Part shown: piece after piece, positions 1 to 64,000 of the stretch
Layout of the letters: each line of letters begins with the position of its first letter
Position numbering within the stretch: position 1 is the stretch's first letter
Source: Alphaproteobacteria bacterium
GTDB taxonomy: Bacteria > Pseudomonadota > Alphaproteobacteria > TMED109
Assembly: GCA_022819905.1 (NCBI GenBank)
Contig: JAJEGJ010000104.1
Span: 186,001-250,000 of the forward strand
Direction of reading: 5' to 3'
DNA: 64,000 bases
Made by a program: the position numbers and the translations under genes
Notes under the pieces: generated by a model
Database searches by the model: none
The model's input: only the letters and a program-made list of their open reading frames with translations
Told to the model about the DNA's origin: nothing

Positions 1-168
1 TATCTGGCAGAGCAGGAAAATCTGATCGGTCTCGAGCCTCGGTCCTATGATCTTCCCGAGATCAACATGACCAACCGGCAGATGAAGGGGACGTTCTTCT
101 TCGCGGTGGTCCTGTGGCCGGCCCTGTTGGCGCTCGCCGGTACCGTCATCTGGTGGCGGCGGCGGTGA
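1..168 (+). CDS. GldG-family ABC transporter auxiliary protein (C-terminal end only)
   Basis: The window opens inside this gene; only the last 55 residues are present. They contain the stretch LEPRSYDLPEINMTNRQM, then one hydrophobic helix and a basic tail (WWRRR). This is how proteins of the GldG / 'uncharacterized ABC transport system, gliding-associated auxiliary component' group usually end: a large periplasmic domain anchored by a last membrane helix. The following gene starts inside its stop codon and looks like DUF4340, the usual downstream partner in clusters of ATPase, permease, GldG and DUF4340. Family assignment rests on this short tail plus context, so it is likely rather than certain. 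Confidence 0.6.
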   Translation, partial: YLAEQENLIGLEPRSYDLPEINMTNRQMKGTFFFAVVLWPALLALAGTVIWWRRR

Positions 169-818
169 GCCGACCGACTTTCAGCCGCCGAACGTTTCTC
201 GTCTGGGTGCTGCTGCTGGTCGCAGTCGTGGCACTGGTGCAGACGGAACGAACCCCGCCCGATCCACACGATGCGCACGATCACGGGCCGGAGGGATTGG
301 ACGACCTGCCCGAGGGAAGGTTCCCGGTCTTCGCGTTCGGAGAGCCGGAAATCGGTTCCGTTACCGTGGCGTGGAAGAGCCAGCACGTCGACTTCGAACG
401 CGACCCGGACGGACGCTGGGTTCAGGCAAGCCATGCCCATGACCATGGTGCCGACGGGCACACGCATCACCATGGCGGCGCAGGGTCCGAATCGCCGGAT
501 GCAGCGCAGATCGCCGAGCAGTTCGAGATTACCGCAAGAATGTTGGCCGACCGGGCGATCAATCCGGATCGGCCGATGGTGGAATACGGCCTCGAGACGC
601 CTGACATCCTGCTGACGTTTCGTGATCGCCTCAACGGCGATCCGCTGGCCATATTGCGGGTCGGCGACCTGTTGGTCACCGGATACGCCTACTACACCGT
701 GCTCGAGCGGCGCCCCAACCGGATCCTTCTCATTCCCCGTTATCAGATCAATCTGTTGCTGGCGCTGGCATTCGGAGACGAAGCGCCGTCGTTGGTGCCG
801 GAGCGGGCGGAGACCTAG
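165..818 (+). CDS. DUF4340-like membrane-anchored protein with two histidine-rich stretches
   Basis: A 217-residue protein with one N-terminal membrane helix (about residues 10-26) followed by a periplasmic domain. I chose the GTG start that overlaps the upstream TGA (GTGA), because it places the helix at the N-terminus; a GTG at 114 would add 17 residues. The later part (residues about 130-205) looks like a DUF4340 repeat, and the position after a GldG-like gene fits that family. Unusual are two His/Asp clusters, at about residues 35-41 (HDAHDHG) and 90-103 (HAHDHGADGHTHHH), which look metal-binding and are not a general DUF4340 trait. The exact role of the ABC system is unknown. Confidence 0.65.
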   Translation: MSRPTFSRRTFLVWVLLLVAVVALVQTERTPPDPHDAHDHGPEGLDDLPEGRFPVFAFGEPEIGSVTVAWKSQHVDFERDPDGRWVQASHAHDHGADGHTHHHGGAGSESPDAAQIAEQFEITARMLADRAINPDRPMVEYGLETPDILLTFRDRLNGDPLAILRVGDLLVTGYAYYTVLERRPNRILLIPRYQINLLLALAFGDEAPSLVPERAET

Positions 819-840
819 GGCGAGGGCGCTGGCCTCGAAG

Positions 841-1689
841 TCAGCGAGGGGCGTGGGAGCGAGCCAGGAGGAACGTGAGCCAGTTGTCGCGGCGCACGGT
901 ACGCCGTACAGTCAAGCCTTGGTCGACGTGCGCTCGCAGTACCGGTAGCCGCTGTCGCACGAGCAGGCCGGACAGCGCGGCGTAGCCCCTCGTCGACAGG
1001 CTGCGGGCCAGTGCCGGCGCCATCACCCGAAGCGGGCGGGCAAAAAGGTTAGCGGCAACGACGTCGAAAACACTGCCAATCGCGTCGTACCCGTCGGCTT
1101 CGACGACGTCGACCCAGCGCGCTACCCCGTTCCGGACAACGTTTTCGCGAGCGCACCGGACGGCGGCCGGGTCGTTGTCAGCGGCCAGCACGGGACAGCG
1201 CCACAAACGGGCCATGACGATGGCAAGGGCGCCGGCGCCGGTACCCATGTCCAGCGCCAATTGCGGTCGAAAGCGGCGTTGCGCGAGGTGAGCCAGCATC
1301 TCGATCATGGTCGCGGTCGTCGGGTGATGGCCGGTGCCGAATGCCGGACCGGCGTCAATGCAAATGTCATTGCGTCCGGACGAGCAGGCGGGCAAATGGC
1401 GCCCCCGAAGGACGAACCGCCCGGCCCGCACGGGCGGCAGGCGGGCCAGTCCGCGGGAAACCCAATCTTCATCCGGTACCGGTTCGAGCAGGCAGGTCGG
1501 GGCCGGGATTCCGACACCCTCCAACGCCTGCTCAAATGCGTGCGTGTCGGGCGGCTGGCGCGAGTAGCCCAGTACCTCCGTCTCGCCGCCTTCGACCACG
1601 GTACTACTGGATGCCTCGGTGATGCCCAGCAGCATCTCTTCGACCGTGATCCGTGCATCGGCCGGCACCCGCACCCGGACCCGGTACAT
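841..1689 (-). CDS. prmA: Ribosomal protein L11 methyltransferase
   Basis: PrmA trimethylates ribosomal protein L11 in the cytoplasm using S-adenosylmethionine. The 282-residue product has the expected order: an N-terminal substrate-recognition domain, the PrmA signature GTGHHPTT, the SAM-binding loop (DMGTGAGALA) and the NLFARPL motif corresponding to the N-(I/L)-x4-L catalytic segment. I use the ATG at 1689; a GTG one codon upstream is also possible. It lies only a few bases after pcrA on the same strand, so the two are probably co-transcribed. It converges with the DUF4340-like gene with about 20 bp between them. The protein is somewhat short for the family, whose members are usually close to 290 residues. 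Confidence 0.9.
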   Translation of the reverse strand: MYRVRVRVPADARITVEEMLLGITEASSSTVVEGGETEVLGYSRQPPDTHAFEQALEGVGIPAPTCLLEPVPDEDWVSRGLARLPPVRAGRFVLRGRHLPACSSGRNDICIDAGPAFGTGHHPTTATMIEMLAHLAQRRFRPQLALDMGTGAGALAIVMARLWRCPVLAADNDPAAVRCARENVVRNGVARWVDVVEADGYDAIGSVFDVVAANLFARPLRVMAPALARSLSTRGYAALSGLLVRQRLPVLRAHVDQGLTVRRTVRRDNWLTFLLARSHAPR

Positions 1690-1698
1690 CACTGGCTG

Positions 1699-3915
1699 TC
1701 AGGCGTGTTCCGCCGGTCGCAGGTAGTCGCCCATGATGGTCTTTCGACTGCTCTTATCGAACTGGACGTCGACGGCACCGTCGTCACTGGTGATCACGAT
1801 TCCGTAGCCGAACTTGTCGTGGAAGACCCTCTGTCCCTCAACGAATTGCTGAGCGGGTGCATTTGCCGGGGGCAGGACGGCAGTGCCCCCAAGATCCACG
1901 ACGGGTCCTGCGGTGTCAAAGCGTGTTGCGCCGTACGCGGGTGCGCCGAAGGTTCCGGGAGGGGTCTCGATGGATACGTGTTCGGCGGGTAGTTCGCGCA
2001 GAAATTGGGAGGGGAAGCGGTCCTCCCAATTTCCATACGTGCGCCGTCGGCTGGCCCACGAAATTCGCGCCTCGTGACGTGCGCGCGTCAGGCCGACGTA
2101 GGCGAGCCGCCGTTCCTCTTCCAGCCCTTCGTCGCCGCCTTCCAGCACTGCCAGATCGTGTGGAAACAGGCCATCCTCCCATGCCGGAAGAAACACGACA
2201 TCGAACTCAAGGCCCTTGGCTGCATGCAGAGTCATCAGGCTGACGCGGGATTCGGTCGTCGGTCCGTCGTGCTCGTGCACCAATGCCACGTGCTCCAGGA
2301 ATCCTTGCAGGTGCTCGAAATCGCGGAGCGCACTGAGCAGTTCCTGCAAATTCTCGTACCGACCGGCTGCGTCCGCGTTGGTGTCGTGGCGCAGCATCTT
2401 GAGGTAGCCGGAGTCCTCGAGGACGGTCTCCGCCAGCTCGTGCGGTTTCTTGTCACGGGCCCGTTCGCGCCATCGGTCCAGGGCGTGGAAGAGTTCACGC
2501 AAGCCGGCCCGCGCGGTTCCGTGAATCCGGCCCGCCGTGAGCAGAGCGCGACCAGCGGATTCGACGGAGGTTTCCCGTTGCCTTGCCTCGCTGGCAAGCT
2601 TCCGGAACGTCGCGACCCCCACGCCGCGCCGCGGCCGGCCGATGATGCGTTCGAACGCCAAGTCGTCGTGCTCGTGCTGCACTAGCCGGAGGTATGCCAC
2701 CGCGTCGCGAATTTCCTGGCGCTCGAAGAAGCGCAAACCGCCAACGACCTGATAGGGAAGCCCGATTTGCAGAAACCGTTCCTCTAATCCGAGGATCAGC
2801 GCTGTCGTCCTAACCAGGACGGCCATGCTGTCAAGCGACGTTCCGTCACGGCGGAGCAATTCGATTTCATCGCTGATCAGGCGAGCTTCTTCCTCACTGT
2901 CGTGAGCCTGGCGCACGCGCACGGGCTCCCCCGGACTTCCCTGAGTCCACAAGGTCTTGCCGAGGCGCATGCGGTTGCAACCGATCAGGGATGAGGCGGC
3001 ACCGAGAATGTGGCCGGTTGAACGGTAGTTCTGCTCGAGTCGGATGACTTCTGCAGCTGGAAAATCCGCCTGAAAGCTCAGGATGTTTCCCACCTGCGCT
3101 CCCCGCCAGCCATAGATCGACTGGTCTTCGTCACCCACAGCGCAGACGTTGCCGCGCGCCGCAGCCAGTTGCCGAACCCAGAGATGCTGAGCAGTGTTTG
3201 TGTCTTGGTATTCATCCACAAGGATGTGACGGAACCGGGATTGCCATTCACCGAGGATCTCGTCGTTTTCAAAAAGGGTCAGGTTGTGGAGGAGCAGGTC
3301 GCCGAAGTCAGCGGCGTTCAATTCCCTCAGGCGACGCTGGTACGCCGCGTACAGCTCTAGTCCACGCCCACTGGCGAACGCCTTCCCTTCAACGTCAGCT
3401 CGCTCCGGCGTCAGGCCCAGATTCTTCCACCGATCGATGGAGTACAGCAGTTTCTTCGGTGGCCAGCGCTTGGGGTCGATGTTCGCGGCACCGAGAACCT
3501 GCTTCACCACCCGTTCTTGGTCGTCGGTGTCCAGGATTGCGTAGTCGGATTCCAATCCGACCAGCTGGGCGTGCCTCCGGAGGATCCTGGTGCCCAGGGA
3601 ATGAAAGGTTCCAAGCCACCAGCCGGAAAGCGCGCGGCCGGTCAGGGCCTCGACCCGACTCCGCATTTCTCGTGCAGCCTTGTTGGTAAACGTTACAACC
3701 AGCAGCTCAGAGGACCGGGCCCGGCCGGTGGCAAGCAGATGCGCGACTCGCATCGTGAGCACCCGGGTCTTGCCGGTCCCGGCGCCGGAAAGGACCAGCA
3801 AGGGTCCGTCGCCAGCTTCGACGGCGCGACGCTGTTCCGGGTTGAGGCCGTCGTCAGAGAGATCCCCGTTGGCGGCTTCGGGAGTTCGATGTTGAAGACC
3901 AAGGTTTTGATTCAT
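1699..3915 (-). CDS. pcrA: UvrD/PcrA-type superfamily 1 DNA helicase
   Basis: An ATP-dependent 3'-5' helicase for repair and replication restart. The 738-residue protein carries the full SF1A motif set: Walker A GAGTGKT (residues 44-50), TFTNKAAREM (motif Ia), Walker B DEYQDTN (about 232-238), GDEDQSIYGWRGA (motif III), LEQNYRS (motif IV), LMTLHAAKGLEFD (motif V) and YVGLTRAR (motif VI). The C-terminal 60 residues hold a Tudor-like UvrD/PcrA tail with GQRVFHDKFGYGIV, which in PcrA contacts RNA polymerase. The ATG start gives the normal family length. prmA follows closely. No SOS box of the GTTC-N7-GTTC type was seen upstream. Confidence 0.92.
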   Translation of the reverse strand: MNQNLGLQHRTPEAANGDLSDDGLNPEQRRAVEAGDGPLLVLSGAGTGKTRVLTMRVAHLLATGRARSSELLVVTFTNKAAREMRSRVEALTGRALSGWWLGTFHSLGTRILRRHAQLVGLESDYAILDTDDQERVVKQVLGAANIDPKRWPPKKLLYSIDRWKNLGLTPERADVEGKAFASGRGLELYAAYQRRLRELNAADFGDLLLHNLTLFENDEILGEWQSRFRHILVDEYQDTNTAQHLWVRQLAAARGNVCAVGDEDQSIYGWRGAQVGNILSFQADFPAAEVIRLEQNYRSTGHILGAASSLIGCNRMRLGKTLWTQGSPGEPVRVRQAHDSEEEARLISDEIELLRRDGTSLDSMAVLVRTTALILGLEERFLQIGLPYQVVGGLRFFERQEIRDAVAYLRLVQHEHDDLAFERIIGRPRRGVGVATFRKLASEARQRETSVESAGRALLTAGRIHGTARAGLRELFHALDRWRERARDKKPHELAETVLEDSGYLKMLRHDTNADAAGRYENLQELLSALRDFEHLQGFLEHVALVHEHDGPTTESRVSLMTLHAAKGLEFDVVFLPAWEDGLFPHDLAVLEGGDEGLEEERRLAYVGLTRARHEARISWASRRRTYGNWEDRFPSQFLRELPAEHVSIETPPGTFGAPAYGATRFDTAGPVVDLGGTAVLPPANAPAQQFVEGQRVFHDKFGYGIVITSDDGAVDVQFDKSSRKTIMGDYLRPAEHA

Positions 3916-3950
3916 GGGCCTAGCGGGCCCAACGGCCCGCGGCGCGGGCT

Positions 3951-4760
3951 TCAGATTGCAGTCCAGCCACCATCGATCATCAGGAGATGGCCTGTCACCA
4001 TGCTGGCGGCGGGAGAGGCAAGGTACAGAATGCCGCCGGCAATTTCCGATACCTCGGCAAAGCGACCAAGCGGCGTGCGTGCTTCGATGTAGGCCACCCG
4101 TTCGGGTTGCTCCAGCAATGGTCGTGTCAGGTCAGTCTTCACGTAAGTCGGGCCGATCGCATTGACTCGAATGCCCTGGTCGGCCCACTCGCATGCGAGC
4201 GAGCGCGTCATGTTCACGACAGCGCCTTTCGTCGCATGGTAGGGCAGGTTCGGAGCGGCTCCCCCGCCCGTGACGCCCATGATCGAGGAAATGTTGACGA
4301 TTGCGCCGCTCTTTTGCTCCAGCATGGCCTGTGCGGCCTCTCGGCAACACAAGAACATGGAAGTCTGATTGAGGCGCAGGATTTCCTCCCAGGTCGCGAG
4401 CGGGACCTCCGTGGTGGCCATGCGAGGACTGCGACCAACGTTGTTGACCAAGATGTCAATTCGGCCGGTCGTGCTGCGGATCGCCTTGAACACGTCCACG
4501 ATGTCGCTTTCGAACATGACGTCGAGCTTGTGTGCCGACGCATCACGTCCCACGCTGCGAAGCTCTTCCGCCGTCCGCTCCGCCGATTCCAGATTGACAT
4601 CGGTTACCGCGACGTGGGCGCCGGCCTCGGCAAGGGCCAGGCAAGCGATCCGGCCGATCCCGTTCGCGCCACCCGTGACGATCGCGGTCTGGCCGTCAAC
4701 CCGAAATAGATCGAGGGCCGAAAACGTGGCTGCAGGAGGCGGGGTGGGTACGTCGTTCAT
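3951..4760 (-). CDS. SDR-family NAD(P)-dependent oxidoreductase
   Basis: A classical short-chain dehydrogenase of 269 residues. The cofactor loop TGGANGIG is at 29-36, the NNVG motif is present, and the catalytic set is Ser in VNISS with YHATK near 174-178. The C-terminus ends MIDGGWTAI, as in the FabG/gluconate dehydrogenase-like branch. An N-terminal extension of about 20 residues precedes the Rossmann fold. It begins 3 bp after the stop of the RraA-like gene, so the pair is probably translated from one message; an SDR next to an RraA-like lyase suggests a sugar-acid or hydroxy-acid pathway, but the substrate cannot be read from sequence. Confidence 0.85.
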   Translation of the reverse strand: MNDVPTPPPAATFSALDLFRVDGQTAIVTGGANGIGRIACLALAEAGAHVAVTDVNLESAERTAEELRSVGRDASAHKLDVMFESDIVDVFKAIRSTTGRIDILVNNVGRSPRMATTEVPLATWEEILRLNQTSMFLCCREAAQAMLEQKSGAIVNISSIMGVTGGGAAPNLPYHATKGAVVNMTRSLACEWADQGIRVNAIGPTYVKTDLTRPLLEQPERVAYIEARTPLGRFAEVSEIAGGILYLASPAASMVTGHLLMIDGGWTAI

Positions 4761-4763
4761 TGC

Positions 4764-5450
4764 TCAGAACACCCGATAGCGCTTGTAGGCTTCCTGCGGA
4801 TCTTCGCCCTGGCGAATTGCCTCGCGAAGAGCGTCTTCGGTATTGGCCACCTGCTCGGCTTCGGCCACGATGGCCTCGGCCTGGGCGGCAGGGATGACGA
4901 CAACCCCGTCGGCGTCTCCCAGCACATAGTCCCCCGAGCTGATGGTCAGGCCACCGATTTCAACCGGTTCCCCCATCGAATCGACCATCCAGCCAGCGCT
5001 GACGTCTGCCGGCGTCGCATAGCGGCAGAAGACAGGAAATCCGAGTGCGTTGACCATCTCGACATCCCGGCAACCGCCATCTACGACAAAACCCCGAACG
5101 CCCCGCAACTGCAGGGTTTCGGCAGAGAGTTCGCCCATATGCGCGATCGTGTGGTCATTCGGCTGACACACGATCACCTGCCCGGGCGGGGCGGCCGAGA
5201 GAAATCCCGTCCACGACAACAGCGTATCGTCGATGGAGACCCCGCTGCGCATGGATCCGGACAGAGTCCAGACAGGACCTGCCACTTTCCTGCCCTGATA
5301 CAGGCTGGTGATCTCGGGTGGCAATGCGCGGTCGGTAAGTCCGGCAGAAGTCATCGTGTCGTAGACGACCGCCGAGTAGAGTTTTTCCAGGCGCTCGGCA
5401 AGATTGGTCAATGCGATGGTCCAATCCCCAGGTCCACGGGGACGGTACAT
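4764..5450 (-). CDS. RraA-family protein (HMG aldolase / oxaloacetate decarboxylase-like)
   Basis: A 228-residue protein of the RraA / 4-hydroxy-4-methyl-2-oxoglutarate aldolase family. Matching features are VYDTMTSAGL near the N-terminus, the GELSAETLQLRGVRGFVVDGG segment holding the family's G-x-x-x-x-R/D-G active-site loop, followed by CRDVEMV (Arg and Asp ligands for a divalent metal), and GDADGVVVIP near the C-terminus. I chose the ATG at 5450, which has GGAG 8 nt upstream; an ATG at 5483 or a TTG at 5411 overlapping the stop of the upstream lipoprotein gene (TTGA) are alternatives. Either way the N-terminus overlaps or abuts that gene. It probably acts with the adjacent SDR. Confidence 0.8.
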   Translation of the reverse strand: MYRPRGPGDWTIALTNLAERLEKLYSAVVYDTMTSAGLTDRALPPEITSLYQGRKVAGPVWTLSGSMRSGVSIDDTLLSWTGFLSAAPPGQVIVCQPNDHTIAHMGELSAETLQLRGVRGFVVDGGCRDVEMVNALGFPVFCRYATPADVSAGWMVDSMGEPVEIGGLTISSGDYVLGDADGVVVIPAAQAEAIVAEAEQVANTEDALREAIRQGEDPQEAYKRYRVF

Positions 5451-5590
5451 CGTGCCTGCTCCACGTCGTAATCGCCGGTGCAAAGCAACTTGACCGGGTT
5501 GAACCCACCCGGCGCAGGATAGCTAGCGCAGCCGCCGACAACCGTCGCCAGGGTCATCATGGCGACGGCCAAGGTAAATTTGCTGGTCAA
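5408..5590 (-). CDS. Small predicted lipoprotein
   Basis: A 60-residue reading frame with a short signal peptide and a lipobox (VVGGC, Cys at residue 21), followed by a small mature part containing two further cysteines. The only start that leaves a normal signal length is a TTG at 5590; the internal ATGs would leave about ten residues before the cysteine, too short for a signal. It sits 5 bp after the cytochrome oxidase subunit IV gene and overlaps the start of the RraA-like gene. I do not recognise a family. The rare start codon and lack of a clear Shine-Dalgarno sequence make this a moderate-confidence gene. Confidence 0.5.
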   Translation of the reverse strand: MTSKFTLAVAMMTLATVVGGCASYPAPGGFNPVKLLCTGDYDVEQARCTVPVDLGIGPSH

Positions 5591-5595
5591 GCGAC

Positions 5596-5724
5596 TCAGA
5601 GCAGGAAAAGTGCCAGCAACACCAGAAGCGCAATCACCCCGACCGTGGTGTAAATCGTGAGTCGCACGAAAATGTGCCAAGTCTTTCTGTGTGCTTCGAA
5701 ATTCGCGTCGCTCTCTTGAGCCAT
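5596..5724 (-). CDS. aa3-type cytochrome c oxidase subunit IV (42 residues)
   Basis: A very short gene that standard length cut-offs miss. The peptide begins MAQESDANFEAHRKTWHIF and continues as a single hydrophobic helix ending LLALFLL. The conserved H-x(2,3)-TW-x-x-F motif followed by one transmembrane segment is the signature of the small subunit IV of bacterial aa3-type cytochrome c oxidases, known from Paracoccus and Rhodobacter. It would sit in the inner membrane beside subunits I-III, which are not in this window; in alphaproteobacteria the gene is often far from the others. It is followed by the small lipoprotein, RraA-like and SDR genes. Confidence 0.82.
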   Translation of the reverse strand: MAQESDANFEAHRKTWHIFVRLTIYTTVGVIALLVLLALFLL

Positions 5725-5904
5725 GGTGCACGACCCCAACTCCGGCGCTGTCTAGCCAGTGGAGCAGAAAACCTAGCAAAGTGGTGCTGCCGCAACAACG
5801 CGAAAATCGATTCGCCTTGACCCTTCTACGAGCTGGCTTCCGTCTACTGAGCCGGTCAGCGGGAGGCGGCCACGGCGGTGCCGACCGACGGGAGGGCGCC
5901 CGGC

Positions 5905-6159
5905 CTACGATTGGTCGCCGCGCTGTTTCCCGGCGTCGGCAAAGCCCTTCATGAAGGCCTTCTGCACGGCGTCCCACCCCTGGGTTCCGGTCGGCAGCCA
6001 AGCCTTCGTCAACGTCTCCAGGTCCATCGACCTGACCTGATCTGCCACGCGCTCCTGCAGGGCAGCCATCATCGACTCTTGGACATCCCGTACATCGGGA
6101 AGGCCAAAGAACCGCCGGGCCTCTTCGGGGCTGCAGTCAATATCAATCCTGAATTTCAT
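5905..6159 (-). CDS. DUF6489-family small protein in the PHA cluster
   Basis: An 84-residue cytoplasmic protein starting MKFRIDIDCSPEEARRFFGL, then a helical part with LPDV, MMAALQERV and KAWLPTGTQGWDAVQKAF. This pattern matches DUF6489, a small family common in alphaproteobacteria and often found downstream of phaC. There is no signal peptide or membrane segment. It begins about 40 bp after phaC on the same strand, so a role linked to PHA granules is a reasonable context-based inference. No biochemical function is established that I can name. Confidence 0.78.
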   Translation of the reverse strand: MKFRIDIDCSPEEARRFFGLPDVRDVQESMMAALQERVADQVRSMDLETLTKAWLPTGTQGWDAVQKAFMKGFADAGKQRGDQS

Positions 6160-6199
6160 CCGGGTTGCTCCCCTGACTCACCGGCCCGAGCTGCCCTCT

Positions 6200-7993
6200 T
6201 CAGCTACGTACCAGCACGTAGCTACCTGGCGCGGGTTCGATGATCTTCGCGGCACCGTCGCCGACAATGCGCGAGGGGACCTTCGGTCCCGACCGGCGTG
6301 ACAGCCAGTTGTGCCAGTCTGGCCACCAGGAACCGGGGTGCTCGACCGCGTCGTCCAACCATGCGTCAAAAGTAGCGTAAGCCTTGCGCCTGGTGTTCAA
6401 CCAGTGCTGGTACTTCCGTTTCGCCGGCGGATTGACCACCCCAGCGATATGGCCGGCCCCCGCGAGGACAAACCGCCTTGGCCCGCTGAACAGGTGGTTC
6501 AGCTTGAACACGGATTCGGCTGGAGCAATGTGGTCTTCCACGCTGGCCTGGATGTAGACGGGAATCGTCACGGCGCCCAGGTCAAGCGGAGTCCCGAGGA
6601 GCTTGAATTGCCCCTTTTGCGCCAGGGCATTCTCCTGGTACATGCCGCGCAGATAGTCCAGTAGCAGCCGCGCAGGAAAACGGGTGGAATCCGCGTTCCA
6701 GAACAGCAGGTCGAAAACCGGCGGCTCCTTCCCCAACAGGTAGTTGTTGATAACGAAGTACCAGATCAGGTCGTTCGCCCTGAGCGCGTTGAACGTGCCG
6801 GCCATTTGGGCGCCATCCAGATAGCCCCTGGCACGAACCTGATGCTCCAGCGCGTCGACCTGCCCCTTGTCAGTGAAGACCTTGAGGTCTCCGGCGTTCT
6901 CGAAATCGGCCTGGGCGGCAAAGAAGGTCGCGGCAGAGATGCGATCGTCACCGGTGGCAGCCATGTGGGCGAGCGCCGCCGACAGTAGAGTGCCGCCGAT
7001 GCAGTAGCCGACCGCGGTCACCTGGCGCTCGCCTGTTGCATGTTCGACAGCGTCAAGCGCAGCAAAGATCCCGTCCTGGACGTAGTCGTCGAAGCTCTTG
7101 TCGGACAGGCGCTCATCCGGGTTCACCCAGGAGATCATGAAGACCGTGTAACCCTGCTCTGTTGCCCAGCGGACGAATGAGTTTTCCGGCTTGAGGTCAA
7201 GAATGTAGAACTTGTTGATCCACGGGGGCACGATCAGCAATGGCTTTCGGTAGACCGTCTCCGTCGTGGGTTCGTACTGGATCAGCTGCATCAGCGGGGT
7301 CTGATGAACGACGCTGCCGGCGGTCGTGGCAATGTTCTTTCCGACCTCGAAGGCCGACATGTCGGTTTGTTGCGGCCGCAGCCCGTCCCGGCCTGCCCGA
7401 AGGTCGTCGCTGAGATTCTGCATCCCGCGGACAAGGTTCTCGCCCTTGGAATCTGCTGTCTCACGAAGCACCTGGGGATTCGTGAGGGCGAAATTGGTTG
7501 GCGCGAGGGCATCCACGAGCATCCGGCCGAAGAACTCCAGCTTCCGGCCGGAATCCGAGTCGAGTCCGTCTACCTCGGCGACCGTCTCACGGAGCCAGCG
7601 GGCATTGAGCAAGTATGACTGCTTGATGAAGTCGAAGACCGGGTTGTCGCTCCATTCGGCATCCCTGAAGCGCTGATCGCCCTGTTCCGGCTCGATCACC
7701 GGTGACGCGTCCTGCCCCATCATCCGCGTGGTCGTGCTGAGCCACAGGGCCTGATAGTCACGCCAGAGTTCCAACTGGCGAGTCATGATCCTGGATGGAT
7801 CAAACTGCAGGTTGGAGAGCCCTTCGGCGACCGACCGAAAACCGCCGGTCGGCTCCGATTCTTCACCCTGTTGCTTGGCGAAAGAAGACATCCAATCCAT
7901 CCAGTTCTTCTGCAACTGGGCTGCCGCCTTACCAAGGGTTTCCGCGATCTCCGTAAACTCGGGAGTCGGCCCGTTAGTGTCGCCGTTTGCCAT
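6200..7993 (-). CDS. phaC: Class I poly(R)-hydroxyalkanoate synthase
   Basis: Polymerises (R)-3-hydroxyacyl-CoA into PHA at the granule surface. The 597-residue product has the class I length and the lipase-like box GYCIGGT near residue 330, where Cys is the nucleophile. The catalytic Asp (VEDHIAP, about 486) and His (GAGHIAG, about 514) are also present. I chose the ATG at 7993, preceded by GAGG; a TTG at 8005 overlapping the phaB stop is less likely. The gene follows phaB directly and precedes the DUF6489 gene. A thiolase (phaA) is not in the window. The N-terminal 200 residues are the variable domain typical of class I enzymes. Confidence 0.95.
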   Translation of the reverse strand: MANGDTNGPTPEFTEIAETLGKAAAQLQKNWMDWMSSFAKQQGEESEPTGGFRSVAEGLSNLQFDPSRIMTRQLELWRDYQALWLSTTTRMMGQDASPVIEPEQGDQRFRDAEWSDNPVFDFIKQSYLLNARWLRETVAEVDGLDSDSGRKLEFFGRMLVDALAPTNFALTNPQVLRETADSKGENLVRGMQNLSDDLRAGRDGLRPQQTDMSAFEVGKNIATTAGSVVHQTPLMQLIQYEPTTETVYRKPLLIVPPWINKFYILDLKPENSFVRWATEQGYTVFMISWVNPDERLSDKSFDDYVQDGIFAALDAVEHATGERQVTAVGYCIGGTLLSAALAHMAATGDDRISAATFFAAQADFENAGDLKVFTDKGQVDALEHQVRARGYLDGAQMAGTFNALRANDLIWYFVINNYLLGKEPPVFDLLFWNADSTRFPARLLLDYLRGMYQENALAQKGQFKLLGTPLDLGAVTIPVYIQASVEDHIAPAESVFKLNHLFSGPRRFVLAGAGHIAGVVNPPAKRKYQHWLNTRRKAYATFDAWLDDAVEHPGSWWPDWHNWLSRRSGPKVPSRIVGDGAAKIIEPAPGSYVLVRS

Positions 7994-8001
7994 TGCCGCC
8001 C

Positions 8002-8724
8002 TCAATACATGTGTTGGCCACCGTTGACCGAAAGGGTCGAGCCGGTGATGAAGCCCGCTTCGTCGGCAGCGAGAAACGTGATCGCTCGCGCTATTTCGTC
8101 GGCCCTGCCGAGACGCTTGACCGGAATGCGTTGCACGATCTTGTCGAGAATATCGTCAGGGACTGCCGCTACCATTTCGGTGTCGATGTATCCTGGGGCA
8201 ATGGCGTTTACCGTAATGCCGTGGGCGGCGCCCTCTTGCGCCAGCGCCTTCGTAAACCCGTGAATCCCGGACTTGGCGGCTGCGTAGTTCACCTGACCGT
8301 ATTGCCCGGCCTGTCCATTGATCGAGCCGACGTTGACGATGCGGCCGAACTTGCGCTTCCGCATGCTGACGATCACGGCCCGTGACATGTTGAAGCACGA
8401 GCCGATATTGGTGTCGATGACTTCCCGCCACTGCTCGTAACCCATGCGGTGCATGGTACCGTCACGAGTGATCCCGGCGTTGTTCACGAGAATGTCGACT
8501 GGACCCAGTTCTCCGGAAACCCTGGCCACACCCTTCTGGCAGGCGTCGAAATCGGACACGTCCCACTTGTAGACCGGGATGCCCGTGTTTGCGTTGAATT
8601 CCGCAGCCTTCTTGTCGTCTCTGCCGTAGACAGCTGCAACCGCGTAACCCTCTGCCTTCAGGGCAAGGGCGGTGGCGGCGCCGATTCCGCGGGTTCCGCC
8701 GGTAACGAGGGCAACTCTGCTCAT
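8002..8724 (-). CDS. phaB: Acetoacetyl-CoA reductase
   Basis: An NADPH-dependent SDR of 240 residues that reduces acetoacetyl-CoA to (R)-3-hydroxybutyryl-CoA, the PhaC substrate. Motifs: TGGTRGIG at residues 8-15, NNAGITRD, GSINGQAGQ with the catalytic Ser, and YAAAK near 147-151; the C-terminus GSTLSVNGGQHMY is characteristic of PhaB. The start ATG has GAGG upstream. A 13-bp palindrome (ATGACC-G-GGTCAT) lies about 30 bp upstream. phaC follows within 10 bp. The pairing with phaC, phasin and phaR makes the PhaB assignment much stronger than the similar FabG. Confidence 0.93.
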   Translation of the reverse strand: MSRVALVTGGTRGIGAATALALKAEGYAVAAVYGRDDKKAAEFNANTGIPVYKWDVSDFDACQKGVARVSGELGPVDILVNNAGITRDGTMHRMGYEQWREVIDTNIGSCFNMSRAVIVSMRKRKFGRIVNVGSINGQAGQYGQVNYAAAKSGIHGFTKALAQEGAAHGITVNAIAPGYIDTEMVAAVPDDILDKIVQRIPVKRLGRADEIARAITFLAADEAGFITGSTLSVNGGQHMY

Positions 8725-8752
8725 AATGCGCCTCTATTCGTTGGGAGCTCGT

Positions 8753-8765
8753 ATGACCGGGTCAT
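8753..8765. promoter_or_regulatory. 13-bp palindrome upstream of phaB
   Basis: A perfect palindrome, ATGACC-G-GGTCAT, is centred about 35 bp before the phaB start codon. A half-site-like ATGACCC recurs at about 8805. It could be an operator, but no regulator is identified for it, and it does not match the TGC-N3-GCA pattern seen upstream of the phasin and phaR. Confidence 0.3.
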
Positions 8766-8814
8766 TCCTTGCACTGGGCGCCTAGGTGGAAGTCCGGCAA
8801 GGAGATGACCCGTA

Positions 8815-8846
8815 GCGCGGGCCTGGCGCACGCGCCATGCCCGCGC
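8815..8846 (-). terminator. Long hairpin between the phasin gene and phaB (attenuator or processing site)
   Basis: Two nested perfect stems separated by one C/T mismatch: GCGCGGGC pairs with GCCCGCGC (8 bp), and TGGCGC pairs with GCGCCA (6 bp) around a 2-nt loop. It begins 36 bp after the phasin stop codon. There is no T-run on either side, so it is not a canonical intrinsic terminator. It may partly terminate transcription or stabilise the phasin mRNA end, which would allow more phasin than PhaB/PhaC. Confidence 0.45.
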
Positions 8847-8881
8847 AAATCTCGGATTGGAAGCTCGGCGAGGCTCCGGAG

Positions 8882-9403
8882 TCAGGCTGCGTAAGGCTTG
8901 ACGAACACGTCGACGGCACTGTCGATCCGGCCCTTGATGGGCTCGAACGCCTTGGTCACCGTGTCGGCGGTGATCTTGTTCATCCTCGTCGACTGCGAGA
9001 CCACCCGGTTGACCGCCTTGTTGGTTGCTTCAACCTGCAGGTCCATGAATTCCTGGGGCGTCTTCACGCTGAAGAAGCGCTGCATCATGTCCATGTTCTC
9101 GTCCAAGGCGACCTTCGTGTAGTCGACCACGCCCTCGTAGTAGGCTTCCCAGCCGGCCACCACGGCGGCAGCGGATTCGGACATCGCGTCCAGGTTGTCC
9201 TTGCCGTACACCGTCGCCTTGCCGTAACTGTCCCTGGCCATCTGCAGCTGCTCTTTGCCAAAGGCTGCAGCGTTCTTGTACCCCTCGGCAGTCGCTTCGG
9301 TCCCCATCTTCATGACGGTCTCGAGGGTCTCCTTGCCGGCGGCAGCAATCTGTTCGGCTGTCTCGGTCGCAGCGTTCTTGGGGTTAGCATCGGTGGCGGT
9401 CAT
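8882..9403 (-). CDS. phaP: Phasin family protein (PHA granule-associated)
   Basis: Phasins coat PHA granules and control their size and number. This 173-residue protein is strongly helical and rich in Ala, Lys and Glu, without a signal peptide, and shows the phasin_2 pattern: QIAAAGKETLETVMKMG, then YYEGVVDYTKVALDENMDMM and FMDLQVEATNKAVNRVV. The ATG at 9403 has GGAGA upstream; a longer version starting at 9463 would add 20 unlikely residues. It lies upstream of phaB, separated by a long hairpin, and its 5' region contains PhaR-like operator sequences. The position in a phaB-phaC-phaR cluster supports the name. Confidence 0.88.
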   Translation of the reverse strand: MTATDANPKNAATETAEQIAAAGKETLETVMKMGTEATAEGYKNAAAFGKEQLQMARDSYGKATVYGKDNLDAMSESAAAVVAGWEAYYEGVVDYTKVALDENMDMMQRFFSVKTPQEFMDLQVEATNKAVNRVVSQSTRMNKITADTVTKAFEPIKGRIDSAVDVFVKPYAA

Positions 9404-9870
9404 TGCGTTCTCCGTTCGGCGAGTCTCGCCGGATCTGTGTCCTTGGTCGACGCAGGCAACCAAACAGCTTTTTGCGCCGCAAAAACAATGTAGCCTTGAG
9501 ATGGTTGCATGTCAAGCAGGTTCTTCTGCATTGCAACACGACAATCCCTGAGAAGTCTCAAGCAGCACCACTCGGCATGGCTTGGACGGAGTCAGGCCTG
9601 TACTTTGACTTCGCTGGAATCCGCCTCGCCCGTCCTCCCGCCCGGAGGGGTAGTGACATGCTCCATGACGGGGTAAGAGTTTGTTGTTCGGTGAAGTTTC
9701 GCGATTCGACATTGCTGGGATCGTGGTGCGTCCGTGCGCAAACGCATAATCCCCTTGCCGTGCAAATGGGGCCACCAGTGTCTGCAACCACTCACCAGCT
9801 TGCGGTTCGCCTTTTCTGCAGTGCATAATCCCGACCCGGCAGTTTGACACTGTTTGCTTCGGAGGCACGT
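9404..9870. promoter_or_regulatory. Divergent control region between the phasin gene and phaR
   Basis: About 470 bp without a gene. It holds three matches to the TGC-N3-GCA core reported for PhaR binding: at 9469-9485 (arms extended to TTTTTGC and GCAAAAA), 9526-9536 (CTGC-ATT-GCAA) and 9816-9826 (CTGC-AGT-GCAT). The first two lie 65-135 bp upstream of the phasin start; the third lies about 45 bp before phaR. This arrangement fits repression of phasin and autoregulation of phaR. Reading frames crossing the region lack recognisable domains. Confidence 0.6.
9469..9485. promoter_or_regulatory. Candidate PhaR operator upstream of the phasin gene
   Basis: A perfect inverted repeat with 7-bp arms, TTTTTGC and GCAAAAA, around the spacer GCC. 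It contains the TGC-N3-GCA core described for PhaR of Paracoccus. It lies 66 bp upstream of the phasin ATG, a typical repressor position. Confidence 0.6.
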
Positions 9871-10515
9871 GTGGGCCGAGACACCAGCGAAGCGAACTCG
9901 TCGGCCGGCCAGGAGTCCACTGGAGGGCGGGAGACTGTCATCAGAAAATACGCGAACCGCCGTCTCTACAACACGGATACCGCGAAGTTCGTGACGCTCC
10001 AGGACCTCCATGACATGGTGAAGCGTGGAGAGGCATTCGTCGTGGAAGACGCCAGGACGGGCAGAGACATCACCTGTTCCGTTCTCGCCCAGATCATCTC
10101 GGAGGAAGAGACAAAAGGTCACAACATGCTGCCGCTGAATTACCTTCGGCAGGTATTGCAGGCCTACGACGCCGGACTTGGCCCGCAGTTCCGTCTCTAC
10201 GTCGAGCGAAGCATGGAGGCCTTTAGTGCGAATCAGAAACAGATTGCCGAACAGATGCAGAACCTGTTCGCAATCGAATCCTCCGACAATGCATTGAAAC
10301 AGTTTGCGGAAATGGGCCGTCAAAACTTGGAGATGTTTCAACGTTCCATGGAGCTGTTCACGCCGTCCGCCGAAGCTCGGAAAGGTGCTGCAGACGATTC
10401 CCCGGTGGCAAGAACTGAAGATCAGGGGCAACGCAAGGAGGACGAAATTGAGGGCCTCCGGCAGCAGCTCGCTGATATCACAAAGCGCTTGGATGCCCTG
10501 TCACGAACGAAGTGA
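9871..10515 (+). CDS. phaR: Polyhydroxyalkanoate synthesis repressor
   Basis: PhaR represses phasin and its own gene and is released when it binds nascent PHA. The 214-residue product has the diagnostic N-terminal DNA-binding domain with IRKYANRRLYNT (residues 24-35), VTLQDLHDMV and DITCSVLAQII. Next comes the PHB accumulation domain (LPLNYLRQVLQAYD, GPQFRLYVERSMEAF) and a C-terminal coiled coil (EIEGLRQQLADITKRLDAL). I chose the GTG at 9871 because GGAGG lies 5 nt upstream; a TTG at 9844 is unsupported. It is divergent from the phasin-phaB-phaC genes. Confidence 0.92.
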   Translation: MGRDTSEANSSAGQESTGGRETVIRKYANRRLYNTDTAKFVTLQDLHDMVKRGEAFVVEDARTGRDITCSVLAQIISEEETKGHNMLPLNYLRQVLQAYDAGLGPQFRLYVERSMEAFSANQKQIAEQMQNLFAIESSDNALKQFAEMGRQNLEMFQRSMELFTPSAEARKGAADDSPVARTEDQGQRKEDEIEGLRQQLADITKRLDALSRTK

Positions 10516-10706
10516 GCGGCCTCTAACACTTGTGGCCACGTTCCGTTCCGTGAAGGATGACGTGGTCTGGGCAGGGCGAAGCAGGAATCTCGGAGTGCGA
10601 TTACAGTATCGGGCGGAATCGATTGACTGACAGCCGGTTGGATTCGCAATTACCGGCTGGCACGATGCTGACTGAGAATCTAATGTTGGGGGGTGGCCTC
10701 CTCTGC

Positions 10707-10783
10707 AGGAGTGTAGCTCAATTGGCTAGAGCACCGGTCTCCAAAACCGGGGGTTGGGGGTTCGAGTCCCTCCACTCCTGCCA
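10707..10783 (+). tRNA. tRNA-Trp (anticodon CCA)
   Basis: A complete 77-nt cloverleaf. The acceptor stem AGGAGTG (10707-10713) pairs with CACTCCT (10773-10779), followed by discriminator G and an encoded CCA. The D-arm contains GCTCAATTGGCTAGAGC; the anticodon stem CCGGT/ACCGG encloses the loop CT-CCA-AA with anticodon CCA at 10741-10743. The T-loop is TTCGAGT. In many proteobacteria tRNA-Trp precedes secE-nusG, but here a crotonase gene on the opposite strand follows. Confidence 0.97.
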
Positions 10784-10994
10784 CACAGGTTTCGCGCGGG
10801 TCGGATGGCCCTTCGGATTGAACGACCTTGACCTGCGTCGATCTGACGTGCGCTGACCGCGATGGCATTTCAGATTTCGTTGGACTGAGCTGCCCCGAAC
10901 CGCCGCCTCCAAGACTGCCCGCCTGATGCCGTCTGCCCCCAAGCAGCCCGGCGTGCCCGTCGGGGGCCTGTCGTGATCGAGCTCTGCTGGCTGT

Positions 10995-11795
10995 TCAGGC
11001 ACCCCGGAAGCGTGCCGGGCGGGACTCTCGGAAAGCAGACACGCCTTCGATGAAGTCCTCTGTCAGTTCGGTCAGCATGACCTCTTCCGTGTCCATGTGA
11101 ATGGACGCGCCCGAAAGCGCGCCGGCGACGGCGTTGACGGTCGTCTTCGTCATGCGCAGTGGTACCGGAGGCATCGATGCGGCGCGTGCGGCGATTTCCA
11201 ACGAGCGCCTCGCCGCATCCCCGTCTTCCACGACTTCCTGGACCAGACCCCAGGCCAGGGCATCCGATGCCTCGATGCGGTCATTCCCAAGGCACAGAAT
11301 CTGCTTTGCGCGCGCCGGACCGACCAGACCGACAAGACGCGGGATCGTTCCCCAGCTCATTGACAGGCCCAGTGCCACTTCAGGGGTACGGAAATGCGCG
11401 CTGCTACCCATCACGCGTAGGTCAAAGGCGACGGCCAGCGCGAGCCCGCCGCCGATCGCAAAGCGTTCCACGGCGGCGACCGTAAACTGCTCAAGGTCTT
11501 CCCAGGCCGCACACAGGCGCTTGCCGGCTCCCGCTGCGTGTCGCCGAGCCAGCATCGGCTTGTCCTGACGCTGGTCCAAGGCGGGGTCCGAGAGGTCGCG
11601 CCCGGCCGAAAATCCACTTCCGTCGGGCGTGCGCAACACGATGGCCGAGGTTTCCAGGTCATCCGTGAAGCTCAGTGCCACCTCGGTCAACTCCTCGATT
11701 GCCTGCGGCGACAGCGAGTTCAGCCGGTTGCCCCGGTCGAAAGTGACGGTCGCGACGCGGCCTTCGCGTACGACGGTGACAAACTCGTGTGCCAT
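10995..11795 (-). CDS. Enoyl-CoA hydratase/isomerase (crotonase) family protein
   Basis: A 266-residue cytoplasmic crotonase-fold protein acting on a CoA thioester. The oxyanion-hole segments are GSGFSAGRDLSD and FAIGGGLALAVAFDLRV. The segment HFRTPEVALGL keeps a Glu at the position of the second catalytic glutamate of classical hydratases, while the first catalytic Glu (normally just after the GGG motif) is replaced by a small residue. It may therefore be an isomerase or other crotonase activity rather than a standard hydratase. It stands alone on the minus strand between tRNA-Trp and a divergent methyltransferase. Confidence 0.82.
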   Translation of the reverse strand: MAHEFVTVVREGRVATVTFDRGNRLNSLSPQAIEELTEVALSFTDDLETSAIVLRTPDGSGFSAGRDLSDPALDQRQDKPMLARRHAAGAGKRLCAAWEDLEQFTVAAVERFAIGGGLALAVAFDLRVMGSSAHFRTPEVALGLSMSWGTIPRLVGLVGPARAKQILCLGNDRIEASDALAWGLVQEVVEDGDAARRSLEIAARAASMPPVPLRMTKTTVNAVAGALSGASIHMDTEEVMLTELTEDFIEGVSAFRESRPARFRGA

Positions 11796-12174
11796 GACGG
11801 GATGTGTCCTTGTCGGGTCGTGGGGAGCTGGTCACAGACCGAGCGTTCGACGCGTTGGCGGGACGGTTCGAGAAGGGGACCCTTCAGCTGTACCGATCGC
11901 AACCGTAGCTGACGCCGGTGGTGCCCGTACTCACTGCGTCGGGCCCTCGCCACCTCCGACGACTAGTTCGACGGGCATTCCGTCTGGAACCGTTCCAGCC
12001 CAATAGCGGCAGCAGCGCCGTGTTCATGCCGGTGCGTCGTCCGCGCAGTGCGCGTCGCGCGCGTGATGTTTCCGGCTGTGGGCGTCGCCTGTCGGCTCTG
12101 GCCAGGTGTTGTACCCTTCGCCGGCCATCATCCGTGGCTTGGCTGCCGCCAGCGGTGCCGGCGAGGGGGACCAC
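11796..12174. other. Intergenic region between divergent crotonase and methyltransferase genes
   Basis: About 380 bp with no gene I can support. It should hold promoters for both flanking genes, but I see no convincing operator, hairpin or RNA gene. Open frames here run antisense into neighbouring genes and show no domain. Confidence 0.6.
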
Positions 12175-12801
12175 GTGAGCGATCTCGACCAGTGGTTGAG
12201 CCGCGTCTATGAGGCCCGGTCTACCGCGGAGAGCCAGCGGATCTACGACGATTGGGCCGACAGCTACGACGAGGACGTGGCATCTGGAGGTTATAGCTAC
12301 GCGCCTATGGCGGCTGGCTTGTTCGGGCGCCATGTCGCACCGGGAGATACGCCGGTGTTGGATGCGGGCTGCGGCAGCGGCTTTATCGGTGCCGCGTTGG
12401 CAGAGCTCAATTACGCCAACCTCACCGGAATCGATCTGTCGGCCGGCATGCTTCGGGCGGCTGCCCGCAAGGGAGTGTATCGGGACCTGCGTCGCAGGAC
12501 GTTGGGTGAGCCGCTGGATTTCGAGGACGGCGCATTCCAGGCAATCGTTAGTACCGGCGTTTTCACGCCGGGCCACGCGCCGCCGGAGGCGCTGGACGAA
12601 CTGGTACGGATCACCGCGAAAGGTGGGGTGCTGATCTTCTGCTGCACGGACGCGGCACTCTCCGAAGGCGGTTTCATGGACAAGATTCGTGCGCTAGTCG
12701 ACGCCGGCCTCTGGACCCTGATCGACACGGCTGGGCCGGTCACGGCATTGCCCCGCGCCGAGATCCGCCACGACGCGACATTCTTCGTGTATCGGCGCTG
12801 A
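12175..12801 (+). CDS. Class I SAM-dependent methyltransferase
   Basis: A 208-residue methyltransferase of the small-molecule type. Motif I is VLDAGCGSGFIGAAL, followed by LTGIDLSAGMLRAAARKGVY (acidic residue binding the SAM ribose), then FEDGAFQAIVSTGVFTPGH and LDELVRITAKGGVLIF. The N-terminal segment YDDWADSYDEDV resembles WBSCR27/METTL27-like methyltransferases. I chose the GTG at 12175, which has a GAGG-rich Shine-Dalgarno sequence about 7 nt upstream, over a longer start at 12106. It is monocistronic and divergent from the crotonase gene. The substrate is unknown. Confidence 0.85.
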   Translation: MSDLDQWLSRVYEARSTAESQRIYDDWADSYDEDVASGGYSYAPMAAGLFGRHVAPGDTPVLDAGCGSGFIGAALAELNYANLTGIDLSAGMLRAAARKGVYRDLRRRTLGEPLDFEDGAFQAIVSTGVFTPGHAPPEALDELVRITAKGGVLIFCCTDAALSEGGFMDKIRALVDAGLWTLIDTAGPVTALPRAEIRHDATFFVYRR

Positions 12802-12885
12802 CGAAACGTTAGTGGGGCGGCGGCCCACCACGACCATCCCCCACGTCGCCGCGCTCGCTCCAGTCAGCCATTCGGGAACGTCTGC

Positions 12886-13758
12886 CTAGGCTGCCGCTGC
12901 ATGGAGCGACGGGTGATCGCGCACGCTGATGCGCCAGAGCAGCCGCGAATCCGCTTTGGAGGTGGCCACGCCGATGGGGGTGGCCGCATGCATGGTCTGC
13001 AGCGTGTCCCAGACCACTAGGTCGCCCGCCGAATACTTGTGGCGGTAGATATGCCGCTCGTCCAGTGCATGGGTCTTTAGCTCGTCGAGCAGCGCTTCAA
13101 CCTGGTCGTCGGCCATGCCCTTGATGGCATAGGCGCCATGGCCTAGCGCGTAGAGCGCCTTGCGGCCGGTCACCGGGTGGCGCATGACCACGGGGTGGTA
13201 GACGGCCGGTACACGTCGATCCTGGTCCTCGCTGATGATCGGGTTCGCCGGCGGCTCGCCCTCCCGCCGCCTGCCGCGCCCGTACTTGTGGGCGACCACG
13301 ATGCCCTCAATGCGACGCCGCATTGCGTCGCCGAGGTTGTCGTAGGCGGCGGCCATGTCACAGAACTGCGTTTCGCCACCGTGCTCAGGAGCGATGATCG
13401 AATACAGCATCGTCGCGCTGGCGGGGACCTTCTCGTAGGACTGATCGGTATGCCAGAGCGCTGCTCCGTTGCGGATCTTGTCATCCTCGTCGCGTTTTTC
13501 TGTGTTGCCGACAGTCATCAAATCGGGATAGCCGGGCATTCGCATGTGGTCGAGCACATGCGGGATTGGCGTGCCCAATTGCCGGCCAAAGCGCAGATAG
13601 GTCTGCCTGTCGAGGTTCTGGTTCCGGATGACAATGACGCGGTGCTCGTAGAGCGCGTCGGTCAGAAGGCGCGTCAATGCCTCGTCCATCCCGGCGCGTA
13701 AATCGACACCGCAGACTTCAACCCCGAATGCGGCGCGAAGCGGGACGATGGTGGCCAT
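12886..13758 (-). CDS. TauD/TfdA-family Fe(II)/2-oxoglutarate dioxygenase
   Basis: A 290-residue oxygenase that couples 2-oxoglutarate decarboxylation to hydroxylation of a small substrate. The metal triad is visible: H-x-D in WHTDQSYEKVP (about residues 101-103) and a distal His in LQTMHAATPIG (about 255), with the 2-oxoglutarate-binding Arg in LLWRISV. The N-terminus (LRAAFGVEVCGVDLRAGMD) is typical of TauD. The start ATG has GGAAGG upstream. No transporter or sulfonate genes lie nearby, so taurine, alkyl sulfate or phenoxyacid substrates cannot be distinguished. Confidence 0.88.
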   Translation of the reverse strand: MATIVPLRAAFGVEVCGVDLRAGMDEALTRLLTDALYEHRVIVIRNQNLDRQTYLRFGRQLGTPIPHVLDHMRMPGYPDLMTVGNTEKRDEDDKIRNGAALWHTDQSYEKVPASATMLYSIIAPEHGGETQFCDMAAAYDNLGDAMRRRIEGIVVAHKYGRGRRREGEPPANPIISEDQDRRVPAVYHPVVMRHPVTGRKALYALGHGAYAIKGMADDQVEALLDELKTHALDERHIYRHKYSAGDLVVWDTLQTMHAATPIGVATSKADSRLLWRISVRDHPSLHAAAA

Positions 13759-14031
13759 GGCGGTTCCTTCCCATGGACGACTTCATCTAGCCGCGGAGCC
13801 TACATTGGCAGACTGGAGCTGGACATTGATCAACCGGTAGGTTCTGCTCGGATCCGGACGCAGCCTTGCATGGTCGCCTTCGGACGCCTCGGCCTGGCCT
13901 AGTTCGCGGCGAGGAAACCCTGGGATACGGGACGGTGGGAGTGGAGGAAAGGAGCAGGCGCCTTGCCGATCGACCGTCGCGAAGCCAGCTTCGCCAACCT
14001 GCTCACCTGTTGCCTGGCCGGATCGACCCAG

Positions 14032-17000
14032 CTAGCAGAGGGTTTCGGCCTCGACCAGCAGGGTGGCATTGCCGCCGGCAGCGGTTGTATCGATGCATAC
14101 GTGCCGTTCGATCACGTAGCGTTCGATCGCTCCCGGTTCGCTGATGAGCGGCAGAATCGGACCTGGACGCCGAGCGAGAGCTACGCGCAGCGTCGTCATG
14201 ACACCGTGGTCGGCGCAGCTGGCAACGGCGGCAATACCATCGAGCGTCGCGAGCGTCTCCGGAGCAAGCTGTCCGTCCAGGACCGACACTCGGGGATCAT
14301 CGCTCCAGCGGGCAAGCGCAGCCTCGGCTCCGTCGGCGATCACGACAGCGGCATTGCCGGTGCCAAGGGCTGTCGCCAGTTGTGCGCCCGCCGTGTCCAC
14401 GCCTGGACCCAGGCAGAGGATCACCCCACGCGGCACGAGATAAAGCCGGTTTGCTTCACCGGTTGGTCCCGGAAGGTCGAAAGGAGCGAATAGGAAGCGC
14501 CCGGCGCGCTTCTTGCCATTGGATCGAAACTGATCGGCATCTGCCTGTTCGTCTCGTTGCGGATTGCGGAGACGCGCCACCTCGTCGGCCCCAGCCGTCG
14601 GGGCGCTCGCCCGCGGACCGTGGTCGTGCAGACAGGATTCGAGACCTCGCGCCGCATTACGAATTGCCCGCTGAAACCGTCTCCGGTCAACCAATGCGCC
14701 CGCCGGAACACCGCCCGGCTCCGTGACACCGCGGGTCAGGCGCCGCAGGTAGTGGGGACCGCCCGCCTTGGGCCCCGTCCCGCTCTCGCCCTCGCCGCCG
14801 AAAGGCTGCGAGCCGACAACCGCACCGATTTGGTTCCGGTTTACGTAGATGTTCCCTGCGCGGACGTGGTCGACCGCATGCTGTACGCGACCGTCGATGC
14901 GGGTGTGCAGTCCGAACGTGAGGCCGTAGCCGGCAGCGTTGATGGCTTGAAGGACGGCGTCGATGTCTTCGGCAGCGTACGTCGCGACGTGTAGGACCGG
15001 CCCGAAGATCTCCTCGCCGAGCGACTCGATACCGTCCACCTGCACGACGCTCGGCGGCACGAACAGGCCTGTGTCCGGAGCTGCAGCGCTTTTCAATAGG
15101 CGCCCGTCACGCTCGGCGTCACTGCAATGGTCTTCGATGCGGTCCCGCGCCTGGCGATCGATGATCGGTCCGATGTCGGTGGCGAGATCCCAGGGATCGC
15201 CGATGCGCAGTTCGTCGATCGCGCCGTACAGCATCGCGAGGACCCGCTCCTCGACCTCTTGCTGGATGTAGAGGATGCGGAGCGCGGAGCAGCGCTGTCC
15301 GGCGCTCTGGAACGCGGACACGACGATGTCGCGCACCGCTTGCTCAGGCAGCGCGGTTGAATCGACAATCATTGCGTTCAAGCCGCCGGTCTCGGCGATC
15401 AGCGGAGCGTCCGGCGCTAGGCCCTCCGCCATCGCACGATTGATCTGCCGAGCGGTTTCGGTCGAACCGGTGAAGCAGACACCATCGACCGGCGAGTCGG
15501 ACACCAGCGCCCATCCCACCCGCTCCCCATCGCCGGGCAACAACTGCAATACGTCCCGAGGAATGCCGGCCTCGTACATCAGAGCGACGGCACGGGCCGC
15601 CATCAGCGGCGTTTGCTCGGCCGGTTTGGCAACGACCGCGTTGCCGGCGGCCAGCGCAGCGAGTATCTGCCCGGAGAAGATTGCGAGCGGAAAATTCCAC
15701 GGGGAAATGCAGGCAACGACTCCGAGCGGGATGCGCTCACCGGTCCCACATTCCCTGATTGCCTCGTTCGCGTAGAAGCGGGCGAAGTCACACGCCTCGC
15801 GCACTTCCGCGACGCTGTCGGACACGGTCTTTCCCGCTTCCCGGGCCGCGAGCGCGAAGAGTTCCGACACGTGCGCCTCGTAGAGATCAGCCACGCGACG
15901 CACGCGGCTCGCTCGCTCCCGTACCTCTATCGAAGCCCAGGTGGCGGCGCCCTTGCGGGCGGCCGCCATCACCGCGGCAATGTTCGCTGACGCCGACTCC
16001 GTGACATAACCCACGACATCGTCGTGCCGGGCAGGATTCCGCACTTCCCGGCGCAGCGCTCCGCCTTCCGGTCCCGCAACCGGGGGAGCCGCTTCCCATT
16101 GGGCGAACCGGAAGGACTGGCGTTCGCGCTCCAGCGCCTCGAGCTGCACGGGATCGGCAAGGTCCCGTCCTCTCGAGTTTCGGCGTTCGGGCAGGAACAT
16201 GTCCGCCGGCGCGGCAATGCGCGGGTTGGCGATCGTGCCGCCCAGGTCCTCGACCGCTGCCAGCGGGTCCTGGGCGATTTCCTCCGGCGTCACGTTCGTG
16301 TCGACAATCTGGTTCACAAACGAGCTGTTGGCGCCATTTTCAAGGAGGCGGCGCACGAGGTAGGCGACCAGATCTCTGTGGGCGCCAACCGGCGCGTAAA
16401 TCCGGCACCGGACGCCTCGCGCCTGCCGCACGGCCTCGTGCAGGGCTGCACCCATCCCGTGCAGACGCTGGAGCTCGAACACTGAAGTATCGTCGGCCAT
16501 GTGCAGCACTGCCGCAATCGTGTGTGCGTTGTGCGTTGCGAACTGCGGGTAGATGCGGTCCGTCATGCCGAGAAGTTTGCGCGCGCAGGCGAGATACGAG
16601 ACGTCGGTGCATGCCTTGCGCGTGAAGACCGGGAATCCGTCGAGACCAAGCGTCTGCGCACGTTTGATCTCGCTGTCCCAATACGCGCCCTTGACGAGCC
16701 GCACCATGACCCGGCGTCCCAGTTGCCCGGCCAGCTCGTACAGCCAGTCGATGACGTGCGGCGCTCGTTTGCCATAGGCCTGCACCACGACCCCGAAACC
16801 ATCCCAGCCGGCGAGCGCGGGGTCCGCCAGTACAGCTTCGATCACGTCTAGTGAAAGCTCCAGGCGGTCGGCCTCCTCGGCGTCCACGTTCAGGCCAACT
16901 CCGGCCGACTTGGCGAGCAGGGCGAGTGAACGCAGGCGTCCGGCCAGTTCGGACAGCACGCGGTCCCGTTGGCTGAACTCGTAGCGCGCGTGCAAGGCGG

Positions 17001-17736
17001 AGAGCTTCACCGACACACCCGGGCGGGCGCCGATCCCCTTTGTTCCATCAAGGCCTTCAAGGGCGACTATCGAATCGGAGTAGGCAGCGTGATAGCGCCG
17101 AGCATCCTCCGCAGTGCGGGCCGCCTCACCCAGCATGTCGTACGAATAGGTGTAGCCGCCTGCCTCCCTTGGCGCCGCCCGGGCCTTCGCCTCTCTCATG
17201 TCGCGCCCCAGCACGAAGCGATGGCCGAGTTGCCGCATCGCATGGGCAATCGCAGTGCGGATGACCGGTTTGCCGAGACGCCTGACGGCCTGGTGAAGCA
17301 CCCCGGCCAGCCCCTCTCCGCTGCCGGCAAGCACCTTGCTGGCCAGGTGCAGAGCCCAGGTCGAGGCGTTTACCGCTGAGGATGTCGAGCTTCCCAGATG
17401 CGACGCCCAATCCGACCCGACGATCTTGTCCTTGATCAGGTCATCGATCGTTTCGGTATCCGGAATCCGCAGCAGCGCTTCGGCCAGGCACATCAGTGCG
17501 ACGCCCTCGCGGCTGGACAGTCCGTACTCAACGAGAAAGGCTTGCATGACCGGAGTTCTGCCGGCTGCCCGTACGGCGTGAACCAGCTCGACCGCATGTG
17601 TAACGATCGTTTTCCGATCGGTCTTTGTGAGGCCGGCCTCGCGCATGCAGTCGCGCACTGCGTCGGCCTCGTCCATGAGGAGTGCAGCGCGTACGGACGC
17701 TCGCAGTTCCGGCAGACGGCCGGGCCGATCAAGCAC
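14032..17736 (-). CDS. putA: Bifunctional proline dehydrogenase / L-glutamate-gamma-semialdehyde dehydrogenase
   Basis: PutA oxidises proline to glutamate in two steps with FAD and NAD+ at the inner membrane. The 1234-residue protein has the proline dehydrogenase barrel with VRLVKGAYWDSEIKRA near residue 350, the FAD-binding end YAPVGAHRDLVAYLVRRLLE and NSSFVNQIVD. The aldehyde dehydrogenase half has SPWNFPLAIF (about 678), the catalytic Glu in AETGGLNAM (about 784) and the Cys in GQRCSALR (about 813). A further C-terminal domain of about 200 residues makes it a long, type B-like PutA. No N-terminal ribbon-helix-helix is seen, so it is probably not its own repressor. Translation starts at GTG. 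Confidence 0.95.
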   Translation of the reverse strand: MLDRPGRLPELRASVRAALLMDEADAVRDCMREAGLTKTDRKTIVTHAVELVHAVRAAGRTPVMQAFLVEYGLSSREGVALMCLAEALLRIPDTETIDDLIKDKIVGSDWASHLGSSTSSAVNASTWALHLASKVLAGSGEGLAGVLHQAVRRLGKPVIRTAIAHAMRQLGHRFVLGRDMREAKARAAPREAGGYTYSYDMLGEAARTAEDARRYHAAYSDSIVALEGLDGTKGIGARPGVSVKLSALHARYEFSQRDRVLSELAGRLRSLALLAKSAGVGLNVDAEEADRLELSLDVIEAVLADPALAGWDGFGVVVQAYGKRAPHVIDWLYELAGQLGRRVMVRLVKGAYWDSEIKRAQTLGLDGFPVFTRKACTDVSYLACARKLLGMTDRIYPQFATHNAHTIAAVLHMADDTSVFELQRLHGMGAALHEAVRQARGVRCRIYAPVGAHRDLVAYLVRRLLENGANSSFVNQIVDTNVTPEEIAQDPLAAVEDLGGTIANPRIAAPADMFLPERRNSRGRDLADPVQLEALERERQSFRFAQWEAAPPVAGPEGGALRREVRNPARHDDVVGYVTESASANIAAVMAAARKGAATWASIEVRERASRVRRVADLYEAHVSELFALAAREAGKTVSDSVAEVREACDFARFYANEAIRECGTGERIPLGVVACISPWNFPLAIFSGQILAALAAGNAVVAKPAEQTPLMAARAVALMYEAGIPRDVLQLLPGDGERVGWALVSDSPVDGVCFTGSTETARQINRAMAEGLAPDAPLIAETGGLNAMIVDSTALPEQAVRDIVVSAFQSAGQRCSALRILYIQQEVEERVLAMLYGAIDELRIGDPWDLATDIGPIIDRQARDRIEDHCSDAERDGRLLKSAAAPDTGLFVPPSVVQVDGIESLGEEIFGPVLHVATYAAEDIDAVLQAINAAGYGLTFGLHTRIDGRVQHAVDHVRAGNIYVNRNQIGAVVGSQPFGGEGESGTGPKAGGPHYLRRLTRGVTEPGGVPAGALVDRRRFQRAIRNAARGLESCLHDHGPRASAPTAGADEVARLRNPQRDEQADADQFRSNGKKRAGRFLFAPFDLPGPTGEANRLYLVPRGVILCLGPGVDTAGAQLATALGTGNAAVVIADGAEAALARWSDDPRVSVLDGQLAPETLATLDGIAAVASCADHGVMTTLRVALARRPGPILPLISEPGAIERYVIERHVCIDTTAAGGNATLLVEAETLC

Positions 17737-18273
17737 GAACAGTCCTCGTTCTGTGAATCATCCCTTCATAGATGGAAATAGTCGCGTTTCCGGACCGATC
17801 AAACCGCTGCGGAACCGGGGCCCATCGAGGCCGCACAGGGATTCTGGCGTCGTGTCGGCGAACAGCGATTCCACCGGCCAGATTTCGTGGGGCGTTGCAG
17901 TTTGGCCAAGCGGAGTTCCCGACCGACCTGCCGGCGAGACCGCCATCAAGGGACACGGGAAGTCTGCATCCGCCCTTGGGTCCTAACTTCCCGCCGGAAG
18001 CGTTCCAAGATTCCTTCAACTCTAGGCATTCGGACAACCGTGCGAACTTGCCGCCAGCTGGACGCCGGGTGTCGACCGAGTTCTGCGGGCTGCGTTCGGG
18101 GTCATGCTCTTTCGCAGCCGCCGCGCCCCGCATTCGATCACGTGGCCGCCATGAGCGAGGTCACGCAAACCGCATGAGCTGCCGGGATTTCAGCTTGCTC
18201 AAGTCCGTCCACAGAATCTAGTGTGGGGGGAGAGATCAATTCCGCACGTGTTGTTCGGGAATCACGCGGCCCT
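17737..18273. other. Intergenic region between putA and the DsbA-fold gene
   Basis: About 540 bp between divergent genes. Frames of up to 150 codons exist but have no domain, no good ribosome site and a composition like the antisense of GC-rich DNA. It must contain the putA promoter; no specific operator was recognised. Confidence 0.55.
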
Positions 18274-18876
18274 ATGACTTCCCCATCCGCCCTCACCGTC
18301 TATATCGACGTCAAGAGTCCCTACGCCTATCTGGCCATCGCCCCTACGCGGGCGCTGGCGGCCGAGTTCGACATCGCACCGGTCTGGAAGCCCTACACGC
18401 TGGAGATCCCGGATTTCCTCGGTGCGGTGGAGACCCGCAACGAGCACCAGTGGCGCAGGGTGCGCTACAGCTACATGGATGCCCGGCGCCTCGCGAACCA
18501 GGTCGGGCTGACGGTCCGCGGTCCGCAAAAGATATTCGACAGTTCGATCGCCCATATCGGCATGCTTCGAGCTCAGCAGCAGGGCCGGTTCGAGGCTTAC
18601 ATCGACCGCGTGTTCGAGCGCTTCTGGAAGCGCGAGCTCGAGATCGAGGATCCGGCCGTGATCGCCTCAGTGCTGGAGGAGGCGGGCGTACCGGCCGCGG
18701 ACTTCGCGGGATGGGCGGAAGACGAGGGACGTCGGCGCCACGACGCAATCCAGCGAGAGGCCGAGGACCTCGGCGTGTTCGGCGTACCGAGCTACTTCTA
18801 CCGGGAAGAGTTGTTCTGGGGCGGCGACCGGCTGGGGATGTTGCGCGAGCGCATCGAGGAGACGCTCGCCCGGTGA
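18274..18876 (+). CDS. DsbA-fold protein, 2-hydroxychromene-2-carboxylate isomerase family
   Basis: A 200-residue thioredoxin-fold protein of the kappa-GST / HCCA isomerase family. It begins VYIDVKSPYAYLAI, where the Ser of the SPY motif replaces the redox CxxC and activates glutathione. The C-terminus has DLGVFGVPSYFYREELFWGGDR with the cis-Pro loop (GVPS), as in other members. These enzymes act on naphthalene breakdown or on unknown glutathione conjugates. The ATG at 18274 gives a standard start; an upstream start adds 17 residues. The transporter gene that follows begins inside its stop codon. Confidence 0.87.
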   Translation: MTSPSALTVYIDVKSPYAYLAIAPTRALAAEFDIAPVWKPYTLEIPDFLGAVETRNEHQWRRVRYSYMDARRLANQVGLTVRGPQKIFDSSIAHIGMLRAQQQGRFEAYIDRVFERFWKRELEIEDPAVIASVLEEAGVPAADFAGWAEDEGRRRHDAIQREAEDLGVFGVPSYFYREELFWGGDRLGMLRERIEETLAR

Positions 18877-19796
18877 TCGAACTGTGGATTCCGATCACGA
18901 TCTTCGCCGCCTTTTGCCAGAACCTCCGAAGCGCCGTCCAGAAGCATCTCAAGGGCGTGCTTTCGGACGCGGGCGCGACGTTCTCCCGGTTCGGGTACGG
19001 GGTGCCCGTCGTGTTCGCCTACGTGCTGGCGCTGCACTATGGCGCCGGCTTGGCGTGGCCGGAGCCCAACCTGCGTTTTGTCATCTACGGCCTCATCGGC
19101 GGCGCGGCACAGATTGCCGCGACGTTCCTTCTCGTCTGGCTGTTCTCTTTCCGCGACTTTGCGGTCGGCACGACCTATTCCAAGACCGAGACGGTTCAGG
19201 CGGCGTTGTTCGGACTGGTCATCCTCGGAGACGGAGTGGGCTTTGCCGGCAGTATCGGGATCTTCGTCAGCCTGATCGGGGTGATGCTGCTCTCGACTGC
19301 GAAGTCCGGGCTCGCATGGCGGAAGCTGTTGCTCAGCTGGACCGAGCGGACGGCGCTGATCGGTGTGTTGTCGGGCACGCTCTTCGGGGTTGCGGCCGTC
19401 ACGTTTCGGGCGGCGTCGCTTTCGCTCGATGGCGGCCCGAACGGGGAGGAGCCGGACTTCCTGATGCGGGCGGCCTTCACGCTCGTCTGCGTCATTCCGG
19501 CTCAGACGATCGCCATGGCGATCTGGATGGGTTGGCGCGAGCCCGGGCAGCTTCGCGCCGTGCTGGGGTCGTGGCGCTGGGCGAGCATCGCGGGGTTGGC
19601 TGGCGCGGTGTCGTCGATCGGCTGGTTCACGGCCATGACGCTTCAGAACGCTGCCTATGTCCGGGCGCTCGGCCAGATCGAGCTCCTGTTCACCTTCGCC
19701 GCCGGCGTCCTCATCTTCAAGGAACGCAGCTCCCACCTGGAGGTCACGGGCATCTTCCTCGTCACCGCCGGGATCCTGATCTTGGTCAGCGGTTGA
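18873..19796 (+). CDS. EamA/DMT-superfamily transporter
   Basis: A 307-residue inner-membrane protein with about ten hydrophobic segments in two halves, each ending in an EamA-type repeat (FLLVWLFSFRDFAVGTTYSK and AYVRALGQIELLFTFAAGVL). The last repeat carries FKERSSHLEVTGIFLV, typical of drug/metabolite exporters. I chose the GTG overlapping the upstream TGA (GTGA), which implies translational coupling; the frame is open 141 codons further upstream only because it runs antiphase within the previous gene. Substrate is unknown; coupling to an HCCA isomerase-like gene suggests export or uptake of an aromatic or glutathione-linked compound. Confidence 0.85.
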   Translation: MIELWIPITIFAAFCQNLRSAVQKHLKGVLSDAGATFSRFGYGVPVVFAYVLALHYGAGLAWPEPNLRFVIYGLIGGAAQIAATFLLVWLFSFRDFAVGTTYSKTETVQAALFGLVILGDGVGFAGSIGIFVSLIGVMLLSTAKSGLAWRKLLLSWTERTALIGVLSGTLFGVAAVTFRAASLSLDGGPNGEEPDFLMRAAFTLVCVIPAQTIAMAIWMGWREPGQLRAVLGSWRWASIAGLAGAVSSIGWFTAMTLQNAAYVRALGQIELLFTFAAGVLIFKERSSHLEVTGIFLVTAGILILVSG

Positions 19797-19885
19797 GGTC
19801 CTTGCTCTGGGGGCAAGGGGATTCCGCCTGCGAGACTGGAACTGACAGTTGAGGCGGGGCTGGCCCGCTTCGGCTGTGCTGGCGC

Positions 19886-22800
19886 TCAATGGAAGTCCCT
19901 CGACCGGGGGATGACACGCTGGTTCCTCGGATGGTGCGCAAGCGGGGGTGCGGCGGCGTAGGGCCCGTGCTTCTGGTGGACGGCTTCGCTGTTTTCGGAC
20001 AGCCGGGAAAGCCAGCCCGTGATGTCCTCGAGGCGATCGGCGACCAGATGGACGATTTTTCCGGTGCGCTGAATCCGTCCCCTGACCCAGGCCAGTCGGC
20101 TGGTCATCACGACCCGGCGGAACGCTTCAGTTGTTCTGGGCCAAACCACCACGTTCACGACACCGGTTTCGTCTTCCAGGGTCATGAAGATGACCCCCTT
20201 GGCGCTGCCGGGGCGCTGTCTCGCCAGGACCACGCCGGCGGCGACAGCTGACTGACCGTCGCGGGCATCCTGGTTGATTCTTTCGGCCGGCAGGGTTCCT
20301 GAGCGCGCGAGTCTCTTGCGCAGGAATGCGACGGGGTGTGCCTTCAGGGACAGGCGCAGAGACCGGTAGTCGGCGAGGACATGCTCACTCAGCCGTAACG
20401 GCGGAAGCGGGATTCTTGTGGTGCTGTTCGATTCGGAATGGGTGTCAAACAGGGGCATCTCGGGCGTGTCCTCAAGGGCCTCCCATAGTGCTTCGCGTCG
20501 GTCGAAACCGATGGAACGGAAGGCGTCCGCCTCGGCGAGACGCTTGAGAGTGGCGTCCGGAATGCCGGTGCGCCGGCGTACATCGGCGACACTGGCGTAC
20601 CCTTGGTCACGTTTCTCTACCACGAGATTGGCGTCGTTTTCGCGTAGCCCTCCGATCTGGCGCATGCCGAGCCTGAGTGCCCCATGCTCGCCGGACGTCG
20701 GTTCCAGCGAATTGTCCCAATGGCTCATGTTGACGTCGACGGATCGTACCTCGACACCGTGCTCGCGTGCGTCGCGCACGATTTGCGCCGGCGCATAGAA
20801 GCCCATGGGCTGCGCGTTCAGCAAAGCGCAGGCGAACACTTCGGGATGGTGGCACTTGAGCCACGACGACACGTAGGCCAGGTGCGCGAAGCTGGCGGCA
20901 TGGGACTCCGGGAACCCGTACTCGCCGAAGCCTTCAATCTGGCGAAAGCAGCGTGTCGCGAGTTCGGAGTCGTAACCGCGCCTGATCATGCGGCCGACCA
21001 TCTTCTCGCGGAGCAGATGCAAGGTTCCGCGCTTCCGGAAGGTGGCCATCGAATGACGCAGGGCATTGGCTTCGTCGGGACTGAACCTGGCCGCCGTGAT
21101 GGCGATGCGCATTGCCTGCTCCTGGAACAACGGCACGCCCAGGGTTTTCTTCAGCACTCTTTGCAACTCGTCTGGCGGACCGTGGTCCAGACTGGGTTTC
21201 GGGTAAATCACCCGTTCCAGGCCGTCGCGCCGTCGCAGATAGGGATGCACCATGTCGCCCTGGATCGGACCGGGGCGCACGATCGCAACTTCGATCACCA
21301 GATCGTAGAAGCAGCGCGGCTTGAGGCGCGGCAGCATGTTCATTTGTGCACGGCTTTCGATCTGGAACACGCCGATGGAGTCAGCGCGGCAAAGCATGTC
21401 GTAAACCGCCTGGTCCTCGCGCGGCACGTCGGAGAGCTCCAGGTCGATGCCCCGGTGGCGTTTCAGCAATGCGAACGCCTTGCGAATGCATGTCAACATA
21501 CCGAGAGCGAGCACATCGACCTTCATGAAGCCGAGAGCCTCCAGGTCGTCCTTGTCCCATTCGACGAACGTACGATCCTTCATGGCCGCATTGCCGATCG
21601 GGACCATGTCGCACAGGGGGCTGCGGCTCAGCACAAACCCGCCGACGTGCTGGGAAAGGTGGCGAGGAAACCCCATCAGCTGAGAAGCCAGGGCAAGGGT
21701 CATGCGAAGAGCCGGATCGGCAGGGTCAAACCCGGCATCACGGACACGTTCCTCGGAGAATCCTCCCTCGGTCCTGAGGGAATCGGCAAGGGCCGCCGCC
21801 GTATCTTCGGACAGGCCCATGGCCTTGCCGACCTCACGGGCAGCGCTACGGGCGCGGTAGGTAATTACGGTTGCGGCCAACGCCGCCCGGTCTCGACCGT
21901 ACCGCTCGTAGATGTGCTGGATGACCTCCTCACGCCGTTCGTGCTCGAAGTCGATGTCGATGTCGGGCGGCTCTCTGCGCTCAGGAGAGATGAAGCGCTC
22001 GAACAGCAGGTCGATCTCGGCTGGATTGACGGCAGTAATGCCCAGGCAGTAGCAGACCGCCGAATTGGCTGCCGAACCACGCCCCTGGCACAGGATGTCC
22101 CGCTGCTTGGCAAACTGGACGATGTCGTAAACCGTGAGGAAATAACAGGCATAGCCGAGCTGTGCGATGAGTCCGAGTTCGTGTTCCAACGTGCTGCGGA
22201 GCATCTCGGGAAGCCCGTCGGGAAAGTGTCGGGCAGCTCCTTCCCAAGTCAGATCTTCCAGATGCTGTTGCGCGGTTTTGCCTGCAGGCACGGGTTCATC
22301 GGGATATTCGTACGTCAGCTCGTCGAGACGGAAATTGATCGACTCGACAATTTCGATGGTACGGGCGGTCAGCGCTTCGTATCCGGCAAAGAGACGCATC
22401 ATCTCGGCCGGGCTCTTCAGGTGGCGTTCTGCGTTGGCATTCAGCTGGTAGCCGGCGTTCTGAACGGTCGTATGTTCACGAATGGCAGTGAGGACGTCCT
22501 GCAGCGGGCGACGTTCAGGGAGGTGGTAGAGAACGTCGTTGGTGGCGACCAGCGGCATTTCATGGCGGTCAGCGAGCTTGGCCAGTTGGGCGATACGGGC
22601 GCGGTCATCACCCCGGTAGAGCATGTGAGTCGCCAGATAGAGCGGCCCCGAGAAACGGCTGCGTAACGCTGCGAGCCTTGTTGTGAAGGTTCCTATGTCC
22701 GGACCGGGGGGAGGCACGACAATCAGGACCTGACCCTCGGCATGGACACAGAGATCCCCCAGATGGAGTTGACAGTTGCCTTTGCTCGCACGCCGCTGCC

Positions 22801-23104
22801 CCAATGTCAGCAAGCGACAAAGGCGGCCATAGGCTTCACGGTTGCGCGGGTAGCACAGCAGAGAGAGACCGTCTTCAAGATCAAGACGGGCGCCGATCAG
22901 CAGGCGGACCCCTGCATTCTTGGCGGCCACATGTGCCCGTACGATGCCCGCCAGCGAGTTTCGGTCGGTGATTCCGATTGCCGTCAGTCCCAGCGCTGCC
23001 GCCCGTTCCACCAGCTCATCGGGATGAGAACCGCCCCGGAGGAAGCTGAAGTTGGTGGTGGTCTGTAGTTCGGCGTACAAGGGTGCCTCAGCCGTACAGG
23101 CCAT
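19886..23104 (-). CDS. dnaE2: Error-prone DNA polymerase III alpha subunit
   Basis: Carries out SOS-induced mutagenic translesion synthesis together with ImuA/ImuB and the sliding clamp. The 1072-residue protein has an N-terminal PHP domain (YAELQTTTNFSFLRGGSHPD, GITDRNSLAGIVRAH), the palm with catalytic aspartates in PPDIDIDFEHER, the finger region (GFGEYGFPESHAASFAHLAY) and a C-terminal OB fold. I chose the ATG at 23104, where family similarity begins; the frame is open 69 codons further up within imuB. It overlaps the imuB stop by 17 bp. A decayed fragment of a second dnaE2 lies near 45.5 kb. Confidence 0.95.
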   Translation of the reverse strand: MACTAEAPLYAELQTTTNFSFLRGGSHPDELVERAAALGLTAIGITDRNSLAGIVRAHVAAKNAGVRLLIGARLDLEDGLSLLCYPRNREAYGRLCRLLTLGQRRASKGNCQLHLGDLCVHAEGQVLIVVPPPGPDIGTFTTRLAALRSRFSGPLYLATHMLYRGDDRARIAQLAKLADRHEMPLVATNDVLYHLPERRPLQDVLTAIREHTTVQNAGYQLNANAERHLKSPAEMMRLFAGYEALTARTIEIVESINFRLDELTYEYPDEPVPAGKTAQQHLEDLTWEGAARHFPDGLPEMLRSTLEHELGLIAQLGYACYFLTVYDIVQFAKQRDILCQGRGSAANSAVCYCLGITAVNPAEIDLLFERFISPERREPPDIDIDFEHERREEVIQHIYERYGRDRAALAATVITYRARSAAREVGKAMGLSEDTAAALADSLRTEGGFSEERVRDAGFDPADPALRMTLALASQLMGFPRHLSQHVGGFVLSRSPLCDMVPIGNAAMKDRTFVEWDKDDLEALGFMKVDVLALGMLTCIRKAFALLKRHRGIDLELSDVPREDQAVYDMLCRADSIGVFQIESRAQMNMLPRLKPRCFYDLVIEVAIVRPGPIQGDMVHPYLRRRDGLERVIYPKPSLDHGPPDELQRVLKKTLGVPLFQEQAMRIAITAARFSPDEANALRHSMATFRKRGTLHLLREKMVGRMIRRGYDSELATRCFRQIEGFGEYGFPESHAASFAHLAYVSSWLKCHHPEVFACALLNAQPMGFYAPAQIVRDAREHGVEVRSVDVNMSHWDNSLEPTSGEHGALRLGMRQIGGLRENDANLVVEKRDQGYASVADVRRRTGIPDATLKRLAEADAFRSIGFDRREALWEALEDTPEMPLFDTHSESNSTTRIPLPPLRLSEHVLADYRSLRLSLKAHPVAFLRKRLARSGTLPAERINQDARDGQSAVAAGVVLARQRPGSAKGVIFMTLEDETGVVNVVVWPRTTEAFRRVVMTSRLAWVRGRIQRTGKIVHLVADRLEDITGWLSRLSENSEAVHQKHGPYAAAPPLAHHPRNQRVIPRSRDFH

Positions 23105-24629
23105 GGAGAAACCAGCGGGGGACACCGTTACCGCGGAGGCCGGTGCGATAGAGCCAGTAGCGATGCCCGTCCGTGTCTTCGACACGCCAATAGTCGCGTG
23201 TCGCCTGGTCGGTGCCCGGTATCCACCATTCCGGAGCAATGCGTTCGGGACCAGCGACTCGGGTGATGCGACGGCGCACCCGTCGCCAGATGAACAGGCG
23301 CGGCGGGCCATCTGGAATCAGGGCTATGACCTGCAAGGGCTCCGGCCGTTCAAACAGACGGAACGGGCGTGGGGGGAGGTCTGGGTACGGAAATGGGGAT
23401 GTCCCGGCTTCTCCGGGTCCGGCAAAACGCTCAGCTTGTTCCGGGAAACGGCGTTCAGTGAAGACCGGACAGAGGACGGCACCGGCTCCCAGGCGCGCCA
23501 CGAGTCGGTCGATCAGCGGGTCAAGGTTGTCCTGCCGGCTGCCGTCGAGCAAAGGCTGTTTGGCTTCCAGCGGTTCGACCAAGGTCGCGTGAAGCACGAT
23601 GGCATCGATCCCGAACCCGGGATCCACGGTTTCGAGTTCGCCTGCGAACAGGCGCTGGAGATGCTCCGTGTCCCGCGTCGGCCGGGAGGCCGCCACGGTG
23701 CATTCGGCCATGCTTCCGTCGATCCCGAAACACCAGAGCGCAAGCCGTCTTGCGCCATGCTGGCCGCGTTTCAGCGCAACCGTGAGCCGGGCCATCATGT
23801 TGGCCAGCGCTGTTTCCAATCCCTCTCGGTGCATGACCGGTTCCGCGAAGTCCAGACGCCACCGATAAATCGGTGGCGGGACCAGGGGGGAGAGATGTTC
23901 GTTCCGGTTGCCGAGAACCTGGTCAAGGCACTGAAGCAGCCCGTTTTCGGCCATGCAGGATGGGAATCTGCGCTCCAAGGCTGCGCGTGGCAATCGAGTG
24001 ATCGCGCCGATAGTGCTCAGCCCCAAGTGACGCAGTGTCAGGGTGTCGCTGCGCGTTATTCCGAGGGCCTCAACGGGCAGGGTCTTCAAGGCTGCCCGAA
24101 CCTTGCCGGGTTTGACAATGCGTTGGTGCTCAGGGGCAAAGCGAGCCAAGGCTCTGGCGGCGCCAGGGGTATCGGCGAGCCCCAGGCGCGTCTCCAGCCC
24201 GAGCCTCGTCAGCCGTTTTGAAACCGTCTGCATCATTGCCTGCTCGCCACCGAACAGATGGGAGCAACCTGTGACATCGAGCAAGAGACCGTCGGCACCG
24301 TCGCATGCGACGCGGGGCGTGAAACGGCCGCACCACAGCCCCAACTGCATGAGGGCTTGCCGGTCAGCGACGAGATCCGCCTTTTCGACGGTGATCCCGG
24401 CCACCAGGGCACGGGCGTCGACCAGACGCATGCCCGGCATCAGGCCGGTGTGTTCAGCCCGCTCATCGACGGCCGTCAGCACCATTCCGCGTCGACCGGG
24501 GGCCGCCAGTATCAGCGGAGGGGAGTCAACTCGCTCGAAGGACTGCAGGGCGGACTGTGTTCCGCTGGTGGGTAGCCGTCGCCGGTCGATGGCCCAGCGC
24601 GGCAGCCATACGGAAAGCACCCGCTTCAT
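23088..24629 (-). CDS. imuB: ImuB, catalytically inactive Y-family polymerase homologue
   Basis: ImuB is the hub of the ImuA-ImuB-DnaE2 mutasome: a Y-family fold that binds the beta clamp but lacks polymerase catalysis. The 513-residue protein has LSVWLPRWAIDRRR at the N-terminus, VLTAVDERAEHTGLMPGM, LLDVTGCSHLFGGE in place of the catalytic carboxylate motif, and LRHLGLSTIGAITRLPRAAL (helix-hairpin-helix). The ATG at 24629 has GAG about 9 nt upstream; ATG 24644 is an alternative. It begins about 100 bp inside the 3' end of imuA, as in other cassettes, and overlaps dnaE2. Confidence 0.93.
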   Translation of the reverse strand: MKRVLSVWLPRWAIDRRRLPTSGTQSALQSFERVDSPPLILAAPGRRGMVLTAVDERAEHTGLMPGMRLVDARALVAGITVEKADLVADRQALMQLGLWCGRFTPRVACDGADGLLLDVTGCSHLFGGEQAMMQTVSKRLTRLGLETRLGLADTPGAARALARFAPEHQRIVKPGKVRAALKTLPVEALGITRSDTLTLRHLGLSTIGAITRLPRAALERRFPSCMAENGLLQCLDQVLGNRNEHLSPLVPPPIYRWRLDFAEPVMHREGLETALANMMARLTVALKRGQHGARRLALWCFGIDGSMAECTVAASRPTRDTEHLQRLFAGELETVDPGFGIDAIVLHATLVEPLEAKQPLLDGSRQDNLDPLIDRLVARLGAGAVLCPVFTERRFPEQAERFAGPGEAGTSPFPYPDLPPRPFRLFERPEPLQVIALIPDGPPRLFIWRRVRRRITRVAGPERIAPEWWIPGTDQATRDYWRVEDTDGHRYWLYRTGLRGNGVPRWFLHGLYG

Positions 24630-25326
24630 GGTGCCACTCGACATTGCACCGGGCTGGGCGGCCGCCCCGGCAGCGGACGAGTCCGAGGCGCCACCGGGGT
24701 GCTCCGGGAGCGCGGATGTCGAGCGAGTCGGAAGCGGAGGGGAGAGCCCTGACCAGCCATCGCGTGGCCGCTGTGCTGGTTGGAACGAGTCCATCGTCGC
24801 GCAGCAGCAAGGCGGGCGTCATGCTTTCCTGAGCGGCCAGCGACAGCCGTCGGGTCATGGTGAAACCAATGCTCCTGATTTCGGCGAACACCGCTGCCAG
24901 GGCGCCGGAGCGCAATCCTTCCTCCATGGCCCATAGGACCTCCTTGTCATGCCGGGCTCGGACGATCAGCAGTGCGCTTGGATCCCCCCCGAGGTCGCGC
25001 CATCCCCAGCCATGTAGACGGCCGGATCGACTTGCATCGCTTTCACAGACCAGAACGGTGTCGCGTCCGGCTCGGTGCGACAGTCGATGCAGAAGGGCAA
25101 CGAGGAAAGCTGCAGCCGACGGTCCGTCGGTGCCGGTGGTGCCGGATGCTTCGTGCAAGGCGCCCAGCGTCAGTCCGTTAGGGGGGAGTGCGTCATCCAG
25201 CGTCTTGATTCCCGGCAGCCAGGCGGAATCCGGCTCGACAGGTGTGTGCTTCTTCGGCGGCCCTTCCAGCGTCGTGATCCGTTGCCGTAAGGTTGCCAGT
25301 GCGACGAAACGGGAGCTGTTATCCAC
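24526..25326 (-). CDS. imuA: ImuA, RecA-like SOS mutagenesis protein
   Basis: First gene of the mutasome operon, 266 residues with a RecA-like core. Matching features are LPPNGLTLGALHEASG (the ImuA start of the core), AAFLVALLHRL, DTVLVCESDAS, LWAMEEGLRSGALAAVFAEI and LSLAAQESMTPALLLR. Like other alphaproteobacterial ImuA proteins it has no clean Walker A motif. Translation begins at a GTG; the out-of-frame ATG just upstream stops after six codons. A perfect GTTC-N7-GTTC box lies 40 bp upstream of the start. imuB overlaps the 3' end. Confidence 0.9.
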   Translation of the reverse strand: MDNSSRFVALATLRQRITTLEGPPKKHTPVEPDSAWLPGIKTLDDALPPNGLTLGALHEASGTTGTDGPSAAAFLVALLHRLSHRAGRDTVLVCESDASRSGRLHGWGWRDLGGDPSALLIVRARHDKEVLWAMEEGLRSGALAAVFAEIRSIGFTMTRRLSLAAQESMTPALLLRDDGLVPTSTAATRWLVRALPSASDSLDIRAPGAPRWRLGLVRCRGGRPARCNVEWHHEAGAFRMAAALGHRPATATHQRNTVRPAVLRAS

Positions 25327-25365
25327 GACGTACCCACATTTGGTCCGTGCATCTTAAATCTGAAT

Positions 25366-25380
25366 GTTCTTTATATGTTC
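25366..25380 (-). promoter_or_regulatory. SOS (LexA) box of the imuA-imuB-dnaE2 operon
   Basis: The sequence GTTC-TTTATAT-GTTC is an exact match to the direct-repeat LexA operator of alphaproteobacteria (GTTC-N7-GTTC). It lies 40 bp upstream of the imuA start codon and should place the whole cassette under LexA repression. Confidence 0.88.
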
Positions 25381-25659
25381 TCTCAATGACGTGTCAAGAG
25401 CTGGATCGGGGGTACTATCATTCGTGTTCCCCCCGTCGACACCACGGGCCATTTTCATGGGTTGTCGATGGAGCGTACCGAGTAAAACTGCACGGATTGC
25501 GGAACCTTCGTGTGGACGAAAACCTATGTGATTACAGCAGCAAAACGCCAACCAGCCCCCGCTCCGCAGCGTTCGCCGGTCGACATTCCCCCGCCTGTCG
25601 GCCGCCGACAGAGCCTGCCGCCTGCCGGATATACTGCCTAGCCATTTGGAACAGTAACC
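25381..25659. other. Divergent intergenic region between the SOS box and the nucleotidyltransferase module
   Basis: About 280 bp without a supported gene. It holds upstream sequence for the rightward two-gene module. No hairpin with a T-run, tRNA-like fold or repeat was seen. Confidence 0.5.
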
Positions 25660-26118
25660 ATGCACCCGGACGACCGCACCGATATCGGGGACCTTGCCAG
25701 CCCAATTGCCGACGTCCACTTCGGCCTCGCGAGGTACGCTGACGCGGTGGCGGCAGGCTGGCCGAAGGGCGACCTCGCGCGGTTCATCCTCCGCGACCTG
25801 CCGAGGCGCTTTCACGCACTGCCGCACGACCGGCAGGCAGCGGTGCTCGCGCTCGCCCCGCCGCTCGCTGAGCCCCGCTGGGATGCGCTGCTCGCGGCGA
25901 CCGTGGAACACATTGCCCGCCTGCACGGTCACGACGTGCCCGCCTGGATCGAGGAGCCTGCCCGATTCCTCGCGCGCCCGTGGGTCGTCCCGGAGGTTCC
26001 GTTCATGCGCAGGAACGCCATCCTTTATGCGCCCGCAGCGTTCATCCGGCACGGGGCCCTGGCGGACCCGCGCGAACTGGACGCACGCGGGGGAGAACGC
26101 CATGCCTGGACACCCTGA
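25660..26118 (+). CDS. Uncharacterised protein paired with a nucleotidyltransferase
   Basis: A 152-residue soluble protein of unknown family. The middle is helical, with LARFILRDLPRRFHALPHDR and AATVEHIARLHGHDVPAWIE. The C-terminal part has PFMRRNAILYAPAAFIRHG and DPRELDARGGER. Proteins ending with this 'AFIRHG - D-RELDARGGE' pattern commonly precede a DUF6036-type nucleotidyltransferase, and here the next gene starts 17 bp before this one stops. Such pairs are suspected toxin-antitoxin or phage-defence modules. No clear helix-turn-helix can be assigned by eye. The start ATG lacks a strong ribosome site. Confidence 0.65.
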   Translation: MHPDDRTDIGDLASPIADVHFGLARYADAVAAGWPKGDLARFILRDLPRRFHALPHDRQAAVLALAPPLAEPRWDALLAATVEHIARLHGHDVPAWIEEPARFLARPWVVPEVPFMRRNAILYAPAAFIRHGALADPRELDARGGERHAWTP

Positions 26119-26701
26119 TCCCGGGCAGCCATTCGACCGCGAACACCTGCAGGCGCTCTTCAGCGAACTCGCGGAGGAACTCCGCCGGCGTGATGCGCGC
26201 GCCCACGTCTACATCGCCGGCGGTGCCGCGATGGCCATGGCCTGGGGGCGGGAGCGCACCACGCAAGACGTGGATGCACGGATCGACAGCGCCCATGACG
26301 CCATGACCGCTTCCGTGCGGGCCGTGGCAAAGCGGCACGGACTGCCCTCGACGTGGCTCAACGAGCAGGCGACGGCCTACTTCCCTGCCGCGCCGGACCG
26401 GCGGGCGCCGGTCGTCTTCGACAGCCCGTGGCTGGTCATCACCGGCGCCTCGGCCGAGCACCTGCTCGCAATGAAGCTGGAAGCCGCCCGGTCGGGCGAC
26501 ATCGACGACATCCGGACGCTGCTCGGTGTCCTCGAGATCCGGACACCCGGTCCGGCGGTCGACGTGCATACAGCGCTATTCCCGGAGTCGAACCGCTTGG
26601 CCGAGGTCCGGGAGGTCCTGAAAGCCGTACTGGCTAGGGAGGACGAATCCCCCCGCCAGCCCGCGCTACGCCGCGGCGCGACGCCGACGGGGCTTCGTTA
26701 A
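26102..26701 (+). CDS. DUF6036-like nucleotidyltransferase-fold protein
   Basis: A 199-residue protein with a minimal nucleotidyltransferase core: AHVYIAGGAAMAMAWGRERT (GG motif) followed by TQDVDARI (D-x-D metal ligands), then LVITGASAEHLLAMKLEAAR, a pattern typical of AbiEii/DUF6036 proteins. The ATG at 26102 lies inside the upstream gene, overlapping by 17 bp, so the pair is probably translationally coupled. The likely biochemical role is transfer of a nucleotide to a protein or RNA, as in AbiEii/MenT toxins, but the target is unknown. The C-terminal 60 residues are helical, ending in a basic tail. Confidence 0.7.
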   Translation: MPGHPDPGQPFDREHLQALFSELAEELRRRDARAHVYIAGGAAMAMAWGRERTTQDVDARIDSAHDAMTASVRAVAKRHGLPSTWLNEQATAYFPAAPDRRAPVVFDSPWLVITGASAEHLLAMKLEAARSGDIDDIRTLLGVLEIRTPGPAVDVHTALFPESNRLAEVREVLKAVLAREDESPRQPALRRGATPTGLR

Positions 26702-26801
26702 TCGTCCGTCCCCATAAATGGTGCACAACGCGACCACGGCCTCACTCACGCGGGCGCCGTTAACCGCTTACGACTGGCTGACCTTTCGGGCCGCTTCCGC
26801 G

Positions 26802-27587
26802 TCACGCCTGGCGTGGGTCTGGCTGTGAAGTCGAGCGGGACGTCGAGTAGCACACGACGCGGACCACGATGGCGGACACGGCAAAACAGAGTACGAGGAA
26901 CGGCCCGGCCGGAAGATCGGCGGCAGCCGATGCCAGGATTCCCACAATGACTGCCACGCCTCCGCTCAACAGGGCGCGCCACAAATTGTACGAACCATCC
27001 GTCCGCCGCCCGGCCAGCGCCGGCAGAATCAAGCTTGCGAAGACGACGTACACGCCCAGCAACTGAACGGATGCGGTGATCGCCAGTGCAAACAGAAGAA
27101 AGAACCCCTGTCCGCTCCGGAGATTCGGGTACCCGAGCCACAGTCCCGCGACCAGCAGATATACCGGCAGGAATGCGGCCAAATCTGACCATGACGTGAA
27201 CAGGATCTGGCCCGAGAGCACGTGCTCGAGCTCTTCCCCTCCGTGCGGGCTGTTGGCGAGCAGCAGCAGTGTCACCGACGCCGCAACGATGAAGCAGCTG
27301 CCGATGACCGCCTCCTGCTCGGCGGGCACGGTCTTTTCCACCCACCGGAAAAAACGCAAACGCCGCCGCCGCTCCGAATGCCGCGACCTGGATTCCGGCC
27401 CAGGATGGCTCCATCACCCAGACGTTCAGCGCGACGATTGCGACGCCGGCCACCTGTGCCGTGGCAAGGTCGATAAAGACGATTCCCCGCTTCAGGACCT
27501 CAATGCCAAGCGGACATGCAGCGCCGTACACAGGAGGCCGGTCACGAACGCCGGCATGATGATCTCGAGGATCTCAGTATTGATCAT
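26802..27587 (-). pseudogene. znuB2-like metal permease, frameshifted copy A
   Basis: Compared with the intact copy at 45855-46643 this gene has two indels. It begins correctly (MINTEILEIIMPAFVTGLLC), overlapping the znuA2 stop by 14 bp as in the intact locus. One base is missing near 27514, which shifts the frame and leads to a stop at 27492 in the original frame. Two more are missing near 27350 in a run of six T (minus strand), after which the original frame resumes with FRWVEKTVPAEQEAVIG and continues to the normal end. About 55 codons between the indels are out of frame. The rest is well conserved, so the damage is recent or reflects sequencing errors. Confidence 0.85.
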
Positions 27588-28503
27588 GTACTTCTTCCAA
27601 CAGCGCGAGCGTGACATCAAAAAGGTCAAACAGGCTATCGACACCCTCCGAACCGCCGACGGTGAAGGGGAGCTCGACAATCGGGATTCCAGCCCTGTCG
27701 GAAAGCCACTTCATCCCCTTGGTCGGTTCATACGGGGCACGGAGAATAGCCCGGGCTCCGGCACTCCGGGCCAGTTCCAGAACCTCTTGCAGATGGCTGA
27801 CGGTGGGCGGGACACCAGGGAGGCGTTCGATTGCAGCGGCCTGCCTGATACCGGTCCACTCATACAGGTAGGCCCACGCTTCGTGGTAGGCGACAACGGG
27901 CATGCCTGCGAGGCGGGATGACCGTTCCATCCATCTTGCCGTGGCGCCCCGCCAGCGCTCCTGGAATGCTGACAGCTGCTGGCGATAGGTCTCGGTGTTC
28001 TCCGGATCGATCACCACAAGCCGGCGGGCCAGCTCCGTGGCCATGTAGCCAATGTTCTCCGGCAGGAGTTGTACATGCGGATTTCCCTCTGCGTGCACGT
28101 GCCTGGGTCTGCGGTCGACGACGCTCAGAGGATCCAGCAGTCGGACATGCTCGCTGGCTATCAGGTGACCGGGCTGACCATGCTGGAGGGACGCGCTCGC
28201 TGCGAGGTGCAGGAGAACCGGGAGCCAACCGTCCTCTAGGCCTGCCCCGGTGCAGAACAGCACATCCGCCCGGCGCACGTGTTCGATGAGACTGGGGTGC
28301 ATCCGGATGTAGTGCGGGTCTTGACGGCCATGCGTTCCCGCGTAGACGCTGACCGCATCGCCCCCGACTTCCGAGGCCAGGGCTGCCCACTCTGGTTCAC
28401 AGGCAAAAATCCGTACCTCGGCAGAGGCCGGGGATGGTTCGACCATCACCAGCACGGCCAACGGGACGAACCAGATCGCCCACGCAATTTGTCTCAGCGA
28501 CAT
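27574..28503 (-). CDS. Zinc/manganese-type ABC substrate-binding protein, copy A
   Basis: A 309-residue periplasmic cluster A-I binding protein, the same length as its close relative at 46630-47559. It has a signal peptide ending PSPASAEV and candidate metal ligands in QDPHYIRM, GNPHVQLLP, VVAYHEAW and APYEP. It lacks the His-rich loop of classical ZnuA. The reading frame is intact although the porin upstream and permease downstream are broken. The frame is also open upstream for 205 codons because the decayed porin lost its stop; the real start is the ATG at 28503, aligned with the intact copy. It could work with another permease or be on the way to loss. Confidence 0.85.
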   Translation of the reverse strand: MSLRQIAWAIWFVPLAVLVMVEPSPASAEVRIFACEPEWAALASEVGGDAVSVYAGTHGRQDPHYIRMHPSLIEHVRRADVLFCTGAGLEDGWLPVLLHLAASASLQHGQPGHLIASEHVRLLDPLSVVDRRPRHVHAEGNPHVQLLPENIGYMATELARRLVVIDPENTETYRQQLSAFQERWRGATARWMERSSRLAGMPVVAYHEAWAYLYEWTGIRQAAAIERLPGVPPTVSHLQEVLELARSAGARAILRAPYEPTKGMKWLSDRAGIPIVELPFTVGGSEGVDSLFDLFDVTLALLEEVHDQY

Positions 28504-28518
28504 TGCTCGGTGCCGACT

Positions 28519-29330
28519 AGTACGCGTGGCTGCATACGTTCCCAAACTCATGATGGGCTGCAGGTACACCTGGGCGTCAGTCTCAACGTGGGTCAGGGAT
28601 TCCCGACTGAGCCGCAACGGCATCCGTCGGAAGCCACTGTTGGTCCACTCGGCCGTCAGCGTGATGGTGGAGGGATAGTGTTCGACCTTGCACTCGTCGC
28701 TCATCGCGTCGGTGGCCGAAATGACCGGACTAGGGGGCGTGCGACGGGCACCGATCAACTGAGCGCAGTCGAACGTGTAGGTGTGTTGAAACGTATCAGC
28801 CGGCCCCTGCGCCGTCGACTTCGTGAATGTCCGGCACTTCTTCGCCCGCGCGGCAGTCGTCTCCGATTCGTCAGAAAACGCTACCCGGCGGGGTGAGTCC
28901 CTGTTTGCAGGGATTGCAGGTGGGCGCAAATGCGCAGTGGACGTCAAAGCCGTGAGGGGCGTGCTTCCGGGGAACGGGTCTTCTGCGAGCCGATCATGAT
29001 GCTCATGCTCGTTGTCATCGCCATGGTCATCCCGTGGTCGTCGCCACTCCTGCGCACGACAGTGCTCCGCTTTACCCATACGCACTGAGCCGAACCGACA
29101 AGTCGCGGTTGAATTCACCCTCTAGGCCGACGTTGCCGAGAACGCGCCAACGCCGTTGCCCGAAGCGCGGAAGGGAACGTCGTCATCCCGGAAAAGCTCC
29201 GCTCCGGCTTCCGCGCACGTATCGACCGGAAACGCCGACGCAAACTCGAGTCTGGTGTCGCCATCCGGTTTGTCACCGAAGCCCCGGTACGGAAGCAGAC
29301 TAGTCTCGAAGCCAAGCAAACGGTTGGTGG
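28519..29330 (-). pseudogene. Remnant of a metal-associated porin, copy A
   Basis: Pieces match the intact porin at 47573-49087 in the same order but in different frames. CAEAGAELFRDDDVPF (near 29200) matches YAEAGAGLFRGDDFPF. EHHDRLAEDPFPGSTPL (near 28980) matches the end of the acidic loop, and HYPSTITLTAEWTNSGFRR (near 28650) plus QPIMSLG match the C-terminal strands. The 5' half and signal peptide are missing, the His/Asp loop is shortened, and the natural stop is gone so the frame runs into the znuA copy. It is clearly a degraded duplicate. Confidence 0.8.
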
Positions 29331-29423
29331 TGACATTGGCGGTTCAGGCGAATCGGATGCTGAGGCAGCGCTGATTGAGCCACGGGATGGGTGTCCGGCG
29401 TTCGGCGAAGCCGGCCTTGAGGA

Positions 29424-29728
29424 GGTGAGGGCTGTTGGCGAGCAGCAGCAGTGTTACCGATGCCGCGACAATGAAGCAGCTACCAATGGCTGCTTCCTGC
29501 TCCACGGTCATGGTCTTTCCCACCCATCGGAACAGAAACGCAAACACCGCTGCAGCGCCGAATGCCGCCACCTGGACTGCGGCCCGTGACGGCTCCATCC
29601 CCCAGATGTTCAGCGCGACGATCGCAACACCAGCCACCTGTGCTGTGGCTAGGTCGATGAAGACGATTCCCCGCCTCAGAACCTCAATGCCGAGGGGCGC
29701 ATGCAGTACCGTACACAGGAGGCAGGTA
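29424..29728 (-). pseudogene. Internal fragment of a third znuB2-like permease
   Basis: About 100 codons matching residues 18 to about 115 of the intact permease at 45855-46643, from LLCTVLHAPLGIEVLRRG to VTLLLLANSPH. Both ends are abrupt: upstream it joins a broken glyoxalase-fold gene within a few bases, and downstream it continues into an unrelated tail (LLKAGFAERRTPIPWLNQR). It has no start codon of its own in the right place and cannot encode a permease. It looks like a recombination leftover. Confidence 0.82.
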
Positions 29729-29731
29729 GCG

Positions 29732-30070
29732 GAAATAGATCGAGGTCATCTCCCCCAAAGCCCCCTTCTGGGCGACGGGGCCGTGGATGATGTCAATGCC
29801 ATTTGCGCCCAAACGCTCAATGGCGGCGTCGATAGGGCCGTCTGTGATGAAACACAGATCCAGCGCGCCCGGCGGATCGACCTCCCCCGTCCTCCAGTTG
29901 CTTGCCCCGCTTGGACGAAGATTGATCTTTTGTTGGCCGAACTTGAGCGCAATCCGCCGGATTGGGCCGAAGAATTCCTCTCGTTCGAACCCCAGTACCC
30001 GCTCACATCACTCTGCCATGGAATAGACATCACGGTAGTTAATGACTACGTGCTCGATCCGACTGATCAT
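29732..30070 (-). pseudogene. Glyoxalase/VOC-family gene, nonsense-mutated and 3'-truncated
   Basis: Starting at the ATG at 30070 the frame reads MISRIEHVVINYRDVYSMAE, then a TGA where VOC proteins usually have an aromatic residue (consistent with TGG to TGA). It continues CERVLGFEREEFF, IALKFGQQKINLRPSG, PGALDLCFITDGPIDAAIER and MTSIYFR. The last is the start of the conserved SIYFRDPDGN motif, but the sequence then switches abruptly into the znuB2 fragment. Ribosome-site-like GGGAGCC precedes the ATG. The gene was therefore a vicinal-oxygen-chelate protein broken by a point mutation and by the junction. Confidence 0.8.
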
Positions 30071-30337
30071 CGGCTCCCTCCCAGTTCGCAAATGGCCTTC
30101 GGCTTGGCGGCCCCGTCACTGTTACTTCGTGGGTCGGCAGCCACGGCCATCAATCCGATCCTTACGCGTTCCGCTGCATGTTCCGGCGATGGCGACCAGG
30201 CCCGCCGACGAAGTGTTCACGAGTGTGCCGCCTTCGTTGATCCCAAGGCGCGGGATGCCACCGTGCGCCTGCCTCGAAAGCAAGTGTTGGCAACACCTTC
30301 ACTCCAGCGTTCCCCGGAAGAATCTCCGCACCCGCAG

Positions 30338-32083
30338 TCAGTTCGTCTCCCGGGGTTGCAGCTGAACTGCCAAGATGTCGGTGTCGTGGTATTGGCGATG
30401 CCGCACCGACGTCGCGTAGTGGCGCAACAGGCGCAGGGGAATCTCCGCTTCGTTCGGAATGTCCGTCACGCCCTCGTTCAACATCGCGAGCTGATCCTCT
30501 AGGTTCGTGCCGGATCCACTCGCAATAAACTCCAGGTCCGCGGATAGTTCGTCTGCGCTCGCTACCAGCAGCAACTTGCGGTCCTGGTCGTTGGCGCTGT
30601 CGCCAAGAAGGATGTGCAGCGCTTCTTCGCCCACGGCGCGCAGCCGGACCATCATCTGCTCGTCATACTGCCTCTGCTGGGCGAAATCCGACAGAAACTT
30701 GTCGATTTCGGTGAGGGAGCTTGCGGAAAGGGCGGTGCGCAGCCTCTTCGGCCTCCTGCTGGTCAGATCAAGAAAACCGGACAGGAGGATTACGGTGATC
30801 CCGCCCGCCGTCATGCCGTGCCCCAACAACTCACCCCAGGCACCCTGCTGGAGTTCCGGAAAGACCATGTCGTACTGGAAGGCGAGGCCCACGGAGAAGG
30901 CGAAGCCGACGATCAGGCTTTTTCGGTAGTCCAGCCCATCCTTGATGAGGATCTGCACGCCGAAGACAAACAGGAGGGCGATGGCGACCGCGAGGTAGGC
31001 TCCCACCACAGGTCCCGGCAGCGCCAAGACAGCCGCCACCGGTTTGGGCAGGAACGCCAGCGCGACAAACAGAGCGCCAACGCATACCCCGACGGACCGA
31101 GCGGCGATTCCGGTCAGCTCGGTCAACGCAATGCCAATGCCGTAGGTAGTATTGGGAACCGTCCCGCCAAGGCCAGAAAGGAGGTTGCCAAGGCCGTCGG
31201 CATTGATGGCCCCCTGGATCGACCGGAAATCGATGGCGCGCGGTCGTCGCCACGAGGCGCGCTGAATGGCGATTGCATCGCCCAACGTGTCCATGGCCCC
31301 AACCAGGGTGATGATCAGGAATCCCGGAAGCAGGGACCAGAACGTGGCGTCGAAGCTCAGGTCGAGGCCCGGATAGGAGCCGAATTCGGGGAGTCCAATC
31401 CACGGCGCGTCCACCACACGACCGAAATCGTACAGACCGTATGCGGCCCCAACGAGGCCTCCTGCAACGATGCCGATAGCCGGGGCCCAGACGCGCAAGG
31501 CGCCGGAAAACCGCAGTGCAACCAGGATGATGGTAGCCAGAGTCACCAATGCGGTGATAGGCGCGGCAAGTTGCGCGGACCCGTCAGGAACGTCTGTGAA
31601 CTTCCGGAAAACGATTGGCGCGACAGTGACCGGGATCAGCATCAGGACCGTCCCGGCCACCGTGGGCGTGAAGACACGCCGCAGCATGGCCATCTTCGCA
31701 CCGAGGAAGAACTGCACGAACGAAGAACAGACGATCAGGGTGGCCAACAATCCCGGTCCGCCTTGTTCGAGCGCAGTTACGCTAACCGCCAGAAAGGCCG
31801 AAGTACTGCCCATCACGAGGATGTAACCGGCCCCAAGCCTGCCGACACGGACGGATTGGACGGCCGTGGCGATTCCGCTCACCACCAGCGCGCCGAACAC
31901 GGCCCAGTTCAGGTAGGCCTCGCTCTCGCCGGCGACCGTGATGAGCACTGCCGGAATCAGCACGACGCCGGCAAGGGACAAGACGGTGTATTGAAGGCCC
32001 AGACCAAACGTAAGGGGGACGGAAGGACGCTCATCTGCCTCGTAGCGGACTCCGTGGCGAACGGACAATTGGTCTGGAGCCAT
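30338..32083 (-). CDS. NCS2-family nucleobase permease with C-terminal HATPase-like domain
   Basis: The first about 440 residues form an NCS2 (xanthine/uracil) permease with some 12-14 membrane segments. Landmarks are LTFGLGLQYTVLSLAG at the start, the substrate-site region GAMDTLGDAIAIQRASW and the family motif NADGLGNLLSGLGGTVPNTT. Fused behind it are about 130 soluble residues. The segments FAQQRQYDEQMMVRLRAVGE and LRLLRHYATSVRHRQYHDTD resemble a degenerate GHKL (anti-sigma/RsbW-like) ATPase domain. I chose the ATG at 32083; a longer version from ATG 32155 adds 24 residues unlike other NCS2 N-termini. It is monocistronic. The substrate is not predictable beyond nucleobases. Confidence 0.85.
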   Translation of the reverse strand: MAPDQLSVRHGVRYEADERPSVPLTFGLGLQYTVLSLAGVVLIPAVLITVAGESEAYLNWAVFGALVVSGIATAVQSVRVGRLGAGYILVMGSTSAFLAVSVTALEQGGPGLLATLIVCSSFVQFFLGAKMAMLRRVFTPTVAGTVLMLIPVTVAPIVFRKFTDVPDGSAQLAAPITALVTLATIILVALRFSGALRVWAPAIGIVAGGLVGAAYGLYDFGRVVDAPWIGLPEFGSYPGLDLSFDATFWSLLPGFLIITLVGAMDTLGDAIAIQRASWRRPRAIDFRSIQGAINADGLGNLLSGLGGTVPNTTYGIGIALTELTGIAARSVGVCVGALFVALAFLPKPVAAVLALPGPVVGAYLAVAIALLFVFGVQILIKDGLDYRKSLIVGFAFSVGLAFQYDMVFPELQQGAWGELLGHGMTAGGITVILLSGFLDLTSRRPKRLRTALSASSLTEIDKFLSDFAQQRQYDEQMMVRLRAVGEEALHILLGDSANDQDRKLLLVASADELSADLEFIASGSGTNLEDQLAMLNEGVTDIPNEAEIPLRLLRHYATSVRHRQYHDTDILAVQLQPRETN

Positions 32084-32313
32084 GGTGCAACTCGAACCGG
32101 AAGAACTTGGACTGGCATGCCGGTGATCGGGGATACCGGCCGAAGCTGAGAACATAGTCCAGAAAATCCGGAGCCGTCGGCGCGCGTGGTGCCGGAAGCG
32201 AATCAGGCTTTCCAGCGGCGCGTGCGAACGGCGCGTCCGAACGCGCCCCGATTTCCGCAGATGGTGATCGACCGCCTTGCCTCGCGCAGCGGTCGGGAAG
32301 GCACTGACTTGCG

Positions 32314-32754
32314 CTAACCGTGCTCGCCTGCGAGATAGCCGTCGGCGTCCAACGGCCAGAAGGGGTTGTGCGCGATCTCCCAGACGTGGCTGTCCGGGTC
32401 GGCGAAGTAGCCTGAGTACCCGCCCCAGTGGACCTGCTCTGGCCGCTTCAGGACGGTGGCGCCTGCCGCGACCGCGGCTGCAAATGCCGTGTCCACTTCG
32501 GCTGGCGAGCGGTAGTTCCGCGCCAAGGTCATGGCCCCCGTGCCGAGGCCGGCTCCGGGGCGTCCCTGGTCCGTTGCCAGGGCGTCGACGCCGATCAGGC
32601 CGAGCATCAGGCCTTTCAGCCGATAGAACCTTACCGCCAGCAATTCTTCTGTCGCCTGCCAGCCGAGAGCCTCATAGAAAGTGGCGGATCGTTCAAGATC
32701 GTCGACGCCGAGGGAAATCAGGGTTACCCGTTGTGCGGTCAACTGTTGGGCCAT
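32314..32754 (-). CDS. VOC-family (glyoxalase/dioxygenase-fold) protein
   Basis: A 146-residue single-unit glyoxalase-fold protein: LISLGVDDLERSATFYEALGW at the N-terminus and YSGYFADPDSHVWEIAHNP at the C-terminus, which matches the usual GYFADPDGH-x-WE ending with the metal-ligand Glu. The start has AGAGAGG just upstream. VOC proteins of this type include antibiotic-resistance and lactoylglutathione lyase-like enzymes, but the exact reaction is unknown. It lies alone between the NCS2 permease and the Na/Pi-type transporter, on the same strand as both with gaps of 150-190 bp. Confidence 0.86.
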   Translation of the reverse strand: MAQQLTAQRVTLISLGVDDLERSATFYEALGWQATEELLAVRFYRLKGLMLGLIGVDALATDQGRPGAGLGTGAMTLARNYRSPAEVDTAFAAAVAAGATVLKRPEQVHWGGYSGYFADPDSHVWEIAHNPFWPLDADGYLAGEHG

Positions 32755-32939
32755 GGCCTCTCTTTTCGTCTTCGTGTGTTCGTCCAGTCAGCCGAAACGT
32801 GCCGGCGCTTACCCGCGATCGACACGGCTGCCGGCCTCCTTCCTCAGGCAAGCCATTTGAATTGCATCATCAATAACTTGCGCATCCATCCTGTGAATCA
32901 CTCAGATCGGATTACGCTCTTGCCCGCCGTATAGTCCCC

Positions 32940-34106
32940 CTAGGAAAGCCATGCCTGCAGATACACCAGGGCTCCCGGAATTCCGAAGAAGACGACGAGG
33001 ATGTAGCCGACAGCCAATCCCTTCCGCTCGCTCGCGATTCCGGCGATCCACTCGGCACCCGCGATCGGAAGATGCCGAAGCCAGTGGATGCCGTAGATCA
33101 CGATGATTCCAAGCAGATTGTAGAGAAAGTGGACAATCGCGATCTGGTGCGCGACGGCATGAGTGGGGCCCGTGATCGCCGTTGCAGCTAACAGTGCGGT
33201 AATCGTCGTCCCGAGATTTGCGCCCAGGGTAAACGGGTAGACATGTCGAAGCCCGATCACCCCACTCCCCGCCAAGGGCACTACGACGCTCGTGGTGGTC
33301 GACGATGATTGGACTAGCACTGTCACTAGCGTGCCTGAGAAGATGCCCGTCACCGGCCCCTTGCTGACGGCTGCTTGCAGGAAATTTTTGGCCCTGCCCG
33401 CGAATGCAGTTTTCAGTGTCCTGCCGAGAAAGGTGATGGACAGCAGGATGAGTGCAATCCCTACTACGACGAGGACCGCGCCTGACCACATGTTGGGCAA
33501 CCAGGACACAAAGGACTCGACGACACTGGCACCGCCCCCCACGACGACCTTGACGATGCCCTTTTCTGAGCCCGCGACAGGTCCGATGCCCTCGATGCCG
33601 TGAGCTACCAGCTCGCTCAGCTTCTCGAGCAGGCCAAATGCCAACTCCAGCGGCAGGAAGACGACGATGCTCAGGAGGTTGAAGAAGTCATGCACGGTGG
33701 CTGCCGCGAAGGCAGCCCTGAACTCGCCCGGTTGCTTTACATGGCCCAAACTGACCAGCGTGTTGGTAACCGTCGTCCCGACATTGGCCCCCATCACGAT
33801 AGGTATCGCAACCGAGACAGGCATCCCGCCCGCCACGAGACCCACGATGATCGCGGTGACCGTGCTGGACGATTGAAGCAGCGCCGTCCCCAGGATGCCG
33901 AGCACGAGTCCGATGAACGGGTTCGTGGCGAACGTGAACAGGAATTCGACGCCTGCCTCGCCACCAAAGACTTGGCGAAATCCCTTGCCGACGACGTCGA
34001 CGGCGACGAGCAGTCCGTAGACAGCGACTACGACGACCGACCAGCGAACAACCGCACTCCGAGAGATCATTCTGCTGCTTTCGCCATTTGCCAATGTCCC
34101 TATCAT
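32940..34106 (-). CDS. Na+/phosphate cotransporter family protein (NptA-like)
   Basis: A 388-residue inner-membrane protein with two PF02690-type repeats. Each repeat has the diagnostic QSSS motif: LLQSSSTVTAIIVGLVAGGM and VLVQSSSTTTSVVVPLAGSG, followed by GANVGTTVTN and GANLGTTITA respectively. About nine hydrophobic segments are visible. There is no C-terminal PhoU-like domain, so it is closer to NptA/SLC34 than to YjbB. Two starts are possible (34106 and 34070). It lies 140 bp after the last gene of the zinc-permease train, so it could be a separate transcription unit. Confidence 0.88.
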   Translation of the reverse strand: MIGTLANGESSRMISRSAVVRWSVVVVAVYGLLVAVDVVGKGFRQVFGGEAGVEFLFTFATNPFIGLVLGILGTALLQSSSTVTAIIVGLVAGGMPVSVAIPIVMGANVGTTVTNTLVSLGHVKQPGEFRAAFAAATVHDFFNLLSIVVFLPLELAFGLLEKLSELVAHGIEGIGPVAGSEKGIVKVVVGGGASVVESFVSWLPNMWSGAVLVVVGIALILLSITFLGRTLKTAFAGRAKNFLQAAVSKGPVTGIFSGTLVTVLVQSSSTTTSVVVPLAGSGVIGLRHVYPFTLGANLGTTITALLAATAITGPTHAVAHQIAIVHFLYNLLGIIVIYGIHWLRHLPIAGAEWIAGIASERKGLAVGYILVVFFGIPGALVYLQAWLS

Positions 34107-34246
34107 TCGAACGAGCTGATAGCGGCTCGCCCGTCTGCGCCCGTCAGAATCTGTCCGAAATCCCCTTGGACCAGCCGCTGCCGTGGCCTCTCGAGGTCAC
34201 CGCCCCATCCCAAGGGGCCCAAAGTACTCCAACTGGCCGACGGCCC

Positions 34247-34738
34247 TCAGAAAAACACCACCAGCAGCGCGAGGCCACCTAGTCCGCCGAGGATGAAGGC
34301 AGCGGCGCTGACCATGCCAGCCAACGTGGCCCAGTCGGCCGCACGCCAGGTCTGCGCCTCGATGTTGAACATGACCTCTGACCGATCACCCTCGCCGTCG
34401 GTGAAGCGCTTGAGGGCAGTCTCGCTGCCATGCGCTTCCCGGATCGAGACCACGGTGACCAGGAACATGGTGAGCGCCGATGTCAGCGTGCCGATCCCGA
34501 ATATCAGGACGGTGGCCAGCGCTAACCAGTGGAAGGCGCCTTCGGCCTGCCCACCGGTGGCAGCGCTCATGAAGCCGATGACGAGCGCGGTGCCCGCACC
34601 ATTGCCGAACAGGAGGAAACGGGTCGCTTCAAGCAGATTGCGGAACATGATGTTCCGTCGCATGGAGACGACCTTGTAGCCCTCGCGAAGCCATTCCTCC
34701 GCGGTTTCTTCCCGTTCGAATTCGTTGATCCTCTTCAC
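34247..34738 (-). CDS. Small multi-pass membrane protein of unknown function
   Basis: A 163-residue protein with a charged N-terminus (RINEFEREETAEEWLREGY) and three to four hydrophobic segments: about 53-75, 78-100 and 138-163. A loop in between reads SIREAHGSETALKRFTDGEG. I do not recognise a family. Its GTG start overlaps the stop of the binding-protein gene (GTGA), so it is translationally coupled and is the last member of the overlapping gene train that begins with znuC. A membrane partner or accessory factor for that system is the natural context guess. Confidence 0.72.
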   Translation of the reverse strand: MKRINEFEREETAEEWLREGYKVVSMRRNIMFRNLLEATRFLLFGNGAGTALVIGFMSAATGGQAEGAFHWLALATVLIFGIGTLTSALTMFLVTVVSIREAHGSETALKRFTDGEGDRSEVMFNIEAQTWRAADWATLAGMVSAAAFILGGLGGLALLVVFF

Positions 34739-35916
34739 TGGGAAACCGCCTTCACCGGATGTTCCCCGGCAAACTCGATGATGCGCACATAGTCTGACCC
34801 CGTGTTGCTGCTAGCGTCGAAGGAAATCTCCCACCCGTCGATGACGGCCGGCTCCGCCGCCAGCGCGGTCCTGAGGAAGTCCTCTCGGTTCGGCGCGCCT
34901 GGCATGCGCTGAAGCACGTCGATGACGAACCGGCCCAGGATGTAGCCTTCCAAGCTTGTCGCATCCGCAGTGCGTGCCGCCGCCTCCGGCACAGCGGCTC
35001 GGTATGCAGCCAAGGCGGATCGAAACTGCTGAACCAGCGAGAGGCTTCCATCTCCGGCGTCCGGCATCACCCGGGCGACCAAAGCGGGTCCGAGGCGGTG
35101 CCCGAGCCGTTCCCGGAGTTGGCCGAGGTTCACGACCGACAGGAGCCCAAAGACGTAGTCGTGACCAAACGAACGCGCCATGTCGATCGCGTCGCCGGCA
35201 TTCGTCGTCGTCGACGCGAGCATCACGACATCGAGTTCCGCTTTCTCCAGGACGAACAGGCTGCCGTAGACGGAGTGGGAGTGCCAGGAATAGGACGCCT
35301 TGGCAAGGATCGGCAGATCGAGAGCCATCAGCGCGTCGCGGTAACCGGCCAGCACCGAACGGCCGAATGCATCGTCCTGGTAGATGATGCCAAAGCGGCG
35401 GGCACCCAGCCTGTCGTGCATGTAGGTGACCAGCTTTCGGGTCTCCTCGGCATAGCCGGTTCGCAGGTTCACCACGTTGGGAAAGCGGTCTCGATCGCGT
35501 AGCAAATTGGTGCCGGAGAGGACCCCGATGAACGGTACATGCGCACTCCGCAGTATCGGTGCCATCCTGAGCGCCGTCGGCGTGCCCAAGCCACCGATGA
35601 CAGCGAAGACGCCGTTGTCGGCGGCAAAGCCAACCGCGTTGGCCGCGGCAGTATCGGCATCGTACGCATCGTCACGCGACACCAGCGCAAGTATTCTGCC
35701 GTCGATACCGCCCCGGAGGTTGCGCTCGTGGAAGGCCGCGTCAATGCCGGCCCCGTACTGCAGACCGGTGGTTCTGCACACACCGGAGAAGCAGCTGCTC
35801 TGGGCGAAGACGATTCGGTCGCCCGTCACACCAGGCACTTCGGCGTTGGAATCAGCGAAGGCCTGGACCGGCAGTGCCAGCGCGACGATGGCAAGCTGCC
35901 TAACGGGCAGGAGCAT
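34735..35916 (-). CDS. LivJ-like periplasmic ligand-binding protein
   Basis: A 393-residue type I periplasmic binding protein with a signal peptide (LAIVALALPVQAFADSN). Features are DRIVFAQSSCFSGVCRTTGL (where amino-acid receptors usually have LTG), HERNLRGGIDGRILALVSRD, FAVIGGLGTPTALRMAPIL and RRFGIIYQDDAFGRSVLAGY. These match the branched-chain amino-acid / urea ABC receptor family. No Liv permease or ATPase genes are nearby. It overlaps the HflK-like gene by 17 bp and the small membrane gene by 4 bp, so it belongs to the SPFH/zinc train and may act as an orphan sensor or receptor there. Confidence 0.82.
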   Translation of the reverse strand: MLLPVRQLAIVALALPVQAFADSNAEVPGVTGDRIVFAQSSCFSGVCRTTGLQYGAGIDAAFHERNLRGGIDGRILALVSRDDAYDADTAAANAVGFAADNGVFAVIGGLGTPTALRMAPILRSAHVPFIGVLSGTNLLRDRDRFPNVVNLRTGYAEETRKLVTYMHDRLGARRFGIIYQDDAFGRSVLAGYRDALMALDLPILAKASYSWHSHSVYGSLFVLEKAELDVVMLASTTTNAGDAIDMARSFGHDYVFGLLSVVNLGQLRERLGHRLGPALVARVMPDAGDGSLSLVQQFRSALAAYRAAVPEAAARTADATSLEGYILGRFVIDVLQRMPGAPNREDFLRTALAAEPAVIDGWEISFDASSNTGSDYVRIIEFAGEHPVKAVSQ

Positions 35917-37315
35917 CGCTCGTCTTTGCCTTCGTGGTCGGTTTCGGCTCCGCTCCAGCGACGGTCTCCAGCATTGAGCCAGCCGCCCCGGGCTTCACCT
36001 CCTCTGTCAGGGCGGGCTTGTCTTCGGTCCCTTCGCCGGGTTCGACGACCGTCCCGGTCACAAGCGGAGGTTCGTCTCGCTCAGCGGCCGCCGCGACATC
36101 GGTCGGCGCGACATGGCGGTGACTGAAGATGGAGAGATCGTCAAATATCAAAGACCGAGGCTGGGCCGTACCCAGATGGTGGCGTTCCGCACCAGTCGAA
36201 TGGAAACGGCCCGAGATCGGGAAGCGGTCCTGCGCAATATTCTCGAACCCGTGCCGGCCCCGTTCGCTCGCCGTTGTGAGGGACCGCCGCGTACCTACCA
36301 GGGTTCCCGTCGAGACGTCGGCAGGTGCCCGCGCACCGGGTGCCCAACCGGCGCCGGGCACGAAACCATCGATCATGTTGATGTCGATCGCCGAAGCCTC
36401 ACCGGGCCCCGCCGCCGCGAGCGTGGCGTCCTGGAAGATCGTGCGCATCCGCTGCCAGTAGCGCGTTACCGTCACCGGGGCTGGCTGGCTGCGATATGCC
36501 GCCAGCAGTTGTGAAAACGCATCAGCGCTGCCCTCAGCCTGCTGCCGGCGCTCCTGCGCACGGGCTTGCGCGTTGGTGACCACGGCATTGGCCTGGCCCC
36601 GGCTGCGGGCGAGCAGCCGCTCTGTCCGCCGTCTTGCATCGCTGACCGCCTGAATGCTCTCAGCGATCGCGTCGCTCACGTCCCGGAACGCCGCCACGGT
36701 TTCGTCGATCGGGCGCAGGTCCACGATGCTGAGCGCCAACAACTCGATACCGACGTCGTTGGCTTCCAGCCAGGCAAGTACGTTCCTGAACAGGTGCGCC
36801 TGGATGATATCGCGGTTGTTGGTGAAGATGAGGTCGATGAAGTTCCTGCCCATGATCTGCACTAGGCGTTCGCGCACGATCAAGGTAAGGACGGTTTCCG
36901 GATCGGCCGTCGCATATAGGTAGTTCCGCAGGTTGCCGATGCGGTACTGCAGCGCGATGCTGGCTTCGAAGAGGTTGGCGTCGCCCGACAGGATCGAGAA
37001 GGACACGCTGCCCTGTTCATCCCGGGTCGCCACATCGCGCCGGGTGATGCGCATGACCTTGCGGACATGGGCCTGTTCGACGAACGGCAGCGCGTAGTGG
37101 ATGCCGGGCGGAATCTCTGCCCTCACGACCTCGCCAAAGCGCGTGAGAACCGCCTGCTCTTCCTTCTTCACGACATAAATGCCGGACGCCAGGACCGCTG
37201 CCACTGCAAGTGCCGCCAGCGAGGCGAGGGTGACCGTGCCGCGCCCGCGCAGCCGGTCAAAGACCGCGTAGATGACGCGGGTACTCGGCGCAAGCGCTTC
37301 GGAAGCTTCCTGCAT
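35900..37315 (-). CDS. SPFH/Band 7 membrane protein, HflK-like
   Basis: A 471-residue SPFH protein. A single membrane helix (about residues 28-48) is followed by the HflK-like start VKKEEQAVLTRFGEVV, then IPPGIHYALPFVEQ and SILSGDANLFEASIALQYRI. The Band 7 core is followed by a helical region rich in Arg, Ala and Gln. The last 160 residues are low-complexity and not HflK-like. HflK with HflC forms a membrane cage around FtsH in E. coli. Here it follows an HflC-like gene by 12 bp, with no FtsH in sight, and belongs to a metal-transport gene train. Assignment as an HflK paralogue is solid; the partner protease or transporter is unknown. Confidence 0.82.
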   Translation of the reverse strand: MQEASEALAPSTRVIYAVFDRLRGRGTVTLASLAALAVAAVLASGIYVVKKEEQAVLTRFGEVVRAEIPPGIHYALPFVEQAHVRKVMRITRRDVATRDEQGSVSFSILSGDANLFEASIALQYRIGNLRNYLYATADPETVLTLIVRERLVQIMGRNFIDLIFTNNRDIIQAHLFRNVLAWLEANDVGIELLALSIVDLRPIDETVAAFRDVSDAIAESIQAVSDARRRTERLLARSRGQANAVVTNAQARAQERRQQAEGSADAFSQLLAAYRSQPAPVTVTRYWQRMRTIFQDATLAAAGPGEASAIDINMIDGFVPGAGWAPGARAPADVSTGTLVGTRRSLTTASERGRHGFENIAQDRFPISGRFHSTGAERHHLGTAQPRSLIFDDLSIFSHRHVAPTDVAAAAERDEPPLVTGTVVEPGEGTEDKPALTEEVKPGAAGSMLETVAGAEPKPTTKAKTSDAPAR

Positions 37316-37327
37316 GGGTTCGGCCCT

Positions 37328-38254
37328 CTACTCTGGCACCCGCACCGAATCCGGGGTCGGTGCCGGTGCCGAGATCGTCCCACCGTCCAAGTATTTGAAC
37401 AGCTCGCTGTCGGCGGGCAGGATCAGTGTGGTGTTCTGGTCGATGATCGAATCGTAGCTGTCGAGCGCCCGGATGAACTCGTAGAAGTCCGGGTCCGCGC
37501 GATAGGCCTCGGCAAGTGTCTTCAGGGCATCGGCCTCCGCCTGGCCCAGAATGACCGTCGCCTCGGCATGGGCGGCCGCCATAATCTTCTGATGCTCGTT
37601 GATCGCGAACGCTTCTATGCCAATTGCCCGTTCCTCGCCCTCGCTGCGGTAGCGGGCGGCGATGCGGGCGCGCTCGGAGATCATCCGCTTGATGACGCTC
37701 GGGCGGTTCTCCGCCGGCAGGGTGTATTCGACCAAGCCGGCTCGGACGACGTCGATTCCGTAGTCTACTGAGGCAACGGGCTGAATCTGTTCGAGGATTT
37801 CCCCGGAAACCTTGGCCACGTCCTGATGCTGCAGGCCGAGGCTGACAAAGGCGTCCCTTGACTTGTTGCTGACGACGATGCCGACACTCGATCGGTAGAG
37901 GTCGCCCAGACGCTTGACGGCATTGGCCTCGGTCCGGATGGCTTCGACGAAGCGGATGGGATCCGCAACCCGCCACAGCAAATAGCCGTCCACCAGGACA
38001 TTCTTCTGGTCCTCGGTGATCAGTTCCTGCTTGAGGCCTGTCAGTGGCCGGATCCGTCGGTCAACCTTGTAGACGATGGAAATCGGCGTGGGCAGTTTGA
38101 AATGCAGGCCAGGACCCCTGACCGGCGGGATGATCTTCCCGAAATGGGTGAGGACGCCCTGCTCCGATTCGTCGATCACATAGTGAATGTCCCAGGCCAG
38201 CACGCCCGCGATCAGGACTGCGGCGGTCGCCGCGATGGTCTTGTACCTGCTCAT
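37328..38254 (-). CDS. SPFH/Band 7 membrane protein, HflC-like
   Basis: A 308-residue HflC-like protein: membrane helix at about residues 7-22, then YVIDESEQGVLTHFGKIIPP and VRGPGLHFKLPTPISIVYKV. The segment GYLLWRVADPIRFVEAI and the GIDVVRAGLVEYTLPAENRP segment are typical HflC features, as is RMISERARIAARYRSEGEE before the C-terminal coiled coil. Its ATG overlaps the stop of the permease-SPFH fusion gene (ATGA). With that fusion and the downstream HflK-like gene it forms three SPFH genes in a row. Confidence 0.87.
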   Translation of the reverse strand: MSRYKTIAATAAVLIAGVLAWDIHYVIDESEQGVLTHFGKIIPPVRGPGLHFKLPTPISIVYKVDRRIRPLTGLKQELITEDQKNVLVDGYLLWRVADPIRFVEAIRTEANAVKRLGDLYRSSVGIVVSNKSRDAFVSLGLQHQDVAKVSGEILEQIQPVASVDYGIDVVRAGLVEYTLPAENRPSVIKRMISERARIAARYRSEGEERAIGIEAFAINEHQKIMAAAHAEATVILGQAEADALKTLAEAYRADPDFYEFIRALDSYDSIIDQNTTLILPADSELFKYLDGGTISAPAPTPDSVRVPE

Positions 38255-40578
38255 GGCTGGCCTCCCGAATTTGCCGCTTCGTGTCCGCTCTGATGTCCGT
38301 GTCCCGGCTGCTCGGGGCGGCCGGGGTCAGTGGCGGTGACGCCGTTCGATGATTTCCACAAGGCGACTTTCTTCAGCGTGTCTCCGTTCGGCACGATGAC
38401 CTTGCGCCGCCCCGCAAGTGACGCCTCGAGCTTCTCCCGCCACAGCATGGTGTGCAACACATCGGGCGCCTGCTGCACCACGTCCGCGACCGTGCGGATG
38501 GCCTCACTCTCCGCGGCCGATGTCACCGTTCTCCGTTCCGCTTCGCCCTTGGCCTGCTCGACTTCGTAGGTCGCGTTGCCGTGCGCCCGGGGGATCATCG
38601 ACACGGTCAGGCGCTGGGCGTTTACGATGATGCGTTCCCGATCATCCTGCGAACTTGAGACTTCGCGGAACGCGCTCATCGAGTCGGCCGCCGGTTCGAC
38701 CGACAGCAGGCTGACCCGGACCAGTTCGATCGCGTCGAGCAGGACGCCGTCCCCGCCGGCCATGCGCCTCTCGAACACATTCGCGATATGGTCCTGAAGT
38801 TGCGCCCGCTCAACATTCAGCAGTTTATCGAGCGTCCGCCCGGCCACGTACTTCCGCAGTTCCTTGCGGATATTGTCGCCGATCACCCACTCCGGGTTCG
38901 CGACGCGGTAGTGGTAGACGTACGGATCCTTGACCCGGTACTGAACGCTCATCGACATGGACACGAGGTTTACGTCGCCTGTGAGATACTCGTCTGACGG
39001 GCCGCTGGTGACGGATTTGACCTGTCGCACTGGCCAGCGATCCGCCTGTGCAAAGGGCCAGGGCGCGAGATAGTGCAGGCCGGGCGGCAGGTCGCGCCAC
39101 ACCACCGCGCCGAACAGCCTCCCGTAACCGACCTCGCCGGGACGCACGACCATAAGACCGCTGGCCAGAAAGGCGATGACCAAGGCAGCCAGAATGCTCG
39201 CGCCGGCCGGGGTGCCAGGCCGGAACAGGCCCTTAACAGGGGCATTGCGCGTCATCCTGGCCCACCAGCTCTTCAGTGGTGCAGACACCGGGCGCAGGTT
39301 GGAAAACAGGTCCTGGTAACCGGTCTTGAATGCACCGGCCCGGAAACGCCAGAACATGAGGGCGAAGAGACCGAGCGCACCAGCCCACTGGAGGGTCAGC
39401 AAGGCCGGCGACTCAGACGCATCGAGGTTCACCGAAAGCGACAGGCCGAAGGCGATCATGGCCAAGTCAACGGCGATGCCCAATACCATCGTTACGGCAA
39501 TCACCGACCCGACATAGACGGATGCGAAGCGCGCGCCAAACTGACTGGCGACGATTGCGATAGTCCCGGTATTGGTGGCTGGGCCGGTCATCAGGAAGAT
39601 GAGCGCTGCACCGGGGCTGAAGCCCTTGGCAACCAGGGCTGCAGCGATCGGCGTGCTGGCAGAGGCGCAGATATAGAGCGGGACCCCGACTAGCACCATG
39701 ACCGGGTAGGACAGCCAGCGGGCGTATTCGTGGGCCATAAGGTCGTTTGGTATGGCGAGATAGAGCGCGCCGCCCAGAATGACGCCGACCAGCAGGGCAA
39801 AGAGGATATCGTCGGCGACCTCGACAAAGCCGTAGCGCAGAATGTGCTTGCAGACAGTGGTGAAGGACAGGTCGCCGAGGCCGTGACCGGCGTCGGTCCG
39901 TTGCGTGGCTTGGACCTCGGGAAGCGAGAGAAACTCGCGGTAGAAATCGGGCTTGATCCACGTCATCGACCGGGCCCGCCCGATGCCCTGGTTCATGCGG
40001 GCCAGCCAGGCAACGAAGAACGCCTTAAAGGCAGCCGGGCTGATGTAGCAGTCGTCGTCGCCAGGGATCAGGGTCTTGTGCCCATGATCGTGACCATGAT
40101 GATCGTGTCCATCATGGTCGTGGTCCTGGTCGGAATCTTCCGCGGCCGGCTCGGGCGTCGCGCCATCACGGATCATGCCGATGCAGAAGATGCCGGCCAC
40201 GACGGCGGTGATGAAGCTAATGACCGGACGGACCACGGCAGCGACGGGGCCGAAGAAGGCGTTCGTGACCAGAATCGAGTCTGCCCCGGTTTCGGGCGCC
40301 GTGATCAGGAACGACATGCAGGCCGAGCGCGAGGCCCCCTTGCGCCGCATCTCCGCGACCACCGGGACCACTGAGCAACTGCAGAGCGGCATCGGTACGC
40401 CGATCGCCGCGCTGGCGGCCACGGACTTCAGACTGTCGCGGTGCAGCCATCGCAGGACGGCATCCCGCGAGATAAAGACGTGGATCAGCCCGGCCAAGAA
40501 CAGCCCGAGCAGAAGCATCGGCCCGAGCAGCAAGAAGGACGTCCACAGGAACTCCAAGAACAAGACAAGGGTTTCCAT
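38251..40578 (-). CDS. Fusion of a PLCSCS-type permease with an SPFH (HflK-like) domain
   Basis: A 775-residue membrane protein with two parts. Residues 1 to about 430 are a PF03773-type permease (SO_0444/ArsP-like) with about eight to ten helices, the motif PMPLCSCSVVPV at 63-74, a His/Asp-rich cytosolic or periplasmic loop at about 150-168 (HDHDGHDHHGHDHGH), and the second-half motif ASASTPIAAALVAKG. From about 454 comes another helix (SILAALVIAFLASGLMVV) and an HflK-type SPFH domain (RPGEVGYGRLFGAVVWRDLP). The C-terminus ends in a short His-containing tail. The ATG has GGAGGGG upstream and overlaps the znuA stop (TAATG). Metal export or sensing is likely; the fusion itself I have not seen described. 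Confidence 0.85.
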   Translation of the reverse strand: METLVLFLEFLWTSFLLLGPMLLLGLFLAGLIHVFISRDAVLRWLHRDSLKSVAASAAIGVPMPLCSCSVVPVVAEMRRKGASRSACMSFLITAPETGADSILVTNAFFGPVAAVVRPVISFITAVVAGIFCIGMIRDGATPEPAAEDSDQDHDHDGHDHHGHDHGHKTLIPGDDDCYISPAAFKAFFVAWLARMNQGIGRARSMTWIKPDFYREFLSLPEVQATQRTDAGHGLGDLSFTTVCKHILRYGFVEVADDILFALLVGVILGGALYLAIPNDLMAHEYARWLSYPVMVLVGVPLYICASASTPIAAALVAKGFSPGAALIFLMTGPATNTGTIAIVASQFGARFASVYVGSVIAVTMVLGIAVDLAMIAFGLSLSVNLDASESPALLTLQWAGALGLFALMFWRFRAGAFKTGYQDLFSNLRPVSAPLKSWWARMTRNAPVKGLFRPGTPAGASILAALVIAFLASGLMVVRPGEVGYGRLFGAVVWRDLPPGLHYLAPWPFAQADRWPVRQVKSVTSGPSDEYLTGDVNLVSMSMSVQYRVKDPYVYHYRVANPEWVIGDNIRKELRKYVAGRTLDKLLNVERAQLQDHIANVFERRMAGGDGVLLDAIELVRVSLLSVEPAADSMSAFREVSSSQDDRERIIVNAQRLTVSMIPRAHGNATYEVEQAKGEAERRTVTSAAESEAIRTVADVVQQAPDVLHTMLWREKLEASLAGRRKVIVPNGDTLKKVALWKSSNGVTATDPGRPEQPGHGHQSGHEAANSGGQP

Positions 40579-41561
40579 TAACCCCTCCCGCCGCTGAGGC
40601 ATCTTTCGAAGGCGGACCCGAGATTGCGCATGATCTCGAACCAGGCGTCCGGACCGGATGGGGCCGTGAGCCCAATCGGGTCCAGCGACGCTGTGCGCAC
40701 CCCCGTCCCCTCGATCACGGTCCGAACTAGGTCCGGCTCGAACTGCGGTTCGGTGAAGACGCAACTGACGTTGCGCGCAGCCAGCGTCGCACGCAACTCA
40801 GCGAGTCGCTTGGCGCCCGGCGGGCGGGCCGGATCGACGGCGACTGCGCCCGCAGCCTCGAGCCCGAACGACTCTTCGAAATATCTGTAGCCGTCGTGAA
40901 ACACGATGAAGGCGCGGTCGCCAAGCGGCGCCAGGTGGGTGCGCAACGCCGCCGCCAGCGCATCGATGCGTGCCTGCACCGCCTCCGCGTTGCGGCGATA
41001 CGTCCCGGCATGGGTCGGGTCGATCCGGACCAACGCGTCCGCAATCACGCCCGCGATGCGCCGCGCGTTGCCGGGGTCGAGCCAGAGGTGCATGTCAAAT
41101 TCACCATGGTCGTGGCCGTGGTCGGCGTGTTCGTCCGCGTGAACCTCACTCTGCACACCGTGCTCGAAGATGCCGCCCTCCCGGTTGGGCAGTAAGCGCA
41201 GCCCGGGCTCCTCGTGCAGCGTGAGCACGACGGCGCCAGTCCCCAATGTCGCAACCGGTCGTGTGAGGAAGGACTCCAAACCAGGCCCGATCCAGACCAC
41301 TAGATCAGCCCTGCGCAGCATCCGCGCCTCCGAGGGCCGCATCTGATAAAGATGCGGTGACGCGCCGCCACTCACCAGCAGCCGGGGTTCCGCTACGCCC
41401 TGCATCACGCCAGCGGCCAAGGAATGCAACGGCTTGATGCTTGCCACCACCTCGGGCGCAGCCCCCGCCGGCAATCCAGCGGACGCAGACAGGACGGCGG
41501 CTAGGAGGGCCGGTACCAAGACCGCTCGCCGCCACCTACCACTGCTCTGGCCGCCCGTCAT
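40578..41561 (-). CDS. znuA: Zinc ABC transporter substrate-binding protein
   Basis: A 327-residue periplasmic zinc receptor. It has a signal peptide (ALLAAVLSASAGLPAGAA), zinc-ligand histidines in KPLHSLAAGV (His46) and GASPHLYQMRPSEA (His70), then the flexible His-rich loop at about 134-158 (VHADEHADHGHDHGEFDMH) that distinguishes ZnuA from manganese receptors. FHDGYRYFEESFGL and FTEPQFEPDL complete the fold. The ATG at 41561 overlaps the znuB stop (ATGA); the frame upstream is only open because it runs antiphase through znuB. The next gene is coupled by TAATG. Confidence 0.93.
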   Translation of the reverse strand: MTGGQSSGRWRRAVLVPALLAAVLSASAGLPAGAAPEVVASIKPLHSLAAGVMQGVAEPRLLVSGGASPHLYQMRPSEARMLRRADLVVWIGPGLESFLTRPVATLGTGAVVLTLHEEPGLRLLPNREGGIFEHGVQSEVHADEHADHGHDHGEFDMHLWLDPGNARRIAGVIADALVRIDPTHAGTYRRNAEAVQARIDALAAALRTHLAPLGDRAFIVFHDGYRYFEESFGLEAAGAVAVDPARPPGAKRLAELRATLAARNVSCVFTEPQFEPDLVRTVIEGTGVRTASLDPIGLTAPSGPDAWFEIMRNLGSAFERCLSGGRG

Positions 41562-42352
41562 GGCCGCGCACGCCGGGCCGGGACGGGCAGGCCGGCGAGG
41601 AACAATAGGCCGGCGACCAGGACGATGGCTGGCCCTGCCGGAAGATCCCAAGCCAGCGATCCGGCGAGGCCTGCCCCGACCGAGACCGCCCCGGCGGCAA
41701 CTGCGGCGGCGGCCATCGCCTCGGGCGTCGTCGCGATCCGGCGTGCCGCAGCGGCCGGCATGATCACCAGTGCCACCACCAGCAGCATGCCGACGATCTT
41801 CATGCCAACGGCAATCACTGCAGCTAGCAGAAAGACGAGCAGCAGGCGGACCCGTTCGACCGGCACGCCCTCGGCTGCGGCTAGGTTCGGGTCGATGGTG
41901 ATCGCGAGCAAGTTGCGCCACTGCCAGGCGATGGCGGTGAGGGTCGCCGCAGCGGTCACGCCGATCAGCCACAGATCCGCCGCGCCGATCGAGAGGATGT
42001 CGCCGAATAGGTAGCCGATCAGGTCAACCCGCACCCGTTCCATGAACGCCAATGCCACCAGACCGCCAGCGAAGGCCAGGTGGGCGAGCACGCCGAGCAA
42101 GGTGTCGACGGCGACAGGTGAGTGACGCTCAAGCAGGGCAAGGCAGCCAGCAAACAGGAAGCAGACCACCAATACTGCGAGCGTCGGTTCGATCTCCAGC
42201 AGGAAGCCGAGTGCCACGCCGAGCAGCACCGCGTGCGCCAGCGCCGTACCGAAATATGCCATGCGCCGCCACACCACGAAGCAGCCGACTGGGCCTGCCG
42301 CCAGCGCCACACCGAGTCCACCGGCGAGTGCGCGCCACACGAAATCCTCCAT
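41558..42352 (-). CDS. znuB: Zinc ABC transporter permease
   Basis: A 264-residue ABC-3 family inner-membrane permease with about eight helices, homologous to ZnuB. The family pattern is visible in AGPVGCFVVWRRMAYFGTAL at the N-terminus, then GVALGFLLEIEP, LIGYLFGDILSIGAADLWLI and GMKIVGMLLVVALVIMPAAA near the C-terminus. I use the ATG at 42352, which shares one base with the znuC stop (TGATG). It is more distantly related to the three znuB2-like sequences at 26.8, 29.5 and 46 kb, which form their own group. Confidence 0.93.
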   Translation of the reverse strand: MEDFVWRALAGGLGVALAAGPVGCFVVWRRMAYFGTALAHAVLLGVALGFLLEIEPTLAVLVVCFLFAGCLALLERHSPVAVDTLLGVLAHLAFAGGLVALAFMERVRVDLIGYLFGDILSIGAADLWLIGVTAAATLTAIAWQWRNLLAITIDPNLAAAEGVPVERVRLLLVFLLAAVIAVGMKIVGMLLVVALVIMPAAAARRIATTPEAMAAAAVAAGAVSVGAGLAGSLAWDLPAGPAIVLVAGLLFLAGLPVPARRARP

Positions 42353-43194
42353 CAAGCCCGCCCGCCGGTCGGCGCTGGGTCCGCCAGGGCGTCGTGGCGG
42401 TGATCGTGCTGGTGGGGATAGGCTGCCAGCGCCTCGGCGAGGTGCTGGCCGAACAATGCAACGAAGGCTGGGTCACGCGCGATCGTCCGCGGCGGGCCCG
42501 AACAGCAGACATGCCGGTTCAGGCAAACCACCCGGTCCGTCGCAGCCATCACCAAGTGGAGATCGTGCGAAACCAATAGCACGCCGCAGCCGTAGCGGTC
42601 TCGGATCCGCGCCACCAGGTCGTAGAGCTCGCCCTGGCTTGCGATGTCTACCCCGGCGGTCGGCTCGTCGAGCACCAGCAACTCCGGCTCGCGCAGCAGC
42701 GCCCGCGCCAGCAGGACGCGTTGCAGCTCTCCGCCGGAGATTTCCGCCATCGGCAGGTCAAGGATCGCGTCCGCCCCAACCTCGCCGAGCGCCCCCGCCA
42801 CCCGCTCAGGCACCACCAGCGCACTGAGCGAGAGAAAACGCCGCACCGTCAGCGGCAGGAACGGGTCACGCCTAACCTGCTGAGGTGAATAGCCGACGCG
42901 CAGGCCGGGCGCACGCGTAGCCGTACCGTCGTCAGGCCGGAGGATACCAAGCAGAACCCGTACCAGCGTTGATTTGCCGGCGCCGTTCAGCCCGACAAGA
43001 GTGACGATTTCGCCGGCGTGGACCGTCAGGTCAACCGCCTCTAGCACGCGCCGTTGGCCCAACTGGACGCTGACCTGCCGTGCCTCTACGAGCGGCCGCC
43101 CGCGGTGTTCGCTGTCCCGCCCGCCCCTGTGTCGAGGATCGCCCCCGGACGCTTCGCCGCCGAATAGCTCGTTGGCGGGCGGAAATGCGTTCAC
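42352..43194 (-). CDS. znuC: Zinc ABC transporter ATPase
   Basis: The ATPase that drives ZnuB, with Walker [11 protein letters not shown]-loop [12 protein letters not shown], signature [15 protein letters not shown], Walker [13 protein letters not shown] and H-loop [12 protein letters not shown]. The C-terminal extension has HQHDHRHD, common in ZnuC. I chose the GTG at 43194 (280 residues); a start at 43293 would add 33 residues, and the true start could be later, near the [10 protein letters not shown] core. It is the only transporter ATPase visible for all the zinc-type permeases in this window, so the znuA2/znuB2 modules may share it. Confidence 0.9.
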
Positions 43195-43874
43195 CGCAAA
43201 ATCTACCCTGGTTGCCGTCCGGCGGGTGAAAACACGCCCCGCTTCGCGGGCTGGGCAGAACCGCGTTGGCACGCCCGTCGCCGGGACACGCATGCCATCA
43301 TGTCATCGGCTCGCCATTTGGCGACTGCCCTGTCTTCTCGAACGCCATCGCCGTCCTCTCCCCCAATCCACACTCGTCCTGATCCCGTCCAAAGGGTTCC
43401 GAGCACGCCAGAACCGAGTGGCGAGTGGCGCTGCGGCCCGAATTTCGCTCACGCTACGCGATAACTGTCGCTATCACGCACAATGATGTCAAGTCACGTC
43501 CGTAAGCCTGTCGCACCGTCTTCCAGGTATGATCTGTTGCCAATGCTAGATTCTATGTCTTTGAATCGCACGGTTTTCCTGGCTTCTGACGAGTTGCGCT
43601 TAAGCCGCACCGTCAGATAGAAGGGCTTACCGGCACCGTCAATTGTTCAAACCGATAACTGTTTGGTGAATCCGTCTCCGGCTGGTGTGCACGGCCTGAC
43701 CCGGGCGCTGCGCCCGGACAGACCCTGCACCACCGTGGCGGGCGGGCTACGCGCGCCGCCGTCTTGAAGATATGGGGGCACCTGCCCGGGGCTGAGCGTC
43801 TCGCCGCCTCAATTTGCCATCCTTGCCGAGCGAGCGAGACAACCGGTCGTCGGCGATGCTGCTGTAAATAGAAT
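43195..43874. other. Upstream region of the znuC gene train
   Basis: About 680 bp without a supported gene. It should hold the promoter of the znuC train. A weak dyad, GATA-N8-TATC (43460-43475), is the only operator-like sequence noticed and is not a convincing Zur box. A 7-bp perfect hairpin (CCGGGCG-CTG-CGCCCGG, 43701-43717) has no T-run. The right end abuts the inverted-repeat element. Confidence 0.5.
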
Positions 43875-43882
43875 AAACATTT
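43875..43882. repeat. Target-site duplication, left copy (AAACATTT)
   Basis: An exact 8-bp direct repeat of the sequence just outside the right inverted repeat; AT-rich, as expected for IS1595-type insertion. Confidence 0.75.
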
Positions 43883-43907
43883 GGGACTTATATCGATTAC
43901 TTGACAG
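43883..43907 (+). repeat. Left terminal inverted repeat (25 bp)
   Basis: Begins GGGACTTATATCGATTAC and ends TTGACAG; differs from the inverted right copy at position 4 only (A versus G). The tnpB stop codon lies 2 bp inside it. Confidence 0.85.
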
Positions 43908-43908
43908 C

Positions 43909-44740
43909 TTACGCTGCCAGCCTTCGATCCGTTTCACGGGTCGCCGGGGTCGCTGAATGCGATCGCCCCTCGCCGTGCAGCCGCGCCAGTCCCCGACGCC
44001 GGATGTTGCGGGCCGCGTTCAGGTCCGCGTGATCCGCGTGGCCGCAGGCGACGCACTCGAAACTCGCCCGACTGCGGCGCGAGGCGGCGTCCGCATGGCC
44101 GCACGCGGCGCAGGTCCGGCTGGTATGGGCCGGGTCCACCGCGACCAGCCGCGGCGCCTTGTAGGCCAGCATCGCGCGGAGACCGCTCCAGCCCGTCGCC
44201 AGGATCCCGCGGTTCAGGCCGGCTTTCTGCCGGACGTTCCGCCCGGGCGCCGCCACCGTGCCCCTCGCCGATGCGGTCATCGCGCGCGTCCGCAACGCCT
44301 CGACCGCCACCGTGCCCCCGGCCAGCGACCGGCTCACGTGGTGCTGCCAGTCGCGGCGCCGCTGCGCGATCCGCCGCTGCGTGCGCTCGCGCCGTCTCGA
44401 GCCGCGGCGCTGCCGGGCGAGGCGGCGCTGATACCGCCGCTTCCGGGCCTCCAGCCGCCGGCTGTCGGGCGCGTGCACGATGCGGGCGCGACGGCCGTCG
44501 CTGACGGCGACCTGGCCGACGTTCATGTCGATGCCGGTGGCCGTGCCGTCGTCGGGACGCGCGGGCGCCACGACCGCGTAACACACGACGGCCATACATG
44601 CGCGCCATGTCATGGAGCTGCGCCTGCTGGTCGAGCATCTCGTTCCAGACGAACCGGCAACCGCCGCCAGGCGCTGGGCGGTGGCCGGCCGAACAGCACC
44701 CGGTAGACGATCTGCCGGTGCTCCACGCCGTCCGGCCCAT
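43909..44740 (-). pseudogene. tnpB: tnpB (IS605 OrfB-type RNA-guided nuclease) remnant
   Basis: The C-terminal two thirds form one open frame with all RuvC parts: TATGIDMNVGQVAVSDGRRA (first catalytic Asp), GTVAVEALRTR (Glu), a zinc ribbon CAACGHAD with FECVACGHAD, and DHADLNAARNIRRR (last Asp). The N-terminal third is broken: HRQIVYRVLFGRP, ATAQRLAAVAG and CRFVWNEMLDQQAQ occur in three different frames. More than 100 residues of the usual wedge/REC region are deleted between ARMYG and VCYAVV. The gene ends 2 bp from the inverted repeat, so no normal right end or omega-RNA scaffold remains. It is not expected to work. Confidence 0.85.
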
Positions 44741-44851
44741 CGGGCGCCCGTTCACTGGCGCTCTGGTCGGGCAGGCTGGACTGTGACGAATGTTTCACTT
44801 ATGTGCTGTTAGAACAAGAACACTAACGCAACAATTCGGGGCGTACCCGAT

Positions 44852-44876
44852 CTGTCAAGTAATCGATATAAGCCCC
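44852..44876 (-). repeat. Right terminal inverted repeat (25 bp)
   Basis: Inverted copy of the left repeat with one mismatch; reads CTGTCAAGTAATCGATAT and ends AAGCCCC on the plus strand. Confidence 0.85.
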
Positions 44877-44884
44877 AAACATTT
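44877..44884. repeat. Target-site duplication, right copy (AAACATTT)
   Basis: Exact match to the octamer at the left end of the element. Confidence 0.75.
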
Positions 44885-45194
44885 CATTGGAATTCGGCTC
44901 GGCGCGCTGAGATTCACGACATGGACAGCGGTAGTAGGGTGCGGTTGCGTGTGTCAATCAGCCAGTCCCTCGCTGCATTGAGCAGGCGCTGGCGCGACGA
45001 CTAGGCAGTCGGGTCGCTTGGGACTGGCGGCATCCCCTGCGGCGGTGAATGCGCTTGAACGCGAGTTCGACGTCTGGGCTCGACAGCGCTCCACCCTGTC
45101 CGGCTCCCCTGTCGGCGCTGACAATGTTGGCGACGTAACGGTGCGTCGTCACCGGCGCCCGGGGTTCGGGCATGGCGTCAATGTAGGCAGCACG
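44885..45194. other. Region between the insertion element and the dnaE2 fragment
   Basis: About 310 bp with no intact gene. A minus-strand frame continues from the dnaE2 fragment without clear similarity beyond RLFA. It is probably decayed sequence from the same event that left the fragment. Confidence 0.45.
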
Positions 45195-45815
45195 GGCAAA
45201 GAGGCGCACCTACGCGGCCGGGACTTTCAGATGTCATTCCGCATTGGCATTTGGCTGGTAGCCGTCGTTCTGGACCATCGCATGTTCACGGATGGCAGTG
45301 AGTACATCCTGCTGCGGGCGGCGTTCAGGGAGGTGATAGAACACGCCGTTGATGGCGATCGACAGCACGTCACGACAACCAGCGAACCCGGCTAGCCGGG
45401 CGGCGCGGGCGCGGTCGATCCCCCCGGGTAGGGCCTGTGATCGGCCAGACCGAACGGTACGGAGAGGCGGTTGCGTAATGTGGCGAGTCTTGGGGTGAAG
45501 GCTTCGATGTCCGGACCGGAAGGGGGCAGGACGATGAGAACCTGACCCTCGGCATGGACGCTGAGGTCCTGCAGAAGGAACCGGTACTTGCCCTTGTCCG
45601 TGTGCCGCTGCTCCCGCGTCAGCAGACGACGAAGGCTGCCGGAGGCCGCACAGTCGCGCGGGTAGTACAGCGGAGGGGGACCGACCTCGCAGTCGAGTCG
45701 GGCACCGGCCGGTAGACAGAGCGCGGCATCCCTTGCGGCCGCATGTGCCCGCACAATGCCCGCCAGCGAATGCCGGTTTGTGATGCCGGCCGCCGACAAT
45801 CCCGGTGCCGCCACC
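45195..45815 (-). pseudogene. Fragment of a second dnaE2 (PHP domain only)
   Basis: Matches the N-terminal region of the intact dnaE2 at 19.9-23.1 kb: AGITNRHSLAGIVRAHAA, then LSVHAEGQVLIVLPPSGPD in one frame, then FYHLPERRPQQDVLTAIREH and GYQPNANAE in another. A TGA follows NANAE where the intact gene has Arg, and the match continues as HLKVPA and RLFA before fading. So there is at least one frameshift (near 45430), one nonsense mutation, and both ends are missing. It is moderately diverged from the intact gene, so it is not a recent copy of it. Confidence 0.82.
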
Positions 45816-45854
45816 GCAATTTACGGCTGCCTGACCTGCCACACTGCTCCTGCG

Positions 45855-46643
45855 TCACGTCTGGCGAAGATCTTGCCGTGAAGTTGGGCGGGACATCCAG
45901 CGAGACACGACGCGGACCACGATGGCGGACACGGCAAAACAGAGTACGAGGAACGGCCCGGCCGGAAGATCAGCTGCGGTTGACACCAGGATTCCTGCAA
46001 TGACCGCAACGCCACCGCTAAGAAGGGCACGCCAAAGACTGTATGAGCCGTCCGTCCGCCGCCCCGCCAGCGCCGGCAGAATCAGACTCGCAAAGACCAC
46101 GTACACTCCCAGCAATTGAACAGACGCGGTTACCGCGAGTGCAAACAACAGGAAGAACCCTTGCCCGGTTCTGAGAGCCGGGTACCCCAGCCAAAGCCCG
46201 GCGACCAGGAGATACACCGGCAGGAATGCGGTCAGATCTGACCAAGACGTGAACAGGATCTGGCCCGAGAGAATGTGCTCGAGCTTTTCCCCTCCATGCG
46301 GGCTGTTAGCGAGCAGCAGCAGGGTCACCGATGCGGCGACGATAAAGCAGCTGCCAATGGCCGCTTCCTGCTCATCGGGGATGGTTCTTTCCGCCCACCG
46401 GAACAGGAAGGCAAACGCTGCTGCCGCTCCAAATGCCGCCACCTGGGTTCCGATCCACGATGGGTCCGTTACCCAGATGTTGAGCGCGACGATCGCGACC
46501 CCGGCCACCTGCGCCGTGGCTAGGTCGATGAACACGATTCCTCGCCTCAGCACCTCGATGCCCAGCGGCGCATGCAGCGCCGTACACAAGAGACCGATCG
46601 CGAATGCCGGTAGGACGATCTCAAGTAATTCAGTGTCGATCAC
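45855..46643 (-). CDS. ABC-3 family metal permease, intact copy B (znuB2-like)
   Basis: A 262-residue permease with about eight helices: MIDTELLEIVLPAFAIGLLC, APLGIEVLRRGIVFIDLATA and AAIGSCFIVAASVTLLLLAN. LLGVYVVFASLILPALAGRR is the conserved C-terminal helix region. The PLGIEVLRRGIVFIDLA segment replaces the GCFVVWRRMAYFGTAL segment of classical ZnuB. It overlaps the binding-protein stop by 14 bp, exactly like the damaged copy A. There is no ATPase in this module, so it probably borrows ZnuC or a distant one. Zinc or another first-row metal is the likely substrate. Confidence 0.88.
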   Translation of the reverse strand: MIDTELLEIVLPAFAIGLLCTALHAPLGIEVLRRGIVFIDLATAQVAGVAIVALNIWVTDPSWIGTQVAAFGAAAAFAFLFRWAERTIPDEQEAAIGSCFIVAASVTLLLLANSPHGGEKLEHILSGQILFTSWSDLTAFLPVYLLVAGLWLGYPALRTGQGFFLLFALAVTASVQLLGVYVVFASLILPALAGRRTDGSYSLWRALLSGGVAVIAGILVSTAADLPAGPFLVLCFAVSAIVVRVVSRWMSRPTSRQDLRQT

Positions 46644-47559
46644 GCACGGTTTCCAGCAGCGTGAGTGTTACGTCAAAAAGGTCGAACAAGTCGTCGACGC
46701 CCTCCAGGCCGCCGACGGTAAAGGGCAACTCGACAATTGGGATCCCGGCCTTGTCAGAAAGCCATTCCATCCCCTCTGAAGGCTCGTACGGAGCACGGAG
46801 AATGGCGCGGGCGCCCGCAGTCCGGGCCAGTTCCAAGACCTCTTGCAGATGGCTGGCCGTCGGCGGAACACCCGGGAGGCGTTCGATCGCCGCGACTTGT
46901 TCGATACCGGTCCACGCGAACAGGTAGGTCCATGCTTCGTGGTACGCGACGACGGGCATGCCTTCGAGTTGGGACGTCCGTCCCGTCCATCCTGCGGTAG
47001 CGTCCTTCCATCGGTCCTGGAACGCCGACAGCCGACGGCGATACGTCTCGGCGTTGTCTGGATCGATCACCGTGAGGCGGCGGGCCAGCTCGGTCGCCAG
47101 GAAGCCAATGTTCGCTGGCAGGAGCTGCACGTGCGGATTGCCCTCCGCGTGCACGTGTCCCAGGCTGCGGTCGACACGGCTGGGCGGGTCCAGCAATCGG
47201 ACATGGGCGCTGGCCATCAGGTGACCGGGTTGATGGGGCTGGATGGTCGCACGAGCTCCCCGCTGCAGAAGCACCGGAAGCCATCCTTCCTCCAAGCCCG
47301 CCCCGGAGCAAAACAGAACGTCGGCCCGGCGTACTTGGGCGATTAGGCTGGGGCGCGCACGGATATAGTGCGGGTCCTGTCGGCCATGCGTTGCCGCATA
47401 CACATGGACCGCATCGCCCCCGATGTCGGAGGCCAAGGCCGCCCATTCTGGCTCGCAGGCGAAAATGCGCACTTCGGCAATCGCCGGGGATGGTTGAACC
47501 ATCCCCGGCGCGGCCAGCGCGGCGATCCAGGTCATCCGCGCAAGTCGTTTTAACAACAT
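46630..47559 (-). CDS. Zinc/manganese-type ABC substrate-binding protein, intact copy B
   Basis: A 309-residue periplasmic cluster A-I receptor, with a signal peptide ending PSPAIAEV. The probable metal ligands are His64 (QDPHYIRA), His143 (GNPHVQLLP), His207 (VVAYHEAW) and an acidic residue in APYEP (about 259). There is no His-rich loop. It starts 13 bp after the porin stop and overlaps the permease by 14 bp, giving a porin-receptor-permease order that suggests outer-membrane, periplasmic and inner-membrane steps of one uptake route. It is nearly collinear with copy A at 27574-28503. Confidence 0.88.
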   Translation of the reverse strand: MLLKRLARMTWIAALAAPGMVQPSPAIAEVRIFACEPEWAALASDIGGDAVHVYAATHGRQDPHYIRARPSLIAQVRRADVLFCSGAGLEEGWLPVLLQRGARATIQPHQPGHLMASAHVRLLDPPSRVDRSLGHVHAEGNPHVQLLPANIGFLATELARRLTVIDPDNAETYRRRLSAFQDRWKDATAGWTGRTSQLEGMPVVAYHEAWTYLFAWTGIEQVAAIERLPGVPPTASHLQEVLELARTAGARAILRAPYEPSEGMEWLSDKAGIPIVELPFTVGGLEGVDDLFDLFDVTLTLLETVRDRH

Positions 47560-47572
47560 CGATCAGCCCCGA

Positions 47573-49087
47573 TCAGTACGTGTGCGCTCCATGAGCGCCC
47601 AGGCTCATGATGTACTGCAGGTACAGTTGGTCGTCGGTTACCTCGCTGGTCAGCGCTTCCCGGCTGAATTGCAGCCGGACCCGCCCGAACTCGCTGTTGG
47701 TCCAGTCGCCCATTAGCGAGACGGTCGACGGGTCGTGTTCGACTTCGTACACGTGATTTGCCATGTCGGCCGAGCTCAGCGGATTGAGGCGAGAATACCG
47801 GAAGCCGATCCGCCAGGCAGGGTTGAACTTGTACGTGCCTTGCAGGTACCAGCCGCTGCTCGTGCCGTCGACCGCGGTCATTTCGCCCTCATCATCGCTG
47901 TACACGCCGTCTTCAGCACGCCAGAAGTACTCGCCTTGCAGCGTCACCTCTTGGTCACGAGGATTGCCGGTCGGTGCCCACGTGTAGCGTACATCGAGGG
48001 CGTAGAGCGTGGTGTCGCCGGTAAACACGCCTTCCGCGAGAAGGTCGTGATGCCCTTCCTGCTCCTCGTCGCCGGCCATTTCTGGTTCGTCATCGTGATC
48101 GTCGTCATGTACGTCAGTGTCAATGCGTTCCTCTTCATCGTGATCCGCATCATCTTCGTCGTCATGCACCTCTTCGTCGTCATGCCCCTCTTCGCCATGT
48201 GCATCGCTGCTGCCATGACCGTGGGCAATGCTGCGTGGGGTGGCCGATCCATTCAGCACGTAAGCGCCAACACGGAATGACTGGTTGGTGCCGATGTCGT
48301 TACCAAGCCGGGCGTAGGCCGACGTCACGCCGCGGCCGGTGTCTGAGCTCCCGAAGGGGAAGTCGTCGCCACGAAACAGTCCGGCACCCGCCTCCGCGTA
48401 CATCTCCGACGGGAACACGTAGGCGAGTTCGAGGCCGTTATCGTTGTACGATTTGTCAATGAACACCCGGTAGGGAAGTGGCCGATCAACGAAGTCGTCC
48501 GCGTGTGGATGGTGTTCGTTCAGGTAGCCCAGGGTCCAGAACGCCCGTCCGGCCTTGACGCGGAGCCCGTCCGGAAGTCCGGCGCCTGGCAGGGTTTGGA
48601 TGTAGGCCTCTTCGAGCTCAATGGCTTCGGAGCCGTCCTCTTCTGCGTGAATGCCGATAGTGCTGCTTCCAAAGAACTTGTCGTCGATGTTGGCGGAGAA
48701 GTTGAATTCGGTTTCGATCAGAGAGAGGCCTTCTTGGCCGCGCTGGCTTTCGTGTCCGAGCTGAAACCCCGAGACTTCCTGGGGTGCCGCCGAAAAGTCC
48801 GCCACGGCCGCATTCAAGATGACCCCGATGGCGGGATTAAACGCACTGCTTTGGCCACGGGCGCCGGTTGCCGGAGTTGCCGGCGCAGCAGATTGGGTGG
48901 TGATGGCTTCGAGTTGAGCCTCGAGGTTTTGGATGCGGGTCTCGTAATCTTGTTTCAGCGCCTTGATTTCGGCGGCAAGTTCCGCCGCAGTTGGCGCATC
49001 GTTGGTTTGGGAATGCACTTCCGGCGCGATCAGGAAAATCGGCGCGGCCAGAAGCGCAAGTCTAGTTAGTCCATGAAGGGATGGCAT
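47573..49087 (-). CDS. Outer-membrane porin-like protein with a long His/Asp/Glu-rich loop
   Basis: A 504-residue outer-membrane protein with a signal peptide (to about residue 26) and a short coiled coil at about 35-65 (AAELAAEIKALKQDYETRIQ), as in trimeric porins. A beta-barrel region follows, ending in aromatic strands (LYLQYIMSLG). Between about 285 and 348 lies an extreme acidic/His loop (HGEEGHDDEEVHDDEDDADH), followed by GHHDLLAEGVF. Such a loop could collect zinc or similar ions at the cell surface. It lies directly upstream of a metal receptor and permease and is duplicated, in degraded form, at 28.5-29.3 kb. This is a porin rather than a TonB receptor because no plug domain or TonB box is visible. 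Confidence 0.82.
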   Translation of the reverse strand: MPSLHGLTRLALLAAPIFLIAPEVHSQTNDAPTAAELAAEIKALKQDYETRIQNLEAQLEAITTQSAAPATPATGARGQSSAFNPAIGVILNAAVADFSAAPQEVSGFQLGHESQRGQEGLSLIETEFNFSANIDDKFFGSSTIGIHAEEDGSEAIELEEAYIQTLPGAGLPDGLRVKAGRAFWTLGYLNEHHPHADDFVDRPLPYRVFIDKSYNDNGLELAYVFPSEMYAEAGAGLFRGDDFPFGSSDTGRGVTSAYARLGNDIGTNQSFRVGAYVLNGSATPRSIAHGHGSSDAHGEEGHDDEEVHDDEDDADHDEEERIDTDVHDDDHDDEPEMAGDEEQEGHHDLLAEGVFTGDTTLYALDVRYTWAPTGNPRDQEVTLQGEYFWRAEDGVYSDDEGEMTAVDGTSSGWYLQGTYKFNPAWRIGFRYSRLNPLSSADMANHVYEVEHDPSTVSLMGDWTNSEFGRVRLQFSREALTSEVTDDQLYLQYIMSLGAHGAHTY

Positions 49088-49209
49088 GAGGTTCTCCGTA
49101 CGTCCATGCAGTGCCGCAGCGCCACGCGCGAAATCAACCTCGCTAGAGGCACACGCGTGGTTCTTGATGGCTGGTGCGAGCGCTGGTTAGCCGGCTCGCA
49201 GGTATCAGG

Positions 49210-49524
49210 TCAGGCGAACGTCGGAGGGGCACGAATGCGGTTTGCCCAAAGTGTGCGTGTCGCAACCGGAAGCGAGTTGCTTGCAGTTGGCGGCTCGAGA
49301 AAGCTGGGCGCGCGATCCTGCAGAGCGATAGGGAGAAGGGAAAGCTCTGTAGAAGCGAGCGGAAACACGCATGACCCGTGCTCGTCGTGCCAGTGCTCGT
49401 CGTGGCCGAACTCTGCCGCATGGTGGCTGGTAGCCACCTGCGCGGCCAACAGACCGACGGCAAGCGCGGCACGGACGCAGCTTCGGGTCAGAGACGTAAT
49501 CCTGTAACCAGCGCAGCAAGCCAT
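49210..49524 (-). CDS. Small secreted histidine-rich protein
   Basis: A 104-residue protein with a signal peptide-like start (SCVRAALAVGLLAAQVATS), then a His cluster (HHAAEFGHDEHWHDEHG, residues 34-50) with a Cys soon after. The C-terminus reads RTLWANRIRAPP. Short periplasmic proteins of the DUF2946 type with this layout often precede zinc- or copper-regulated outer-membrane receptors. Here it is 120 bp upstream of the porin on the same strand, which supports it being a real gene. It could act as a periplasmic metal buffer. Family assignment is tentative. Confidence 0.6.
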   Translation of the reverse strand: MACCAGYRITSLTRSCVRAALAVGLLAAQVATSHHAAEFGHDEHWHDEHGSCVFPLASTELSLLPIALQDRAPSFLEPPTASNSLPVATRTLWANRIRAPPTFA

Positions 49525-49840
49525 GCCTGCAGACTACATCAAGTGTCTAGACCCCGAAGTTGCATGCCGGCGCCTGGGAGCAACCTGCGTGAGCCAGTCT
49601 GTTTCTTGATCGGCCGCGCCGGATCTGCAAGCAGAGCGGCGGCTGGTGTTCCAACCAGCCCGATGCCCGATTTACCGATGCGGCGTGTACGCCCTGCGCA
49701 TACGTAGGTTCCGATCCGCGTCAGCAGGAAGCCGCATGGATTCCGTGATTTCAATCGTGTCTGCTATCGGCGGACGGCGGAGCTCCAGCATTGCGGACGG
49801 GGGTCGGCCAAGTACACTGGCTTGGCAAGGAGGATTGCGA
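49525..49840. other. Intergenic region between the divergent His-rich gene and CDGSH gene
   Basis: About 315 bp without a supported gene. It should hold divergent promoters. I looked for a Zur-like palindrome near the left edge and found none that was convincing. Confidence 0.5.
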
Positions 49841-50080
49841 ATGAGTTCCCCAATCGTTGCCCAAGAGGAGCCCTTCTCCGTCGAAGTTGAGGCTGGAAAA
49901 AACTACGCCTGGTGTGCCTGTGGCAGAAGCGAGAAACAGCCCTGGTGTGATGGCTCACACCGGGACACAGAGTTCTCGCCGGTCGTATGGAAGGCAGAGA
50001 AATCGGAAACGGTGTTCCTGTGCGGGTGCAAGTCGACCGGCGACAAGCCGTACTGTGATGGCACCCACAACATGCTTTGA
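49841..50080 (+). CDS. CDGSH iron-sulfur domain protein (two domains)
   Basis: A 79-residue protein with two CDGSH-type [2Fe-2S] sites. Each has the three-Cys-one-His pattern: Cys25, Cys27, Cys36 and His40 in CACGRSEKQPWCDGSH; Cys61, Cys63, Cys72 and His76 in CGCKSTGDKPYCDGTH. The second site has the common T-for-S change. Such proteins are redox or cluster-transfer factors in the cytoplasm. AAGGAGG sits 7 nt before the ATG. The hydratase gene starts at or just after its stop codon, so the two are co-transcribed. Confidence 0.9.
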   Translation: MSSPIVAQEEPFSVEVEAGKNYAWCACGRSEKQPWCDGSHRDTEFSPVVWKAEKSETVFLCGCKSTGDKPYCDGTHNML

Positions 50081-50082
50081 CC

Positions 50083-50883
50083 ATGTGGACGACTGAGCAA
50101 ACGGCAGCGGTGCTGCTGGAACACCGGCGCAAGCTTCGACCCCAGCACGAACTCCCATCGGGAGCGGTACCTGCGGACCGCGATGCGGCGTACCGCGTGC
50201 AGGATGCCCTGATCCAGCTTCACCTTGATGCGGGCGACGGCCCGGTGGCGGGGTGGAAGGTCGCGCTCACCAATCCGGCCATGCAGGCAATGTTTGGTGT
50301 GGACGAGCCGGCCGAAGGCGCCATCTTCGGGCCCCTCGTGCATGCATCGGGGAAAAGACTGGAACCCGGGAAGTACCGTCATCTGGGTGCGGAGGGCGAA
50401 ATCGTCCTTCGTATGCGCGAGCCGCTCACGCCGGACCAGGCCCCGTTTACCGCAGAATCGGTATCCGAAGCCGTCGGCGGGTACATGGCCGGAATCGAGA
50501 TCGTCGACGATCGGGATGCGGGCGCGGGCGCGACCATCGGGCTCCTCGTGGCTGACAACGCGATGAACTACGGCTGCGTGATCGGCCGCGAATCGGCGTA
50601 CACTCCGGCCGTTGATCTCGCGACGGTTTCCGGACGGTTGACGATCGACGGACAGCCGGCAGGGGAGGGCGTCGGGGAGAACGTGCTGGGTGGTCCGCTG
50701 CACGTTCTGGCGTTGCTGGGGAACTCGCTGGCGAGACGTGGCCGGAGCCTGCAGGCCGGCGAGATCGTCATGACAGGGAGCCTGGCGGTGACCATCTGGC
50801 CGCAACCGGGCGAGACGATTCGGTGGGAGGTTGATGGTCTTGATCCCGTCGAGTTCTCGCTTGCCCCCGACGGGACGACGTAA
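50083..50883 (+). CDS. 2-keto-4-pentenoate hydratase-like protein (FAH superfamily)
   Basis: A 266-residue member of the MhpD/hydratase-decarboxylase family, which adds water to 2-hydroxydienoates in aromatic meta-cleavage pathways. The metal ligands are present: the E-x-E pair in AEGEIVLRM and the third Glu in YMAGIEIVDDRD. Other marks are VAGWKVALTNPAMQ and IVMTGSLAVTI at the C-terminal end. I use the ATG at 50083; a TTG at 50077 overlapping the CDGSH stop is possible. It is followed by a paralogue 2 bp after its stop. Confidence 0.85.
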   Translation: MWTTEQTAAVLLEHRRKLRPQHELPSGAVPADRDAAYRVQDALIQLHLDAGDGPVAGWKVALTNPAMQAMFGVDEPAEGAIFGPLVHASGKRLEPGKYRHLGAEGEIVLRMREPLTPDQAPFTAESVSEAVGGYMAGIEIVDDRDAGAGATIGLLVADNAMNYGCVIGRESAYTPAVDLATVSGRLTIDGQPAGEGVGENVLGGPLHVLALLGNSLARRGRSLQAGEIVMTGSLAVTIWPQPGETIRWEVDGLDPVEFSLAPDGTT

Positions 50884-50885
50884 CC

Positions 50886-51710
50886 ATGGGAATGGTGGAA
50901 GAGGTCCGGGTCCACCGGCTCGTGGAACATCTCCTGGCTGGTCGCGCCGACGGCACCGCGTTTGACGGGACATGGGATGACAGCCTGACGCCGCAAACGA
51001 TGGCGGAGGCCTATCGCGTTCAGGATACGATTGTCCGGCGCATGCGCCATCGTGGGACCGAACCCGGCGGCTGGCGGATCGCGCTGACCACGGATGCCCA
51101 GCAGAAGCAACACGGCGTCGTGCATCCGGTGGTCGGGCCTGTCTGGGATCGGGACCTGCACGCTTCCCCGTTCGGATTGCCTGTCGGCGACACGCATAAC
51201 CCGCTGGCGGCCGCCGAACTTGCACTGCGAATCAAGCAGCCGATGGCGGCTGAGGATGGCCCCTGGAACCGTGAATCGGCCGCCGCCGCCATCGATGCGG
51301 CGGCGTTGGCCGTTGTGATTTACGACGACCGCAACATTTCCGGCCTGGCTGCGTACACGATCGGTCTGGGTATCGCGGACCTGGCCGGCTCAGCCGTGGG
51401 CATTCTCGGCCCGGAAACTGCTGACCTCGACGCGCTGGAACTCGATGGCCTCGAACTCCACACCACCCTGGACGGGCGTGATGTGGGCGTGGCCAGCACG
51501 TCGACCTATCTTGCCCATCCGTACGAAATCGTGTCCTGGGTCGCGACTCATCTCAATGTCCGCCGTCGACAACTTGAGCCGGGCGATGTCGTGCTGCTGG
51601 GGTCCCCGGGTGAACCGTTTCCACTTGGCCCTGGCGATCGCATCGCGGTCGCCAACGATGCCCTTGGCGTTGCGGAGTTGGCCCTTGAGGTTCAGCCTGG
51701 AGCCGCTTGA
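50886..51710 (+). CDS. Hydratase/decarboxylase-family paralogue lacking two metal ligands
   Basis: A 274-residue FAH-superfamily protein clearly related to the preceding gene (EAYRVQDTIVRRM, GGWRIALTTDAQQK, VVLLGSPGEPFPLGPGD). Aligned with it, the first Glu of the metal-binding E-x-E is Ala (AAAELALRI) and the third Glu is Val (LAVVIYDDRN); only one of three ligands remains. It may be a structural partner of the first hydratase, comparable to hydratase/decarboxylase pairs, or bind a ligand without catalysis. The ATG is 2 bp after the upstream stop. Confidence 0.8.
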   Translation: MGMVEEVRVHRLVEHLLAGRADGTAFDGTWDDSLTPQTMAEAYRVQDTIVRRMRHRGTEPGGWRIALTTDAQQKQHGVVHPVVGPVWDRDLHASPFGLPVGDTHNPLAAAELALRIKQPMAAEDGPWNRESAAAAIDAAALAVVIYDDRNISGLAAYTIGLGIADLAGSAVGILGPETADLDALELDGLELHTTLDGRDVGVASTSTYLAHPYEIVSWVATHLNVRRRQLEPGDVVLLGSPGEPFPLGPGDRIAVANDALGVAELALEVQPGAA

Positions 51711-51715
51711 CCCGT

Positions 51716-52045
51716 TCAGAGGCTGGGGCGGCGCTCGCAGAGAAATTGACTGAAACGGTCCCGGCTGTGGAACAGTAACGTGGACGTCTCGACCGGCGTG
51801 TAAGGCGATTGCTTGACGTCGGTCCACTGGCCGTCATCCCGAAGTCCACGGCACGCCAGGTCCGCGTCCTCGGGCCGGTGCACCCGCACCTCGTACTGGT
51901 TGACGCAGTCGCACGCGCAGACCCGAAGCATCTCGAAGCCGTCAACCGGGACTTCTTCGCCTGCGTGGGCGATCCCGGTCAGCCAGCCGAATGCGACCCA
52001 GGCAGCTGCGATTCGAAATGCGGTCTGCATGGGCACATGGTGCAT
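51716..52045 (-). CDS. Small exported cysteine-containing protein
   Basis: A 109-residue protein with a clear signal peptide (AAAWVAFGWLTGIAHA) and a mature part of about 85 residues with five Cys (VCACDCVNQYEV, LACRGL, FLCERR). The odd CACDC cluster could bind a metal or form disulfides. I do not recognise the family. Starts at 52045 and 52030 are both possible; the shorter still has a full signal peptide. It is convergent with the hydratase pair, with only 5 bp between stops. Confidence 0.6.
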   Translation of the reverse strand: MHHVPMQTAFRIAAAWVAFGWLTGIAHAGEEVPVDGFEMLRVCACDCVNQYEVRVHRPEDADLACRGLRDDGQWTDVKQSPYTPVETSTLLFHSRDRFSQFLCERRPSL

Positions 52046-52241
52046 CGAAGCGCCTAACTTGCCAAGTGCCTGTGGCCGCGCTGGCGACAACCGCCGCTCC
52101 GCGTGCAGTCATCCGTGACCGGCTGCAGCGCACTTGGGTGTTCTGCCGTTGACCGAAGCTCGAAAGGAACCGGCGAACACCACCGTCAGTTCGGCGCGGC
52201 GCCGATGAACGCGGGCAGCCCCCGTTCAAGCTGCGCACACG

Positions 52242-52275
52242 AAAAAAAGGCCGGACGGGCATCGCCCGTCCGGCC
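52242..52275 (-). terminator. Intrinsic terminator of the molybdenum hydroxylase operon
   Basis: A perfect 12-bp stem (GGCCGGACGGGC with GCCCGTCCGGCC) around a 3-nt loop, followed on the minus strand by seven T. It lies 60 bp after the stop of the large-subunit gene, in the correct orientation for it. This is the clearest rho-independent terminator in the window. Confidence 0.92.
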
Positions 52276-52335
52276 TCGAATAGCTGACTGGAATGCCTGG
52301 ACGCGGATGGACCGCGCCCAGGTTCCGGTTCCAGG

Positions 52336-54624
52336 TCAGGCTGCCGTGATGTCCTCCGGACGGATCGGCAGGTTGCGAATCCGCTTGCCGGTTGCATCGA
52401 AGATCGCGTTGGCCAGCGCCGGGGCAAACGGCGGGACCATCGGCTCGCCAACACCACTCGGAATGTGATCGTTCTCGATCCGGTGGAGGTGGACGTTGAG
52501 CGGAGCGTCGTCGATCCGCGACACCGGGTAGTCGTGGAAGTTGCTCTGCTCCACAGCACCCTGGGCGTAGCTGATGATGCCCTGGCGTGCGATGGTGTTG
52601 CCGTAAACGGCAGCGCCTTCACACTGGGCCCGGATCCGTTCCGGGTTCGCGCCCAGACCGCAATCCAGCACCGTGTCGACCCGCGTGATGGAGTAGTTTC
52701 CATCGTCCGCGACCTGCACGCGCACCGCCTGGGCGATGTACGACAGGAACGAGCGGTGCACCGCGAGACCAAGCCCGTGCCCCTTCGGAAGCGGTTTCCC
52801 GTACCCGGAGACGTCACGCGCCTTCCGCAGCACGCCGGCCAGACGGCCGGTATCGATCGGGTAGTCCTCGATCGGGTCACCGTAGTTCCAGTAATCCTCG
52901 ACCTTCTCTTTCGTCAGGTCGATGATTGCCGGCTCACCGATGAGCTCGAGCTGGAACTCGACCGGGTCGCGGCCGATCTCGTGCGCCAACTCGTTCGCGA
53001 AGCTGTTGATCGCGAAGGCGTGCTGGATGTTGTTCACGGAGCGGTACCAGCCGATCCGGGTGTGCAGGTTCGCATCCCCGTTCTCGATCCGAATGTTCTC
53101 GATCGAGTTGTAAGGCATGTCGATCAGGCCAAGACCGTGCTCAATGTTGAACCCGATCTTCTGTTCCGGGACCCACAGACCCAGGATGGACGGGAACGCC
53201 ACACCGTGCCGCCATCCGGACACCCGGCCGGCGTCGATGACCGCGCTGACGCTCTGCGCACTCGCGGCGTGGTAGTAGCCGTTCTGGATTTCGTCTTCAC
53301 GGGTCCAGACCAGGCGCACCGGGGCGCCTACCTCGCGTGAGAGGTAAGCCGCTTCCACGGCGTAGTCCGCCTTGGACTTCCGGCCGAACCCGCCACCGAG
53401 CAGGGTGATGTGCACCAGCACATTTTCCTTCTCGATGCCGAGTACCTCGGCGATCGTGTCCCGAACCGCCATCGGATGCTGGGAGGCTGCCCAGATCTCG
53501 ACCTTGCCGTCCTGGTAGTTGGCGACCGCTGCCGGCGGCTCCATTGGCATGTGGATGAAGTACGGCACGAAGTATTCGCGCGTGAACTCCTTCGCCGACG
53601 CCTTGTCACGGGCCAGCTCGTAGCTGCCGCGTTCACGGATCGTGGTACCCGGTTCGGCTGCCGCCTTGCGGAGTGCGTCATTGTACGACGGGCTGTCGAG
53701 GGCACTGTTATCCGATTCGGACCATTGGACGCTGAGCGCCTTGCGGCCTTCCAGGGCAGCCCACGTGTTGTCGGCGATAACGGCGACACCGCCCAGCTGC
53801 TTGAACGCGATCGGCAGGTCCGGCATCGGAAGCTCGATCGTGCCGCGGACGCCCGTGATCGCCATGGCGGCGGAGTCGTCGTAGCTCTCGACCTTGCCGC
53901 GGTACACCGGCGAACGCGCGATCACAGCGGTCTTCATGCCGTCCAGCATCGTGTCCGCACCGAACACGCCTTTGCCGGTGGTCATGTCGACCAGGTCGAC
54001 GTACGCGTCCGGCGTGAAGGCGGATTCGTTGGCGATGTACTTCCAGTCGCTGCGGTCCTTGACCTGGACCGTAGCCGGGTCCGGAGCCTCGAGGCCGGCA
54101 GCCGTGGCGACGAGTTCGCCGAAGTCGGCGGAACGGCCGCTTGGAGCGTGGCTCACGCGGTGGTTCTGCGCAACACACTCGTCAGCCGGCACGCCCCACA
54201 TTTCGGCGGCAGCCATCTCAAGCATCTTGCGCGCGCCCGCACCGGCGGCCCGCAGGTGATTGATGTCCCGACGAACCGAACGGGAGCCGTCCGTGTCGAG
54301 CTCTTGGCCGAAGTCGTTCCACTTCTGTTCGGCGTCCGCCTGGACCACCGAGCAGCGAGCCCAGTCGGCTTCCATCTCGTCGGCGATGATCATCGGCAGC
54401 GAGGTGCGGACACCCTGGCCCATTTCGGACCGGGCGCAGGTGATCGTTACGGACCCGTCACCGTCAACCGCAACGAAGAGGTTGGCTTCGAGTTTCCCTT
54501 CCGCCGCGTTTGCGGGAAGGCCCAGCAACTGATCGGAACCAAGCCGGGCACCCAGAACGAATCCAGTGGTACCGGCGATGCCCTTCAGAACCGTGCGTCG
54601 GCTCAGATTAGTAAGCATGGTCAT
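52336..54624 (-). CDS. Molybdopterin-binding aldehyde/isoquinoline oxidoreductase large subunit
   Basis: A 762-residue xanthine oxidase-family catalytic subunit of the IorB/single-chain periplasmic type. The N-terminus is a Tat signal (NLSRRTVLKG), so it is exported folded with its cofactor. Motifs include TCARSEMGQGVRTSLPMI, LLGGGFGRKSKADYAVEAA (Mo-cofactor contact) and the catalytic Glu region SGVGEPMVPPFAPALANAI. I chose the ATG at 54624 with GGAGG 7 nt upstream. The small [2Fe-2S] subunit gene lies just before it. The substrate is an aldehyde or N-heterocycle; electrons probably go to a cytochrome. Confidence 0.92.
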   Translation of the reverse strand: MTMLTNLSRRTVLKGIAGTTGFVLGARLGSDQLLGLPANAAEGKLEANLFVAVDGDGSVTITCARSEMGQGVRTSLPMIIADEMEADWARCSVVQADAEQKWNDFGQELDTDGSRSVRRDINHLRAAGAGARKMLEMAAAEMWGVPADECVAQNHRVSHAPSGRSADFGELVATAAGLEAPDPATVQVKDRSDWKYIANESAFTPDAYVDLVDMTTGKGVFGADTMLDGMKTAVIARSPVYRGKVESYDDSAAMAITGVRGTIELPMPDLPIAFKQLGGVAVIADNTWAALEGRKALSVQWSESDNSALDSPSYNDALRKAAAEPGTTIRERGSYELARDKASAKEFTREYFVPYFIHMPMEPPAAVANYQDGKVEIWAASQHPMAVRDTIAEVLGIEKENVLVHITLLGGGFGRKSKADYAVEAAYLSREVGAPVRLVWTREDEIQNGYYHAASAQSVSAVIDAGRVSGWRHGVAFPSILGLWVPEQKIGFNIEHGLGLIDMPYNSIENIRIENGDANLHTRIGWYRSVNNIQHAFAINSFANELAHEIGRDPVEFQLELIGEPAIIDLTKEKVEDYWNYGDPIEDYPIDTGRLAGVLRKARDVSGYGKPLPKGHGLGLAVHRSFLSYIAQAVRVQVADDGNYSITRVDTVLDCGLGANPERIRAQCEGAAVYGNTIARQGIISYAQGAVEQSNFHDYPVSRIDDAPLNVHLHRIENDHIPSGVGEPMVPPFAPALANAIFDATGKRIRNLPIRPEDITAA

Positions 54625-54626
54625 GG

Positions 54627-55076
54627 TCAGACCTCCTTCGCGGCCGTTTTCACGGCGGCGAAAATGCGCTGGTACGTGCCACAGCGGCAGATGTTGCCGC
54701 TCATGCCGTCCAGAATCTCCTGATCCGACGGATCCGGGTTCTGGGAAAGCAGGGCCGCCGCTTGCATGATCTGGCCAGACTGACAGTAGCCGCACTGGGG
54801 AACGTTGTGAGCACGCCAGGCCCGCTGCACGGGGTGGTTGCCCTCCGCGTCCAGCCCTTCGATCGTGGTCACTTCCATGCCCTCAGCGGCCGACACAGGC
54901 GTGATACACGCCCGCACCGCTTCACCGCCTACATGGACGGTGCAAGACCCGCAGAGACCGGTGCCGCACGCGAACTTGCTCCCGGTAAGGCCGAGCACAT
55001 CTCGGACGTACCAAAGCAGGGGCATGTTCGGGTCGCCGCCGAATTCCTGCGGATTACCGTTGACAGTCAAATTCAT
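54627..55076 (-). CDS. [2Fe-2S] subunit of a molybdenum hydroxylase
   Basis: A 149-residue electron-transfer subunit of the xanthine oxidase family. Plant-type ferredoxin cysteines are at 37, 42, 45 and 57 ([17 protein letters not shown]), and the second cluster domain has [16 protein letters not shown] and [15 protein letters not shown]. It has no signal peptide and is presumably exported with the Tat-signal partner. It lies 2 bp before the large subunit and starts the operon that ends at the strong terminator. The 200-bp region upstream is shared with the divergent aminotransferase gene. Confidence 0.93.
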
Positions 55077-55279
55077 GTCAACTTCCTCCTCGTTGTATCC
55101 GGACCCGCGGCCGCGAACCCGGAACCGGTGGTCGGCGTAGCAACCCCTCCAACTGGGAGCCGCCGCTACGTCGACAGCTTCCCCATGGTACTTTGCATGG
55201 CGCGCAAGTCCAAATCGGTACGATTGCCCCCGGCGCGGACTGAAAACGGCGTAGCTTGACGTCGCGCCAGGAGGGAATG

Positions 55280-56122
55280 ATGGACAGTCTCGTCTACGCG
55301 GAAGGAACCTGGCACGAGGGTGATCCGCCGCTCATCGGCGCACTCAGCCAGAGCTACATGCACGGCACGGCTGTCTTCGACGGCGCGCGGCTGTTCAACG
55401 ACTGTGTTCCCGATCTCGGCCGCCATTGCGAGCGTCTGCTTCGGTCAGCCGCGGTGATGGGATTGGACCAGCCCGTCGATGCAGCGACGGTCGAGAGCCT
55501 CGCGCGCGAGGGCGCGCGCCGCTTCGAGACGGGTGCCGAACTCTACATTCGTCCGTCCCTGTATGCGGCCCGCGGATTCCTCACGCCGGAGCCGGGGAGC
55601 ACCCGTTTCCTGCTGTCACTCATGCGGATGGCGATGCCGGCTGCGCACGGGCGATCGATCACCGTGAGCCCGTACCGTCGCCCCGGACCGGACATGGCCC
55701 CGACCGAGGCGAAGGCTTCGTGTCTCTACCCCAACGGATCACGGGCCCTGCAGGACGCCGAGCGGCGGGGCTTCGACAACGCGCTGATGCTGGATGGCGA
55801 CGGCAATGTGGCGGAGCTTGCGTCGGCCAACATCTGGCTGGGTCGCAACGGAGTCGCGATCACGCCGGTCTGGAACCGGACGTTTCTCAACGGAATCACC
55901 AAGTTGCGGGTGTCTTCGCTCCTGAGCGAGCGCGGAATCGATGTCGTTGAGAAGACGGTTTCGCTGGACGACGTGATGGGGGCGGATGAGGTGTTCAGCA
56001 CCGGAAACTGGGGCAAGGTGCTGCCGATTACCCGCGTTGACGATCACGAGTTTCCTGTGGGCCCCCTGTATCGTGCGGCCAGAGAGGCGTACTGGGCGTA
56101 TGCCGAGACGGAGCCGCTGTAG
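55280..56122 (+). CDS. Class IV (branched-chain-type) aminotransferase
   Basis: A 280-residue PLP enzyme of the IlvE/D-amino-acid transaminase/ADC lyase class. Marks are [18 protein letters not shown] at the N-terminus, the catalytic Lys in [17 protein letters not shown], the substrate/PLP Glu in [12 protein letters not shown], and [17 protein letters not shown] and [14 protein letters not shown] at the C-terminal end. An AGGAGGG site lies 5 nt before the ATG at 55280. Most similar in layout to IlvE, but context (molybdenum hydroxylase and VOC genes) does not point to branched-chain biosynthesis, so the substrate is open. Confidence 0.85.
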
Positions 56123-56272
56123 GGCGAGACACCTCGGCGGTCTTGGCAGTGCCGGGCCGGCCCCCGGATGGTCATGGCGCCCGTGGCCCGGAGCCGTTTG
56201 CCGCGGACAGATCGGTGAGCTTGCGGGCTGGCAGCGGCACGCCAGAATGCCGAGCTTCAAGGGGATGTCGCC

Positions 56273-57037
56273 ATGCAGTTGAGACTTCGGCAGATCTGCC
56301 TCGTCGCCGGCAACCTGGATCCCGTCGTGGACGCGTTGCGCCGGGTCTTCGGGCTCGCGGTCTGCCACGTTGACGACGCCGTTGCCGAGTACGGGCTCGT
56401 GAACGCCCTGATGCCGGTCGGCAGCCAGTTCCTAGAAGTGGTGGCGCCGACCCGGCCGGGAACGGCGGCGGGCCGCTACCTGGAGCGGCGCGGCGGGGAC
56501 GGCGGCTACATGGTCATTACCCAGTGCGACGATCTGGATCGCCGCCGGAGGCGGGTCGACGAACTCGGCGTCCGTGTCGCCAACCACCTTTCCTACGGCC
56601 AGTTTCAGGGCATGCAGCTTCATCCCAAGGACACGGGCGGCACGTTCTTCGAGATCGATCGCCAGGAGGACGGTGACTCCGGGGACGGCGCCTGGCATCC
56701 GGCGGGCCCTGATTGGCATCCGTGCGTCCGCACGGATGTGGTGTCGGCGATCGCGGCGGCAGAGATTCAAAGCCCTGATCCCGACGCCTTGGCGGCGCGC
56801 TGGAGTGAGATCGCACAGATCCCGCTGATCCGGGACGCAGCGGGGGTGGCGATCCTGCCCCTTGCCAACGCGGATCTTCGCTTTGTCGTCGCGTCTGACG
56901 GGCGGGGCGAGGGACTGGCGGGACTGGATCTGGCCGCCGAGGATGCTGACGCGGCGATCGCCAGCGCACGCAGCCAAGGATTCCCTCGAGAGGGGAACGT
57001 GATTCGGGTCGGTGGAATGCGATTTGCACTCGTGTGA
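56273..57037 (+). CDS. Glyoxalase-like (VOC) protein with two half-domains
   Basis: A 254-residue protein. The first half is a VOC-type domain (LRQICLVAGNLDPVVDALRR, GGYMVITQCDDLDRRRRRVD, and KDTGGTFFEIDRQEDG with a metal-ligand-like Glu). The second half (AAAEIQSPDPDALAARWSEI, LRFVVASDGRGEGLAGLDL) resembles a second, less conserved unit of the same fold. This matches the Glyoxalase_3-like family. The ATG has GGGG in the upstream 10 bp. It stands alone, about 150 bp after the aminotransferase and 90 bp before a crotonase gene on the same strand. Reaction unknown. Confidence 0.8.
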   Translation: MQLRLRQICLVAGNLDPVVDALRRVFGLAVCHVDDAVAEYGLVNALMPVGSQFLEVVAPTRPGTAAGRYLERRGGDGGYMVITQCDDLDRRRRRVDELGVRVANHLSYGQFQGMQLHPKDTGGTFFEIDRQEDGDSGDGAWHPAGPDWHPCVRTDVVSAIAAAEIQSPDPDALAARWSEIAQIPLIRDAAGVAILPLANADLRFVVASDGRGEGLAGLDLAAEDADAAIASARSQGFPREGNVIRVGGMRFALV

Positions 57038-57129
57038 GGCATTGGCGAAGGTGGCGCGCCACGGTGCCCGCTGACTGCAAACCTGATGGGTCCCGCTAAT
57101 TCAGACCAGAGGCCCGGAGGCCATAGGCA

Positions 57130-57921
57130 ATGTCTGATCATCTTTTGGAATCACGCGACAACGGCGTGGCATGGCTCACCCTGAACCGCCCGGACCGCCT
57201 GAACGCGATGAGCAACGAGATGCTGGATGGCCTCCTTGCCTCCATGCTTCGATTGGCTGCGGATGAGGAAGTCGGCTGTGTCGTGCTGACCGGAGCGGGA
57301 CGCGGATTCTGCGCCGGCGGTGACGTCAAGGGCATGGCGCAGGGGTCACTTCGGGAAGCCAGCCTCGAGGGCCGGATGCAGGCGCTGCGGCGGAGGATGG
57401 AAGTCAGCCGCGTGATCTACGAGATGCCGAAGCCGGTGGTAGCCATGGTTCGCGGTCCCGCTGCCGGGGCCGGGCTTTCGGTGGCCCTGGCCTGCGACCT
57501 CCGAATTGCCGACGAGACCGCGCTGATGACCACTGCGTTTGCACAGGTCGGGCTGTCCGGCGACTTCGGTGGATCCTGGTTCTTGTCCCGGCTGGTGGGT
57601 GCGGGCAAGGCCAAGGAACTCTATCTCACGGCCGCCCGGCTCACGGCATCCGACGCTCTTGCGCTGGGGATCCTCAATCGCGTGGTGGCCAGTGACGCCC
57701 TCGAAGCCGAAACCCGGGCCCTGGCGGAGGGGTTGGCCTCGGGGCCCCGCGTCGCGCTGGGCTACATGAAGCAGAATCTCAACGGCGCCTGGACGGCTTC
57801 CCTGTCCGAGACGCTGGACATGGAGGCCCGCAATCACACGCGTTCGGGCTTTACCGAGGATCATCTGGAGGCCTCCAAGGCCTTCGTCGAGAAGCGGAAG
57901 CCTTTGTTCAGCGGCCGCTAG
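57130..57921 (+). CDS. Enoyl-CoA hydratase/isomerase family protein (PaaG-like)
   Basis: A 263-residue crotonase: WLTLNRPDRLNAMSNEML, then GRGFCAGGDVKGMAQ (oxyanion hole) and RGPAAGAGLSVALACDLRIA. Next comes AFAQVGLSGDFGGSWFLSRL, where the Asp of GLSGDFGG matches the Asp used by PaaG-type isomerases; the two Glu of classical hydratases are missing. This favours an isomerase, for example an oxepin-CoA or enoyl-CoA isomerase type. The ATG is preceded by GGAGG at about 9 nt. Confidence 0.85.
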   Translation: MSDHLLESRDNGVAWLTLNRPDRLNAMSNEMLDGLLASMLRLAADEEVGCVVLTGAGRGFCAGGDVKGMAQGSLREASLEGRMQALRRRMEVSRVIYEMPKPVVAMVRGPAAGAGLSVALACDLRIADETALMTTAFAQVGLSGDFGGSWFLSRLVGAGKAKELYLTAARLTASDALALGILNRVVASDALEAETRALAEGLASGPRVALGYMKQNLNGAWTASLSETLDMEARNHTRSGFTEDHLEASKAFVEKRKPLFSGR

Positions 57922-57978
57922 CCGCCGGTGCGCTTGCCGGATCCGGCACCCTGGCGGGACCGGGACAGCCCGGCGGAA

Positions 57979-58515
57979 TCAGAGCATCCGCTTGAGCGTG
58001 CCGTGCTTGTCGACAAATTGGTGCTTGAGGGCGGCGCCGGCGTGGATGACCACTACCGGGAGGAGTCCGTAGGCGACAGCCGCGTGCACGCCGATGGCCA
58101 GATCACGCAGGGTTTCCGACCGCGGGAAGATGGCCGGAATCACGAACAGATCGAGAAACGGAAATCCGGAGCCGGCCGAGGTCGAGATCACGTAGCCGGA
58201 GGCCGGAAGGGCAAAGATGGCGCACAGCAGCAGGGCGTGGGTGAGGCGCGCCCCGTGTCGTTCCCAGTCTCGGAGTTCGGCCTGGAGCGGCGGGGACGGC
58301 GATACGAACTTCCAGACCGTGAACAGGACGCCCAATCCCAGCACGGCCATTCCCAGCGAGCGATGCAGCGACAACGCCAGGTTGTACCGGCTGTCGAGGT
58401 AGCTCAGGTCCACCATCCAGGCGCCGAGCGCGGTCAGGCCGATGATGCCCGCCGCCAGGAGCCAGTGAAGAAGCTTGCTCGCCAGGCCGTAGCTGCTTTC
58501 GGTGTTGGACAGCAC
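57979..58515 (-). CDS. Cytochrome b561-family membrane protein
   Basis: A 178-residue inner-membrane di-heme protein with four helices. Probable heme-ligand histidines are in KLLHWLLAAG, LSLHRSLGMAV and GVHAAVAYGLLPVVVIHAGA; the C-terminus HQFVDKHGTLKRM is typical of the family. It starts with GTG. It follows the yceI gene by about 20 bp, a common pairing in proteobacteria (YceI-YceJ), where the cytochrome may pass electrons to or from a quinone-binding partner. Confidence 0.9.
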   Translation of the reverse strand: MLSNTESSYGLASKLLHWLLAAGIIGLTALGAWMVDLSYLDSRYNLALSLHRSLGMAVLGLGVLFTVWKFVSPSPPLQAELRDWERHGARLTHALLLCAIFALPASGYVISTSAGSGFPFLDLFVIPAIFPRSETLRDLAIGVHAAVAYGLLPVVVIHAGAALKHQFVDKHGTLKRML

Positions 58516-58536
58516 GACGTGGTGGCGGGCGCCGCG

Positions 58537-59127
58537 CTACTGCCGGATCGCCTCGAGCATCAGGTGGATTTCGACTTCCTCCGCCGCCGGACCCAGGTTG
58601 TAGTCCATGCCGAAGTCCCGGCGTTTGAGCACATAGGTGCCTTCGAAGCCTGCGCGGTAGCCTCCCCAGGGATCACTCCCTTCACCGATCAGGCGGACGG
58701 GGAACGAGATGGATTTCGTTACCCCGAGCAGGGTCAGGTCTCCGGTCAGGGTGCCGCCGTCCGCGTTCCCCTGGAATCCGGTGCTGACGAAGGTCACCTC
58801 GGGGAACTCGTCCACGTTGAAGAAATCCTCGTTGCGCAGGTGCTTGTCCCGTTCCGCATGATTGGTGTCGAGGCTGGCGGCATCAATCGTGACCCGGATG
58901 CTCTGCGCGTCCGGCCCGGATTGCGGATCGTAGGTCATGCTTCCCTCGAAGCGATTGAAGCGACCGACCAGCCAGCTGAAGCCCAGGTGCTGGGTCCGAA
59001 ATTGAATGAACGAGTGGCTTGGATCGACCGTGTATTCCGCCGCGCTCGCTGGAATGGCCGGACCTGTGGAGAGGATGGCAGCCAGCCCGGCGGCCAGGAG
59101 GAGGGGCGTGGTGGTTCGATACGTCAT
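58537..59127 (-). CDS. YceI-family periplasmic lipocalin-like protein
   Basis: A 196-residue exported protein with a signal peptide (LLLAAGLAAILSTGPAIPAS...AAE). The YceI domain has YTVDPSHSFIQFRTQHLGFS, FNRFEGSMTYDP, SLDTNHAERDKHLRNEDFFN and FPEVTFVSTGFQ. Known members bind long-chain isoprenoids such as ubiquinone precursors. It is the first gene of a pair with the cytochrome b561 gene. The region of 130 bp upstream is shared with a divergent small gene. Confidence 0.92.
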   Translation of the reverse strand: MTYRTTTPLLLAAGLAAILSTGPAIPASAAEYTVDPSHSFIQFRTQHLGFSWLVGRFNRFEGSMTYDPQSGPDAQSIRVTIDAASLDTNHAERDKHLRNEDFFNVDEFPEVTFVSTGFQGNADGGTLTGDLTLLGVTKSISFPVRLIGEGSDPWGGYRAGFEGTYVLKRRDFGMDYNLGPAAEEVEIHLMLEAIRQ

Positions 59128-59260
59128 GGGGGCACGGCGGTTCCGGGGCAGGATGGCCTGAGACTAGCAAGCAGGCAGGCGGCGGGCATGGTGATCCGAC
59201 GCCGCCCCGCCAACCGGCGCCGGTCGGTTCGGCGAATAGGCAGTGGTATGCTAAGCGTCT

Positions 59261-59467
59261 ATGTCTTTTGTCGGACCAGTTGTGCGTCTACTGCTTCGCC
59301 GGGCGGCGGCGGATCCGCGTGTTCGGAAGGCAGCCGCTGAGACTGCTGCCTCGGCAGTTCGCGAGGCGCGCGACATCGTCAACGACCCGTCGCCGGCCCG
59401 AAAACTCGGACGCCTTGCCGGCCGCGCGAAGCGGCGGCTTTCGGAGGCCGTGCGGAGCGACGACTAA
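59261..59467 (+). CDS. Small basic helical protein of unknown function
   Basis: A 68-residue Arg/Ala-rich protein (VVRLLLRRAAADPRVRKAAA, REARDIVNDPSPARKLGRLA) predicted to be helical and soluble. There is no signal peptide and no recognised family. It ends 2 bp before the TolC-like gene and is probably in the same transcript. The start lacks a good ribosome site, so expression is uncertain. Confidence 0.5.
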   Translation: MSFVGPVVRLLLRRAAADPRVRKAAAETAASAVREARDIVNDPSPARKLGRLAGRAKRRLSEAVRSDD

Positions 59468-59469
59468 CT

Positions 59470-60840
59470 GTGCGGGGTCAGGTTCGCGTGTACTGGAGGC
59501 TCGGGCTGGCGGTCGCTTGCGCGCTGGTCCTCGCTGCATGCAACAGCCCGGAGGTGCCGCCCAAGCCCTTAAACCCTGAGGTTGCCGCATTTGATCGTCT
59601 CCAGATGGCGTTGCCTGGCGGCGATGGGCCGATCGACGCGGAAGCCCTGGTGCTGGCTGCTATCGAGTACGCACCGTCCCGCCGCCGGGCAGAGGCCCGA
59701 TTGGCCCACATGGCTGCGTCCGTGCAGTTGACGCAGGTTAATCAGCCGTTCCTGTATGCACCGGAGGTCGAGTACCACACGGAAGGGGCGCCCTGGACCC
59801 TGGGATTGTCGGTCGAACGACCCTTTACCCGCGAAGCCCTGCGGACAGCTCGAACCGACGCAGCGGTCGCCGAACGCGTAGCGGCGCAATGGGTTCTCGA
59901 GCGCGTGGGTTGGGAGGTACGCGACCATGTTCTGAAGGCGCTTGTGCGCATTGAGCACACGCGCCATGAAATCGCCTTTGCCGAGGAAGATGTTGAACTG
60001 CGGACGCAAGTGGAGGCGATGCTGCAGCAGGGGCTTCAGGCTGGCGTGTCGCGCCTGGCAGATGCCCAGCGAGCAGCTGCCCTTGCGCAGCAGGCCAGGC
60101 TGGCGCTCGACGCGGCGCGTTCGCGGGCGGCGGAGGCAGAGACGGCACTCGCCGCGGGCCTTGGCGTGTCGCGGCTGGCGGTTCAGGGACGTGAAATCAG
60201 GCCGCCGGTCGGCGAGTTGCTGCCGTCGCGAATCGACCCCGCCCAGTTCGACGCGATGCTTCGCCGAGCCCTGGTGCGCCGTTCCGATGTGCTGGTGAAG
60301 ATTGCCGCCTACGGCGCGGCCGAGGCGAGGCTCCGGGTGACGCTGGCCGAGCTGACGCCCGATATCACCTTGGGGCCAGGCATCCTTTGGGACCAGAAGG
60401 ACTTTGTGCTGCGTCTCGGCGGCGCCATCGTGCCGGTGCCCGAGATCACGGATGCGCGGGTCGCGATCGCGCTGGCACACCGGGACGAGGCGCGCTTGGC
60501 ATTCGAAGAGATGCAGGCACAGGTCCTCGCCGAGGCCGAATCGGCGTGGTCCCAGTTGGCCACGGCGGGCCGGGAATCGGCATCGGCGGAAGCCGAAATC
60601 ACCGCTGCCGGCGAGTACGCTGCGCAAACCGCGACGGCGATCCGTCAGCGCACGTTGCCGGCTGCGGCCAAACCTGACGCGGATCTTCGGTTGCTCGCGG
60701 CCCGCAGGGCGGCGGCGGCGGCGGAGTTGCGCAGGCAAATGGCCTTGATCAATCTGGAATTTGCGATGGAGCGGATCTTCAGCGACGATTCGGCTCCGCG
60801 CGGCGCCCCCTGGCACCGCCCATCGCGGGATGAACAATGA
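59470..60840 (+). CDS. TolC-family outer-membrane factor (lipoprotein)
   Basis: A 456-residue outer-membrane efflux component with a lipobox (ALVLAAC), so it is probably lipid-anchored like the OprM/CusC group. The long helices of the TolC fold are visible in VELRTQVEAMLQQGLQAGVS, RLADAQRAAALAQQARLALD and ARVAIALAHRDEARLAFEEM. It starts with GTG and overlaps the adaptor gene by 11 bp. With the adaptor and pump that follow it forms a heavy-metal-type (CusCBA/CzcCBA-like) export system. Sequence similarity to classical CusC is weak beyond the fold. Confidence 0.85.
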   Translation: MRGQVRVYWRLGLAVACALVLAACNSPEVPPKPLNPEVAAFDRLQMALPGGDGPIDAEALVLAAIEYAPSRRRAEARLAHMAASVQLTQVNQPFLYAPEVEYHTEGAPWTLGLSVERPFTREALRTARTDAAVAERVAAQWVLERVGWEVRDHVLKALVRIEHTRHEIAFAEEDVELRTQVEAMLQQGLQAGVSRLADAQRAAALAQQARLALDAARSRAAEAETALAAGLGVSRLAVQGREIRPPVGELLPSRIDPAQFDAMLRRALVRRSDVLVKIAAYGAAEARLRVTLAELTPDITLGPGILWDQKDFVLRLGGAIVPVPEITDARVAIALAHRDEARLAFEEMQAQVLAEAESAWSQLATAGRESASAEAEITAAGEYAAQTATAIRQRTLPAAAKPDADLRLLAARRAAAAAELRRQMALINLEFAMERIFSDDSAPRGAPWHRPSRDEQ

Positions 60841-61987
60841 AACCCGCCGCACTGGACCGATGCGCGTAGTTCTCGCCCTGATTGCCGCGTTTGCGGGGGG
60901 TTATGCAGCCGTGTACGGGCTGCAGCGCTTCGCCCCGGACGAGGTTCTGGCTGCGGTGAGCTTCGGACTGCTGCCGACCGCGTTGGTCGAAGATCGCGCG
61001 GATTCCGACGTCGACGGCCTGGACTTGGCACGCGACGATGACGATGACGACGATGGTGACGACGACGATGCACCGGTCGCGCTGCTGGAGATTCGTGACG
61101 ACGAACGCGTCCTGATTTTTCCGTCCGGCGTGGCCGAAGCGAACGGGGTCGTGACGGCGCCCGTGCGGGCTGCGAACTGGGTCGAGCGCTACACGAAACT
61201 TGGGACCGTCCTCGATGTTGCGTCCCTTCTCCAAGATGTTGCCGCCTTGCGCGGCACGGAACTGGTGCTCGGCCAGTCTGAGGCCCGGCTTGAGCCGCTG
61301 CGGAATCGACTCGAGCGCCTTCGGCAGGCCTACGACACCGGATTGGTCCTGCTGGCCGACGTTGATCTGGCTGAACGCACCTTGCGTGACGAGCAAATGA
61401 TCCTGGCGGAGCACACGGCCGCACGCGCGCACACCCTGCGGGAGATTCGGCACGGTTGGGGCGCGTATTTCGCGGAGGCGGCCGCCGCCCGCTCAACCCT
61501 CCTCGAAGCGTTGGCGGACCGAACCCGGGCGCTGGTACAGGTGTCGCTGCCCGAACCGCTCAGCGGGCGCGGCTTCCACGCGGAAATTCAAGCCGGCGAT
61601 GCCGTCCGTCCGGCGGAACCGGTCGGGCCCGGTTACGCCGAGATCGCCGGAATGGGCCCAGATGCGGTGGTGCTGTTGGCCGAAGGTGCCGGCCTGCGTC
61701 CGGGCCTCCGGGTCGAGGTCACATTCCAAGCAACGGAAGGCTTCGAATCGGGATTCGTGCTGCCGACCGGAGCCGTCTTGTTCCACGGCGACGGCATCTG
61801 GGCTTATCGCGACCTGGGCGACGGACGCTTCCACCGCCTGCCTCTGAGCGGGCTCCGGCGCCTTGACCGCAGCTGGTTTGTCCCGACGTCAGTCCTGGCC
61901 GCCGACGCCCGCGTCGTGATTCGGGGCGGACAGATGCTCTTGGCCGAGGAGTTCCGGGCGGAGATCATGCGCGAGGACGACGACTGA
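60830..61987 (+). CDS. RND efflux periplasmic adaptor with an acidic run
   Basis: A 385-residue membrane-fusion protein linking the pump to the TolC-like channel. An N-terminal anchor helix (VVLALIAAFAGGYAAVYGLQ) is followed by an extremely acidic run (DDDDDDDGDDDDAP, about residues 65-80). Then come the barrel-sandwich domain, a helical hairpin (SEARLEPLRNRLERLRQAYD) and a beta-barrel end (VLPTGAVLFHGDGIWAYRDL). The acidic run is not a usual part of CusB/CzcB adaptors and may bind cations. The ATG overlaps the TolC-like stop; the pump starts 4 bp after this gene. Confidence 0.84.
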   Translation: MNNETRRTGPMRVVLALIAAFAGGYAAVYGLQRFAPDEVLAAVSFGLLPTALVEDRADSDVDGLDLARDDDDDDDGDDDDAPVALLEIRDDERVLIFPSGVAEANGVVTAPVRAANWVERYTKLGTVLDVASLLQDVAALRGTELVLGQSEARLEPLRNRLERLRQAYDTGLVLLADVDLAERTLRDEQMILAEHTAARAHTLREIRHGWGAYFAEAAAARSTLLEALADRTRALVQVSLPEPLSGRGFHAEIQAGDAVRPAEPVGPGYAEIAGMGPDAVVLLAEGAGLRPGLRVEVTFQATEGFESGFVLPTGAVLFHGDGIWAYRDLGDGRFHRLPLSGLRRLDRSWFVPTSVLAADARVVIRGGQMLLAEEFRAEIMREDDD

Positions 61988-61991
61988 ATTC

Positions 61992-64000
61992 GTGCTCGGT
62001 CTGATCGTCAAGTTCTCGATCCGGCATCCAGGCGTGGTGGTGACACTTGCCGCCGCGTTGGTCACGGCGGGGTTGTGGCGCCTGTCCGAGGGCGCCTTCG
62101 ACATATTTCCGGAGTTTGCGCCTCGGCAAGTCATCGTTCAAACCGAAGCACCCGGTTTGACGGCCGAACAGGTGGAAACCGGCGTCACTCGCCCGCTTGA
62201 GGAGGTTCTCAGGGGGTTGCCGCGCCTGATCGGGACGTTCTCCGAATCGATCAGCGGCTTGTCGATCGTGAACCTGACGTTCGAGGACGGTACCCGGGAC
62301 GAGATCAACCGGGCTGCCGTCGCCGCCCGGCTTGCGGTCGCGTCCGGGCAGCTTCACCGTTCGGCCGCCACGCCTACGATCGTTCCGCTTTCCTCCAGCG
62401 CGGCCACCGTCATGACGCTTGGATTTACGGCCGAACGGGCGCCCGAACGCCTTCGGTCCACGGTCGAGCGGGTCGTGCTGCCGCACCTGTTGGAGATTCC
62501 CGGCGTGGCTGACGTCAATGTCTTCGGCGGCCAGATCGAAGCGCTCCAGATCCGGCCCGACCCTGAGCGCCTGCGGCGTGCGGGCGTGACGATTGGCGAA
62601 CTGACGGAAGCAGTACGGGCCGCTGGCTACCGGGGCAGCGGGCGGGTCGATACGCCCAACCAGACACTTGCCGTCGTGGTGGGCGAGGGCGCGCTGTCGG
62701 TGGCAGCCCTCCGGTCTCTCAACATCGCCCGGGCCGACGGCACGCGCATTCCTCTCGCCGACATCGCCGACATCGGGTTCGGCGCCTCTCACCCGATCAG
62801 CATGGCGACCGTCGGCGGCGAGCCCGCCGTGCTGCTCATGATTATCGGTCAGTTCCAGTCAAGCACCGTAGCCGTGACCCGCGGGCTGGATCAGGCGCTC
62901 GATGACCTGACACCGGCCCTCGCCTCGATCGGGATTTTCATCCATCGCGACCTCTTTCGCCCGGCCCATTACGTTGAACGTTCGGTTGCCAACATTTCCG
63001 CCCACCTTGCGATTGGTGCCGGGCTGGTTGTGCTGGTGTTGCTGGTGTTCCTCTTCGACGTGCGGGCCGCAATCATTACCGCCAGCGCGATCCCGGTGTC
63101 CCTGATCGCCGCCGGGCTGGGCATGCTGGAGACCGGCACGACCTTCAACATCATGGTCATCGGCGGGCTGGCCATCGCCTTGGGCGAAGTGGTCGACGAC
63201 GCCATCATCGATACCGAGAACATCATGCGGCGCCTTCGCCAGGCGCTGACGCGTCCGGCGCCGGTCCGTGCCGACGACGTGGTGTTCGATGCTTCGATGG
63301 AGGTCCGGAGTTCGATGGTGCATGCAAGCGCCATCGTCATGCTCGTGTTTGTGCCGCTGTTCGCGGTCTCCGGCGTGGCGGGCCGCATGTTCGCCCCGCT
63401 GGGTCTGGCTTACATCCTCGCGATCTTTGCTTCCCTGGTGGTCGCGCTCACACTGACCCCGGCGCTTTGCCGGGTACTGCTGGCCTCGCGCGGCGCGTAC
63501 CGGGTGCCCCCGCTCATTCGGTGGATCACGCCTGTCTACGCGTGGATCCTGCGCCTGCTGGGCAGGGTTCCCGGCCTGACCGTTGCGGTGGCCCTCGGTG
63601 GCTCGCTCTTCGGCGTGGCGCTTCTGCCCGGGCTCGGCAGCGCGTTCCTGCCCGAGCTGCGTGAGGGTCACTACATGATTCACACGTCGGGGCTGCCCGG
63701 GACCTCGCTGGAGGAAACCATCCGCACCGGTACCCGACTCACGCGGCAGGTGCTGCAGGTAGAGGGTGTACGGTCCATGTCGCAGTGGGCGGGGCGCGCA
63801 GAGCGAGGGGCCGACACGTACGGGAGTCACTACGCAGAATACGAGGTCGAGCTCGATCCACTGTCCGGCGCGGAACAGCAGGCCGTATTCGATCAGATTC
63901 GGGAGATCCTGGACGGTACGCCCGGCATCGCCGCGGAGCTCAACACGTTCCTGATCGAGCGCGTGGATGAAACGGTCTCCGGTTACGCGGCGCCCCTGGT
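61992..64000 (+). CDS. Heavy-metal efflux RND transporter (CusA/CzcA family), 3' end outside the window
   Basis: The first 669 residues of a proton-driven inner-membrane pump of the HME-RND family. Marks are FDIFPEFAPRQVIVQTEAPG near the N-terminus (as in CusA/CzcA), DINVFGG-like VADVNVFGGQIEALQI, and the transmembrane helix 4 segment GGLAIALGEVVDDAIIDTEN with its acidic residues; this is the proton-relay pattern of metal pumps. SIRHPGVVVTLAAALVTAGL is the first helix. It starts with GTG 4 bp after the adaptor gene. The frame is open to the right edge. The metal cannot be deduced. Confidence 0.9.
   Translation, partial: MLGLIVKFSIRHPGVVVTLAAALVTAGLWRLSEGAFDIFPEFAPRQVIVQTEAPGLTAEQVETGVTRPLEEVLRGLPRLIGTFSESISGLSIVNLTFEDGTRDEINRAAVAARLAVASGQLHRSAATPTIVPLSSSAATVMTLGFTAERAPERLRSTVERVVLPHLLEIPGVADVNVFGGQIEALQIRPDPERLRRAGVTIGELTEAVRAAGYRGSGRVDTPNQTLAVVVGEGALSVAALRSLNIARADGTRIPLADIADIGFGASHPISMATVGGEPAVLLMIIGQFQSSTVAVTRGLDQALDDLTPALASIGIFIHRDLFRPAHYVERSVANISAHLAIGAGLVVLVLLVFLFDVRAAIITASAIPVSLIAAGLGMLETGTTFNIMVIGGLAIALGEVVDDAIIDTENIMRRLRQALTRPAPVRADDVVFDASMEVRSSMVHASAIVMLVFVPLFAVSGVAGRMFAPLGLAYILAIFASLVVALTLTPALCRVLLASRGAYRVPPLIRWITPVYAWILRLLGRVPGLTVAVALGGSLFGVALLPGLGSAFLPELREGHYMIHTSGLPGTSLEETIRTGTRLTRQVLQVEGVRSMSQWAGRAERGADTYGSHYAEYEVELDPLSGAEQQAVFDQIREILDGTPGIAAELNTFLIERVDETVSGYAAPL

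Follow-up and report, generated by a model that had tools for sequence, protein, structure and literature searches.

A permease-SPFH fusion within a recurrent five-gene bacterial cassette that probably handles zinc

Genes at the locus

The window analyzed here, a 64-kb stretch of DNA from contig C96 of the 3.6-Mb draft genome of an alphaproteobacterium, contains a train of eight minus-strand genes, the last five of which make up the cassette that is the main subject of this work. The first three specify a zinc ABC importer: the ATPase gene znuC (42352..43194; PRK09544 at 306.8 bits, NCBIfam cut-off 306), for which the start codon is uncertain in an ORF that opens at 43293; the permease gene znuB (41558..42352; PF00950 at 235 bits, PRK09543 at 269.7 with a cut-off of 284); and znuA (40578..41561), encoding a zinc-binding protein with a His-rich loop (PF01297; PRK09545 at 243.5 with a cut-off of 268). 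They are followed by a 775-residue permease-SPFH fusion (38251..40578, ATG at 40578; PF03773 and PF01145), an HflC-like SPFH protein of 308 residues (37328..38254; TIGR01932), an HflK-like SPFH protein of 471 residues (35900..37315; PF01145), a LivJ-like periplasmic protein of 393 residues (34735..35916), and a membrane protein of 163 residues with three long helices (34247..34738). Gene by gene, the Pfam assignments read ABC_tran, ABC-3, ZnuA, ArsP_1 plus Band_7 in one ORF, Band_7, Band_7, and Peripla_BP_6. A preliminary description of this DNA had reported overlaps of 1 to 17 bp and a 12-bp gap, and every junction is present in the sequence: overlaps of 1 bp at znuC/znuB (TGATG) and znuA/fusion (TAATG), of 4 bp at znuB/znuA and fusion/HflC (ATGA in both) and at LivJ/small membrane protein (GTGA), and of 17 bp at HflK/LivJ, with the 12-bp gap between HflC and HflK. 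Its count of three SPFH units and no FtsH gene likewise holds at this locus. A Na/Pi cotransporter gene (32940..34106; PF02690) lies 140 bp downstream of the train on the same strand, and the promoter region of this locus adjoins a TnpB-type gene. The window also holds a second zinc-transport set on the minus strand (45855..49087), composed of genes for a His-rich outer-membrane-porin-like protein (47573-49087), a ZnuA-like protein (46630-47559), and an ABC-3 permease (45855-46643).

The permease half of the fusion scores 320.2 bits against NF033936, the SO_0444 family of Cu/Zn efflux permeases (cut-off 300), and carries a CxC motif (PLCSCSVVP) and a His-rich loop; the SaoE model gives 99 bits with a cut-off of 325. 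SO_0444 of Shewanella is required for growth under Zn or Cu stress, and complementation was shown (PMC3219624). The metal permease of the preliminary description belongs to an efflux family. The score above the curated cut-off and the CxC motif constitute the likeness to the SO_0444 family (NF033936, PF03773), from which the cassette permease differs in two ways: it is joined to an extra membrane segment plus an HflK-like SPFH domain, and four partner genes accompany it. Two further hydrophobic segments lie between the permease and the SPFH domain, and a match to E. coli HflK (7vhp, E 2.5e-18) spans residues 464-737; the TIGR01933 score of the fusion, 123.5, is under the cut-off of 159.4. The loop preceding the last hydrophobic segment is K/R-rich in all 15 of 15 fusions (8-12 K/R, 1-4 D/E), and the positive-inside rule therefore predicts that the SPFH domain is placed in the periplasm, as in HflK. 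The fusion is intact in the complete loci, and its AlphaFold model is uninformative (pLDDT 40).

E. coli HflK and HflC form a periplasmic cage. All three SPFH chains of the cassette are homologous to one or the other of these proteins, the homology spanning membrane segment, SPFH domain, and coiled coil. The HflC-like protein scores above the TIGR01932 cut-off (160.4 vs 134.4 bits), matches E. coli HflC (7vhp_G, E 5.7e-35), and contains His143, His221, and His229, which are conserved across the cassette family. The HflK-like protein matches E. coli HflK (7vhp_E, E 7e-27) while scoring 134.8 against TIGR01933, under the cut-off of 159.4. Its C-terminal tail (about residues 355-401, encoded at 36113..36253 on the minus strand) has no match in Pfam or the PDB and is a candidate periplasmic zinc site in which H355, E358, H372, E377, H380, D392, H399, and H401 are at least 95% conserved across 34 aligned sequences that represent several phyla. 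In a tree with two canonical HflK/HflC pairs as reference, the C, K, and F lineages of the cassette are each monophyletic (99-100% bootstrap) and stand apart from canonical HflK and HflC, to which the cassette proteins are only about 25-32% identical. Because the tree sets the chains apart and the host carries its own canonical hflK-hflC-degP operon on a separate contig (C55), we rejected their identification as canonical HflKC. Compared with the E. coli HflK-HflC cage around FtsH (7vhp, 7wi3, 9cz1), the cassette shares neighboring HflC-like and HflK-like genes and homologous SPFH, coiled-coil, and C-terminal regions. It differs in a third SPFH chain that bears a permease, in a conserved His tail that the HflK-like chain carries past the matched region, and in its setting, as no FtsH gene turned up in the cassette neighbors searched against Pfam and the host keeps canonical hflKC elsewhere.

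The LivJ-like protein, the conserved fourth gene product of the cassette, matches PF13458 (Peripla_BP_6) at 143.8 bits against a cut-off of 31.7 (E 1.4e-41), begins with an N-terminal signal-like segment, and has 4kv7 and 3lop as its best PDB relatives. Members of this family usually bind amino acids or amides rather than metals. No LivHMGF-type permease or ATPase occurs among the called cassette neighbors that were checked. The small membrane protein has no Pfam match and is 52-87% identical across phyla; its structural model consists of three helices (pLDDT 69).

Distribution and zinc-related neighbors of the cassette

The conserved unit consists of the fusion, the HflC-like, HflK-like, and LivJ-like proteins, and the three-helix membrane protein, in this order. 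That order recurs in about 34 loci at 55-82% identity (the window together with L009-L027, L049-L061, and L063; L062 is a duplicate of L009), although the independent cases are a handful rather than 34 because loci inside one lineage are related. By tblastn, carriers are found in Alpha- and Gammaproteobacteria, Gemmatimonadota, Latescibacterota, Dadabacteria, and Opitutia, the Opitutia copy running into a contig end. A search of a collection of 84,980 genomes with the fusion as query returned 19 full relatives, and further loci were added via a profile of the small membrane protein. The cassette is rare and patchy, present in 3 of 385 sampled alphaproteobacteria and 1 of 369 gammaproteobacteria, in 15 of 64 genomes of the Gemmatimonadota/Latescibacterota group, and in 3 of 57 of the Dadabacteria group. 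Among plasmid records, none reaches 80% coverage of the fusion. The named relatives are drafts assembled from metagenomes, and one draft, L015, carries an HflK gene broken in two by a frame change. The preliminary description knew of no account of such a system, and we too found none in the open-access literature (subscription papers are mostly outside this coverage); the cassette is apparently undescribed, a new arrangement of known families.

Zinc transporters adjoin the SPFH genes in every lineage with enough flanking sequence, and the kind of transporter changes with the lineage. In the alphaproteobacteria, znu genes lie within 10 kb of the cassette at 14 of 14 loci, mostly on the opposite strand, and only in the window are they in line with it. 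In all 15 Gemmatimonadota/Latescibacterota loci the next gene downstream, on the strand of the cassette, is a ZIP gene; many of these loci also have RND genes immediately upstream, and the one such case tested is of CzcA type. The three Dadabacteria loci all have nearby the same ZnuA-like/ABC-3/porin trio that forms the second set in the window, and a CusA/CzcA gene also occurs in this context; at the gammaproteobacterial locus, zur-znuCB lies about 14 kb away. Full-length ZIP genes number about 1-2 per 4-6.5 Mb genome, often only the cassette-linked one, and ABC-3 matches 2-5 per genome, so that such replacement of one zinc system by another is unlikely to be due to chance. A second neighbor that keeps recurring outside Gemmatimonadota is a phosphate transporter (Na/Pi, or PHO4 with GPP34); homologues of the Na/Pi cotransporter in the window, 71-77% identical, sit beside the cassette in L015, L022, L024, L025, L027, L060, and L063.

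The zinc link proposed for the SPFH genes in the preliminary description is borne out by these neighborhoods. SPFH genes unlinked to metal transporters elsewhere had been named beforehand as the observation that would speak against it, and the linkage was found instead. In terms of gene order, the association of permease, Band 7, and zinc genes recurs, but the joint train with znuCBA is confined to the window. For this reason the eight-gene train was rejected as a conserved unit. A single operon with znuABC is similarly unsupported, because znu is mostly on the opposite strand in other alphaproteobacteria and is replaced by other zinc systems elsewhere. The full znuCBA set upstream of the cassette in the window does recall a ZnuABC importer, but as a neighbor outside the conserved cassette.

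Zur-like boxes ahead of the cassette

The palindrome TGTTATNNNATAACA is located about 160-345 bp ahead of the cassette in alphaproteobacterial relatives. With up to two mismatches allowed, 10 of these Zur-like boxes occur in 4.5 kb upstream of alphaproteobacterial cassettes versus 0.15 expected, three more precede znu genes, and none appears in the 239 kb of other sequence searched. Across seven whole genomes, of which G385 and G392 are one and the same, sites with at most one mismatch number 2-6 in each of six, and the remaining genome has none. Sites also precede zur-znuCB, aztABC, and znuA, and four relatives have further boxes at a formamidase gene and at an ABC operon of LivJ type. At the locus in the window there is no box at up to 3 mismatches, the genome of the window has no enrichment, and a search upstream of non-alphaproteobacterial cassettes found none. 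The core TGTTATNNNATAACA is identical to that of boxes at Zur-regulated genes of Caulobacter (PMC4176598), a regulon with no SPFH protein or SO_0444-type permease among the members considered here. Caulobacter Zur, according to the same study, represses importers and activates RND and P-type exporters. A Zur-like box consequently gives no direction of transport, and the reading of the boxes as a sign of starvation-only expression was withdrawn on the same grounds.

Proposed function and competing explanations

The involvement of the cassette in zinc biology is well supported. Its near-constant proximity to zinc transport genes makes a role as an undescribed zinc-handling machine probable, and the balance tips slightly in favor of the five genes encoding one zinc-handling membrane complex. 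Judged from homology, the fusion, HflC-like, and HflK-like chains would co-assemble into a periplasmic cage of HflKC type, seated on the inner membrane, whose base would contain the permease as a covalent part. Zinc would move between the cytoplasm and the enclosed patch of periplasm through this built-in permease and, inside the cage, would be bound by the conserved histidine tail on the HflK-like protein. The LivJ-like protein may act in the periplasm as an adaptor or as the receptor for a ligand, and the small three-helix protein may be a membrane partner. The likeliest role would be zinc buffering or hand-off at the inner membrane together with an importer (Znu, ZIP), which an RND exporter may join in some lineages. 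By analogy with SO_0444, export into the cage is slightly preferred over import. Precedent for the enclosure of transporters by SPFH proteins comes from the stomatin oligomer, which encloses AQP1 and UT-B (PMC12407830). In this dome, too, a transporter is corralled by an SPFH oligomer, but the system is eukaryotic and its cargo non-covalent, whereas in the cassette the transporter would belong to the SPFH chain.

A more elaborate version of the complex is a zinc microcompartment, with a three-component SPFH cage, a zinc permease in its wall, a zinc-binding His tail, and lineage-specific importers and exporters coupled to it. We put this forward tentatively, as a proposal with somewhat less than an even chance of being right. 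If it is true, zinc crosses the inner membrane via an enclosed periplasmic chamber. The roles of bacterial SPFH proteins are largely open, and here a metal transporter of a named class is covalently attached to one chain, so that the identity of the cargo could be read from the gene. The idea of a "membrane encapsulin" would become directly testable with the cassette, which also brings into zinc homeostasis a membrane protein family that has no name and, in the tail of the HflK-like protein, a previously unrecognized candidate metal site.

Among the alternatives to a zinc-handling cage complex, a zinc-starvation scavenger survives best. The cassette would then import zinc or keep it in the periplasm under Zur repression, like znuABC, with the SO_0444-type permease receiving zinc from the cage and facilitating its uptake. 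The Zur-like boxes common to the cassette, zur-znuCB, aztABC, and znuA argue for such a role, as do the Znu and ZIP importers always found alongside and the alignment with znuCBA in the window. Against this, the permease domain scores above an efflux-family cut-off, SO_0444 mutants are zinc- and copper-sensitive (PMC3219624), a CzcA-type exporter stands upstream in many Gemmatimonadota loci (type tested in one), and Zur, as in Caulobacter (PMC4176598), can activate exporters too. We regard scavenging as possible, if on the unlikely side.

It is improbable that the substrate is instead a soft metal other than zinc, an organometal, or a complex of metal and ligand recognized by the LivJ-like protein, with the zinc genes merely co-regulated neighbors. 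PF03773 does include organoarsenical exporters, LivJ-like proteins bind small organic ligands, the SaoE model registers its 99 bits (cut-off 325), and boxes occur on the LivJ-type ABC operon and formamidase gene of the four relatives. However, NF033936 fits far better, at 320 bits and above its cut-off, and the zinc neighbors are swapped for unrelated zinc systems rather than lost.

Equally hard to credit is an FtsH-based role, in which the SPFH proteins, like E. coli HflKC, would enlist FtsH or hold it back and so tie the breakdown of zinc transporters to zinc status, with the permease as one substrate or sensor. FtsH is a zinc metalloprotease, the HflC-like protein exceeds the HflC equivalog cut-off, and the cassette chains are homologous to those in HflKC-FtsH structures. 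Nevertheless, the Pfam-searched neighbors include no FtsH gene, the host owns the canonical hflK-hflC-degP operon, the cassette proteins form separate clades about 25-32% identical to the canonical ones, and one SPFH chain is fused to a permease. Finally, compact bacterial operons commonly show short overlaps, but the chance that drift merely lined up unrelated housekeeping genes in one genome is negligible, as this is contradicted by an order kept, with zinc genes alongside, in about 34 loci from several phyla.

Zur-like boxes at other genes

Zur-like boxes, palindromes with the core of Caulobacter Zur boxes, were also found upstream of a LivJ-type ABC operon and of a formamidase (FmdA) gene in four related alphaproteobacteria (loci L086, L088, L094, L096 and L087, L090, L093, L097), which unexpectedly ties amide use to zinc regulation. 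A LysR gene is divergent from this box-bearing ABC operon. At four further loci (L085, L089, L092, L095), aztABC and a gene for a DUF6635 protein, an assignment tested by Pfam in L085 among these loci, diverge from a common Zur-like box.

Zinc-transport genes in the window

A TnpB/OrfB-type gene (Cas12f1-like TNB, OrfB_IS605; 43909-44613) adjoins znuC on its upstream side, separating the window's two zinc-transport sets, and may have displaced the original promoter. The porin/ZnuA-like/ABC-3 zinc trio occurs a second time, in degraded form, at 26802-29730; this copy has approximately 80% DNA identity across 1.9 kb, and its ZnuA-like gene is in frame with a porin remnant.

Surroundings of the cassette in relatives

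Phosphate transporters, either PHO4 with a GPP34 gene or a Na/Pi cotransporter, are recurrent neighbors of the permease-SPFH/HflC/HflK cassette (loci L010-L014, L017, L018, L061; L015, L022, L024, L025, L027, L060, L063; window 32940-34106). In L010 and L011, znuA and PHO4 flank a Zur-like box. The HflK gene of L015, from a draft genome, is split over two frames (L015:12378-13825), which is a frameshift or an assembly error.

Follow-up and report, generated by a model that had tools for sequence, protein, structure and literature searches.

Within the 64,000-nucleotide stretch of alphaproteobacterial DNA analyzed here (the window), a single gene joins an SO_0444-type permease to an HflK-like SPFH domain and stands first in a conserved cassette of five genes (Table 1). 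Judging from sequence and a structure model, we lean, at slightly better than even chance, toward reading its product as a permease of the SO_0444/ArsP_1 type for transition metals, most likely zinc, that has been turned into an HflK-type subunit of a dedicated SPFH assembly. What was computed is the fusion itself, its grouping in a cassette of five genes, the inheritance of that cassette as a block, and the predicted topology described below.

Read on the minus strand, the fusion frame (40578→38251) is open over 775 codons, with an ATG start and a good ribosome-binding site (gggaggggttaATG); the original prediction gave the correct coordinates, 38251-40578, and named no strand. The start overlaps the stop of the upstream znuA by 1 nt, and the start of the downstream hflC-like gene overlaps the fusion by 4 nt. 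The frame had been proposed to encode one continuous polypeptide with no composition break, which is upheld by Pfam and NCBIfam domains, full-length homologues, dN/dS, and a GC content that stays at 0.60-0.68 across 37.5-41.5 kb. Indeed, dN/dS values from 11 pairs (permease, 0.03-0.30; linker, 0.07-0.57; SPFH part, 0.07-0.21) indicate that purifying selection acts on all parts of the fusion. A frame error or assembly join was ruled out, since the same junction occurs at 31 loci in 30 genomes and dN/dS is low in every part; the junction is also present on contigs reaching 6.5 Mb (G364) and in a Dadabacteria record of 1.59 Mb (L038) whose title calls it a chromosome.

Table 1. Features of the fusion gene, its cassette, and the adjoining zinc-import genes (window positions)
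Feature	Position	Strand	Basis
Fusion gene (cassette gene 1), 775 aa: SO_0444-type permease and HflK-like SPFH domain	38251..40578	-	Pfam, NCBIfam, homologues
Permease half including TM9, residues 1-415	39334..40578	-	ArsP_1 16-370, NF033936 12-409, structure model
PLCSCS motif at tip of hairpin 1, residues 64-69	40372..40389	-	Sequence, model
His-rich stretch of central loop, residues 153-167, predicted cytoplasmic	40078..40122	-	Sequence, charges
Basic linker between TM9 and TM10, residues 416-456, predicted cytoplasmic	39211..39333	-	Hydropathy, model, charges
TM10, membrane helix of HflK-like part, residues 457-475	39154..39210	-	Hydropathy, model
HflK-like SPFH domain, long helix, C-terminal region, residues 477-745, predicted periplasmic	38344..39150	-	Band_7 477-654, HflK alignment 463-736, model
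HflC-like protein, cassette gene 2	37328..38254	-	TIGR01932
HflK-like protein with long conserved tail, cassette gene 3	35900..37315	-	TIGR01933, below cut-off
Periplasmic binding protein (Peripla_BP_6), no ABC partner in cassette, gene 4	34735..35916	-	Pfam, conserved order
163-aa membrane protein, no Pfam family, gene 5	34247..34738	-	Pfam, conserved order
ZnuA-like zinc-binding protein	40578..41561	-	Pfam, NCBIfam; stop overlaps fusion ATG by 1 nt
ZnuB-like ABC permease	41558..42355	-	Pfam, NCBIfam
ZnuC-like ATPase, start uncertain	42352..43293	-	Pfam, NCBIfam

The loci with full-length fusions are distributed over alpha- and gammaproteobacteria, Verrucomicrobiota, Latescibacterota, and Dadabacteria, and their hosts are uncultured bacteria, at least two of which come from marine sponges. 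A search for proteins holding both domains elsewhere, the check suggested alongside the original prediction, found full-length fusions (55-82% identity) at 19 of the 20 related loci of one collection, and further searches added more; this runs counter to the refuting outcome named there, a lack of such two-domain proteins in any other genome. NF033936 and the hflK model both match all 20 aligned fusions. BLAST of the fetched loci, many of them only ~3.5 kb long, revealed no split version with a permease gene beside a separate HflK gene, and among 72,556 plasmid records none has a place covering 80% of the fusion protein.

The permease half is matched by Pfam ArsP_1 (E 9e-44) and by NCBIfam NF033936 (SO_0444 Cu/Zn efflux), where its score of 320.2 bits passes the curated equivalog cut-off of 300 bits and assigns it by sequence to that family. 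SO_0444 of Shewanella oneidensis is required under Zn or Cu stress (PMC3219624). Comparison of 16 fusions with 27 family rows showed that the transport core is kept: C66, S67, D100, C304, and P333 recur in 27 of 27 family rows, and the motifs PxPLCSC, PETGxD, PxYxCA, and GPATN are present. A first structure model (alignment A1) had a pLDDT of 44 and was discarded. Alignments A6 and A7 placed the HflK membrane helices on the permease; the permease and HflK rows were therefore trimmed, and the resulting alignment (A8) gave the single-chain model used here. The helices of this model, together with the charges, are compatible with the elevator fold of the IT superfamily, in which a re-entrant hairpin and a broken helix occur in each of two inverted repeats. 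Its best structural matches are NaS1 (Z 12.8), Pho90 (12.7), CNT (12.5), and ArsB (11.9), all below the value of about 13 under which the comparison tool advises caution with helical proteins, with rmsd values of 4.3-5.2 Å across 251-289 residues. Foldseek alone returned no confident match for the permease half, with transporter rows at a probability of 0.60 or less among the matches listed.

Behind the permease, Band_7 matches with an E value of 6e-13 and 49.7 bits (gathering cut-off of the SPFH/Band 7 superfamily model, PF01145: 23.6 bits); its two neighbors score 75.9 and 47.7 bits. With TIGR01933 (hflK), the fusion scores 123.5 bits over residues 495-734 and the operon HflK-like protein 134.8. 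Because its score lies under the equivalog cut-off of 159.4 bits, the SPFH part of the fusion is filed only as HflK-like. The HflC-like neighbor, at 160.4 bits with TIGR01932, lies above the cut-off of 134.4. Residues 463-736 of the fusion align across HflK 85-351; in both HflK and HflC, the last ~110 residues build the hat of the cage (PMC12048511). The original prediction of a Band 7 domain after the permease holds, whereas its single further membrane helix does not: in the model there are two (391-413 and 457-475), separated by the basic linker. An SPFH tree gathers the fused SPFH domains, the operon HflK proteins, and the operon HflC proteins into one group apiece. The fused domains and the operon HflK proteins are paired on the HflK side with an SH-aLRT of 88, only moderate support, in a tree that was quickly made and has long stems; the operon HflC type sits with HflC.

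Two topologies were weighed for the permease. A "4+4" arrangement with a periplasmic His-rich loop, as published for ArsP (PMC7176098), was first favored from hydropathy; it was dropped, since the model contains paired half-helices and the charges favor the inverted arrangement (Lys plus Arg, inside to outside, 15:1 for the inverted-repeat topology versus 12:4 for 4+4). The model thus predicts a cytoplasmic location for the His-rich loop and basic linker and a periplasmic one for the SPFH domain, so that the loop probably lies across the membrane from that domain. Counting against the preferred explanation, model confidence is poor just past TM10 (pLDDT <50 at residues 473-499 and 504-515). 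The loop holds 8-32 histidines in the fusions, 4-6 in the standalone permeases of seven genomes, and 0-2 in other family members.

The unit is larger than the fusion and its two SPFH neighbors. The order fusion – HflC-like – HflK-like – orphan periplasmic binding protein – orphan 163-aa membrane protein is conserved at 19 of 19 homologous loci (one ended by the contig end), which makes the unit a five-gene cassette that adds a periplasmic binding protein and a small membrane protein. Evolutionary distances of the binding protein correlate with those of the other cassette proteins at r 0.76-0.86, compared with 0.95-0.99 among the others; it may therefore be a looser partner.

Of 64 Latescibacterota genomes examined, 14 have the fusion, and these 14 are also the ones with the operon HflC type; the 163-aa protein is present in them and in one more, in which the cassette is cut by the contig end. 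Seven genomes keep the permease alone, so the permease can do without the cassette; none of the seven has the operon HflC type or the 163-aa protein. When the same chromosomal place is compared, what is missing is a single block of ~5 kb that comprises the SPFH half and the other four genes. Loss of this block as a proven direction of change was weakened, as holding the fusions together in a 38-row tree was not rejected (p-AU 0.066); in a 52-row permease tree, fusions and standalones are mixed and at least three changes are forced. The persistence of an SPFH-free permease at the same place in relatives does suggest an accessory SPFH half, which might merely cluster or anchor the permease by self-association while the HflC-like and HflK-like neighbors serve otherwise. 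We consider this the most improbable of the readings discussed, given that in the 64 genomes the fused domain never occurs without the operon HflC type, nor the reverse, and that the block is absent as a whole. This strict co-occurrence and the tree positions make likelier the earlier proposal that the fused domain co-assembles with the adjoining HflC-like and HflK-like proteins.

The HflK/C cage is a 24-mer of alternating K-type and C-type subunits. For the dedicated assembly of our preferred reading, we infer a similar arrangement, in which K-type positions would be filled by the fused SPFH domain and by the HflK-like protein, alternating with HflC-like subunits in a dome on the periplasmic side of the membrane, as HflK and HflC do in Escherichia coli. 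Such a dome would collect many permease copies in one enclosed membrane patch. The cytoplasmic His-rich loop may gather metal ions for the permease, which would transport them by an elevator mechanism, and the binding protein and the 163-aa membrane protein would act at the dome, probably handling or sensing metal or ligand there. In its fullest form, which we consider less likely than not, a dozen or so metal permeases would be covalent parts of one HflK/C-type dome, with ions passing through the inner membrane to or from a closed chamber in the periplasm that has its own binding protein.

The SPFH half could also be a handle for regulated destruction or protection, through which the permease joins, or is kept from, FtsH, its amount being set by metal or membrane stress with no enclosed transport chamber. 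The fused domain is of the HflK type, the same genome also encodes an ordinary HflK/C pair, and HflK/C regulate FtsH in E. coli (PMC12048511). Such a handle would need no separate HflK, HflC, binding protein, or 163-aa protein, yet all accompany the fusion, and no compared locus has an FtsH gene in the cassette; we thus consider this unlikely.

That the substrate is a metal, as originally proposed from the His-rich loop, is backed by SO_0444 membership, by the fusion-specific character of that loop, and by zinc-gene neighborhoods. The direction of transport, which we infer from the family, is most likely efflux, by a modest preference. The fusion follows a zinc importer with a 1-nt overlap, which is odd for an exporter and counts against the preferred explanation. 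The cassette could be an uptake system, in which the binding protein captures a periplasmic metal complex, the fused permease imports it, and the SPFH proteins act as a scaffold. ZnuABC adjoins the cassette at 11 of 11 alphaproteobacterial loci (in the window, likely on one transcript with it), ZIP genes lie behind it in Latescibacterota, a CobW GTPase gene adjoins one standalone permease copy, and the cassette has its dedicated periplasmic binding protein. Against uptake, SO_0444 was assigned to efflux on mutant fitness in S. oneidensis (PMC3219624), the RND and CDF genes that flank other copies, among them the Latescibacterota cassettes, usually encode exporters, and the His-rich loop lies on the predicted cytoplasmic side. 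We rate uptake as rather doubtful, slightly more so than an FtsH handle.

In the literature searched, chiefly open-access papers, no paper describing a permease-SPFH fusion was found, nor any description of a closed periplasmic transport compartment for SPFH proteins. The texts of a paper on prokaryotic SPFH evolution (PMC2636767) and one on Pseudomonas aeruginosa SPFH proteins (PMC13086221) contain neither "permease" nor "transporter". The contents of SPFH cages, and the reason for enclosing them, remain a matter of debate. In the present system, a single transporter is joined to a single cage-type subunit, a pairing retained across distant phyla, so that the genome itself names a client and its compartment. 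The permease-only genomes provide, at the same chromosomal place, a natural control for the contribution of the cage part, and the His-rich loop that accompanies that part suggests a concrete, assayable role in metal handling.

In SPFH-NfeD pairs such as QmcA-YbbJ, the two proteins are separate polypeptides and no transporter is involved. These pairs resemble the cassette in combining an SPFH protein with a dedicated membrane partner, as the title of 8z5g indicates. Similarly, flotillin-associated rhodopsin (FArhodopsin) gene pairs conserve an SPFH-superfamily gene beside a membrane protein of another type (PMC10308929); unlike the cassette, they consist of separate genes, with a flotillin rather than HflK/C and a rhodopsin rather than a metal permease. 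With the SO_0444 family (NF033936; ArsP_1, PF03773; TC 2.A.119), the fusion shares its whole permease half, the extra C-terminal helix TM9, and the hairpin motifs PLCSC, CASAS..P, and GPATN, whereas other examined members stop after TM9 without an SPFH domain and have mostly Cys pairs, with 0-2 His, in the central loop. The closest parallel to the SPFH part is the E. coli HflK/HflC cage (7vhp, 7vhq, 7wi3, 9cz2, 9paw): the fusion shares with it the SPFH domain, the long helix, and the C-terminal region; in addition, genes of the K and C types are adjacent, and the SPFH domain is predicted to be periplasmic. In contrast to that cage, the K-type subunit of the fusion carries a nine-helix permease ahead of its membrane helix, and the cassette comprises by the tree two K-types and one C-type, in a genome with a separate ordinary HflK/C pair.

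The fusion gene encodes ArsP_1 (residues 16-370) and Band_7 (residues 477-654) domains according to Pfam, passes the SO_0444 Cu/Zn efflux model at equivalog level (320.2 bits; cut-off 300) and matches the HflK model under its cut-off (123.5 versus 159.4 bits). GC content shows no break along the gene; its mechanical open reading frame extends upstream to a TTG at 40764, and homologues mostly start near the ATG at 40578. The original prediction of a single polypeptide joining a permease to an HflK-like SPFH domain was borne out by a scan of genome_contigs, in which 19 of 20 related loci were further full-length fusions (55-82% identity), the other being a permease-only match (L042).

Downstream of the fusion, in the same direction, lie genes for an HflC-like protein, an HflK-like protein, a Peripla_BP_6 binding protein and a 163-aa membrane protein. 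This order is kept in 19 of 19 loci, the contig of one (L033) ending within the binding protein. In the window, adjacent genes from znuC to the 163-aa gene overlap by 1-17 nt, one 12-nt gap excepted, and a single transcript is therefore likely. The 163-aa protein matched no family in the Pfam search; a charged N-terminal stretch, EEWLRE.YKVV, does not vary among its homologues. The long tail of the operon HflK-like protein carries a conserved motif with His residues (RSLIFDDLSIFSHRH in the window); all 12 aligned rows agree at R387, S388, L389, F391, D392, S395, F397, H399 and H401, and the motif is a possible metal or partner site. In one MAG, the HflK-like gene is divided between two frames (L029:11272-12632) and the 163-aa gene is shortened, through either assembly error or decay.

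Positions of the fusion and cassette features in the window
Feature	Coordinates	Strand	Length	Alignment
Fusion gene	40578 to 38251	minus	775 aa	
Permease half	39334-40578			
Operon HflK-like protein	35900-37315			A5
163-aa membrane protein gene	34247-34738			

Homologues of ZnuA, ZnuB and ZnuC adjoin the cassette in 11 of 11 alphaproteobacterial loci, the window included, and in Dadabacteria loci genes for an ABC-3 permease and a ZnuA-like protein occur a few kb upstream. Among loci of the Latescibacterota phylum, ZIP genes stand behind the cassette in L092 and behind the standalone permease in L086; RND and CusB-like genes (L092) or a CDF gene (L093) lie nearby, and a CobW GTPase adjoins a standalone copy in L088, one of two that face opposite ways within a few kb of each other. 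The common theme of these neighbours is zinc handling. Because importers and exporters are both present, the neighbours do not decide the direction of transport; efflux by the fusion is an inference. Between two zinc ABC gene sets of the window lies a possibly truncated TnpB-like gene (43909-44613, 234 aa) with Cas12f1-like TNB and OrfB_IS605 domains. The stretch 45855-49087 encodes a second ABC-3 permease, a ZnuA-like protein and a 504-aa protein without a Pfam family; relatives of all three occur in the same order near Dadabacteria cassettes.

Presence and absence over the 64 genomes searched in Latescibacterota indicate that the cassette is inherited as a block. Operon-type HflC, told apart by score (at least 535 bits, every other match being at most 219), occurs in exactly the 14 genomes that carry the fusion, and the 163-aa protein in these 14 plus G358, whose contig starts within the cassette HflK gene; the 163-aa protein was never seen apart from the cassette in this search. 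Standalone permeases were detected in seven genomes (G355, G361, G365, G369, G375, G376 and G377), with 66-73% identity to the nearest query where the copy is complete (six genomes), and neither operon HflC nor the 163-aa protein was found in these seven. A further genome (G368) holds only permease fragments, at contig ends. At one chromosomal place, both flanks of L092 (fusion) align with those of L085/L086 (standalone), with L092 carrying about 5.0 kb (9235-14268) where L085/L086 have 45 nt; a second lineage shows the same pattern (L093 versus L087 and L089). The block starts within the fused gene, directly past the permease, and ends directly past the 163-aa gene. This block may have been either lost or gained.

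In all, 31 fusion loci were counted in 30 genomes: the 19 loci of the scan, which represent 18 genomes because L027 and L032 bear one MAG title, the window genome, ten more Latescibacterota genomes and one further genome from the window's class (L100). Titles of the related loci name Rhodospirillales/Defluviicoccus, Paracoccaceae, Gammaproteobacteria, Opitutia, Latescibacterota, Gemmatimonadota and Dadabacteria; Gemmatimonadota- and Latescibacterota-titled genomes belong to one phylum in the genome set used, since both phylum searches gave the identical 64 genomes. Loci with RHO, APA or jk18 in their names are presumably sponge-derived. Two of the 19 lie in bins from the sponge Aplysina aerophoba, bin65 being MPMX and bin129 MPNO (PMC5649159). 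Full fusions occur in 14/64 genomes of the phylum of G071 and G072, in 2/57 of that of G073 (a Dadabacteria MAG), and in 1/199 and 1/24 of the order and family of G062, each time the seed itself. Above the thresholds used, SO_0444 permeases of any kind were found in 5/289 genomes of the window's class (2 fused) and 27/321 of the gammaproteobacterial class of G077 (one fused by open frame, the seed), and within the window's own genus six genomes lack the fusion. This patchy distribution, together with the tree, suggests transfer between lineages.

In a 133-row tree, fused SPFH domains, operon HflK-like proteins and operon HflC-like proteins form three separate groups (SH-aLRT 100 each); subject to a quick method and long stems, the first two adjoin on the HflK side (SH-aLRT 88) and the third is placed with HflC. 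On this placement, the cassette holds two K-types and one C-type, which in the best-supported picture would co-assemble and enclose the permease; any part of the binding protein and the 163-aa protein in this is putative. The genome also keeps an ordinary HflK/HflC pair on another contig (L131). The permease, fused SPFH, HflC, HflK and 163-aa protein have pairwise distances that correlate at 0.95-0.99 over 18 loci, a set with the window but without L029 and L033; for the binding protein the values are 0.76-0.86. Shared descent alone gives high values.

Histidines in the central loop of the permease number 8-32 in the 29 fusions examined and 4-6 in the seven same-clade standalone copies; the 27 other family rows have 0-2, and in most of them Cys pairs are found instead. 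The link between a His-rich loop and the fusion is a correlation over few independent events because the rows are related. An SO_0444 homologue at locus L128 has a TGA in frame close to residue 55, its second half contains a gap, and it is probably a pseudogene; the selenocysteine form of the family listed in PMC13188914 has UxC.

The structure model of the fusion, built on 70 rows, has a mean pLDDT of 76.7, with values of about 85-95 over most of the permease and below 50 at 473-499 and 504-515. Each permease half runs from one long helix through a half-helix pair and a second broken helix to another long helix; the halves are inverted relative to each other, given a re-entrant hairpin for the first pair and a broken crossing for the second. 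With the central loop excluded, this inverted reading gives inside:outside Lys plus Arg counts of 15:1 for the window protein and for the mean of 16 fusions, and 4.8:0.4 for 27 family rows without the linker. A 4+4 duplication, proposed for ArsP in PMC7176098, gives 12:4, 12.3:3.8 and 3.0:2.2, respectively. The inverted halves and the charge fit together predict a cytoplasmic His-rich loop and linker (416-456) and a periplasmic SPFH domain. Residues 1-382 pair structurally with NaS1, Pho90, CNT, NaDC3, ArsB, INDY, YdaH and TRAP (best Z 12.8, rmsd 5.2 Å, 289 aligned), and residues 514-733 with HflK (Z 12.2). An elevator fold of the permease half is likely but unproven, since the transporter Z values do not reach the tool's caution line for helical proteins; elevator transport is putative. 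ArsP_1/SO_0444 permeases look, in the model, like inverted-repeat elevator transporters rather than 4+4 duplications.

Computed results are the family of the protein, the fusion, its cassette with block-wise inheritance, and its topology. The parts belong to known families; neither their joining in a single polypeptide nor the five-gene cassette turned up in the literature searches made. The SPFH domain of HflK itself is periplasmic, and the predicted topology places the fused domain likewise.
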